Virus record (IMG/VR): IMGVR_UViG_3300048034_000619
Location: 1-26,675 of that record
Source of the DNA: a virus
DNA: 26,675 nucleotides
Reading direction: 5' to 3' (one strand)
In this document: positions 1 through 26,675 of the stretch, piece by piece
Position numbering within the stretch: the first letter of the stretch is position 1
Layout: the number at the start of each line of letters is the position of its first letter
The notes under the pieces: model-generated
What the model was told of the DNA's origin: nothing
Database searches by the model: none
What the model saw: the letters and a program-made list of their open reading frames with translations, nothing else
Made by a program: the position numbers and the translations under genes

Positions 1-1
1 A

Positions 2-274
2 ACAGATAGTCATGTAGGTCATGCAAGTCCTACACCTAGTCCATTCCATCAAACATCATACGCATCTGGTTCTCCTGATGTAATTGTTAATGGAGCTGCT
101 GCAGTTCGTATTGGTGATTCAACTGGCTGTGGAGATCCTGCTACTGGAGGTAGTGGTACAGTAAAAGTAAATGGAATTGGTGTTCATAGAATAGGAGACG
201 GTACTGGAGGTCATGGGTCATGGGTACCTAATGCATCTGCTGGTGGTTCTTCTACTGTGATTGCAGGAGGATAA
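2..274 (+). CDS. PAAR-domain tail spike tip protein (5' end outside window)
   Basis: Only the last 90 residues are present. The reading frame is open from the window edge to TAA at 272-274. It is rich in Gly, His and Asp, with repeated V-x-V-N-G and R-I-G-D units (VIVNGAAAVRIGD, then VKVNGIGVHRIGD) and paired His residues (SHVGH, GTGGHGSW). This is the PAAR pattern, in which a small beta cone binding a metal caps the central spike of contractile tails; T4 gp5.4 is the counterpart. It probably lacks only a short N-terminus, since the segment already begins in the usual G/T-D-S-H region. The next gene starts two bases after its stop, and the baseplate genes that follow support a role at the spike tip. 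Confidence 0.85.
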   Translation, partial: TDSHVGHASPTPSPFHQTSYASGSPDVIVNGAAAVRIGDSTGCGDPATGGSGTVKVNGIGVHRIGDGTGGHGSWVPNASAGGSSTVIAGG

Positions 275-275
275 T

Positions 276-1400
276 ATGAGTTTAATATGTGGAAGTAATG
301 CATCTATGGATGCGATTACTGAGAAAGTAGATGAAATAAAAGCTAAGTTAGCTGAAGGAATGTCTGCACTTGGTGATTTAGAATCTAAAGCAGGTGAAGC
401 ACTTAGTCAATTACAAGCGGCTATGCCAGAAATACCAGCGGCCGGCCCTTCATTACAAGCCGATTTAAGTTCTTTTATAGCAAGTGCTCAAGCAGATTTA
501 GCTGGTGCAACTGCGTCTTTTCAAGCTACTTGGGGTGAAGCTTTATCTAGCTCTGAAATTCAGGGTTATATTGATAAGATTACAACCGCACTTTCTGATC
601 CATTATCACTTGCTTCTTTTGATCCTTGTTCTGAGTTTCCTAATAAAGAATTAGATGCTGCTGGTAAAGAAATAACAAAAGCCCAAGAAGCTGCTATTCC
701 TAATGTTGCACCTTTAGAACTACCATCTTTTGATCAAATTACAACAAAGATTCCAGCCATTACATTACCAGACGGAACTGTATCACCAGAAATAACAATT
801 ACTGGCCCAACAACTCTTGATCTTAGTTCTTTAGTATCTTCTGTATCTCCAGCTGGTACCTCTAGAAGTAATGCAGGATTTAGTGGAGCATATAAAACAA
901 GAGGTGCTGTATTAAAAACAGTTAATGATTATTTTACTCCAAAAGTAAAAGCAGCCCGTCTAGCTTATGAAAAAGAAAAAAAGAAACCTGAGTTTGGTGC
1001 TACTGGTGGATCTGGTATTAATGGATCTGGAGCAGCAAAAAGAGATAGGTTATATAAGACTGGTAAAATGTCTGCAAGTCAGGCAAAATGGTATGAAGGA
1101 TTTTTAGATGCAGAAATAGAATATCACAATGTACAGGGTAGACGTGATCATATTAAAGATCAGTTAATAATTTATATAGAAGTTCTTACTGGAAAAGTTT
1201 CTCAAGAAAATTTTGATAAAGGTGAAAAAGCTTTTAAAGAAGATTACAATAATAATATAGAAGAGGTTGGAGGTACAGCAGCTGCAGAAGCAGATTTTAA
1301 ACTATATGAAGACGGTAAGGCTGAATTAGATAAAAATAAAGCAGATTTTGCTGGTGTAGGTGCACATACTAATGCAGTAGTGTCCACTGCAACGCAGTAA
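276..1400 (+). CDS. Coiled-coil virion structural protein next to PAAR (unrecognised)
   Basis: A 374-aa protein I do not recognise by family. The ATG at 276 is chosen because a perfect AGGAGG at 265-270 lies just upstream; an in-frame TTG at 261 sits upstream of that ribosome site and is unlikely. Residues about 13-90 look like heptad-rich helix (Ala, Leu, Glu, Gln), followed by a Pro-rich stretch around 140-200. A Lys/Glu-rich helical C-terminal half (about 230-370) follows, with a small Gly-Ser loop near 250. There is no signal peptide or membrane segment. Its position between the PAAR tip and gp25 suggests a baseplate hub or spike-associated structural protein; that is inference from synteny. 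Confidence 0.6.
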   Translation: MSLICGSNASMDAITEKVDEIKAKLAEGMSALGDLESKAGEALSQLQAAMPEIPAAGPSLQADLSSFIASAQADLAGATASFQATWGEALSSSEIQGYIDKITTALSDPLSLASFDPCSEFPNKELDAAGKEITKAQEAAIPNVAPLELPSFDQITTKIPAITLPDGTVSPEITITGPTTLDLSSLVSSVSPAGTSRSNAGFSGAYKTRGAVLKTVNDYFTPKVKAARLAYEKEKKKPEFGATGGSGINGSGAAKRDRLYKTGKMSASQAKWYEGFLDAEIEYHNVQGRRDHIKDQLIIYIEVLTGKVSQENFDKGEKAFKEDYNNNIEEVGGTAAAEADFKLYEDGKAELDKNKADFAGVGAHTNAVVSTATQ

Positions 1401-1404
1401 TGAG

Positions 1405-1412
1405 TATAAATA
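1405..1412 (+). promoter_or_regulatory. T4-type late promoter (TATAAATA)
   Basis: An exact TATAAATA octamer, the -10-like element recognised in T4 by gp55-containing RNA polymerase. It lies in the 51-base gap after the stop at 1400, 39 bases before the ATG at 1452. It would drive the 68-aa protein, gp25, gp6 and the following gene as one late unit. The same octamer at similar spacing occurs ahead of other genes in this window. Confidence 0.75.
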
Positions 1413-1451
1413 GATCTATATAAACATTCACTGTTACGAAAGGTATTAATT

Positions 1452-1658
1452 ATGAAAATCGGTGAACAAATTATTGAAGCAGCTAAAAAGCAAGCAGAAG
1501 CTGAAATTGAAGTACATAAGACTAACATTGCGGTATATCAAACAATGCCAGCTGGTATCGGTGAACACAGTGACGTAGTAGAAGCAGTTATGGCAGAACT
1601 TGATAAAATGGCTGCCGCACACGATCGTTTAGAGATGATAGAAAAGTATATAACATAA
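1452..1658 (+). CDS. Small helical protein, unknown function
   Basis: A 68-aa, almost wholly helical, Ala/Glu/Lys-rich protein with no Cys, membrane segment or recognised domain. It is the first gene after a late promoter. GAAAGG lies about 8 bases before the ATG. Its stop is one base from the gp25 start, so the two are probably translated together. Position suggests a virion accessory or assembly factor for the wedge. That is a guess from context only. Confidence 0.6.
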   Translation: MKIGEQIIEAAKKQAEAEIEVHKTNIAVYQTMPAGIGEHSDVVEAVMAELDKMAAAHDRLEMIEKYIT

Positions 1659-1659
1659 A

Positions 1660-2097
1660 ATGGCAAGAACACAAACAAAATCAGACGTAAGCGGAAAGGC
1701 TATTATTACTAGCAGATCAGTGCTATACTCTGATTTTGATTTGGCTTTTATTAAACATCCAAATACAAAAGATGTTACAATTTTAAAAGATTTAGATTCT
1801 GTTAAACAGTCTATTAAGAATCTTATTTTAACATCAAGAGGAGAAAGACCTTTTAATCCAAATTTGGGATCTGGTATTAGAGCTTTATTATTCGAGCCTG
1901 CCGATTTTTTTACATCTATCGATTTACAAGAAGCTATTGAAGAAACAGTATTAAACTTTGAACCAAGAGTAAATTTATTAAATGTAGATGTTGATGCTGA
2001 AGAAGATTTTAATAGATTTAAAGTTTCAATAGAGTTTCAAATGATAACTAATTTACAAAGAGGAACTACAGAGTTCTTTCTCGAGAGAATAAGGTAA
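1660..2097 (+). CDS. 25: Baseplate wedge protein gp25 (GPW/gp25 family)
   Basis: A 145-aa protein of the usual gp25 length (T4 gp25 is 132 aa). It shows the hallmark central segment: V-K-Q-S-I-K-N-L-I-L-T-S-R-G-E-R-P-F-N-P (about residues 48-67), then G-S-G-I-R-A-L-L-F-E-P, and a C-terminal beta strand ending in F-x-L-E-R-I-R. This LLxTxxGERxxxPxxGxxL signature defines the GPW/gp25 lysozyme-like fold (PF04965), which bridges gp53 and gp6 in the wedge and contacts the sheath initiator region. Despite the fold name it is structural, not enzymatic. It is followed nine bases later by gp6, as in T4-like phages. Confidence 0.92.
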   Translation: MARTQTKSDVSGKAIITSRSVLYSDFDLAFIKHPNTKDVTILKDLDSVKQSIKNLILTSRGERPFNPNLGSGIRALLFEPADFFTSIDLQEAIEETVLNFEPRVNLLNVDVDAEEDFNRFKVSIEFQMITNLQRGTTEFFLERIR

Positions 2098-2106
2098 GGA
2101 AAAAAT

Positions 2107-3972
2107 ATGGCTATTACAGTTTCAAAGGAGAGACTTAATGTTACAGAAATGGATTTTGATCAAATCAAAGCCAATCTTAAAACATTTTTACGAGCTCAAT
2201 CTACTCTTGCAGACTACGATTATGAAGGATCGGCTCTCAGCACTATTATTGATGTTCTTGCTTATAACACTTTCTATAACGCATTTAATGCTAATCTAAA
2301 TATTAATGAAATATTCCTAGATACAGCACAAGTAAGAAATAATGTAGTATCACATGCTAAGTCATTAGGGTACCTTCCTAGATCTACCACTTCGCCATTT
2401 GCGTCACTTAATGTAACAGTAAATGCTCCATCTGGTTCTCCTAGTTCTTTATCAATGGCAAAGGGTACAACCTTTCAAACAACAATTGATAATAAAAATT
2501 ATACTTTTATTAATCTGGAAGCTCAGACAATTCAACCAGTAAGTGGTGTTTATACCTTTAGTGGTGTACAGGTTAATCAAGGTACTTTAAGAACACAAGA
2601 ATTTATTGTTGACGATACATCAACTTCACAAAAGTATGAAATACCAGATATCAATATTGATACAGCTACTTTAATTGTAAAAGTAAAGACAAATGCCGGA
2701 TCATCTGATTTTGAAGTTCATACTCTTGTAACTAATATCGTTGATGTTACATCGGCCACAAACGCTTATTTCTTACAAGAAGGTGTAGATGGAAAATACG
2801 AAATTTATTTTGGTGATGGTGTCTTTGGTAAAAAGTTATCAGCAGGCAATATTGTACAAATAGAATATTTAATTACTGATGGAGAAGCTGCAAATAACTC
2901 AACTGTCTTTTCTCTTACAGGAAGTATTGAAGGTAATACAAACGTAAATATTACTTTAGCATCGGCTGCTGGAGGTGGTGCTGTTCGTGAAGCTGTAGAC
3001 TCTATTAAGTTTAATGCTCCACTTTCTTTCTTATCTCAAAACCGAGTTGTAACTGCTGATGATTATAAAGCTATTGTAAAAAATAACTATACAAATGCTG
3101 AAACAGTTTCAGTTTGGGGTGGAGAAGAACAAGCTGTACCAGAATATGGTAAAGTGTTTTTATCTATTAAACCCGGTAATGCCGAAACTTTAACAGAAGT
3201 TCAAAAGCAGTTTATTAAAGACTCTATTCTTAAAACTAAAAACTTAGTGTCTATTACACCGGAAATTGTTGACCCTGATTATACATACATTAAACTAGAA
3301 GTATTTTTTAAGTATGATCCAAACTTAACATCACTTACAGCTGGTGAATTAAAAGATAAGGTTATTGCTACAATCACAAACTATAATAATACTAATCTAA
3401 AAAAGTTTGATGGTGTGTTTAGAGCATCACAAGTAACAACTGCAGTAGATGCTACAAACCCAGCTATTCTAAATACTATTCAACGAGTATTTGTACAAAA
3501 AAGATTATATCCTACAATAGGAAGTGCAGAAAAATATACGCTTTCGTTTTCAAGTCCATTTTCTTCTAATCTTGCTACTGGTGATTCAGTTATTGATTCA
3601 AGTGAATTTATTATGAATGGCTTTAATCATAAGATGCAGGATATTCCAACAAGTGATCCAAATATTAGAACACTTCAACTTTACAGAATTTCAAATAATC
3701 AAAAGATTATTACAACAGTTGATGCAGGAACAGTCAATATTAACACAGGTACTGTAGTACTTACTAAGTTTAATCCTGACGGAGGCCTTGTAGGATCTAA
3801 TACATATATAACTGTAACAGGCACACCAAGTTCAAATGACTTGGCACCTAAACGTAACCAGTTACTTCAAATTGATTTACTACAAACTGCAGTTACACCA
3901 CAAATTGATGAAATTGCTACAGGATCAGTTATTGCAGGTATCGGTTACACAACTACGGCGAACAATAGTTAA
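2107..3972 (+). CDS. 6: Baseplate wedge protein gp6 (baseplate J-like)
   Basis: A 621-aa protein, close to T4 gp6 (660 aa). The N-terminus carries the family pattern: short helices (residues 13-35), then Y-D-Y-E-G-S-A-L-S-T-I-I-D-V-L-A-Y-N-T, followed by N-x-N-I-N-E-I-F-L-D-T-A and S-H-A-K-S-L-G-Y-x-P-R-S. These are typical of gp6/baseplate J proteins. A YEIYFGDGVFGKKL segment near residue 230 and a LSFLSQNRVVTADDY segment near 305 are also characteristic. gp6 forms the inner ring that joins the wedges around the hub. Ribosome site AAGGA lies 6 bases before the ATG. The stop overlaps the next ATG (TAATG), giving coupled translation. Confidence 0.9.
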   Translation: MAITVSKERLNVTEMDFDQIKANLKTFLRAQSTLADYDYEGSALSTIIDVLAYNTFYNAFNANLNINEIFLDTAQVRNNVVSHAKSLGYLPRSTTSPFASLNVTVNAPSGSPSSLSMAKGTTFQTTIDNKNYTFINLEAQTIQPVSGVYTFSGVQVNQGTLRTQEFIVDDTSTSQKYEIPDINIDTATLIVKVKTNAGSSDFEVHTLVTNIVDVTSATNAYFLQEGVDGKYEIYFGDGVFGKKLSAGNIVQIEYLITDGEAANNSTVFSLTGSIEGNTNVNITLASAAGGGAVREAVDSIKFNAPLSFLSQNRVVTADDYKAIVKNNYTNAETVSVWGGEEQAVPEYGKVFLSIKPGNAETLTEVQKQFIKDSILKTKNLVSITPEIVDPDYTYIKLEVFFKYDPNLTSLTAGELKDKVIATITNYNNTNLKKFDGVFRASQVTTAVDATNPAILNTIQRVFVQKRLYPTIGSAEKYTLSFSSPFSSNLATGDSVIDSSEFIMNGFNHKMQDIPTSDPNIRTLQLYRISNNQKIITTVDAGTVNINTGTVVLTKFNPDGGLVGSNTYITVTGTPSSNDLAPKRNQLLQIDLLQTAVTPQIDEIATGSVIAGIGYTTTANNS

Positions 3973-4874
3973 TGTCACATAAAGTATCAAATATAGTACC
4001 AGAGCATATTCAGCTCGAAAAGCCTGAACTAATGAAGTTCATGGAAGCGTACTATGACTTTCTTCAAGAACCAGACCAGCCTGAAGCATTTTTAAAGTCT
4101 TTACCTGCTCATCGTAATCTTGATACTGTTGGTACTGAATTTTTGGAAATGCTACAAAGAGAATTAGCTGTTCCAATTCCTGAAACTGTTGTTGCGGACA
4201 AATCAAAATTATATAAGAATATTACAGATATATACCTTTCAAAAGGTGCTGAACCTTCTTATAAAGCTCTTTTCCGTCTTATCTTTAATGATGAGATTGA
4301 ATTATTTTTTCCACGTGTTGATATTCTTAAACCTTCTTCTGGTAATTGGGATCCAACAAATCAAAGGTGGAAAAACGATGATGGTAAACTATCGGTTAAA
4401 AAGTTTATACAAGACTCTCGGTATTACCAATCATTTTCCTATGTTATCAAAACTGGTCAAACAATTGATAACTGGAAAGACGTTGTTAAAAAATTACTTC
4501 ACCCATCTGGCTTTGCTTTCTTTGGTGAGGTAACTATCTTCTCACAAGCAACTGGTGCATCAGGTAATCCTGTAGCTGCCAAAGGTGTTGCAGACTTTTC
4601 TACTCAAGATACTGGAATTCCAGTGTTTGTAGATCCAGTAGTTGTAGATGTTGCTATACCACAGATTGGTGGAGTAAATCTAAATGTTGCACTTACGTTT
4701 GTCCTTCAGCCTATTAATGAATTTGCAATAGGACCAACATTCTTGCATGTAGAAAAATATAAATTTTTACCAGATATTGGCCCAATGAGTAATTATGGTA
4801 ATTTTACTATTGCTCAAGCTGGTACTGGAGGAAAATTAAATATATCGTTTGAATCAGTGATTAACATCACATAA
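3972..4874 (+). CDS. Virion structural protein, probable baseplate wedge component (gp7 position)
   Basis: A 300-aa protein. The N-terminal part (1-130) contains PELMKFMEAYYDFLQ and a block reading Y-K-N-I-T-D-I-Y-L-S-K-G-A-E-P-S-Y-K-A-L, then F-R-L-I-F-N-D-E-I-E-L-F-F-P. That block is conserved in wedge-associated proteins located between gp6 and gp8 in marine T4-like phages. The middle is a mixed Trp/Tyr-rich domain (GNWDPTNQRW near 125), and the C-terminus is beta-rich. It occupies the slot of T4 gene 7 but is far shorter than T4 gp7 (over 1000 aa), so direct equivalence is unproven. The start overlaps the gp6 stop by one base (TAATG). Confidence 0.7.
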   Translation: MSHKVSNIVPEHIQLEKPELMKFMEAYYDFLQEPDQPEAFLKSLPAHRNLDTVGTEFLEMLQRELAVPIPETVVADKSKLYKNITDIYLSKGAEPSYKALFRLIFNDEIELFFPRVDILKPSSGNWDPTNQRWKNDDGKLSVKKFIQDSRYYQSFSYVIKTGQTIDNWKDVVKKLLHPSGFAFFGEVTIFSQATGASGNPVAAKGVADFSTQDTGIPVFVDPVVVDVAIPQIGGVNLNVALTFVLQPINEFAIGPTFLHVEKYKFLPDIGPMSNYGNFTIAQAGTGGKLNISFESVINIT

Positions 4875-4878
4875 CATG

Positions 4879-4886
4879 TATAAATA
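4879..4886 (+). promoter_or_regulatory. T4-type late promoter (TATAAATA) before gp8
   Basis: An exact TATAAATA octamer in the 45-base intergenic gap, 33 bases before the gp8 ATG at 4920, with a GAGGTAAGG ribosome site between them. It would start a second late unit covering gp8, the DUF4815 protein, the small coiled-coil protein and the fibre protein that ends at 12923. Confidence 0.78.
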
Positions 4887-4919
4887 GTTTTAACTAATTA
4901 AATGAGGTAAGGTTATAAA

Positions 4920-6224
4920 ATGGTAGCCATCGTATCAAAACAAATCCGGGTTAATAATGCCGGAAACTTTCTAGCAGACGTAGGTACAGATAGTACTTAT
5001 CTCTATATCGGGCGGTCACAACAATGGCCATCTTCAGACACAGCAATTGCCACTCCTGTGGATACCGTTGCAGATAAAAATAATGTTCATCAGAATATGA
5101 TTGCTCTTAAAAAAGTAGCTCAATCTGATGTATCACACTGTATTACACGGTATAACTGGTTATCAGGTACTACGTATATAGCTTATGATGATCAGCTAAG
5201 TAGTTTAGGTAGTTCTCAATATTACGTAATCACAGACGAATTAAACATATATAAATGTTTACAAGCTGGTGCGGGTGCTTCTGTTGTTAAACCTACAGGC
5301 CAAACCGTAAATGCTGCAAATGCTATAGAATCTGATGGTTATGTATGGAAATTTATGTATACTCTTTCGGGTACACAAGCTACAAAATTCTTAACTAACT
5401 CATTTATTCCAGTAAATATTCTTCCAACTGACGATGGATCTTTACAGTTTGATGTACAAACTGGAGCACAAAATGGGTCAATCCATAGAGTTCTTGTAAC
5501 GGCAGGTGGATCAGGTTATACCTCAACACCAACAGTAACTATTACCGGTAATGGCTCAAGCGCCACAGCCGCTGCTACAGTTGTGGGCGGAGTAGTTACA
5601 GCTATTTCAATGAGCAATATTGGATCTGGATATAACGAAGCTTTAGTAGCTATCACTGGCGGTGGTGGAACAGGAGCTGTAGCTAGAGCAATTATTTCTC
5701 CTCCTGGCGGTCATGGTGCAAATGCAGCTGATGAGCTTGGAGCTTTCTTTATGATGTGTAATGTTAACTTAGATTCTGCAGAAGGATCTGGAGACTTTCC
5801 AATTGATAACGATTTTAGACAATTAGGTCTTATTCGTAATCCATTTAATTATGGAACAACTACAAAAGCAACAGCATCCACATTACAAGCTACTCGTAGT
5901 TTAGTATATGCATCACTTGCCGGTGGAGCTTTTGCGGTAGATCAGATTATTACTGGAGGTACCTCTGGAGCACAGGCCTATATAACTTCTATAGACGTAG
6001 GAACAAATACAGTTAGATATCATCAAGATGAATCTACTGGTTATGGAGTCTTCCAAACATCAGAAACTATTTCAAATGCTAGTTCAGTAACTGCTACAAT
6101 ATCTTCACTTGGAAACCCTGAAGTTGCTAAATTTACTGGTGAAGTACTTTATATAGAAAATAGAAGTGCTGTTGCTAGGGCCAACTCACAAATTGAAGAT
6201 ATTAAACTTGTACTAGAGTTTTAA
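4920..6224 (+). CDS. 8: Baseplate wedge protein gp8
   Basis: A 434-aa protein matching T4 gp8 (334 aa) at several anchors. These are Y-L-Y-I-G-R-S-Q-Q-W (27-36, compare F-G-R-S-E-P-W in T4), S-D-G-Y-V-W-K-F-M-Y (138-147), N-D-F-R-Q-L-G-L-I-R-N-P (297-308) and a C-terminus with G-E-V-L-Y-I-E-N-R followed by Q-I-E-D-I-K-L-V-L-E-F. gp8 is the dimeric wedge outer protein that binds gp10, gp7 and gp6. The extra length comes from a Gly-rich double repeat at about 189-258 and a second insertion at about 311-402; neither is in T4 gp8. It is preceded by its own late promoter and followed 11 bases later by the DUF4815 gene. Confidence 0.88.
   Translation: MVAIVSKQIRVNNAGNFLADVGTDSTYLYIGRSQQWPSSDTAIATPVDTVADKNNVHQNMIALKKVAQSDVSHCITRYNWLSGTTYIAYDDQLSSLGSSQYYVITDELNIYKCLQAGAGASVVKPTGQTVNAANAIESDGYVWKFMYTLSGTQATKFLTNSFIPVNILPTDDGSLQFDVQTGAQNGSIHRVLVTAGGSGYTSTPTVTITGNGSSATAAATVVGGVVTAISMSNIGSGYNEALVAITGGGGTGAVARAIISPPGGHGANAADELGAFFMMCNVNLDSAEGSGDFPIDNDFRQLGLIRNPFNYGTTTKATASTLQATRSLVYASLAGGAFAVDQIITGGTSGAQAYITSIDVGTNTVRYHQDESTGYGVFQTSETISNASSVTATISSLGNPEVAKFTGEVLYIENRSAVARANSQIEDIKLVLEF
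5484..5693 (+). repeat. Gly-rich beta double repeat inserted in gp8
   Basis: Encodes gp8 residues about 189-258. Two units of roughly 35 residues share the order G-S-G-Y, a T/V-rich strand, an I-T-G-G-type turn and A-x-A-x-A/I strands: GGSGYTSTPTVTITG and then IGSGYNEALVAITGG. T4 gp8 lacks it. It probably forms a small beta domain on the outer surface of the wedge. Confidence 0.6.
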
Positions 6225-6235
6225 GGTAAAAAATA

Positions 6236-9200
6236 ATGACAATTGATTTTAATGTATCACCATATTACGACGATTTTGAGACTAACGCTAAAGACAAATA
6301 TTATCGTATTTTATTTCGTCCAGCTGTTGCACTTCAAGCTAGGGAACTAACTCAGCTTCAGTCAACTCTTCAAAATCAAATTAGCCAATTTGCAAATCAT
6401 ACTTTCGAAGATGGCGCAATGGTTATTCCTGGGCAAACTGCTTTAGATAAAGAATATGGATTCATTAAAGTTGGTTCTACATTTAGCTCTGCAGATGTAG
6501 AATTATATCGTGCAGAATTCTTAAATCAAACTGTCACTGGTCAAACTACTGGAGTAACTGCTAAAGTAGTTGGCACTCTACCGGTTGTTGGATCAGATCC
6601 AATTACACTGTTTATTAAATATACTTCTTCAGGTACAAATAAAACTACAAAAACTTTTGCTCAAAATGAAGTCGTTGTATCTGGAGCATCTACTCCACGT
6701 TCTGCTCAAATAGAAAATGTCTCGGGTAGTGTAGGATTCGGTTCAGCCGTAACTATTAAACCTGGTGTATATTATGTTAATGGAACATTTGCTTATGTTT
6801 TAAGTCAAACTTTAGTACTTGACAAATATACAAATACACCTTCTTATCGTATTGGACTTACCGTAACGGAAAGTTTAATATCATCTACCGAAGATGCAAA
6901 CCTTACTGATAATGCTACGGGTTCTCCTAACTTTGCTGCACCTGGTGCTAATCGTTATAAGATAGTTCTTACACTTGCAAAACAAGCATTAAATTCTACT
7001 GCTGATCAAAATTTCATAGAATTAATTCGTGTAGAAAATGGTGTTATATCAAAACAAATTAGATCAACTGAGTATTCTGTCCTTGAAGATACTTTTGCTC
7101 GAAGAACTTATGATGAGTCTGGTGATTATACAGTTCGTCCATTTGGTATTGATATAAGGGAACATCTTCTTAGTGGAAATAATAGAGGAGTATATGCATC
7201 AGGATCAGGTGGTGATGATGCTAAATTAGCTATTGGTCTTGAGCCAGGCAAAGCATATGTCCGAGGTTATGAAATTGATACTCTATCAACTACATTTGTA
7301 GATATTGATAAAGCTAGAGATACAGAACAAATTGTTAACTCTGTTACAGCATTTGAGTTAGGTAACTACACTCTTGTTAATACTACAACAAATATTCCTA
7401 ATATTACATCTTATGAAAAATTAGATCTTCGTAGTTCAGCTAATACAGTAATTGGTACAGCTCGGGCCCGTGCATATGAATTACATTCTGGCACACCAGG
7501 AACATCTGGAGCTGTTTATAAATTGTACCTCTTTGATATCCAAATGACTGGATCAAACTTATTTTCAGCTGTAAATCAAATCAATAATGCAGGTTCTACT
7601 GCAGGTGAATACCTTTCAACCACAGTTAAAACTGGTGGCCTTGCAGTACTTTATGCAATTAATAATAATGACTTATTATACCCTCTACCTTATAAGCAAG
7701 TACAAACCATTAGAGATTCAGGTGGAGCAATTGATACTACAATTACAGTTCGCCGTAGATATACAACCACACTTTCTTCTGGCCTAGCTACAGTTACTGC
7801 AGGTTCTGATGAAGCTTTTCAAACACCATACTCTGGTGTAGATTATGTAGTAGCTAATAGTTCAACTGGTACAGTATATGATATGTCTACTGCAGACGGC
7901 ACCGCTGGAGCTACTCGTTTAACAATTGGTGGAACAGGTAGTGTTAACCTTAATATTGATTTAACTGGTGCAGGATTATCTGGAGAAAGTTTAGTTATTA
8001 TTGCAACAGTTATTAAAACAATTGCACAAGAAAAACAAAAAACATTAAATGCTAATTCTACTCTTGATATTGCAAGTCCAAATTCAACAGCTAATAGTCA
8101 TGATTCATTATTAAAAGCTGATATTTACCAATTAGTTTCAATACATGATTCATTAAGTACTTCAACTAATGCTACTACATCTGATTTAAATATTACTTCT
8201 CGCTATGAATTAGATAACGGTCAAAGAGATAACTTTTATGATGTTGGTAGAATTAAATTAAAAGCTGGCATGCCAGCTCCTGTCGGTAGAATTCATGTAG
8301 TATTTGATTATTTTAGCCATGGTGCAGGAGATTATTTCTCAGTTGATTCATATACAGGACAAGTTGGCTATGCTAATATTCCTTCATATGCTTCTTCAAA
8401 TACAACATACGAATTAAGAGATGTTCTAGATTTTCGTCCACGTATAAGAGACGATGGAACATCATTTATAAACGCTGGTGGTGCTAATCAATCTGGTGCA
8501 GCTCTTACAGAAATTGGTAAGATTGCGTCTAATATGATTAAAGATTTCCGTTATTTCCTACCACGTAAAGATAAAATTTATGTAGATAACAAAGGTACTT
8601 TTAAAGTATTAAAAGGTGTATCTGCAGCTAACCCTGCTCGTCCTGCTAATCCAGATGATGGCATGGTAATTTACGACTTAGATATCGGTCCATACACATT
8701 TGATACGAATGATGTAGTACCAATCATGAAAGATAACAAACGATTTACTATGCGTGACATTGGTCGCCTAGAAGGTCGTATTAATAACCTTGAATATTAT
8801 ACATCACTTTCTCTTCTTGAGAAAGAAACTGCTGATGCTCAAATCTTAAACTCATCAAATGTAGATAGATTTAAATCTGGATTTATTGTAGATCCTTTTT
8901 ATGGTCACAATATAGGTAATCCAAAAGACCCAGATTATCATATTTCTATTGATGCAGAAAAAGGTGAAGCAAGACCACAATTCTATGAAGGCAATGTTCG
9001 ATTACAAAATCAAGACACTGCTTCATCAAGTACATTCCAACAAACCGGTGATATGATTTCTCTTCCATATACAGAAGCTGTAATTATAGATCAACCGTTT
9101 GCATCTGGTACAGAAAACGTTAACCCATACGACATCTTCCAATTTATAGGTCAAATTGACCTTACACCATCACAAGATGATTGGAAAGAAACAGAAGTTC

Positions 9201-11527
9201 GTCCAGACCTTATCATTGATAACGAAGGTCTCTTTGATGTGGTTAATACGCTTGCGGCCGAAGACGGAGTACTTGGTACAGTCTGGAATGAGTGGGAGAC
9301 TCAGTGGACTGGTAGAGAGATAAACTTAGGAGATGTTTCAGGGACACAGCGTTCGGGACGCCGCCTGTTCGTCGATACCTTAATCGCTCAACAAGCACAG
9401 CAGTCACGAACTGGTGTACGTACTTCGGTCGCGCCAGACACTATTCAAACATCGTTAGGTGAAAGAGTGGTAGATGTACGTATGGTACCATTTATTCGTG
9501 CACGAAGAATTAAATTTAAAGCTACAAGGTTTAAGCCAAATACTCGTTTATATCCTTATTTTGAAGATATTAATGTAAGTGACTTTACAAATGATATTAC
9601 TTCTGCAGCATTTATTCGTCATTCTGTAACTCCAGTTGATCCAGAGCCAAATGCATCTGCAATTCGTCACCCTGATATTTCAACTTCTGATATTTCATCT
9701 GGTGCAAATGCTATTATCACTGATGCTACTGGAACAGCCTATGGTGAGTTTTATCTTCCAAATACAGCAGCTACAAGATTTAGAACTGGTGAACGTCTAT
9801 TTAAACTAATGGATGATGCTAGTGGTAATATTGGAAATGCAACTACATCGGGTAGAGCTACATATGCAGCTACTGGTATGGTTAATACTACACAAGAAGT
9901 AAGTTTACGATCTCCAACATTAGTTCAAGAATCAGTATCAGATGTTCAAACTGCTCTTCTTACACGTCAATCTACACGTACAGTTGGATGGGTTGATCCT
10001 CTTGCACAAACATTCTTAATTGATAACCCAGAAGGCGCATTTATTACAAGCATGGATATATTCTTTGCTGCAAAAGATGGAGCTATTCCAGTCACACTTC
10101 AAATACGTGGAGTTGTAAATGGTTATCCTTCAAATGAAATTCTAGCCTTTGGTGAATCTGTAGTAGATGCGGTAAATGTAAATACATCGGCTGATGCTAC
10201 AGCAGCAACTAACTTTTCTTTCCAATCTCCAGTTTACTTAAGACAAAATCAAGAATATGCAATTTGTTTATTAGCTAACTCTAATCAGTATACTGTATAT
10301 ACTGCAGAGATTGGTCAAAACTCTCTTGGAACTACAAGGCGTATTTCTACTCAACCATATGCTGGTGTATTCTTTAAATCACAAAATGGTTCAACTTGGT
10401 CTGCTGATCAAACAAAAGATCTTAAGTTTACAGTTAAAAGAGCTCAGTTTGATACAACTGCAAGTGGTGTAGTTAACTTTGCAAATGCTACATTGCCAAT
10501 TAAACCTCTTAGTGCAAATCCAATTTCAGTTACTCTTAGTAGTAATAAAGCTGTAGTCTATCATAGAAACCACGGTATGCCAACTGGATCTAAAGTAACT
10601 ATTGCAGGTGTAGATTCAACTATTGGTGGAGTTGCAATTAATCAGTATAATGCTACTCATACGATTTCAGAAGTAGAAATAGATTATTATACTGTCACAA
10701 CAGCTTCAAATGCTACATCAACTACAACCGGTGGTGGAACAGCAGTTACAGCTACTGAAAATAAACATATAGACATTTTATATCCTCAAGTTAATGAGTT
10801 GAATTTACCTGGAACATCAACTAGCTATAAGATCAAAACAACAACTTCAAAATCACTAGCTGGAACTGAAACTACATATCAAAAAGATGCATCATATAGT
10901 TCACTTATTGTAAATGAAAGTTATTATCCTACCGTTCCAATGCAAGTAGCATCTCAGGTAAATGAAACTAACTTTGTCGCGGCCGCCGCTAAGTCTTTAG
11001 ATTTACAAGCTACTATGGCATCAGATACTAACTTTTTAAGTCCAATGTTAGACTTAGATAGAATGTCAGTATTTACAATAGCAAATAGAATTGATAACCC
11101 ACAAACTTTTAGTGGAACTAACTCTGGTCAAAATAATGTTAGAAACTACTTAGCTGAAACAGCTTCATCTGGTGGATCGGCTCTTGCTAAATATATTACA
11201 AGAAAAGTAACTCTAGGTCAATCTTCTGTTGGACTAAGAATTATCTTTGCAGGTAATAGACCTAGTGGTTCATTTATAGATGTTTATTATAGGACACAAG
11301 CTGCAGGTTCTGATATACCATTTAATACTTTAGGTTGGACTTTAGCTACTATTGATACGGTTGTACCAAATACTGATGATCCAAACCTCTTTAATGATTA
11401 CGAATTTACAGAAGATTTAAGTGCTGCTCCATTCCAAATTGTGGCAATTAAAATTGTACTAAGATCTCAGTCATCTGTAGCTATTCCAAGAATTAAAGAC
11501 TTTAGAGTTATTGCACTGGGTACGTAA
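6236..11527 (+). CDS. Giant DUF4815 virion protein (baseplate/tail-fibre)
   Basis: A 1763-aa protein. The N-terminus (residues 5-60) has the DUF4815 signature: F-N-V-S-P-Y-Y-D-D-F, then Y-R-I-L-F-R-P-A-V-A-L-Q-A-R-E-L-T-Q-L-Q and F-E-D-G-A-M-V-I-P-G. Further family blocks are a V-L-D-F-R-P-R-I-R segment near 740 and a conserved block near 1055-1110 (VAPDTIQTSLGERVVDVRMV, then RLYPYFEDINVSDF). The last 500 residues are Ser/Thr-rich beta sequence consistent with a distal, surface-exposed part. Such proteins follow gp8 in many marine myophages and are virion components, probably linking the baseplate to fibres. The exact T4 counterpart is not clear. Both neighbours are tightly linked: 11 bases after gp8 and a TAATG overlap with the next gene. 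Confidence 0.82.
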   Translation: MTIDFNVSPYYDDFETNAKDKYYRILFRPAVALQARELTQLQSTLQNQISQFANHTFEDGAMVIPGQTALDKEYGFIKVGSTFSSADVELYRAEFLNQTVTGQTTGVTAKVVGTLPVVGSDPITLFIKYTSSGTNKTTKTFAQNEVVVSGASTPRSAQIENVSGSVGFGSAVTIKPGVYYVNGTFAYVLSQTLVLDKYTNTPSYRIGLTVTESLISSTEDANLTDNATGSPNFAAPGANRYKIVLTLAKQALNSTADQNFIELIRVENGVISKQIRSTEYSVLEDTFARRTYDESGDYTVRPFGIDIREHLLSGNNRGVYASGSGGDDAKLAIGLEPGKAYVRGYEIDTLSTTFVDIDKARDTEQIVNSVTAFELGNYTLVNTTTNIPNITSYEKLDLRSSANTVIGTARARAYELHSGTPGTSGAVYKLYLFDIQMTGSNLFSAVNQINNAGSTAGEYLSTTVKTGGLAVLYAINNNDLLYPLPYKQVQTIRDSGGAIDTTITVRRRYTTTLSSGLATVTAGSDEAFQTPYSGVDYVVANSSTGTVYDMSTADGTAGATRLTIGGTGSVNLNIDLTGAGLSGESLVIIATVIKTIAQEKQKTLNANSTLDIASPNSTANSHDSLLKADIYQLVSIHDSLSTSTNATTSDLNITSRYELDNGQRDNFYDVGRIKLKAGMPAPVGRIHVVFDYFSHGAGDYFSVDSYTGQVGYANIPSYASSNTTYELRDVLDFRPRIRDDGTSFINAGGANQSGAALTEIGKIASNMIKDFRYFLPRKDKIYVDNKGTFKVLKGVSAANPARPANPDDGMVIYDLDIGPYTFDTNDVVPIMKDNKRFTMRDIGRLEGRINNLEYYTSLSLLEKETADAQILNSSNVDRFKSGFIVDPFYGHNIGNPKDPDYHISIDAEKGEARPQFYEGNVRLQNQDTASSSTFQQTGDMISLPYTEAVIIDQPFASGTENVNPYDIFQFIGQIDLTPSQDDWKETEVRPDLIIDNEGLFDVVNTLAAEDGVLGTVWNEWETQWTGREINLGDVSGTQRSGRRLFVDTLIAQQAQQSRTGVRTSVAPDTIQTSLGERVVDVRMVPFIRARRIKFKATRFKPNTRLYPYFEDINVSDFTNDITSAAFIRHSVTPVDPEPNASAIRHPDISTSDISSGANAIITDATGTAYGEFYLPNTAATRFRTGERLFKLMDDASGNIGNATTSGRATYAATGMVNTTQEVSLRSPTLVQESVSDVQTALLTRQSTRTVGWVDPLAQTFLIDNPEGAFITSMDIFFAAKDGAIPVTLQIRGVVNGYPSNEILAFGESVVDAVNVNTSADATAATNFSFQSPVYLRQNQEYAICLLANSNQYTVYTAEIGQNSLGTTRRISTQPYAGVFFKSQNGSTWSADQTKDLKFTVKRAQFDTTASGVVNFANATLPIKPLSANPISVTLSSNKAVVYHRNHGMPTGSKVTIAGVDSTIGGVAINQYNATHTISEVEIDYYTVTTASNATSTTTGGGTAVTATENKHIDILYPQVNELNLPGTSTSYKIKTTTSKSLAGTETTYQKDASYSSLIVNESYYPTVPMQVASQVNETNFVAAAAKSLDLQATMASDTNFLSPMLDLDRMSVFTIANRIDNPQTFSGTNSGQNNVRNYLAETASSGGSALAKYITRKVTLGQSSVGLRIIFAGNRPSGSFIDVYYRTQAAGSDIPFNTLGWTLATIDTVVPNTDDPNLFNDYEFTEDLSAAPFQIVAIKIVLRSQSSVAIPRIKDFRVIALGT

Positions 11528-11730
11528 TGAGAGTAAATATTAAAAATCGTCCTGGCTTACAAAGAGATATTAACTCTGGTGCAGTAATAAATACTGATAT
11601 TACTGCTTACCAAAAAGCATTAAATGCTAAGGCGGCGGCAGAACAAAAAGAAAATGAACTTCAAGATATTAAAAATGAAGTACAGGATTTAAAGATTTTA
11701 ATGAACAAAATAATTGAGAGGCTTAGCTAA
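11527..11730 (+). CDS. Small coiled-coil protein between fibre genes
   Basis: A 67-aa protein. The N-terminus is basic (MRVNIKNRPGLQRDINSGAV), and the C-terminal half (about 27-67) is a charged coiled coil with Leu/Ile heptads (ELQDIKNEVQDLKILMNKII). It starts on the last base of the upstream stop (TAATG) and ends with the same overlap into the fibre gene, so the three are translationally coupled. It is probably a small virion or fibre-assembly factor. I see no closer family assignment. Confidence 0.65.
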   Translation: MRVNIKNRPGLQRDINSGAVINTDITAYQKALNAKAAAEQKENELQDIKNEVQDLKILMNKIIERLS

Positions 11731-12923
11731 TGGCTGTGATTTCAACAAATACGTCAGACACTTTTGAGCAATGGAGAGTAAAAACAAATCAAGTTTCTAC
11801 TTTTATAGGCGATAGTGGAACACTTTCAGGTAGGTATACAGCAACAGATGTAGTTGCAGCTTTGAACGAAATTAAAACAACATCGACCTTTGATAATAAA
11901 ATCACTATTGCAGATCAAGTAGTCGATGGAACTACTGAATTAGCTGGTGATGCGGCTATTCTAAAAATTACAGCTGGTAGCGCAGATGTATTAACACTTA
12001 ATCAAACTGGTAATGTAACAGTTGCGGCTGATCTTTCTACTGTAGGAGCTATAAGTGCTGGTACAACACTTGGTGTAACTGGTAATGCTACAATTGGTGG
12101 TACTACTACATCTCAAGGTCAAGTAATTGCAAACGCTGGTATTGACTGTAATGGAACAATTGAAGTATCAAATAATTTAATAGTTGACGGTAATACTCAA
12201 TTAGGTAATCAAACTACTGATACAGTTGATATTCAAGGTAGTGCAGCTATTGCAAATGGACTTGTAGTAAACGGTGCAGTAACTACTCTTAATCAAGGGT
12301 TAACAGTATCTGGTGCTGCTCAGTTTAATAACGCATTTACTATGGGCGATACTCTTACAGTGGCAAATACGTTTAGTGCCAATGGTAATGTTGTACTTGG
12401 TAATTCAACTGCAGCTGATTTAGTTTCATTTGGATCTAGAGTAAATACTGCAATTGTACCTAATGCAAATAATAGTTATACACTAGGGACTAGTTCTCTT
12501 AAATGGAGTACAGTTCATGCAACTACCTTTAGTGGTACTGCAACTACCGCAAACTACGCTGACTTGGCTGAGCTTTATCTTTCTGATTTTGCATATGAAG
12601 CTGGTACTGTAGTAAGAGTCGGTGGTGAATTTGAAATTACTGCTACTGATGGTAATCATAATCATTCTGTACTTGGAGTTATCTCTGCTTATCCAGCATA
12701 CTTAATGAACAATCAACTAGAAAATGGTATTCCAGTCGCCTTGAAAGGACGTGTTCCTGTAAAAGTCGGTGGTACTGTTAAAAAGGGAGATCGTTTAGTA
12801 GGCGCACCTGAAGGTCATGGTGTAGTAGATAATGAGTCACCTCATGGATTTGCGGTAGCTCTTGAAGATTTTAAAGCTACTAAAAAGAATCCTACTGGTA
12901 TAGTAGAAGCCGTTATTCTTTAA
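11730..12923 (+). CDS. Tail fibre-like virion protein with beta-solenoid repeats
   Basis: A 397-aa protein. Residues 1-50 form an N-terminal attachment segment (NTSDTFEQWRVKTNQ, typical of marine phage fibres). Residues about 60-265 are short Thr/Gly/Asn repeats of the form V-x-G-N-x-x-L/I-G, as in trimeric beta-helical fibres. The C-terminal domain from about 274 begins ANYADLAELYLSD and contains VLGVISAYPAYLMN and GRVPVKVGG. I associate that domain with phage fibre C-terminal or autoproteolytic-chaperone-like domains, without certainty. The last gene of the + strand block, it ends head-on against the inverted island; the two stops overlap by four bases. Confidence 0.75.
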   Translation: MAVISTNTSDTFEQWRVKTNQVSTFIGDSGTLSGRYTATDVVAALNEIKTTSTFDNKITIADQVVDGTTELAGDAAILKITAGSADVLTLNQTGNVTVAADLSTVGAISAGTTLGVTGNATIGGTTTSQGQVIANAGIDCNGTIEVSNNLIVDGNTQLGNQTTDTVDIQGSAAIANGLVVNGAVTTLNQGLTVSGAAQFNNAFTMGDTLTVANTFSANGNVVLGNSTAADLVSFGSRVNTAIVPNANNSYTLGTSSLKWSTVHATTFSGTATTANYADLAELYLSDFAYEAGTVVRVGGEFEITATDGNHNHSVLGVISAYPAYLMNNQLENGIPVALKGRVPVKVGGTVKKGDRLVGAPEGHGVVDNESPHGFAVALEDFKATKKNPTGIVEAVIL

Positions 12924-13387
12924 TCATCATTATACAAATATAGATCTAGTGCGCAAGATACTCTTGTGTGAATTGCGGGTCTGACAGAGTGATATAGGTA
13001 ACTAGGAAAAACTAACATGTCTCCTGTTTTTGGTGCATGGTAAGTTGGATCAGTAGTTTTTCTAAATTTCATATCATAACCACGAGCTACATGTGGCCTA
13101 GGATCATAGAAAACTATTTCACCACCTGATTCAGGATTAGATTCTAAATAGATTACCATTGAAGCATGAGCACCAGAATGAGTATGAGTTTCCATACCTA
13201 CATTTTCATAACGGTTAATCCAAGATTTTATTTCATAATCTTTCCAGTCATGTATATTATGACCAGTCCAATCCTGAATAAAGTCATCAAAATAAAAGTA
13301 AGCGTCATCAATTAAAGATTGTGTTACTTTCTTTTGTAGTCCATCCATAACCCATTCATCATCAATAGGTATTATTTCAAACCTCAT
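12920..13387 (-). CDS. 2OG-Fe(II) oxygenase, HTH/PF13759-like (island, last gene)
   Basis: A 155-aa protein from the start at 13387 (MRFEIIPIDDEW). A longer form from 13444 would overlap the upstream gene by 68 bases; the shorter overlaps by 11. Numbered from 13387, the fold markers are H68-T-H70 in THTHSGAHASMVIYL, then S-G-G-E-I-V-F-Y-D-P-R, G-D-M-L-V-F-P-S-Y-L-Y-H133 and R142. This layout (HxH, sugar-phosphate-like DPR, FPSxLxH, distal Arg) is that of the TIGR02466/PF13759 putative 2OG-Fe(II) oxygenases frequent in marine phages. It would use O2 and 2-oxoglutarate to hydroxylate an unknown substrate. It is a paralogue of the gene at 16371-17027. Substrate and role are unknown; context suggests protein or peptide modification. 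Confidence 0.78.
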   Translation of the reverse strand: MRFEIIPIDDEWVMDGLQKKVTQSLIDDAYFYFDDFIQDWTGHNIHDWKDYEIKSWINRYENVGMETHTHSGAHASMVIYLESNPESGGEIVFYDPRPHVARGYDMKFRKTTDPTYHAPKTGDMLVFPSYLYHSVRPAIHTRVSCALDLYLYNDD

Positions 13388-13811
13388 TAATGTCGGATAC
13401 AGAAAATGTGTTCCCAATTTCAGCGTCATAGTATTTTCGGACATCTAGTACCATTCCTTCAGTTGTAAGTTTACCTTTATTGTTTGCACATACTACACTA
13501 ATTATATTATTGTATGTTACACTATCTTTTCTATATGGAACAAAGTAAGGATCCATTGGAAGAAGTTCTGGATCATTTAGAACATCATAAAAGTTTTCAT
13601 TATAGTCTTCCATTATCCAAAAAGCATAGCATATTGCTACCATATAAGATTTTGATGGATAGATCCAGCCAATATCTTTTTCTCTAAAATATCTGATAGC
13701 ATGGAAAGTAATATCTTCTGTGATTTCAATATCAACATCACCTAAGTCATCTTCATAATCTTTATTTAGTTTATGATATAACTTTTGTTTGATCTTCCAT
13801 TCTTGCATCAT
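13377..13811 (-). CDS. Unknown island protein, 144 aa
   Basis: I do not recognise this protein. It starts at MMQEWKIKQKLYHKL, inside the last codons of the upstream radical SAM gene (41-base overlap); GAGTGG lies just before the ATG pair. The N-terminal half is acidic and probably helical (KLNKDYEDDLGDVDIEITED). Residues 55-75 are aromatic (GWIYPSKSYMVAICYAFWIM) but too broken by Lys and Pro to call a membrane helix. The C-terminal third is mixed alpha/beta. There is no metal motif. Its tight coupling with a radical SAM gene and an oxygenase suggests a partner or substrate-recognition protein; that is inference only. Confidence 0.6.
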   Translation of the reverse strand: MMQEWKIKQKLYHKLNKDYEDDLGDVDIEITEDITFHAIRYFREKDIGWIYPSKSYMVAICYAFWIMEDYNENFYDVLNDPELLPMDPYFVPYRKDSVTYNNIISVVCANNKGKLTTEGMVLDVRKYYDAEIGNTFSVSDINEV

Positions 13812-14703
13812 ACCACTCTAGTAAATTTATATAGCCGTTACAGCTATTATCTAAATCTTTAACATATCTATAATGTTCTGTTAGACAGTGACCCATATAC
13901 TTACAATTATTGCAAATATCTGATAAAGTAATTTTTTCTTGATATGCCCATTGTTGATATGAACCGTAACTTGGTAATTCTAAAAAATATTCATTATCAT
14001 TCTTATCAAATTCTAATACACCAAACTTTCCGTTAGGAGTAATATACACATGGTCATCACTAAATGCATTATAAAGTTTATTGTAACTGTCTTCTATATT
14101 AAACAAATTAATAAATTCAAATTTCTTTTCTACATCTGATTCAAGCCATTTAATTACAAAGTCTTCAAAGTCTTTATGAGTTACATTATGAGCATTTGCT
14201 TGATTAGTCGAATAAGGTTTAATTTCTACAGAGGTAATTGATCTAACTATATTTAGATCTTTAATCATCTCATCAACATCCATTTTTAAAACTTCAGGAG
14301 AAGCTAATATGAGCACAGCAATTGGCTTAGTAGATAACAACATATTTTGATATACCAGGTCTGACTTTTCTCTAGCAGCAAAATCATATGATACACTAAG
14401 TGTTATGTTATCTGCTAAGAAACGATCATCAAGCTTTGAAAAATTAGTATTAATGTTAATACTACCACTATAGTGGCTCCTAATAACTGTAAGTATTTTA
14501 TCGTAGTAACTCCTTTTTAATGCTCCTATTTCTCCTCCATATAAGTCTATATGTTCAATTTTATCATACATTCTAACTTCAAATAATAATTCATCTAGTT
14601 TTTCTGGTTTTATCTTTTTTTGATCACCTAATTGTTCTGGTGTAAGATAACAGAAGTCACATCTGAAATTACAAAAATATGATGGATTAATAGAAATATT
14701 CAT
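13771..14703 (-). CDS. Radical SAM protein with reduced SPASM-like C-terminus
   Basis: A 310-aa protein. The radical SAM [4Fe-4S] motif is at the extreme N-terminus: C11-x3-C15-x2-C18 in NPSYFCNFRCDFCYL. An H-I-D-L-Y-G-G-E-I-G segment near 50 is the S-adenosylmethionine GGE motif. The C-terminus carries C264-x2-C267-x5-C273-x14-C288, the pattern of one SPASM auxiliary cluster. I see no Gly-x4-Cys of the first auxiliary cluster, so it probably holds two rather than three clusters. It overlaps the upstream radical SAM gene by four bases (ATGA), and their N-termini are alike (MxxxIxPxxxCNFxCxFC), suggesting duplication. Reaction and substrate are unknown; SPASM relatives mostly modify peptides. 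Confidence 0.88.
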   Translation of the reverse strand: MNISINPSYFCNFRCDFCYLTPEQLGDQKKIKPEKLDELLFEVRMYDKIEHIDLYGGEIGALKRSYYDKILTVIRSHYSGSININTNFSKLDDRFLADNITLSVSYDFAAREKSDLVYQNMLLSTKPIAVLILASPEVLKMDVDEMIKDLNIVRSITSVEIKPYSTNQANAHNVTHKDFEDFVIKWLESDVEKKFEFINLFNIEDSYNKLYNAFSDDHVYITPNGKFGVLEFDKNDNEYFLELPSYGSYQQWAYQEKITLSDICNNCKYMGHCLTEHYRYVKDLDNSCNGYINLLEWYDARMEDQTKVIS

Positions 14704-15749
14704 AATATCTTAAATTGTGCACTTTCATTTTCATAAGGAGTCATTTGTATACCTTCCATATCGTTTGACGCCAAAATAGCTGGTCCTAAAAGTTTCATAT
14801 TATAACAGTGTTCTTCAACCATATTATGTTTCTTAAGATCTTTAATAGTTTTCTTACACCCATTACATATCTGAAACATAGGACAAGTATAACATCCTTT
14901 CTTTAAACTATTTAGTTCAAAAGAATCTGCAAGTGGAGTAGCAAATCCACCATTCATCTCAAAGTCCCAATCAATAGCTTTTTCTTTATCATCTCCAAAA
15001 GCACCACAAGAATAATAGTCTCCTTCTGGCTGTATAGTTCTAATATGAGAATCACAAGTACGTGTAAGAGGACATATTGTAGCTTCTCCACGTAATCTAT
15101 TCATCATTTGTTGTGTATTGTGTTCCCATTCTGCTAAACCAGCTTGCCATATTTTTACATATTGATAATATATTTTGGCCAGCATATATGGTTTATCTTG
15201 TTCTCCAGATGCCATTGCATAATTAACTTTGCATACAACATCCATTTTTTTAGCTAGCTCTACTGTTCTTATTACTGAGTCTTCGTTTTCTTCTGTAATA
15301 ACAGCAATAAACGAAGGTCTATACCCACAATGTTCTAATACAGCATTTGAGCAATTCCAAAAGTCTTCTTCAGTAAATACAGAATAGTCACCTTTAAGTC
15401 TTCCACTTCCATATTGAAATGACGTAGCAATTCCAACTCTTGGATTCTGAAAGACATCCATCCATTTCTTTGGATTCTTATAAAACGGCCAAAGGTTTGT
15501 AGTTAAAGATATATTCGCAGGTAAATTATTGTCATCACAGTACTTAATTATTTCTCTATAGTACTGTGGATCCATCATTAATGGATCACCACCATTTACA
15601 ATAATAGTTTTAGTTTCTGGGAATCTATCTAAAAACTGATATATTTTAATAAGATCTAGCTTTGAAGCTTTATCTTCTACGAGTTTAGTTGAAGAGCAAA
15701 AAGTACATTTAAAATTACATAACTCAGTTGGCTTAATTATTAAATCCAT
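14700..15749 (-). CDS. Radical SAM/SPASM protein
   Basis: A 349-aa protein with C11-x3-C15-x2-C18 (PTELCNFKCTFCSS) at the very N-terminus and a V-N-G-G-D-P-L-M motif near 55 for S-adenosylmethionine binding. The C-terminal third is a SPASM domain: a Cys, then G-D-Y-Y-S-C (the Gly-x4-Cys of auxiliary cluster I), then C-Y-T-C-P-M-F-Q-I-C-N-G-C and a late Cys in EEHCYN. Three iron-sulfur clusters are therefore expected. SPASM enzymes typically modify ribosomal peptides (thioether, C-C crosslinks) or proteins. The start codon lies inside the end of a 37-aa ORF and has no strong ribosome site, so it probably depends on coupled translation. ATGA joins it to the next gene. Confidence 0.9.
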   Translation of the reverse strand: MDLIIKPTELCNFKCTFCSSTKLVEDKASKLDLIKIYQFLDRFPETKTIIVNGGDPLMMDPQYYREIIKYCDDNNLPANISLTTNLWPFYKNPKKWMDVFQNPRVGIATSFQYGSGRLKGDYSVFTEEDFWNCSNAVLEHCGYRPSFIAVITEENEDSVIRTVELAKKMDVVCKVNYAMASGEQDKPYMLAKIYYQYVKIWQAGLAEWEHNTQQMMNRLRGEATICPLTRTCDSHIRTIQPEGDYYSCGAFGDDKEKAIDWDFEMNGGFATPLADSFELNSLKKGCYTCPMFQICNGCKKTIKDLKKHNMVEEHCYNMKLLGPAILASNDMEGIQMTPYENESAQFKIL

Positions 15750-15853
15750 GATATTCCATTTAGTATTCTGGCCGCATGTCTAGGAGAATAATTGTTGATA
15801 CAAATATACTTAACAAGACTACGTCTATAGTGCCAAAGTAATACTTCATCCAT
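15740..15853 (-). CDS. Small ORF, 37 aa, coupled between oxygenase and radical SAM genes
   Basis: Reading the 103-base gap on the - strand gives an open frame that starts on the last base of the upstream oxygenase stop (TAATG at 15855-15851) and ends 10 bases inside the radical SAM gene. It begins MDEVLLWHYRRSLVKYICIN and ends NYSPRHAARILNGISWI. It is basic, with one Cys and several Trp, Tyr and His. The exact fill of an otherwise unexplained gap and stop/start overlaps at both ends argue that it is translated. It could be a short peptide substrate, a leader that couples translation, or a remnant. Nothing identifies its function. Confidence 0.45.
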   Translation of the reverse strand: MDEVLLWHYRRSLVKYICINNYSPRHAARILNGISWI

Positions 15854-16356
15854 TAGTATAGTGCCGGTATCAAATATTCAAATGATAATACTCTTCTTTC
15901 TCCAGTTTTGTGAGCTGCTCTGTGTTCAAAACATTTTTTCTGATTTAGCCAAACAAAATCTCTTCGTTTTGGATATAATGTAAAATGGTAATCATGTGTT
16001 TTAACTTGAATATTATTACCATTGTGTTTTGTATTATCATCTAAATAAATTAGTATATTAGAATTAAATTTATTACTATCTTCAAAATCGTTATGCCATT
16101 CTCGGGATCCATGATCTACACCACTCCACATAGCACAGTCTTTCATTTCAAAATCATCAAATAGTTTAGAAACATAATTATCAGCCAGCCATTTATGAAT
16201 AATTGCTAGATCAAACTCAGCTTCAGGAGCTGTCCATAGATTTTCTGGTTGAGTGCAGTCTACAAAATTAAATTTATCAAATCGATCTATATCTAAGTTA
16301 CTTGGTAATGTTCCATGCCAGTAGCCGTCAATAAAGAACGTCTGCTCGTCAGTCAT
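15853..16356 (-). CDS. 2OG-Fe(II) oxygenase, HxD type
   Basis: A 167-aa protein from the ATG at 16356; the in-frame TTG at 16368 would start inside the TTGGGAA ribosome site. The motif W-S-G-V-D-x5-E-W-H88-N-D90 gives the HxD half of the facial triad. A distal His (H145 or H149 in CFEHRAAHKTGERR) and Arg154/155 would complete the Fe(II) and 2-oxoglutarate site. The family is the double-stranded beta-helix oxygenases similar to prolyl hydroxylases. It is clearly related to the gene at 17307-17819 (same W-x-G-V-D...W-H-x-D block). The substrate is unknown. The stop overlaps the start of the 37-aa ORF. Confidence 0.75.
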   Translation of the reverse strand: MTDEQTFFIDGYWHGTLPSNLDIDRFDKFNFVDCTQPENLWTAPEAEFDLAIIHKWLADNYVSKLFDDFEMKDCAMWSGVDHGSREWHNDFEDSNKFNSNILIYLDDNTKHNGNNIQVKTHDYHFTLYPKRRDFVWLNQKKCFEHRAAHKTGERRVLSFEYLIPALY

Positions 16357-16370
16357 ATTGGTTCCCAAAG

Positions 16371-17027
16371 TTACACCGTATGTTGAGTTCTCTTATTCCT
16401 TAACTCGTCACCTTTATTTACCACTTGTGCATTTACTACAAGTGTAAGTCTTTCTTCATTACCATGATAGTGTGTAACTTCATGCCACAAAAATTGAGGA
16501 GCAATAACAACCATTCCTCGTTTTGACTTGATCTTTTCTAACTTAGACCCACCAAAGTAATAGTTTCTTTGCCACCTAGGATCATACAAAGCTAGTTCTC
16601 CGCCTTCATCTTCTTCTACATCGTTAAAATATATGCAAGCAAAAGCATCATCAGAATAATGTGTATGGGCTCCAAGTCTAAATCCATTCTTCATTAAGTT
16701 AATTTTACAAGAATCTAATTCAACATCAAGAATCATGGTTTCGGTATTTGACTCTGATAATGTATCAATATTGTTATATGCTAAAGCTAAAAAGCCTTTT
16801 TTAACTTCATCAATAAGTTCTGACATCTCAGGGCATTGACCTTCAACAATAGCATCAATAACAATATTCTCATTGCCATCTTGGTATTCAGCATGATCAA
16901 TATCTACATTAGATAAAAAATCTAAATGCTGAGCTCGTAAGAAACTTTCAACTGCTTGAAGTTTTTCTTCACTAATATCTAATTGCTTTTGGTAAATATT
17001 AGTTGGGTATATCTGTTTAATTGCCAT
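16371..17027 (-). CDS. 2OG-Fe(II) oxygenase, TIGR02466/PF13759-like
   Basis: A 218-aa protein. The N-terminus I-Y-P-T-N-I-Y-Q-K-Q-L is the typical family opening (FPTPIY in relatives). The catalytic region reads G-A-H121-T-H123-Y-S-D-D, A-C-I-Y-F-N, G-G-E-L-A-L-Y-D-P-R, G-M-V-V-I-A-P-Q-F-L-W-H182, then R193. It is the full-length paralogue of the gene at 12920. An exact TATAAATA on the - strand lies 33 bases before the ATG (TATTTATA at 17061-17068), so it may have its own late transcript. Hydroxylation of an unknown target is expected. Confidence 0.82.
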   Translation of the reverse strand: MAIKQIYPTNIYQKQLDISEEKLQAVESFLRAQHLDFLSNVDIDHAEYQDGNENIVIDAIVEGQCPEMSELIDEVKKGFLALAYNNIDTLSESNTETMILDVELDSCKINLMKNGFRLGAHTHYSDDAFACIYFNDVEEDEGGELALYDPRWQRNYYFGGSKLEKIKSKRGMVVIAPQFLWHEVTHYHGNEERLTLVVNAQVVNKGDELRNKRTQHTV

Positions 17028-17029
17028 TT

Positions 17030-17335
17030 TTAATTCTCATCATTAGGTTTCTCATACCCATATTTATACACGCACTCTTGTTCATAGTTAGTTTCACTAA
17101 TAGAATCTACACCTTCTATATCACAAATTTGCCTGTTGCAAACACGGATCTCTTCTTTTATCATATTTGCATATGGTTCTAGGTTATCAATCATTTTAAG
17201 ATACATTTCGTATTTATCTTTTACGTCCTGAAAGTCATGCATCTTAGTTATCCATAAGTTATACAACTCGGCTGTAAGATCTCTTTCTTTACATAGAATT
17301 GTTTTCTTATTCAGTACGTCCTGTAGAGTAGTCAA
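17030..17335 (-). CDS. Small helical island protein, 101 aa, probable TTG start
   Basis: I do not recognise this protein. The first codon is TTG at 17335, which follows a strong AGGAGG about 10 bases upstream, inside the end of the preceding oxygenase gene (29-base overlap). The next in-frame ATG (Met32) would remove a third of the protein. It is mostly helix, Lys/Glu-rich and probably coiled coil over residues 1-75. Three Cys (two in CNRQIC, one near the end) and an acidic tail follow. It ends two bases before the next gene. It could be a partner or adaptor; nothing more can be said. Confidence 0.55.
   Translation of the reverse strand: MTTLQDVLNKKTILCKERDLTAELYNLWITKMHDFQDVKDKYEMYLKMIDNLEPYANMIKEEIRVCNRQICDIEGVDSISETNYEQECVYKYGYEKPNDEN
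17061..17068 (-). promoter_or_regulatory. T4-type late promoter inside the island
   Basis: The + strand reads TATTTATA, so the - strand has an exact TATAAATA ending 33 bases before the ATG at 17027. The site is within the 3' end of the 101-aa gene. The spacing equals that of the gp8 promoter at 4879. It would give late expression of the distal half of the island. Confidence 0.6.
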
Positions 17336-17819
17336 AAGAACATATCCTCCTTCTTATTTTTGTATCATTAGCTTTATGCCAAAATCCTCTAAGATTTGAA
17401 ACCATAAAAAGATCACCAGCTATCGGTTGGTACATTGCTGTTTTATCACTATCCCATTTAAAATTAATTTGACCGCCGCTTTCTAAATAAGTATGATCTA
17501 AATAGTATAAGAAAAATACATCATAGTCTTCAAACATATCTGTATGCCAACCTTGATTATCTTTATCTACTCCATCCCATACTAGATACTTATTAAAAAT
17601 AGCTTCAGGCCATTCTGGTAATATATACTTATGATAAAGTGATTGGCCAAATAGGTTTAATTTATTAGCTAAAAGATTATCAATATCTTCTTTACCATTA
17701 TCTCTTGCTCTTTCTTCAGTATTGAGAAGTTTATGGTCGTTAATCTTTATTAAATCTAGGCCGTCAGGCTCATAGAACTTGACGTATCCCTTTGTATATA
17801 TGTCTGAGACATTAAACAT
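17307..17819 (-). CDS. 2OG-Fe(II) oxygenase, HxD type
   Basis: A 170-aa protein. The ATG at 17819 is supported by GGAGGT nine bases upstream, although it overlaps the B12-type radical SAM gene by 64 bases. Catalytic markers: W-D-G-V-D-x5-G-W-H92-T-D94, F-F-L-Y-Y-L, S-G-G-Q-I-N-F, A-G-D-L-F-M-V-S-N, then H148 and the R156-R158 run. The HxD...H triad and distal Arg fit 2-oxoglutarate/Fe(II) oxygenases of the prolyl-hydroxylase class. It is a paralogue of the gene at 15853. The substrate is unknown. Confidence 0.8.
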   Translation of the reverse strand: MFNVSDIYTKGYVKFYEPDGLDLIKINDHKLLNTEERARDNGKEDIDNLLANKLNLFGQSLYHKYILPEWPEAIFNKYLVWDGVDKDNQGWHTDMFEDYDVFFLYYLDHTYLESGGQINFKWDSDKTAMYQPIAGDLFMVSNLRGFWHKANDTKIRRRICSFDYSTGRTE

Positions 17820-19483
17820 TTCTTACTTACCTCCGATATAATATATAGTCTGTTTCTTTCTAAAAATTCATTAATAGTATCCACTCTAAATTTACCACCT
17901 AGCTGTCGGATACTACGGGGCGGAGTGTTAGGATCAAATATATCTTTTATTTCATCTCCTATCTCCTTAAAATCTGATAGATTTATTATAACACAAAACA
18001 CGTGCTTTGTAAACCCCTGAGGTGAAATTAAATCAATAAAAAGTGGATAAAATTTCTGTAGGATATAATTTGCGGCATTATTCATAAACCACATTTCCAT
18101 CATCTCTTCTTCTGTAAAAGAGTAGCATGAACTAATTGTTTTGAAATATGTTTTCTTATTTTTATATAGGCTATTCCAATTATCACTACCATCTTCATCT
18201 ACAATATCACTATAGACTTCCACAGTCTGGATCTCATGCTTATCTTTATATTCTTGTGAGTTTAGCCGTGAATCAGGTAAGAACATATAATCATGTCTAA
18301 ATGATCCCCATGCCTGAAAGTTCCATATAACTTCCATCTCATTGTAAAAGTCTTCAAGAGTAGAACCTGGCATAGCAAGGATAAGTTCTAAAGCTGGTAC
18401 AGGGAATCCATGTTCTTGACATCTTTTATTAATATATCTACTTAACTCTAGTTTATTTTCTGTTGTTAGATCTATCCTATCAGCTAATTTCATTGCTTCT
18501 TCTGAGATACTTTGAATTGACACTGTAGGTACAACTGAAATGTATTCAGTTTCTCCCCACATATCAGTTCCACCTTCTGACTTAGAATGTTTTTCTGGTC
18601 CAGTGCCTACAATATCAAACCAACGATCTATAAGTCTTTTACGTCTATCTAGTGATTTAGATTTCATTGTAGATATATCAGTAAGATTAAAATTGTTTTC
18701 CCAGCCATAAGAAAATATTTCTAGATCTCTATCTTCAAAGGCACCAAAGTTTGCATCAGTTAAATAAGCATCTCTATATCCAGCTTTTTTCATAGCATCA
18801 ATATCTCTTTTTACAATTGAGACATCTTTTTTATAGATCTTAGTATTAATACCTCCACCCCATTCACAAAAGACACATTTATAAGGGCAACCTCTTGTAG
18901 TTTCAATAATAATAAAAGGTTCCATCTTATTATCACGGGCATAGTCTACAGATTCTTTTAAGTATTCTTGGTGATCTTCATATACTGAATAATCTTCTTT
19001 TGCTAGGTCATGAACTCGGCCACCTATAGACCTTAGTTCCCATGCAATCTTATCTGGCTCTAATGTACCTTCAATATAATTGTTAATAAGATCTTCCATA
19101 AATGGTTCACCAGGCTTAGTTGGCTGACAAATAAAATCATATTGTGGTCTAGCTTCTAAGAGTTCTGGTTCATTAGTGCCAATATGTGGACCACCAAGTA
19201 CAAGTATTTTTTCGGGATGATCTTCTTTTATTTGTTTAGATAACCCATCAATAATTGTATAGTTCCAAGCATAAGAACTAAACATAATAATATCAGCTTC
19301 AATTATCTCTTTAATAACTTCATCAAAAGATTCGTACTTATCCCATTTGTAAGGCGCAGGAATCCAGTTAACCTGATTAGCATATTTGCCAAACCGATTA
19401 TAGTAACTCTGTACTATGAGGTATGTCATATTGTTGGCCAAAGACCAATCAGCATGAGGTGGATTAATGAAGGCTATCTGCAT
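17756..19483 (-). CDS. Cobalamin-binding-type radical SAM protein
   Basis: A 575-aa protein. Residues 1-150 look like a Rossmann-type B12-binding domain: IAFINPPHADWSLANN at the start, ADIIMFSSYAWNY, and V-L-G-G-P-H-I-G-T near 95-103. The radical SAM motif follows: T-T-R-G-C199-P-Y-K-C203-V-F-C206-E-W-G-G-G. The CxxxCxxC-E-W-G-G-G form after an N-terminal B12 domain is typical of class B radical SAM enzymes, which methylate unactivated carbon or phosphorus centres or do other B12-assisted chemistry. The last 200 residues are an unassigned helical domain. No DxHxxG is present, as is normal in this class. Without B12 supplied by the host it would be inactive if it follows that class. Confidence 0.85.
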   Translation of the reverse strand: MQIAFINPPHADWSLANNMTYLIVQSYYNRFGKYANQVNWIPAPYKWDKYESFDEVIKEIIEADIIMFSSYAWNYTIIDGLSKQIKEDHPEKILVLGGPHIGTNEPELLEARPQYDFICQPTKPGEPFMEDLINNYIEGTLEPDKIAWELRSIGGRVHDLAKEDYSVYEDHQEYLKESVDYARDNKMEPFIIIETTRGCPYKCVFCEWGGGINTKIYKKDVSIVKRDIDAMKKAGYRDAYLTDANFGAFEDRDLEIFSYGWENNFNLTDISTMKSKSLDRRKRLIDRWFDIVGTGPEKHSKSEGGTDMWGETEYISVVPTVSIQSISEEAMKLADRIDLTTENKLELSRYINKRCQEHGFPVPALELILAMPGSTLEDFYNEMEVIWNFQAWGSFRHDYMFLPDSRLNSQEYKDKHEIQTVEVYSDIVDEDGSDNWNSLYKNKKTYFKTISSCYSFTEEEMMEMWFMNNAANYILQKFYPLFIDLISPQGFTKHVFCVIINLSDFKEIGDEIKDIFDPNTPPRSIRQLGGKFRVDTINEFLERNRLYIISEVSKKCLMSQTYIQRDTSSSMSLTA

Positions 19484-20471
19484 ATCTAAAAGTCGCCTTA
19501 AATACGCATTCGTCCATGTCTTGTTCTATATGCTTATAGTCTTCTTTAATAAAACATGATAATGGACAACGCTGAAAATATTCACATTCAAAACAATTAT
19601 ACTTGTCTAGAAAGTTCTCAACAATAGTAGGACCACCAAGTTCTTCGGTCTGTGCTTCTTTAAGAAATACAGAACCTGAACATCCCTGAGGCTTAGCACC
19701 ATCGGGCATGATAGTAAAAGAGTTGCCTCTAGTACATATCATTTTATTTGCTGGTTTATCATTTACAAAGTGATCCACGTTTAAACACTTAGGATACTTT
19801 TCTACTAATACTTTATAAAATTCAAATAGATCTCTTTCACTTGGCATTAATACTCTTGAAGTAGCTACTGATGGAAGAAAATGATCAAAGTCACATGTAT
19901 AGTTTTGGTACAATGCATCAAAAAGATAATCACCAGCCACTATACGATCTATATTCTGTTTAGTTGCAACTAGGGAAACCATTGTAATACGATCTTGAAA
20001 ATATCTTAAATTGCGTTCAAATAATTTTAGATCGGCTTTACTAAATCTTCCAGCTGGGTCATAACTAATAGAAAAATTCAGATCATTTTGAGCAAGAAAA
20101 TACATTACTTCTGTATATCTTGTAAAGACTAAATTAGTAATAAAATTAAAATGAACTTCTGCATCTGTATTGCTATCAATATAGAGCATAAAGTCATCAT
20201 ATATGTCTAGGAATCCTTTATCAATCCATTCGTCTTGAAAAAGTTCTCCACCCATTAGATGAATTTTATATGCTTGTTTTCTAGGATTGTTGTTAATCCA
20301 ATCAATAATAGGATCTACTTTAGCAATGATCTCTTTACGGCTAGCACCTACTATATTATTATGGTCTTGTGGGCAGAATACACACTTAAGATTACAGTGT
20401 TCAAATAAGCATACTACTATCTCACCATAACCAACAATCTTTGTTTCAATCAAATCATAAATATCATTCAT
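19464..20471 (-). CDS. Radical SAM/SPASM protein
   Basis: A 335-aa protein with C26-x3-C30-x2-C33 (FEHCNLKCVFCPQDH) and an H-L-M-G-G-E-L-F motif near 75 for S-adenosylmethionine. The C-terminal SPASM-like part has M-I-C-T-R-G-N-S-F, P-D-G-A-K-P-Q-G-C and C-F-E-C-E-Y-F-Q-R-C-P-L-S-C plus a final Cys in DECVF, so two auxiliary clusters are likely. The ATG sits on the last base of the upstream stop (TAATG), giving strict coupling to the 379-aa protein. The end overlaps the next gene by 20 bases. Peptide or protein modification is the family tendency; the actual substrate is not known. Confidence 0.88.
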   Translation of the reverse strand: MNDIYDLIETKIVGYGEIVVCLFEHCNLKCVFCPQDHNNIVGASRKEIIAKVDPIIDWINNNPRKQAYKIHLMGGELFQDEWIDKGFLDIYDDFMLYIDSNTDAEVHFNFITNLVFTRYTEVMYFLAQNDLNFSISYDPAGRFSKADLKLFERNLRYFQDRITMVSLVATKQNIDRIVAGDYLFDALYQNYTCDFDHFLPSVATSRVLMPSERDLFEFYKVLVEKYPKCLNVDHFVNDKPANKMICTRGNSFTIMPDGAKPQGCSGSVFLKEAQTEELGGPTIVENFLDKYNCFECEYFQRCPLSCFIKEDYKHIEQDMDECVFKATFRYADSLH

Positions 20472-21610
20472 TACATTATCGCATATTGATCTCTAAAATC
20501 CTTATTACCATCTAATATTGCTTGTACAAAGTAATGATTTACTGTTTCTAAATCAATAGAAAAGAAAGAACCGGCTGAGTGTTTATATTCAGATTCTACT
20601 TTAATAATAGCATCTAACTGCTTATCAGTCATTTCATCGCCTTGGATGTACTCAATAAAATCTAGTTTAGAAATATCAGCATCTATAAATGATAATTGAT
20701 TAGCTTCATCCCAGCTTTCACCCATCATTACAGTAAACTTAGCAAAAGACTGAATATGTTTAGGTGTAAGATTATTAAAATGAATGTTCTTACCAGCAGT
20801 TGGTTTAGCCAAATACGGTGTAGCCCATATGTCTGGGTTCATAAAGATTGTTGGAAACTCAGAATCATCTTCTAAGATTTCATCATAGTTTGTAAAGTCA
20901 TACTCTTTATTTAAATTTAGCTTTGAGGTAAACCTTTTTGTAAGAAGATGAGCAAAGAATGTTTCTTTAAGCTCACCAAGATACTTTTCTAAATCTTTCT
21001 TAATTAACATAGTAAGTACTGATTTTAGTTCTTTTTTCATCTTACCATTTGCTAAGTAAGTTGCTAATAGGAACTCCATACTAATTGATGATTTATTTTC
21101 AGTAATAAATTTTTTACGGTCATCGGCTGATGGTTTGGCAGAGTTATCAAATATCTTACCAAAGTTTTCAATATCAATTTCATATGGGTTATCAGTGTTA
21201 CCATTGTTTGAAACAAATCTAGCTTGGCCAAAGATTTTATGTTTAAAGACCATAGACTCTAAAAGATCAGTAGCTGCAGCTGTATTAGTTTTCTTAAAAA
21301 TTATATTAAACCAAAGAGACATAATTCTTTTAAATGCTTCACCATCACAATAGATGATAATTCGTTTACCTGTTTGGTCTGTTCGATTACCAAGGGTTGT
21401 AAACATATCCATTGAATCTATAAATGCAGTATTTTTTGATCCTAATAAATTCTTAACTTCAAATGAATGAGCAATAAGCACTCCACTTGTAAGTGTATCT
21501 AAATCTTCTGATACTTTATGGCCGTGTTCTTTTGATACCACGACACGATCAGTAAATACATCAATAATATGGTCTGTCGCTACGTATACTTTCTTAAACA
21601 GATGTAGCAT
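20471..21610 (-). CDS. Unknown island protein, 379 aa
   Basis: I do not recognise this protein. ATG at 21610 (MLHLFKKVYVATDH) is chosen because GGAG lies about 7 bases upstream and the overlap with the preceding gene is then 17 bases; an in-frame start at 21646 would overlap by 53. Residues 1-105 look like an alpha/beta domain with strands VYVATDHIIDVF, RVVVSK, GVLIAHSFEV and RIIIYCDGEAF. The rest is mainly helical and charged, with an aromatic block near 250-280. There is one Cys and no signal or membrane segment. It is translated in strict coupling with a SPASM gene, so it may be an essential partner of that enzyme. That is inference. Confidence 0.7.
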   Translation of the reverse strand: MLHLFKKVYVATDHIIDVFTDRVVVSKEHGHKVSEDLDTLTSGVLIAHSFEVKNLLGSKNTAFIDSMDMFTTLGNRTDQTGKRIIIYCDGEAFKRIMSLWFNIIFKKTNTAAATDLLESMVFKHKIFGQARFVSNNGNTDNPYEIDIENFGKIFDNSAKPSADDRKKFITENKSSISMEFLLATYLANGKMKKELKSVLTMLIKKDLEKYLGELKETFFAHLLTKRFTSKLNLNKEYDFTNYDEILEDDSEFPTIFMNPDIWATPYLAKPTAGKNIHFNNLTPKHIQSFAKFTVMMGESWDEANQLSFIDADISKLDFIEYIQGDEMTDKQLDAIIKVESEYKHSAGSFFSIDLETVNHYFVQAILDGNKDFRDQYAIM

Positions 21611-22265
21611 TTTTGTTCTCCTGTATTGCACCAGTAGCGATGCCATGTGTTAATAGAAACATGGGATTATTTTCGTTAGCCCAGTAACTGTATAAATTAT
21701 TTCCTTTGAACATATACTCGTTAAAATAAGACTTGTAATATGTTTTGTGTTCTTCAATAACATTACCATAAAACATAAAGAATCTTTCGTTCTTTAATAA
21801 GCTTACAAAGTTAACTCCTTCAAGTTCTTTTGTACTATCCTCTGGAAATGATGTTACATAATCTTTAAATTCTGGTGACTCAATAGTATATAAGTTGTAA
21901 AGAGAAAGTGAGTCAAGTTTTTTAGCCCATATTTTTAGAATATCTAGATTAGCATCAATAAATTCTTTTTCAACTAATTCAGTTATACCTTTCATTTCAA
22001 GAAGTAATTCTATTACTCTTGTTTCTAAAATTGGAATATTTACTATAAAGTTAGCATGGAGATAAGCTTGTGTCATCTCATCAAACCCTTCTTGAGTAGT
22101 AAACCCAATATCACAAGGTAATTCTAAATTGCCAAGATAAGTTAATAACTTTGAACCCTGTAATTTAGATTCTTCATAATGAATCATATAAAATGTTTCT
22201 TTATCATTAAAAAATAATTTAAGCTCATCTAACTCAATAGGAGCTGTAGTTTCAATCAATGGCAT
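21594..22265 (-). CDS. Unknown island protein, 223 aa, next to the CHxS protein
   Basis: I do not recognise this protein. It is acidic, Leu/Glu/Phe/Tyr-rich and mainly helical, with no metal motif and a single Cys near residue 51. Notable segments: FYMIHYEESKLQGSKLL, GMKGITELVEKEF-like helices near 90-110 and a Tyr/Asn-rich part near 185-200. It starts three bases after the stop of the CHxS-tail protein and overlaps the 379-aa gene by 17 bases. Its fixed place between a presumed substrate and the rest of the island suggests a binding or escort protein. No similarity to HxsD or to RiPP recognition elements is evident by eye. Confidence 0.7.
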   Translation of the reverse strand: MPLIETTAPIELDELKLFFNDKETFYMIHYEESKLQGSKLLTYLGNLELPCDIGFTTQEGFDEMTQAYLHANFIVNIPILETRVIELLLEMKGITELVEKEFIDANLDILKIWAKKLDSLSLYNLYTIESPEFKDYVTSFPEDSTKELEGVNFVSLLKNERFFMFYGNVIEEHKTYYKSYFNEYMFKGNNLYSYWANENNPMFLLTHGIATGAIQENKNATSV

Positions 22266-22268
22266 AAT

Positions 22269-22838
22269 TTATCGTCTCCCTCTTGAACCATGACATGAAG
22301 AATGACATGATGCATGACATATATCAATTTGTACTGTTGCTGTATTACCTCTAGATGCACTATATTGAGCACGTAAATCAGCAAACTTTTGTTCTAATAC
22401 GTTATCATCAATTATTTGGCCTGTTGAAATACTAACTGCTCTAGCTTGTAATGATTGTTGATATGAAGTATTCATGTAAGCAATTCCTGATACATTAGTA
22501 ATAATGCCTGGTGATGCCTGAGTACCAGTATTACCACCAGCACCAGTAACATTTAATAATGCATTTAAATTACGAATTGATGAATAGGATACAACTTCAG
22601 CTTCTAATACATCTTGGATACCTGAGGCATCAATAAGTTCACCGTTATTTTTAATAGAGTTACCATTTACTCCAATAGCTCGGCCCGATGTTGTTCCACC
22701 AAAATATGCTGTACTAAACTGCGAAAATGGAACGTTATTTGTTCCATATGAAATACCTGCATTAGCTGTTGGAGGTACATAATCTGCAAAACGGTTTACT
22801 ACGTTTTGTTCTTCTACTGGGTTAGTTAATGATACCAT
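22269..22838 (-). CDS. Putative modified virion protein with C-terminal Cys-His-Xaa-Ser repeats
   Basis: A 189-aa protein. Residues 1-172 are Gly/Asn/Ser/Thr-rich with no Cys, His or Trp and contain VPFSQFSTAYFGG, a pattern I associate with marine phage fibre-tip or fibre-associated proteins (weak). Residues 174-189 read CHASCHSSCHGSRGRR: three perfect C-H-x-S units followed by a basic end. All Cys and His of the protein are in this run. GAGG lies about 7 bases before the ATG. The gene begins inside the end of a full SPASM radical SAM gene (17-base overlap), with a possible late promoter 89 bases upstream. The likely role is substrate or precursor of radical SAM chemistry, or a metal-binding fibre tip. 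It is partly like HxsA but uses a tetrad, not a triplet. Confidence 0.75.
   Translation of the reverse strand: MVSLTNPVEEQNVVNRFADYVPPTANAGISYGTNNVPFSQFSTAYFGGTTSGRAIGVNGNSIKNNGELIDASGIQDVLEAEVVSYSSIRNLNALLNVTGAGGNTGTQASPGIITNVSGIAYMNTSYQQSLQARAVSISTGQIIDDNVLEQKFADLRAQYSASRGNTATVQIDICHASCHSSCHGSRGRR
22284..22319 (-). repeat. Three 12-bp direct repeats coding for CHxS
   Basis: On the - strand the 36 bases are three units of TGTCAT-NNN-TCA (variable codons GCA, TCT, GGT), coding for CHAS, CHSS and CHGS. The same Cys, His and Ser codons are used in each unit, indicating recent repeat expansion or strong constraint. They sit 15 bases before the stop codon. Confidence 0.9.
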
Positions 22839-23859
22839 TATATTCCTCGTTTAATTCTTTCATTAAAAATCTTGGAGCTCCACAAATATCGCCTTCCCAC
22901 GCCAATTGATGACAGTCTCCTTTACAGTATTTATACACGTTACACTCATAACATCGTGGATCTCTTTGCAATTCTTCCATGATAACATTACATCTTTTTG
23001 GTGCATTTATAACAACTTCAGGAGGTTCCATAATATGACCAAAGGCTGATGTGGGTGCAGAGTTAGGACATCCAGCAATAGATCCATCACCATTTATTGT
23101 AAACAGTTTTTGCTCACAGTCTCTACAGAATGTACCAGCACCTGTATATCCAGTTTCAAATTTAGAATATACATTTTCCATAAACTCATTATCAAACCAA
23201 TTTCTTGCATCATTGTCTTTTATAAACTTATGCATATCAAGAAAGTATTTTTGAAGAGCTAAATTAGATGGAAATACTGGATTGCGTGTTGCATTACCAT
23301 CATAAGTAATACGTTCAAGGGCCATTTCCTGTACACCTAAACTTTTTACATAATGCATTAATTTAGCTGGACCCATTTCAATAGTATCATTTGTAAGTGA
23401 TACAAATAGTTTAATAGTATATCCACGGTCTAATAGTAACTTAACATTTGATTCCCATAAAGCTCTTTGTTTTTCGTTATCAAATCGTATTGTTGGATCC
23501 CATGAAGTACCCATACGTTTTTCACAAACTTCGTCTAAAAATGCTAATCGTTTTTCTGTTAACTTAAGTACAAGGTTAGATGTAATACCATAAGTAGCTG
23601 AACCATTCCATTTTTCTTGAGTCAATTCATAGAATCTCCATAAGTCTTCTACGGGAGCAAGAAAAGGCTCACCTCCGTGAAACTCAAAATGAGTATTCAT
23701 TTGAGGTCTTAAGTCTTTTAATTCATTACACCACTTTGCAACAGCATCAGGATTAAAATAAATTTTAGCTCCGTTTATACCATTTGTAAAGCAGTGGTTA
23801 CAATTGAGATTACATGTCTCCGTCGTTTTGACGTAGATCATAGTATCATTATTTAGCAT
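22822..23859 (-). CDS. Radical SAM/SPASM maturase next to CHxS protein
   Basis: A 345-aa protein with C16-x3-C20-x2-C23 (TTETCNLNCNHCFTNG), H-G-G-E-P-F at 61-66, and a complete SPASM domain. The latter includes Gly-rich G-D-G-S-I-A-G-C, then C303-x2-C306-x5-C312-x3-C316 and C326, implying two auxiliary [4Fe-4S] clusters besides the SAM cluster. This is the architecture of peptide maturases (anSME, sactipeptide, ranthipeptide, HxsB-like). The start at 23859 has AGGA 5-6 bases upstream. A TATAAATA on the - strand lies 34 bases upstream. The stop lies inside the first codons of the CHxS protein gene, a classic maturase-substrate pairing, but activity is not shown by sequence. Confidence 0.9.
   Translation of the reverse strand: MLNNDTMIYVKTTETCNLNCNHCFTNGINGAKIYFNPDAVAKWCNELKDLRPQMNTHFEFHGGEPFLAPVEDLWRFYELTQEKWNGSATYGITSNLVLKLTEKRLAFLDEVCEKRMGTSWDPTIRFDNEKQRALWESNVKLLLDRGYTIKLFVSLTNDTIEMGPAKLMHYVKSLGVQEMALERITYDGNATRNPVFPSNLALQKYFLDMHKFIKDNDARNWFDNEFMENVYSKFETGYTGAGTFCRDCEQKLFTINGDGSIAGCPNSAPTSAFGHIMEPPEVVINAPKRCNVIMEELQRDPRCYECNVYKYCKGDCHQLAWEGDICGAPRFLMKELNEEYNGIIN
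22928..22935 (-). promoter_or_regulatory. Possible T4-type late promoter before the CHxS protein
   Basis: The + strand reads TATTTATA (an exact TATAAATA on the - strand), inside the radical SAM gene and 89 bases before the CHxS start at 22838. The spacing is longer than the 33-41 bases seen elsewhere, so it is less certain. It would give extra copies of the CHxS protein relative to its maturase. Confidence 0.4.
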
Positions 23860-24272
23860 TCAATTCCTATTGATAACATAGTGGAGTCATACATATTTAT
23901 AGCCTCATGAGAAGTGCCAGCTGGAATAGAAATATACTCTCCTGCTTCTATAACATAATGGATATTATCAACAATCATCATTTTTTTACCTTCAATAACA
24001 TATATAAATACGTCTATAGGATCAGTATGCATCGCAAATGATTTAGAATCCTGAGGAGAAATATATAAATGTACGGTATGTTTTTTAGTTATACCAAGCT
24101 TTTGAGTGATACTTTTATACTCATCTTCCAGCCCTTCAATCTTAACTGTAAATTTAGCTTCAGCAATATATCTACTTGTAGACAAAAGAGGGATCTCATG
24201 GTCTCTTCCAATGTCATCAATGTAAAAAGATTTTGAACCTTTATGTAATATGTCGATCATTCTAAAATCCAA
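23853..24272 (-). CDS. Single-domain cupin, first gene of the island
   Basis: A 139-aa protein. Cupin motif 2 is complete: G111-x5-P117-x-G119-x2-H122-x3-N126 (GEYISIPAGTSHEAIN). Motif 1 is partial, with H82-x-D84 and E94-G95 (MHTDPIDVFIYVIEGK). One metal-bound domain is likely (H82, D84, H122). Functions range from isomerase or dioxygenase to ligand sensor; none can be chosen. It overlaps the SPASM maturase by seven bases and is first behind a divergent promoter region, so it may be an enzyme of the pathway or a chaperone. The ribosome site is weak. Confidence 0.75.
   Translation of the reverse strand: MDFRMIDILHKGSKSFYIDDIGRDHEIPLLSTSRYIAEAKFTVKIEGLEDEYKSITQKLGITKKHTVHLYISPQDSKSFAMHTDPIDVFIYVIEGKKMMIVDNIHYVIEAGEYISIPAGTSHEAINMYDSTMLSIGIEC
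23894..23901 (-). promoter_or_regulatory. T4-type late promoter before the SPASM maturase
   Basis: The + strand reads TATTTATA, an exact TATAAATA on the - strand, ending 34 bases before the ATG at 23859. Spacing matches the gp8 and oxygenase sites. It would place maturase and CHxS protein under late (virion-time) control. Confidence 0.65.
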
Positions 24273-24276
24273 ACTA

Positions 24277-24284
24277 TATAAATA
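24277..24284 (+). promoter_or_regulatory. T4-type late promoter of the second fibre block
   Basis: An exact TATAAATA in the 53-base divergent gap between cupin and the 110-aa virion gene, 41 bases before the ATG at 24326. An AGGAAAAG ribosome site lies between. Confidence 0.75.
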
Positions 24285-24297
24285 AACGTGTATAGTA

Positions 24298-24326
24298 ATT
24301 ATATATCATAATGCAGGAAAAGTAAA
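24298..24326 (-). promoter_or_regulatory. Possible sigma70-type promoter for the island
   Basis: On the - strand, TTTACT (24326-24321; four of six bases match TTGACA) is 17 bases upstream of a perfect TATAAT (24303-24298). The transcript would start near 24291, about 19 bases before the cupin ATG at 24272. It suggests that the host polymerase could transcribe the island before late genes are active. AT-rich DNA produces chance matches, so confidence is limited. Confidence 0.45.
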
Positions 24327-24658
24327 TGGCAATTTATGCAAATTTAGTAGTAGACCAAGGAACAGACTTTTCATCTTTTGTAACGTTAGAAGATACTGCT
24401 GGTGCAACTGTTGATTTAACAGGATATACCGCTGCTGGTATGATTCGTCGTACTTATTTATCTACAACTAAAGTTGACTTTACTACATCAATTCCAGATC
24501 CAACAACCGGAGAAATTAAGATTCAATTAGCTTCTTCTGTCACAGGTGGAATGAAAGCTGGAAGATATGTTTATGATTTAGAAATTACTTCATCAGGCGG
24601 AGCGGTATCAAGAGTGGTCGAAGGCCAACTTGAAGTTAATCCAGGCGTAACATACTAG
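24326..24658 (+). CDS. Small beta-sandwich virion protein, BppU-N-like
   Basis: A 110-aa protein, all beta: DQGTDFSSFVTLEDTAG, VDLTGYTAAGMIRRTY, then a Y-V-Y-D-L-E-I-T-S strand and V-V-E-G-Q-L-E-V-N-P-G-V-T-Y. This is the pattern of the N-terminal domain of BppU-type phage baseplate proteins and of related short virion proteins (VxLTGYT near 35, PG near the end). It follows a late promoter and the divergent gap and opens the second fibre block. It is probably a fibre-base or adaptor protein. Confidence 0.7.
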   Translation: MAIYANLVVDQGTDFSSFVTLEDTAGATVDLTGYTAAGMIRRTYLSTTKVDFTTSIPDPTTGEIKIQLASSVTGGMKAGRYVYDLEITSSGGAVSRVVEGQLEVNPGVTY

Positions 24659-24667
24659 GAGAGTTAA

Positions 24668-24886
24668 ATGCCAACAAACATTAAGGCCGTTGTTAGTTCC
24701 GGAACTAATCTAAGAGCTAAAACAGTTGCTATTGCACCTCGGCAAAGCCTATTAGATTTAACTGACGTTAATCCATCAGGACTTACTGATGGCGCAGTTC
24801 TACTTTATGATTCAGCAACATCACAATTCCTAGTTAAAAACGAAATGGATAAGGCCACTACCAAAATAATCGGAGGATTTTACTAA
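24668..24886 (+). CDS. Small protein before fibre gene
   Basis: A 72-aa protein. It has a weakly patterned N-terminus and a D-L-T-D-V-N-P-S-G-L-T-D-G-A-V-L-L-Y-D segment (30-48), which resembles the short joining segments that occur inside marine fibre proteins (TDV...DGxxLxYD). AGGAGAG lies close upstream. The stop overlaps the fibre start by one base (TAATG). It is probably a virion accessory protein or a detached fibre segment. Confidence 0.65.
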   Translation: MPTNIKAVVSSGTNLRAKTVAIAPRQSLLDLTDVNPSGLTDGAVLLYDSATSQFLVKNEMDKATTKIIGGFY

Positions 24887-26361
24887 TGGCAACAATAATT
24901 AAGATTAAAAATTCCGGTAGCTCTGGCGCACCAACCGCAGTAGCTACTGGAGAACTAGCCCACTCTTACCAAGTCGGGTCACAAGCAAACGGCGGTGATC
25001 GATTATATATTGGTACAGGTGCAGAAACTGGTGGCGTAGCCGCTAACATTGAAGTTATCGGTGGTAAGTATTTCACAGACATGTTAAACCATGTTCATGG
25101 TACACTTACAGCGGACTCTGCAATTATAACAGATTCAAATAGTAAGATTGATGTACTTAACGTAGACAATTTACGTTTAGATGCAAACTCACTTACTAGT
25201 ACAGATACAAATGGGGATATTACAGTAAACCCTAATGGAACTGGTAATATTAACCTTACTGGTCCAGTAGTTCATACTGCTGGCGATTTTAGTGCTACTA
25301 CAGCTACTGGTGGAACTATTACTCTTAATGCATCAGCTAGTGGTTCAATTGCTATGACCGGTGCTTTATCAGTCAATGGTGCACTTGCTCAAACTGGTAC
25401 TTCTACAGTTACAGGTATTATGAATGTTGATAATCTACGTTTAGACGGTAATACATTATCTTCAACAGATACAAATGGTAATATTAACTTTGCACCAAAT
25501 GGTACAGGCGAAACAATTGTTAACTCAACTACATCTATTAAGATTCCAGTTGGTACAACAGGCCAACGTCCTACACAAGCAACTGGTCAAATTCGATTTA
25601 ATAGTACTGACGGTCGTTTCGAAGGTTATGATGGTAATGCGTGGGCCGGACTTGGTGGTCTAATCGATGTTGACCAAGATACATTTATTCGTGCAGAAAC
25701 TGCTCCATTAAGTGATAACGATGATCTTGAATTCTTTACTGGTGGTACAAAACGTGCAACCATGTCTACAAGCGCATTAACTTTTGATGATGCTACCATG
25801 ACTATGCAAGTTGGTAAAATTAAAATTGATGATGATACTATTTCATCAGTAAGTGGTGGAACAATTACTATTGATCCTAATCCTGCTGGCTCTGCTGGTT
25901 CGGTTGTGATTGAAGGTAACCTTACAGTTAATGGTACTCAAACAACAGTTAACTCAACTACAGTAACAATTGATGATCCAGTCTTTACATTAGCCGGTGA
26001 CACCGCTCCATCTACAAACGATGGATTGGATAAAGGTATTGAATTCCGTTGGTATGATACTGCAGCTAGACTTGGTTTCTTTGGTTATGATCTTTCTGAT
26101 AGTAGATTTAAGTTTATTAAAGATGCTAGTGAATCAGCTGGTGCATACTCTGGCACAGTTTCAGATGTTCAATTTGGAGATGCAAAACTTAAAAGTATTC
26201 AGTTAGATACTACTGGAACTGGTTATGCTCAAAACGGTGTTTTAGTTACTGATGCAAACGATGCAGTAGTATATAAAACATCATCAACTGAAGGACATGT
26301 TATGCAGGTAAATGCATCTGGTGTTCCTTTCTTCGGTCACATTGACTGCGGAACTTACTAA
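24886..26361 (+). CDS. Tail fibre protein with internal repeats
   Basis: A 491-aa protein. The N-terminus (1-60) is ATIIKIKNSGSSGAPTAVAT, then G-E-L-A-H-S-Y and R-L-Y-I-G-T-G, the usual attachment segment of marine myophage fibres. Residues 92-121 and 180-209 are near-identical units (N-V-D-N-L-R-L-D-x-N-x-L-x-S-T-D-T-N-G followed by P-N-G-T-G), and 311-338 is a looser copy. The C-terminal half has TFIRAETAPLSDNDD and a stretch with D-D-P-V-F-T-L-A-G-D-T-A-P followed by I-E-F-R-W-Y and R-L-G-F-F-G-Y-D. It ends in an unrelated DNA-coding segment with one Cys. No receptor can be inferred. It starts on the previous stop. Confidence 0.8.
   Translation: MATIIKIKNSGSSGAPTAVATGELAHSYQVGSQANGGDRLYIGTGAETGGVAANIEVIGGKYFTDMLNHVHGTLTADSAIITDSNSKIDVLNVDNLRLDANSLTSTDTNGDITVNPNGTGNINLTGPVVHTAGDFSATTATGGTITLNASASGSIAMTGALSVNGALAQTGTSTVTGIMNVDNLRLDGNTLSSTDTNGNINFAPNGTGETIVNSTTSIKIPVGTTGQRPTQATGQIRFNSTDGRFEGYDGNAWAGLGGLIDVDQDTFIRAETAPLSDNDDLEFFTGGTKRATMSTSALTFDDATMTMQVGKIKIDDDTISSVSGGTITIDPNPAGSAGSVVIEGNLTVNGTQTTVNSTTVTIDDPVFTLAGDTAPSTNDGLDKGIEFRWYDTAARLGFFGYDLSDSRFKFIKDASESAGAYSGTVSDVQFGDAKLKSIQLDTTGTGYAQNGVLVTDANDAVVYKTSSTEGHVMQVNASGVPFFGHIDCGTY
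25159..25512 (+). repeat. Tandem-like repeat units inside fibre gene
   Basis: Two units of about 90 bases at 25159-25248 and 25423-25512 encode matching 30-residue segments beginning NVDNLRLD. They are separated by about 175 bases of Thr/Gly-rich fibre sequence. They may form repeated fibre modules, and may allow length variation by recombination. Confidence 0.7.
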
Positions 26362-26383
26362 AATATAATATAAGGTGATTTGA

Positions 26384-26590
26384 ATGACTATTGAATATGA
26401 TCAGCAAGAGCTGATAAATGAATATATTGCTAAACAAAATAGAAAAATTGCTAACTTAACTGCTGAAAACATTATGTTAGAAACTCGATTAGAAATGGCA
26501 GAAAAAAAATTAACTAAACTCATGGGTGATGATCCTGAAGTAATGGATGGAGGAACCTTTGAAGAACCGCCTAAAGAAGAAGAGAAATAG
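26384..26590 (+). CDS. Small coiled-coil protein between fibre genes
   Basis: A 68-aa protein. Residues 8-45 form a charged coiled coil (ELINEYIAKQNRKIANLTAE and onward with Leu/Ile/Met heptads), followed by an acidic, Pro-rich tail (EEPPKEEEK). AAGGTG lies 8 bases before the ATG. It is similar in size and plan to the 67-aa protein at 11527, which also precedes a fibre gene. It is likely a fibre-assembly or trimerising accessory. Confidence 0.65.
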   Translation: MTIEYDQQELINEYIAKQNRKIANLTAENIMLETRLEMAEKKLTKLMGDDPEVMDGGTFEEPPKEEEK

Positions 26591-26593
26591 TAA

Positions 26594-26675
26594 ATGGGTA
26601 CAGTAGTTCAGTTCAAAAGATCGACAAGTAGCGGCACCAAACCAACAACCTCTCAGCTAAGTGCTGGAGAACTTG
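26594..26675 (+). CDS. Fibre protein, 5' end only
   Basis: An open frame begins at ATG 26594, three bases after the previous stop, and runs off the window. It reads MGTVVQFKRSTSSGTKPTTS, then Q-L-S-A-G-E-L. The plan (short hydrophobic strand, basic Ser/Gly linker, P-T, then A/S-G-E-L) repeats that of the fibre gene at 24886, so the two appear to be paralogues with the same attachment domain. GAAGAAGAGA lies upstream. Confidence 0.7.
   Translation, partial: MGTVVQFKRSTSSGTKPTTSQLSAGEL

Follow-up and report, generated by a model that had tools for sequence, protein, structure and literature searches.

A minus-strand island of radical SAM and 2OG-Fe(II) oxygenase genes beside phage tail-fibre genes, with a CHxS-tailed protein as its putative substrate

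Gene content of the island

The window analysed here covers positions 1 to 26,675 of the IMG/VR virus record IMGVR_UViG_3300048034_000619, in which a T4-like virus hosts a minus-strand island with tail-fibre genes on both flanks and, farther to the left, genes for a baseplate wedge protein and a 1763-aa DUF4815 protein. The island encodes five radical SAM (rSAM) enzymes, four 2OG-Fe(II)-type oxygenases, one JmjC-like cupin, and a protein with a C-terminal CHxS tail. A preliminary description had placed the island at 12920-24272 within a fibre-gene setting, correctly on both counts, and the tight minus-strand packing that it reported was also seen, although 15 ORFs were counted instead of about 16. 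The features are:

11730-12923, plus strand: tail-fibre gene, left flank (phrog_22593/19602)
12920-24272, minus strand: whole island, 15 tightly packed ORFs, flanked by plus-strand genes
12920..13444, minus strand: g1, 2OG-Fe(II) oxygenase (PF13759); true start probably Met6, at about 13429
13377..13811, minus strand: g2, conserved protein (phrog_20737) with many invariant residues
13771..14703, minus strand: g3, radical SAM enzyme, core class
14700..15749, minus strand: g4, radical SAM/SPASM-like enzyme, core class
15853..16368, minus strand: g5, 2OG-oxygenase-like, homologous to the g8 family (phrog_19592; no Pfam match)
16371..17027, minus strand: g6, 2OG-Fe(II) oxygenase (PF13640, phrog_81; HxH...H...R)
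17030..17335, minus strand: g7, small protein, occasional
17307..17819, minus strand: g8, 2OG-Fe(II)-oxygenase-like (weak Pfam match; HxD...H...R intact)
17756..19483, minus strand: g9, B12-binding radical SAM enzyme, KedN5-like methyltransferase subfamily, optional
19464..20471, minus strand: g10, radical SAM enzyme, core class (phrog_1802)
20471..21646, minus strand: g11, conserved protein; true start probably Met13, at about 21610
21594..22265, minus strand: g12, conserved protein, core (phrog_20767; predicted fold, pLDDT 92.8)
22269..22838, minus strand: g13, CHxS protein, 189 aa, proposed substrate (body 1-173 plus 16-residue tail)
22272-22319, minus strand: codons of the 16-residue C-terminal tail of g13, CHASCHSSCHGSRGRR
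22822..23859, minus strand: g14, radical SAM/SPASM enzyme, core, directly adjoining the CHxS gene
23853..24272, minus strand: g15, cupin, JmjC-like (possible hydroxylase), core (PF07883 and PF08007 above cut-off)
24326-24658, plus strand: L-shaped-tail-fibre-assembly-like gene, right flank (phrog_3304)
24886-26361: structural protein, to the right of the phrog_3304 gene

All five rSAM enzymes of the preliminary description were recovered by Pfam scores and orthologous rSAM classes taken together: g3, g4 and g9 score above the Pfam radical SAM cut-off, and g10 and g14 fall in clean orthologous rSAM classes despite scores below it. Across 23 diverse members, g14 possesses the CxxxCxxC motif and the C-terminal auxiliary-cluster cysteines of a SPASM enzyme (invariant C16, C20 and C23; C248, C264, C303, C306, C312, C316 and C326), and it scores 27.8 bits against the generic SPASM domain TIGR04085 (cut-off 27). 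Both the B12-binding and the radical SAM Pfam domains of g9 exceed their cut-offs, and its score against the KedN5-type family NF033712 is 89.9 bits, where the cut-off is 700. In NCBIfam, all rSAM enzymes of the island score below the cut-offs of the peptide-maturase families.

Four 2OG oxygenases had also been proposed; g1 and g6 exceed their Pfam cut-offs, g8 matches weakly, and g5, without a Pfam match, shows the motif WHND...H...R in its translation. The iron triad and the arginine for 2OG are present in the g8 family, g6 and g1: H92, D94, H148 and R157 are conserved at 98-100% among 103 relatives of the g8/g5 type, g6 carries the HxH variant with H182 and R193, and g1 carries H87, H152 and R161. 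The cupin assignment of g15 agrees with its invariant HxD...H triad (H82, D84 and H122, each at 100%). The predicted fold of g12 has no match in the PDB (Foldseek).

The CHxS tail noted earlier is present in g13, with the pattern match at 22282-22319 (minus strand), and shuffled sequence gave 0 matches in 100 shuffles. For structure prediction, rows from annotated records were left out of the alignments; the AF2 model of g13 has a predicted folded body (pLDDT 85.6) and a disordered tail. The body fold recurs in the CHxS proteins of Atu_ph07, where gp170 ends in FCHSSCHASCHNSRSRR, and of DT01, despite sequence divergence. Across relatives the CHxS protein is 120-310 aa long with a confidently folded body of 100-290 aa. 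The g13 fold matches nothing in the PDB (Foldseek), g13 has no NCBIfam match, and profiles of g13, g12 and g11 found only chance-level matches among PDB sequences.

Conservation of the module and its place beside fibre genes

CHxS bodies diverge to about 20-30% identity; some lack BLAST similarity, and in others similarity is limited to the last 56 residues. Searches for g13 by tblastn against cultured phages and by back-translated patterns returned no relatives because the body diverges too fast, and a 25-aa tail query in tblastn was uninformative, returning nothing and missing known carriers too. A DNA pattern of the tail was used instead of body similarity and is present in at least 120 IMG/VR stretches. 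With two exceptions, the viral matches that were checked are open frames ending exactly in (CHxS)3-R-x-R-R-stop, a pattern kept in more than 150 ORFs. Two viral matches and seven matches on genome contigs, all without the RxRR stop, were rejected as chance.

Relatives of g14 are present in 386 viral stretches. Among 72 evaluable loci reached independently through g14, the tail is present in 69 and its gene directly adjoins g14 in 59; in all 69 tails the C, the H, the first S, R13, R15 and R16 are retained. Two loci found in this way have no tail in their records, which are fragments of 11-18 kb. Conversely, 24 of the 32 tail records with no adjacent g14 in the locus carry g14 elsewhere in the record. 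Each of the tail gene, g14, g12, g11, g10 and g3 is present in 54/54 complete loci, and g4 (51/54), g2 (44/54), g9 (21/54) and g7 (11/54) in fewer. The gene order is shared by more than 100 viral loci, and the island is therefore not a product of chance; judged from sequence, it is one unit. Co-occurrence elsewhere had been set beforehand as a check, and relatives carry the same genes in the same order. Many marine and giant phages possess the module; it is also present in the cultured jumbo phages Atu_ph07, Phosso, FLC6 and DT01, and chromosomal copies occur in a few predatory Bdellovibrionota.

The position beside tail-fibre genes is likewise kept across relatives. The module usually starts 0-15 bp 3' of a tail-fibre gene; a fibre gene lies directly upstream in 31 of 33 class-2 loci, at a median gap of 2 bp, and in 83 class-1 loci, where the median is 15 bp, and the C-terminal domain family of the 11730-12923 fibre gene precedes the module in most relatives. 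Fibre or tail genes adjoin the module in the cultured jumbo phages, and the Bdellovibrionota copies adjoin pilin/Peptidase_S74 fibre genes, with neighbours bearing pilin-type N-termini. The CHxS protein is thus encoded directly with fibre genes. In the virion proteome published for Atu_ph07 (ESI-MS/MS; PMC6102473), the virion-protein cluster spans CDS 170-215, of which the first gene, CDS 170, is the CHxS gene. This cluster boundary points indirectly to a place of the CHxS protein on the virion, most likely at the fibre tip or associated with the fibre.

A proposed maturation system and its alternatives

The conserved module, the invariant tail, the intact enzyme motifs and the fibre linkage are read directly from the sequences. 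From these we infer, with a probability of about 0.6, that the island encodes a dedicated system for post-translational maturation, with the tail of a virion-borne CHxS protein as its substrate. Under this model, g13 would be a small folded virion protein whose gene accompanies the tail-fibre gene or follows it directly. Its variable body would supply the fold, and modification would fall on the flexible, invariant tail (C-H-x-S)3-R-x-R-R. Together, g14, g10, g4 and g3 would install radical-derived bonds at the Cys, His and Ser of all three repeats, candidates being Cys thioethers or cyclophane-type C-C links from His to Ser. The JmjC-like cupin g15 and the 2OG enzymes would hydroxylate, the optional B12 rSAM enzyme g9 would methylate, and g12, g11 and g2 may be recognition or scaffold subunits. 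The modified tail would then serve host attachment or fibre-tip stability. The preliminary description had proposed a phage pathway for protein or peptide modification, a reading that co-occurrence, fibre position and the invariant-tail partner support at the level of sequence.

An improbable alternative is a RiPP-like secreted peptide, in which the body acts as a long leader and the (CHxS)3RxRR tail, once modified, is cleaved and released to act, for instance, as a toxin against rival phages or bacteria or as a metallophore. An rSAM/SPASM enzyme beside a Cys-rich C-terminal core does resemble RiPP loci, and the best weak NCBIfam matches of g14, all below cut-off, are peptide maturases. However, no recurrent peptidase or exporter is found among the module genes across relatives, the body is predicted with confidence to be a folded domain, unlike a leader, and the locus adjoins fibre genes and borders a virion-protein cluster. 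Similarly unlikely is that the tail, with little hydroxylation or no modification at all, binds a metal (Fe, Cu or Zn) at the tip of the fibre, while the rSAM enzymes act elsewhere (on the fibre or a small molecule). A Cys/His tail could bind metal by itself even when unmodified, the Cys-His unit is repeated three times, and metal ions are coordinated by His motifs in T4-type fibre tips. An iron 'Ferrojan horse' role of phage tails has also been discussed in the literature. This reading leaves unexplained, however, why the tail is almost always paired with four rSAM classes and why the Ser and RxRR are equally invariant.

Less probable again is a pathway whose product is a small molecule or a modified nucleotide or glycan, with the CHxS protein as a carrier or scaffold bearing the intermediates on its tail. 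The enzyme number is very large for one short tail, DHFR-like genes lie within the cluster in some relatives, and B12 rSAM methyltransferases often belong to natural-product pathways; yet the conserved genes include no recurrent ligase, carrier-loading enzyme, glycosyltransferase or export gene, and the fibre-gene link is constant. DNA-base or sugar modification is not favoured, as such genes are not recurrent in the module. A separate sugar pathway, raised beforehand as a competing account, is likewise not what the loci contain: the constant partner is a protein whose Cys/His/Ser/Arg tail is invariant, not sugar or nucleotide genes.

Extending the maturation model, a more tentative proposal is that three-repeat tails on attachment fibres form a polycyclic or metal-binding 'chemical tip' for attachment or entry in phages and some predatory bacteria. 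Up to nine or more radical enzymes, with hydroxylases, would build the tip, and the predatory bacteria would share the system by transfer or common origin. If so, the tip would be the first virion structure built by radical SAM enzymes.

The system looks like a previously undescribed way to finish chemically a protein on or near the host-attachment fibre; open-access literature yielded no paper on the tail motif or on 'phage-encoded radical SAM'. If the maturation model is true, phages carry a widespread, undescribed class of genes through which radical SAM enzymes mature a virion protein next to the host-recognition fibre. The peptide chemistry would be new, with four to nine or more rSAM enzymes per 16-residue tail, and phage-host attachment would gain an extra layer. 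The model would also link the fibres of phages to the machinery with which Bdellovibrio-like predators attach to prey, and many phage rSAM/2OG genes listed as metabolic or accessory would need reinterpretation. The proposed substrate motif is testable in the cultured phages Atu_ph07, Phosso, FLC6/FLC8/SURPRISE13 and DT01, in part with existing virion mass-spectrometry data.

Comparison with known systems

The island matches no known RiPP family. In place of a short leader and core peptide with a protease or exporter, it has a 120-310 aa protein with a folded body, and neither gene is recurrent. The His-Xaa-Ser system (HxsABCD; TIGR03976-03979) also has C-terminal H-x-S repeats beside radical SAM enzymes, whereas here the unit is C-H-x-S, repeated exactly three times and followed by RxRR, in phage fibre loci; membership was rejected, with g14 at 27.4 bits against HxsB (cut-off 370) and g4 at 28.1 against HxsC (cut-off 267.9). 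CXXX-repeat and cyclophane/ranthipeptide maturases share the SPASM rSAM enzyme and C-terminal repeats with 3-4-residue spacing, but here the proposed substrate is folded and apparently retained, and four rSAM classes occur together. Scores of 19-45 bits place the island outside the CXXX-repeat family TIGR04115, FxsB (TIGR04269), PapB (NF047865) and DynA (NF041298), with cut-offs of 340-450, and outside the cyclophane (FxsB, GrrM, DynA) and CXXX-repeat maturases as a whole (cut-offs at least 310). Maturases of quinohemoprotein amine dehydrogenase (TIGR03906) and anaerobic sulfatase (TIGR03942) similarly direct an rSAM/SPASM enzyme to a folded or larger protein, but the scores (22-37 bits) lie far below the cut-offs, and the substrate and genomic setting differ.

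The preliminary description knew of no phage cluster of this richness, a claim that does not stand: Campylobacter phages CP220/CPt10 have 11-12 rSAM genes, five of them in one interchangeable module, which were read as metabolic genes (PMC2853527). No relatives of g12 or g14 were found in CP220/CPt10 by tblastn. The arrangement of a small variable protein directly downstream of a long fibre gene resembles that of T-even phages. In the latter, the adhesin gene 38 lies directly behind fibre gene 37; to our knowledge gp38 has no maturation enzymes, and no sequence or fold relation was found between it and the CHxS protein. The MAT fibres of Bdellovibrio are phage-like S74 fibres used by predators, with no rSAM genes reported (PMC10769870). 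The Bdellovibrionota CHxS clusters likewise adjoin S74 proteins, but differ from MAT fibres in that their neighbours carry pilin-type N-termini.

Organization of the module in the window

The window (26.7 kb, an IMG/VR record) carries a T4-like baseplate and tail block on the + strand, within which 15 minus-strand genes, g1 at the left end to g15 at the right, lie between a tail-fibre gene (end 12923) and a tail-fibre-assembly relative (start 24326). The preliminary description had placed about 16 minus-strand genes between fibre genes, of which the placement holds but the count does not, and its inventory of five radical SAM (rSAM) enzymes, four 2OG oxygenases, one cupin and a CHxS-tailed protein was found in the window in full.

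Genes of the module (12920-24272, - strand)
g3, g4, g9, g10, g14, -: rSAM enzymes, g9 with a B12 domain
g1, g5, g6, g8, -: 2OG-Fe(II)-type oxygenases
g15, -: cupin
g2, g7, g11, g12, -: conserved proteins of unknown function
g13, 22269..22838, -: CHxS protein, 189 aa, C-terminus CHASCHSSCHGSRGRR

Judging from conservation, g1 probably starts at Met6 and g11 at Met13, each later than the longest-ORF start. The module is inverted in the window and in its closest relative, L150. Upstream of the fibre gene, positions 6236-11527 encode a DUF4815 protein (1763 aa; phrog_358, a family without functional annotation) that also neighbours the module consistently in relatives.

Distribution in phages and association with tail fibres

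The module is real and widespread. The same block was found by tblastn with g12 and g14 queries in the cultured jumbo phages Agrobacterium Atu_ph07, Sinorhizobium Phosso, Burkholderia FLC6, FLC8 and SURPRISE13, and Pseudomonas pPa_SNUABM_DT01, where the proteins after g14 mostly lack any BLAST relation, yet the C-terminus is always (CHx[SA])3-R-x-R-R. A DNA pattern for the tail, which left the final Arg and the stop codon free, matched at least 120 IMG/VR stretches; except for L033 and L046, the matches listed are ORFs closed by the tail, which runs for 16 residues from its first Cys to the stop, and in L095 the contig breaks off within the tail ORF. From an independent start, an rSAM-alignment search returned 386 related viral stretches, and among their best loci with room to judge, the tail is present in 69 of 72 and adjoins g14 in 59, these locus counts being without deduplication (78 g14 proteins form 21 groups at 65% identity). 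For one of the three remaining loci, the tail pattern matches twice at other places in the same record. Co-occurrence in other viral genomes, proposed earlier as a check, is thus borne out by the cultured phages and the rSAM-found loci.

The genes are usually arranged as cupin, g14, CHxS, g12, g11, g10, (g9), 2OG genes, g4, g3, g2. Of 54 loci with sufficient flanking sequence, all contain CHxS, g14, g12, g11, g10 and g3; next in frequency come g4 and g15 (51 each), a g8-type 2OG gene (48), g2 (44), g6 (36) and g9 (21). In the rSAM tree, g14, g10, g4, g3 and g9 form separate classes, the enzymes of the cultured phages belonging to the first four, and active-site residues of the rSAM, 2OG and cupin enzymes are conserved in relatives' sequences. 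Phosso has an additional g10-class gene about 5 kb from its main cluster (L006:5871-6788), and two dihydrofolate-reductase-like genes lie within the module of Burkholderia phages (L008:20216-21429 and L010:20001-21178). Three loci of the second, tandem class (L055:728-6269, L073:8562-12884 and L129:1941-9282) encode about five further proteins bearing a CxxxCxxC motif of the LxGCxxxCPGCF type, and one of these proteins has a weak Radical_SAM match (E 0.0045); some phages may therefore use nine or more rSAM-like enzymes.

The expected position beside fibre genes is also kept. In 83 class-1 loci, the cupin is closely preceded (median gap 15 bp) by a gene that shares its C-terminal fibre domain with the window gene at 11730-12923, and in 31 of 33 tandem-class loci the CHxS genes follow immediately on the end of a fibre-domain gene (median 2 bp). 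In 64 loci, the third gene upstream encodes a DUF4815 baseplate/fibre protein, and module neighbours in the jumbo phages are likewise tail-fibre or tail/virion proteins. According to the Atu_ph07 virion ESI-MS/MS paper (PMC6102473), virion proteins come mostly from clusters CDS 31-76, 170-215 and 284-329; CDS 170 is the CHxS gene, and the numbering agrees with that of the paper for tail sheath gp140 and lysozyme gp141. From this cluster boundary, the CHxS protein is likely to be located on the virion.

The CHxS protein and its cellular copies

The 69 tails of rSAM-found loci always contain exactly three repeats and show no variation in the Cys and His of any repeat, in the first Ser or in the three Arg; in a few, Asn or Ala takes the place of the second and third Ser. 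Body identity falls to about 0.3 where g14 is still at 0.45, while the tail is unchanged; the tail is therefore the part under strongest selection. AlphaFold2 predicts for g13 a confident alpha/beta body (pLDDT 85.6) with a disordered tail, and a fold search returned no match in the PDB. In a viral structure library, the fold matches the CHxS proteins of DT01 and, without sequence similarity, Atu_ph07 (E 2e-7), and it is also present in three larger proteins, of 504-660 aa, from a single uncultured phage, Myoviridae ctijX18 (BFVD A0A8S5USJ7, A0A8S5USJ8 and A0A8S5USV2). A second CHxS family consists of short tandem genes (120-145 aa) that have only the last 56 residues in common with the first.

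The tail pattern also occurs in 10 of 369 genomes of Bdellovibrionota, the phylum of a Bdellovibrionaceae carrier; at least 8 of the 10 have real tail genes, and the match in genome G146 looks like a simple repeat. Chromosomal CHxS/rSAM clusters were found at eight loci (L246, L247, L248, L249, L250, L251, L252 and L253), several amid ordinary genes such as ribosomal S20, acyl-CoA genes, cytochrome oxidase, FeoB and nucleotidyl transferase. On 4 of the 8 contigs, a neighbouring protein has a Peptidase_S74 fibre chaperone domain, in some cases with a pilin-type N-terminus, and Bdellovibrio recognises prey through S74 fibres (PMC10769870); the attachment-fibre link of the module therefore recurs outside phages. 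Beside the S74 protein is a small protein ending RHWVKVK or RHWVQVK (L248:929-1528, L250:17150-17704, L253:1563-2156 and L247:7194-7823), which has no Pfam match.

Proposed maturation and comparison with known systems

Gene order supports a scheme in which the CHxS protein would be produced together with the late fibre genes. Near-obligate pairing suggests that g14 and the other rSAM enzymes would work three times over on the invariant tail, g12 and g11 being putative helpers; hydroxylation by the cupin and 2OG enzymes, and methylation by g9 where present, may follow. Indirect evidence points to the virion carrying the matured protein at or near the fibre, where, speculatively, it could form a hardened or metal-binding tip used in attachment.

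The enzyme superfamilies are already known, as is the maturation of peptides and certain proteins by rSAM enzymes. In the family libraries and open-access literature searched, neither this module nor its proposed substrate motif, its protein fold or its setting turned up, and the FLC6 and SURPRISE13 papers give single genes of the module as accessory. In a family-library search, no module protein reached the scoring threshold of the His-Xaa-Ser, three-residue cyclophane or thioether-type families. The C-x-x-x-C spacing of the tail would fit thioether chemistry, and its H-x-S spacing is the same as that of the His-Xaa-Ser and three-residue cyclophane systems.

Follow-up and report, generated by a model that had tools for sequence, protein, structure and literature searches.

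Most known cases of modification by radical SAM enzymes concern small secreted peptides, besides a few cellular enzymes. In the His-Xaa-Ser system, HxsA, found with HxsB and HxsC, has C-terminal His/Ser repeats beside radical SAM/SPASM enzymes. The CXXX-repeat maturase (TIGR04115) and the ranthipeptide maturase PapB (NF047865) are likewise SPASM enzymes, and their substrates have Cys at 4-residue spacing. In phages, enzymes of this kind were listed with no substrate assigned in the papers on FLC6, SURPRISE13 and RP12/RP31, and RSF1 and RP31 combine similar enzyme genes with MS data. In the open-access literature that we searched, we found no account of the tail motif described below or of its pairing with the enzymes.

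Here we analysed a viral DNA stretch of 26,675 nucleotides, called the window, in which one protein ends in a repeated Cys-His tail. We consider it probable that this is a phage protein of the virion or baseplate-fibre region, whose invariant C-terminal tail is recognised and modified by a neighbouring cassette of iron enzymes. The substrate would then likely be a phage virion protein. The locus shares C-terminal repeats beside radical SAM/SPASM genes with the His-Xaa-Ser system and differs from it in the Cys-His core, the replaceable Ser, the putative phage structural-region substrate and the presence of a cupin and the protein p223 in the set.

The adjoining enzyme, rSAM-A, can be classed as a radical SAM/SPASM enzyme by its CxxxCxxC motif, its SPASM cysteines and a TIGR04085 score over the cut-off (27.8 bits vs 27), and it matches phrog_1802 with E 4.5e-54. 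The curated NCBIfam models of the described pathways gave a different picture. The HxsA model (TIGR03979) had no match in the window protein and reached 16 bits (cut-off 121.65, E 0.009) in a bacterial relative, L281, that ends in four HSS repeats. The HxsB model scored 27.4 bits against a cut-off of 370, the HxsC model 13.0-28.1 bits in the cassette enzymes against 267.9, the PapB model 35.8 bits against 340 and the CXXX-repeat model 19.5 bits against 350; some further NCBIfam models likewise stayed far under theirs. The tail system is outside the HxsA, CXXX-repeat and PapB families as NCBIfam defines them, and membership of the HxsA system or of the PapB ranthipeptides is not supported at scores so far below the curated cut-offs; the initial annotation had named HxsA and the ranthipeptides for comparison. 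A phage-borne Hxs or ranthipeptide-type RiPP pathway could account for the HxS triplets, the CxxxC spacing, the SPASM enzyme and the weak HxsA match of L281. However, the HxsA, HxsB, PapB and CXXX scores and the replaceable Ser make such a pathway very improbable. We see in the system a form of radical SAM protein maturation, which might make up a class of its own should its chemistry prove distinct.

The tail protein and its neighbouring genes

On its plus strand, the window carries T4-like baseplate genes, with gp6-like domains at 2107-3972. The tail gene belongs to a long block on the minus strand that spans 12920-24272 (Table 1). The neighbouring genes are fibre/baseplate genes, which agrees with the setting implied by the initial annotation. 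At 2-274, a partial ORF resembles a PAAR-type tail-spike tip protein.

Table 1. The tail gene and its cassette, in window coordinates.
Feature	Position	Strand	Remarks
Tail protein, 189 aa	22269..22838	minus	body = residues 1-173, then C-terminal CHASCHSSCHGSRGRR; ATG start
16-residue tail (CHxS)3-RGRR	22272..22319	minus	low-confidence/flexible past last beta strand (AlphaFold model)
rSAM-A, radical SAM/SPASM enzyme, 345 aa	22822..23859	minus	directly upstream of tail gene, 17-nt overlap
Cupin, 139 aa	23853..24272	minus	Cupin_2 6.1e-10, JmjC_2 3.6e-9
p223, phrog_20767 protein of unknown function	21594..22265	minus	accompanies the tail more regularly than any other gene
p391, conserved cassette protein of unknown function	20471..21646	minus	in 72/95 phage tail loci
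rSAM-B, second radical SAM protein	19464..20471	minus	phrog_1802 8.3e-31
B12-binding radical SAM protein (KedN5-like)	17756..19483	minus	in 33/95 phage tail loci
2OG-Fe(II) oxygenase-like protein	17307..17819	minus	PF13640 3.3e-4
2OG-Fe(II) oxygenase	16371..17027	minus	PF13640 1.3e-6, phrog_81 4.5e-17
rSAM-C, radical SAM protein	14700..15749	minus	phrog_1802 3.5e-54; SPASM 23.7 bits, just below cut-off
rSAM-D, radical SAM protein	13771..14703	minus	phrog_1802 1.9e-36
h144, small conserved cassette protein	13377..13811	minus	retained in 6/8 bacterial cassettes
2OG-Fe(II) oxygenase	12920..13444	minus	PF13759 1.5e-13

The translated ORF ends in ...VQIDICHASCHSSCHGSRGRR, and its only Cys and His residues are C174/H175, C178/H179 and C182/H183. 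On the coding strand, the repeat reads TGTCATGCATCA TGTCATTCTTCA TGTCATGGTTCA, that is, TGTCAT-NNN-TCA three times. Both the confinement of Cys and His to one C-terminal run and the DNA repeat had been noted in the initial annotation and are correct. In the AlphaFold model of the protein (mean pLDDT 85.5), the tail has low confidence and projects from the folded body, as would be expected of a substrate peptide. Structure searches with the body found no PDB chain at Z of at least 2 and, in BFVD, matched its own family only. Three proteins of 504-660 aa from Myoviridae sp. ctijX18 (BFVD A0A8S5USJ7, A0A8S5USJ8 and A0A8S5USV2) have the same body fold.

A tblastn search of phages and IMG/VR with the window protein gave zero relatives because the bodies diverge; relatives were reached via rSAM-A similarity and DNA patterns, the tail alone being too short for tblastn. 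The bodies align only weakly, to 21% identity, and keep a helix-then-strand pattern before the tail. The sole database match of the tail is phrog_35144 (PHROGs, function unknown), in which profile positions 159-186 of 186 match residues 162-189 of the window protein with E 2.3e-6. This cluster has the same tail at the profile end but is nameless and holds no record of the tail, the enzymes or the bacteria. A nearly invariant tail on very divergent bodies might mainly be a docking tag, a C-terminal counterpart of a RiPP recognition sequence that brings the enzymes to residues modified in the body, and for a site of modification, constancy like that of the R-x-R-R end is unusual. Three repeated Cys-His pairs, however, seldom make up recognition sequences, and the homologue alignment leaves few conserved body positions (P37, R89), so that we regard a mere docking role as quite unlikely.

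Both enzymes next to the tail gene have kept their catalytic signatures. The CxxxCxxC and SPASM cysteines of rSAM-A are invariant in 67 non-redundant homologues and the H-x-D...H iron-binding triad of the cupin in 73, which suggests, as far as sequence can tell, that the enzymes are active. The model of p223 (pLDDT 93.8) had no clear fold match; its best structure match, at Z 4.5, was not taken as evidence. The h144 family, which has no Pfam match, is common to phage and bacterial cassettes, and the KedN5-like B12 radical SAM protein (methyltransferase type) is present also in L248 and L250.

Conservation of the tail and its linkage to the enzyme genes

The rSAM-A search yielded 80 viral loci and seven isolated-phage records. 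Among 84 loci fetched purely by similarity to this radical SAM gene (80 from IMG/VR and four from isolates), 57 contain a tail-ending ORF within the fetched stretch (53/80 in IMG/VR and 4/4 isolate regions). Searched as DNA, the pattern CHxxCHxxRGRR-stop occurs in at least 120 stretches of IMG/VR. A degenerate-DNA scan of a 257-Gb prokaryote genome collection returned 23 matches, with true in-frame C-terminal tails at 15 loci, and the chance background is therefore small. The tail was found in marine phages and in the isolated jumbo phages Atu_ph07, Phosso, SURPRISE13, FLC6 and pPa_SNUABM_DT01.

We compared 127 distinct 48-nt tail DNAs, some of which had been found with a pattern that prescribed the second half of the tail. 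Every one of them keeps the three Cys, the three His and all Arg residues of the R-x-R-R end, and the codons vary, with third bases mixed about 50:50 (TGT/TGC, CAT/CAC) while the residues stay the same. Moreover, pN/pS is 0.21 in the tail vs 0.42 in the 25 codons preceding it. The tail is a conserved element under strong constraint as protein, far beyond chance. The three near-identical DNA units of the window gene might by themselves suggest a chance repeat or low-complexity slippage, but this is refuted by the distinct tails that spell the same residues with freely varying codons, and its probability is practically nil. Substitutions at the Ser positions, to N, A or Q, occur in 9, 26 and 15 of the 127 tail DNAs, and such swaps beside fixed C, H and R speak against a Ser-dependent HxS chemistry, which the HxS triplets named in the initial annotation might suggest. 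The number of units, raised as a question in the initial annotation, is three in every confirmed phage tail and varies only in the bacterial relatives. Two apparent exceptions in phages were rejected, L046 as a regex artefact and L109 as a chance ORF.

The companions of the tail were counted in the 95 phage tail loci that reach 11.5 kb or more. We found p223 in 92, rSAM-A in 88 (a count biased upward, as some loci were fetched with rSAM-A), the cupin in 80 and rSAM-B in 80; all eight bacterial tail loci have rSAM-A and p223. In 27 cases, the stretch fetched by pattern did not include rSAM-A; in 20 of these, the gene is present in the complete record, and the other records are fragments. Conversely, 27 rSAM-A loci had no tail in the fetched stretch; for eight of them the complete record encodes two tail proteins in tandem, and the remaining records are fragments of 6.5-46 kb. 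The genes come in two orders. Either the tail gene follows rSAM-A immediately, in many cases with an overlap, or it lies some kilobases off, singly or as one of two tail genes. The proposed tie between the tail and a SPASM gene is thereby supported in phage and bacterial loci alike, in that the enzyme is nearly always in the same record and usually directly upstream, whereas strict adjacency fails where the genes are kilobases apart. A retained SPASM gene with a lost tail, which the initial annotation had named as evidence against its proposal, was encountered only in fragmentary records and in L282, a GC-rich bacterial assembly. In L282, an assembly of doubtful quality, the tail is missing beside intact p223 and rSAM-A, and this counts against our preferred explanation.

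The tail, an active-looking rSAM-A, an Fe-cupin and p223 travel together across phages and predatory bacteria, the tail following very divergent bodies. Two further features speak for our preferred explanation: in some phages a tandem tail-protein pair is accompanied by one rSAM-A, and the rSAM-A and tail reading frames overlap in most cases. Together, the shared tail and the adjoining radical-SAM/iron-oxygenase block point to a chemical modification, so far undescribed, of an attachment or tail protein, although rSAM-A may act elsewhere, given the several other radical SAM enzymes in the cassette. Loci that encode two tail-bearing proteins in tandem for one rSAM-A include L047, L048, L053, L064 and L065.

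Variant tails in Bdellovibrionota and the candidate chemistry

Nine of the 15 loci with true tails that the DNA pattern found in GTDB genomes are in Bdellovibrionota assemblies. A profile search of 368 Bdellovibrionota genomes recovered those nine and two divergent tails, and a p223 search, with hits in 17 genomes, added five further variant tails; tails occur in 16 of the 368 genomes. On long contigs, the cassette is flanked by cell genes (an S20-like ribosomal protein, cytochromes, transporters) and is therefore chromosomal, so phage mis-binning was ruled out there; it is likely for L206, L212, L215, L216, L220 and L227.

The variant tails in Bdellovibrionota are YCHGNFPPPCHGSRGRR, YCHTNVPTPPPCHASRGRR, YCHSNHCSHSNHGSRGRR and WCHSSHSSHSSHSSRGRR; CHGNFPPPCHGSRGRR and CHSSHSSHSSHSSRGRR likewise stand for variant forms of these relatives. 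Common to all tails, phage and bacterial, are the first Cys-His and the final H-x-[SA/N]-R-x-R-R. The variant WCHSSHSSHSSHSSRGRR, encoded at 4310-4918 of L281, has one Cys besides its HSS repeats and may link the tail family to the His-Xaa-Ser system. In the rSAM-A tree, bacteria with strict tails group with phages and those with variant tails lie in another clade, which fits a co-evolution of enzyme and tail, although this is a single split in the tree. A second rSAM-A paralogue, which belongs to the variant-tail clade, lies at 13307-14452 of L248; the only tail found in this genome is of the strict type.

The variants bear on what the tail does. As the single-Cys forms speak against it as a general function, we do not favour c-type haem binding (CxxxCH), which we also considered. 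A metal-binding or disulfide motif that is left unmodified would be another reading: Cys and His at i, i+4 and i+8 form a natural metal site that could bind Zn or Fe, perhaps at a trimeric tip, His is retained even in the single-Cys variant CHSSHSSHSSHSS and Ser is not essential. His-bound metal is found in phage tips, as in T4 gp37 and PAAR proteins. The cassette would then modify something else and be nearby merely through the clustering of fibre genes. This reading explains neither the invariant R-x-R-R end nor why, in two genomic settings that are unrelated, the tail is so tightly linked to rSAM-A, the cupin and p223, and we judge it unlikely.

Under the modification that we prefer, rSAM-A, aided by p223 and the cupin, would act on the Cys and His of the tail and not on Ser, and the Arg end (R-x-R-R) would serve as the recognition handle. 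The product might be a tip that is rigid, cross-linked or able to hold a metal, and the protein so modified would work at a surface structure contacting the Gram-negative cell envelope. Because Ser is replaceable and His is more constant than Cys, we consider Cys/His chemistry or a product that holds a metal more likely than Ser-based cross-links.

Fibre loci and the phage particle

The Atu_ph07 homologue, gp170 (296 aa), has the C-terminal end CHSSCHASCHNSRSRR, with the C-terminal peptide CHSSCHASCHNSR(SRR). The virion proteome of this phage was described as three clusters of MS-detected proteins, one of them CDS 170-215 (PMC6102473). As far as the cluster boundary given in that source goes, gp170 is the first gene of this MS-defined virion cluster, and the numbering agrees in that gp215 is the major head protein in both sources. 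This strongly suggests that gp170 is present in the Atu_ph07 particle.

The bacterial cassettes are tied to fibre genes as well. A gene for an S74 (endosialidase chaperone) fibre lies within 10 kb of the cassette in 12 of the 13 genomes with enough contig, against 0.45 expected (P about 2e-18, or 5e-16 with near-copies merged). In Bdellovibrio bacteriovorus, S74 fibres are known prey-contact adhesins, and the Mosaic adhesive trimer (MAT) fibres are S74-chaperone proteins that resemble phage tail fibres (PMC10769870). The MAT study describes neither radical SAM enzymes nor a pilin, whereas most cassette-adjoining S74 proteins have a prepilin-type N-methylation motif at the N-terminus. The bacterial tail proteins have no obvious signal peptide, and their surface location is putative.

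The association of tail and enzymes is stable in phages and in predatory bacteria, two different settings that are each tied to fibres. The same cassette and tail grammar recur in chromosomes of predatory bacteria beside phage-like fibre genes. A wider reading, to which we give somewhat less than even credence, is a general protein-modification system, so far undescribed, in which an Fe-cupin, rSAM-A, p223 and other radical SAM enzymes would build a special Cys-His tip at the C-terminal end of a protein that makes surface contact. Jumbo phages, T4-like phages and predatory bacteria, the last in their fibre loci, would share this system and use it in engaging or breaching the Gram-negative envelope. 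If the tail is modified, a new type of post-translational chemistry would operate at the interface of phage and host (and of predator and prey), and this would give a reason for the long runs of radical SAM/2OG-oxygenase genes in many large phages, hitherto listed without a role.

The Bdellovibrionota S74-chaperone proteins of L248, L249, L251, L252, L277-L280 and L283 have 345-526 aa, most with the prepilin N-methylation motif (PF07963 with PF13884). Their genes are followed by one for a protein of about 190 aa that ends in RHWVKIK or similar and then by one for a protein of about 120 aa that begins MNRR, a gene set that looks like a pilin-anchored fibre module.

Follow-up and report, generated by a model that had tools for sequence, protein, structure and literature searches.

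A phage radical-SAM gene cassette that appears to modify the Cys-His-x-Ser tail of a small protein encoded beside fibre genes

We describe a gene set, carried by many ocean and soil phages and by some Bdellovibrionota chromosomes, which appears to modify the near-unchanging Cys-His-x-Ser (CHxS) tail of a small protein, T, encoded beside host-recognition fibre genes. It was analysed in the virus record IMGVR_UViG_3300048034_000619, whose complete 26,675 bases are referred to as the window, and the cultured phages Atu_ph07, SURPRISE13/FLC6, Phosso and pPa_SNUABM_DT01 carry the system as well. A conserved cassette, an invariant tail on variable N-terminal domains and linkage to fibre genes can be read from the sequences. 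We favour, with moderate confidence, an explanation in which the island constitutes a multi-enzyme pathway modifying the C-terminal CHxS tail of T, a fibre-associated virion protein whose tail is probably exposed and ligand-contacting.

The window displays T4-like features, namely late promoters and runs of structural-looking plus-strand genes, and the open end of a frame at positions 1–275 resembles, by eye, a PAAR-type spike tip. A minus-strand island of about 15 genes extends from 12,920 to 24,272, with the genes for a cupin, the maturase M and T at its head. The cupin gene occupies 23853–24260 (minus strand; listed from a TTG as 23853–24272, while the family alignment prefers the ATG at 24260), M, a radical SAM/SPASM maturase, 22822–23859 (minus) and T, the proposed substrate, 22269–22838 (minus), within which the codons of the tail CHASCHSSCHGSRGRR and the stop cover 22269–22319 (minus). 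Cupin and M overlap by 7 bp and M and T by 17 bp, the stop of M falling within the T gene, and in both the overlapping head of the island and the placement of this stop, the coordinates agree with the sequence-only reading of this DNA. Further along, all on the minus strand, lie X (21594–22265; phrog_20767; model pLDDT 93.4), the most constant neighbour of T; the conserved protein Y (20471–21646); radical SAM enzyme 1 with SPASM-like C-terminal cysteines (19464–20471; phrog_1802, gene order conserved); an optional B12-binding radical SAM enzyme (17756–19483; domain and profile matches); an optional 2OG-Fe(II) oxygenase-like protein (17307–17819; weak Pfam match below cut-off) and an optional 2OG-Fe(II) oxygenase (16371–17027; PF13640, 29.7 bits, above cut-off), with an optional small protein between the two (17030–17335; cassette comparison); a conserved protein without a Pfam match (15853–16368); radical SAM/SPASM enzyme 2 (14700–15749; profile matches); radical SAM enzyme 3 and a small conserved protein (13771–14703 and 13377–13811; both from cassette comparison); and a further 2OG-Fe(II) oxygenase (12920–13444; PF13759, 51 bits).

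A T4-type late promoter, TATAAATA, is located at 23901–23894 on the minus strand, 34 bp before the ATG of M, precisely where the sequence-only reading had placed it. The motif is not over-represented in the window, with 7 copies seen against 5.8 expected, but five of the seven sit 33–41 bp upstream of a gene start on the correct strand, and this placement renders it a credible T4-type late promoter despite the near-chance count. A second credible late promoter is found in the island at 17061–17068, 33 bp before the 2OG oxygenase gene 16371–17027. As a conserved feature, the promoter before the maturase had to be rejected: none of 100 distinct relatives carries the motif within 80 bp of the maturase gene, so that its position is private to the window. 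In relatives, it occurs before the cupin gene (18 of 81) or before the CHxS gene (32 of 131) in some cases, and it therefore defines no conserved unit.

M contains the CxxxCxxC motif of radical SAM enzymes together with the C-terminal SPASM cysteines (CX2CX5CX3C...C) and scores 27.8 bits against the SPASM model TIGR04085, for which the cut-off is 27. Its residues C16, C20, C23, C248, C264, C303, C306, C312, C316 and C326 are invariant in 42 relatives. SPASM enzymes normally adjoin their substrate gene, and T lies directly 3' of M in 86 of 109 distinct loci, while in others it lies elsewhere on the contig. Among 50 records chosen by their maturase, the triple-CH pattern was found in 31 and the reversed pattern in none; when those of 25 kb or more are counted, the tail is present in 28 of 29. 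Conversely, all 30 large tail-bearing records encode the maturase, including the 19 chosen by the tail alone. The sequence-only reading, which had started from the adjacency of SPASM enzymes and their substrates, named maturases consistently lacking a nearby CHxS protein as the outcome that would speak against it; this outcome was looked for and did not occur. The CHxS protein is thus the constant partner of the maturase, and T is likely its dedicated substrate, a conclusion well supported at the level of sequence. Searching cultured phages by tblastn, we obtained maturase matches in Sinorhizobium phage Phosso, three Burkholderia phages, Agrobacterium phage Atu_ph07 (two records) and Pseudomonas phage pPa_SNUABM_DT01. 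The order cupin–maturase–CHxS is kept in the four cultured-phage loci inspected, and each of their T proteins ends with three CHxS-type repeats followed by RxRR.

Used as a protein query against the phage collection, T gave no matches. Since T is too divergent for such a search, a DNA pattern of the tail was used instead; allowing up to 3 mismatches, this pattern has a single match in the window and none in 100 shuffles. Across 165 distinct T proteins the residues C, H, C, H, C, H, R, R and R are invariant, these nine being fixed by the search pattern itself; independent support for the constancy of the tail comes from the homologue alignment and from the T proteins of cultured phages. The serines of the tail, not specified by the pattern, hardly vary in the same set. 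Pattern matches in Frankia, Pseudoalteromonas, Bordetella and one MAG fragment (loci L211, L212, L218 and L217) do not terminate an open frame and were set aside as chance. Without its tail, T splits into several sequence families with no mutual similarity at the threshold used, the largest having 111 and 41 members; the predicted fold of Atu_ph07 T is nevertheless common with that of the window T. In the model of the latter (pLDDT 85.8), an N-terminal domain of about 170 residues is confidently folded and the tail is disordered. Constancy of a short tail while the attached domains change is what one expects of an enzyme substrate. Solved-structure sequences searched with T, X and Y yielded no convincing relatives, the best match overall, that of T to a homeodomain protein (0.018), being most likely chance, and comparison of the T and X models with PDB folds gave no clear match.

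The most distant phage T (L118, 8105–8878) carries four CHxx repeats, CHSNCHSNCHSNCHTNRSRR, and is accompanied by a diverged maturase. At four loci (L016, L017, L018 and L019, about 9007–9933), a T paralogue combining the T N-terminal domain with Gly_rich_2 and devoid of the CHxS tail is located between maturase and T. Phage-looking contigs have been binned in MAGs assigned to Euryarchaeota (L208), Rickettsiales (L213), Bacteroidetes (L215) and a Rhodobacteraceae bin (L216, L220 and L225).

Of 368 Bdellovibrionota genomes, 9 carry the exact tail and 18, those 9 included, a close maturase; in 17 of these 18, either the exact or a variant tail is present. The variants, found via the maturase and not via the tail pattern, accompany the same cassette in eight of the nine other genomes, with CHGNFPPPCHGSRGRR in four and CHTNVPTPPPCHASRGRR, CHSSHSSHSSHSSRGRR, CHSNHCSHSNHGSRGRR and CHSNCYTPPPKSRSRR in one each; in the ninth genome, about 3 kb separate the maturase from the end of its 28 kb contig, which yielded no tail. 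Two elements are kept by every variant, an initial C-H-x-(S/N) and S-R-x-R-R at the end. Since these alone survive everywhere, the middle cysteines are not the sole reactive residues, and the constant target of M probably lies within the two kept elements. T relatives with the tails HSS x4, HSN/HCS/HSN/HGS, CHGNFPPPCHGS and CHSNCYTPPPKS, all ending RxRR, were noted (L262, 4310–4918; L263, 11562–12170; L257, 4094–4648; L255, 7294–7608). Some Bdellovibrionota cassettes are clearly chromosomal, one residing on a 4.15 Mb contig, and others lie, by inspection, near an apparent gene for ribosomal protein S20 and an apparent cytochrome oxidase operon. At seven loci tested (L227, L228, L229, L257, L258, L259 and L261), a neighbour of the cassette has a Peptidase_S74 chaperone, in most cases with a pilin-type N-terminus bearing a pilin methylation motif; these proteins adjoin the cassette together with a partner protein of about 190 aa and unassigned family. 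They could possibly represent pilus-type fibres.

The cupin exceeds the Pfam cut-offs for both Cupin_2 (39 bits) and JmjC_2 (37 bits), and JmjC_2 matches 36 of 51 family members at E 0.001. The HxD...H iron triad is present, with H78, D80 and H118 invariant in 51 relatives, and the family profile matches human MINA53 at 6e-5. K93, found in 50 of 51 cupins, follows D80 by 13 residues and may correspond to the 2-oxoglutarate-binding lysine, which in JmjC/ribosomal-oxygenase cupins lies 13 residues after the aspartate. The protein is therefore best read, as far as its sequence goes, as a small JmjC/ribosomal-oxygenase-like enzyme. Known members of the JmjC ribosomal-oxygenase family hydroxylate His or Arg, and both residues are among the invariant positions of the T tail.

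The surroundings of the cassette point to the virus particle. Fibre genes sharing one C-terminal module stand directly before the cupin gene in 80 loci or directly before T in 30, and in 112 of 185 loci overall, counted without merging loci by contig; two such fibre genes match Peptidase_G2 weakly, below cut-off. In the window, a tail-fibre-like protein whose C-terminal module aligns with that of the island-adjoining fibre genes of relatives is encoded at 11730–12923 on the plus strand, facing the opposite end of the island. Where T is detached from the cupin–M pair, it stays with the fibre gene: one phage group places two small T genes directly behind the fibre gene, followed by X, and keeps cupin, M and radical SAM enzymes 2–3 as a separate cluster. 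At L068, L069, L151, L170, L216, L220 and L225, two small T genes stand in tandem directly 3' of a fibre gene, and several of these loci continue with further radical-SAM-like proteins whose motifs include CEQACLGC. What counts against our explanation is that the fibre module of the window is absent directly before the cassette in several loci, including those of SURPRISE13, Atu_ph07 and SNUABM_DT01. For Atu_ph07, the gene count starting at gp215, the major capsid protein, identifies T as gp170 (AUZ94952), and in the published proteomics, CDS 170–215 form a virion-protein cluster defined by mass spectrometry (PMC6102473). As gp170 is the first CDS of this cluster, its own detection would follow from the cluster boundary, which supports, indirectly, the presence of T in the virion.

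We propose a model in which T is made, presumably late, and X, as a constant component, may present T or its tail to the enzymes. M and radical SAM enzyme 2, usually together with more radical SAM and 2OG enzymes, would then modify or help to modify the tail, the cupin would hydroxylate it, and the optional enzymes could add variety to its chemistry. T would subsequently join the tail fibre with the altered tail exposed, and this modified tail would most likely be the exposed, ligand-contacting end, touching a receptor or the envelope, perhaps in a metal-bound form. We infer covalent modification of the tail, a position at the fibre tip and a role in adhesion, T being probably receptor-contacting. 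The model can be extended to a host-recognition tip common to bacteriophages and Bdellovibrionota, both of which prey on bacteria, in which a tail of His, Cys, Ser and Arg is rebuilt by up to five radical SAM enzymes and several oxygenases to bind or breach bacterial envelopes; this extension is tentative, and we regard it as possible but doubtful.

The sequence-only reading had proposed a smaller system, with cupin, M and T as a self-sufficient core and the remaining genes as later tailoring steps or separate pathways. The three genes do indeed overlap and head the cassette, and M, T and the cupin are nearly universal. Yet among 30 large records, X (30) and radical SAM enzyme 2 (29) are at least as constant as the cupin (28), with M in 30 and Y in 26. 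In 109 distinct loci, M directly upstream of T (86) and the cupin (77) are both less constant than X, which lies within 2.5 kb downstream of T in 101 of 105. Given this constancy, and since T can be detached from cupin–M, a core of these three genes alone is not supported. We therefore regard a three-gene core as quite unlikely: the comparison of maturase neighbourhoods which that reading had suggested bears out the M–T pair but not the size of the core, and the assignment of the other genes to later steps is not supported, as X and radical SAM enzyme 2 belong to the constant set. By gene content, the core rather comprises T, M, X and radical SAM enzyme 2, with the cupin nearly always present, radical SAM enzymes 1 and 3 and Y common, and the B12 enzyme and 2OG oxygenases optional. 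In the cassette comparison, radical SAM genes were assigned to families by best reference, since iterated profiles merged all of these families.

A different fate of the tail is conceivable, if it were the core of a precursor that is modified, cleaved and released as a small bioactive peptide, i.e. a classical RiPP acting as toxin, metallophore or signal, with the N-terminal domain as an oversized leader. SPASM enzymes beside repeat-tailed substrates are typical of RiPP clusters, one tail is common to several unrelated N-terminal domains, and X or Y, both without assigned function, might be a tail-releasing protease. We nonetheless consider release unlikely, since no peptidase or exporter was recognised in the Pfam-scanned island proteins, the supposed leader, about 170 residues long, is modelled with confidence as a folded domain, and both the fibre linkage and the location of gp170 within the virion-protein cluster tie T to the particle. 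Alternatively, Cys and His of the tail, being metal ligands, could bind a metal or Fe-S cluster noncovalently while the radical SAM enzymes act elsewhere, for instance on a glycan, a nucleotide or another protein of the fibre, in keeping with nearly all recognisable island enzymes being iron enzymes. The near-perfect co-occurrence of M, X and tail argues against such a division of labour, and variant tails without the middle Cys keep the same cassette, unlike a fixed ligand set, which renders this explanation distinctly improbable. Modification of the tail of a retained, fibre-associated T thus remains our preferred explanation.

Marine phages carry many radical SAM genes, which are usually read as auxiliary metabolism (PMC7150976, PMC5332604). 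For such genes, the cassette supplies a concrete substrate, and it directs attention to the virus particle itself. Should this hold, virions carry chemistry installed by radical SAM enzymes, and the same solution has been adopted in bacteria of the predatory phylum Bdellovibrionota. Our literature search, the scope of which excluded preprints and many subscription papers, retrieved no paper describing this system, none joining phages, RiPP precursor peptides and radical SAM enzymes, and none on tail fibres with radical SAM enzymes.

In comparison with known systems, the cassette appears to work like radical-SAM/SPASM peptide maturation, yet neither T nor M reaches the Hxs, CXXX-repeat or PapB cut-offs. 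It is similar to the Hxs system (HxsA/HxsB/HxsC; TIGR03979, TIGR03978, TIGR03977) in combining C-terminal His-x-Ser repeats with radical SAM maturases, and one Bdellovibrionota T relative, ending in the plain His-Xaa-Ser repeat CHSSHSSHSSHSSRGRR, matches HxsA weakly over the repeat. However, each T repeat normally starts with Cys, T ends in RxRR, and the cassette differs by its large extra enzyme set and its phage structural neighbourhood; T of the window gives no HxsA (TIGR03979) match at E 10, the closest relative attains 16 of the 121.65 bits needed, and M, tested for HxsB/HxsC membership, attains 27.4 of 370 bits against HxsB. The CXXX-repeat (TIGR04115) and PapB-type ranthipeptide systems likewise pair a SPASM enzyme with a short-Cys-repeat substrate, while here the repeats form the tail of a folded protein and M stays far below the curated cut-offs (19.5 of 350 bits for TIGR04115, 35.8 of 340 bits for the PapB type); solved relatives of M include the anaerobic sulfatase-maturating enzyme and 5wgg. 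The cupin resembles the JmjC ribosomal oxygenases (YcfD/RoxA, NO66, MINA53; PF08007) in its HxD...H triad, its domain score and its MINA53 match, but is much smaller and encoded in a phage modification cassette. The S74 neighbours in Bdellovibrionota recall the S74 subfamily of the mosaic adhesive trimer (MAT) fibres of Bdellovibrio bacteriovorus, tail-fibre-like proteins with an S74 chaperone which serve prey recognition, and differ from these by their mostly pilin-type N-terminus; a modified tail protein is not described for MAT fibres in the available part of that report (PMC10769870). Finally, a 183 kb T4-like marine genome with 12 radical SAM genes has been discussed in terms of Fe-S-related metabolism, with no substrate or structural link proposed in the available part of the source (PMC5332604), and the cassette presented here offers such a link.
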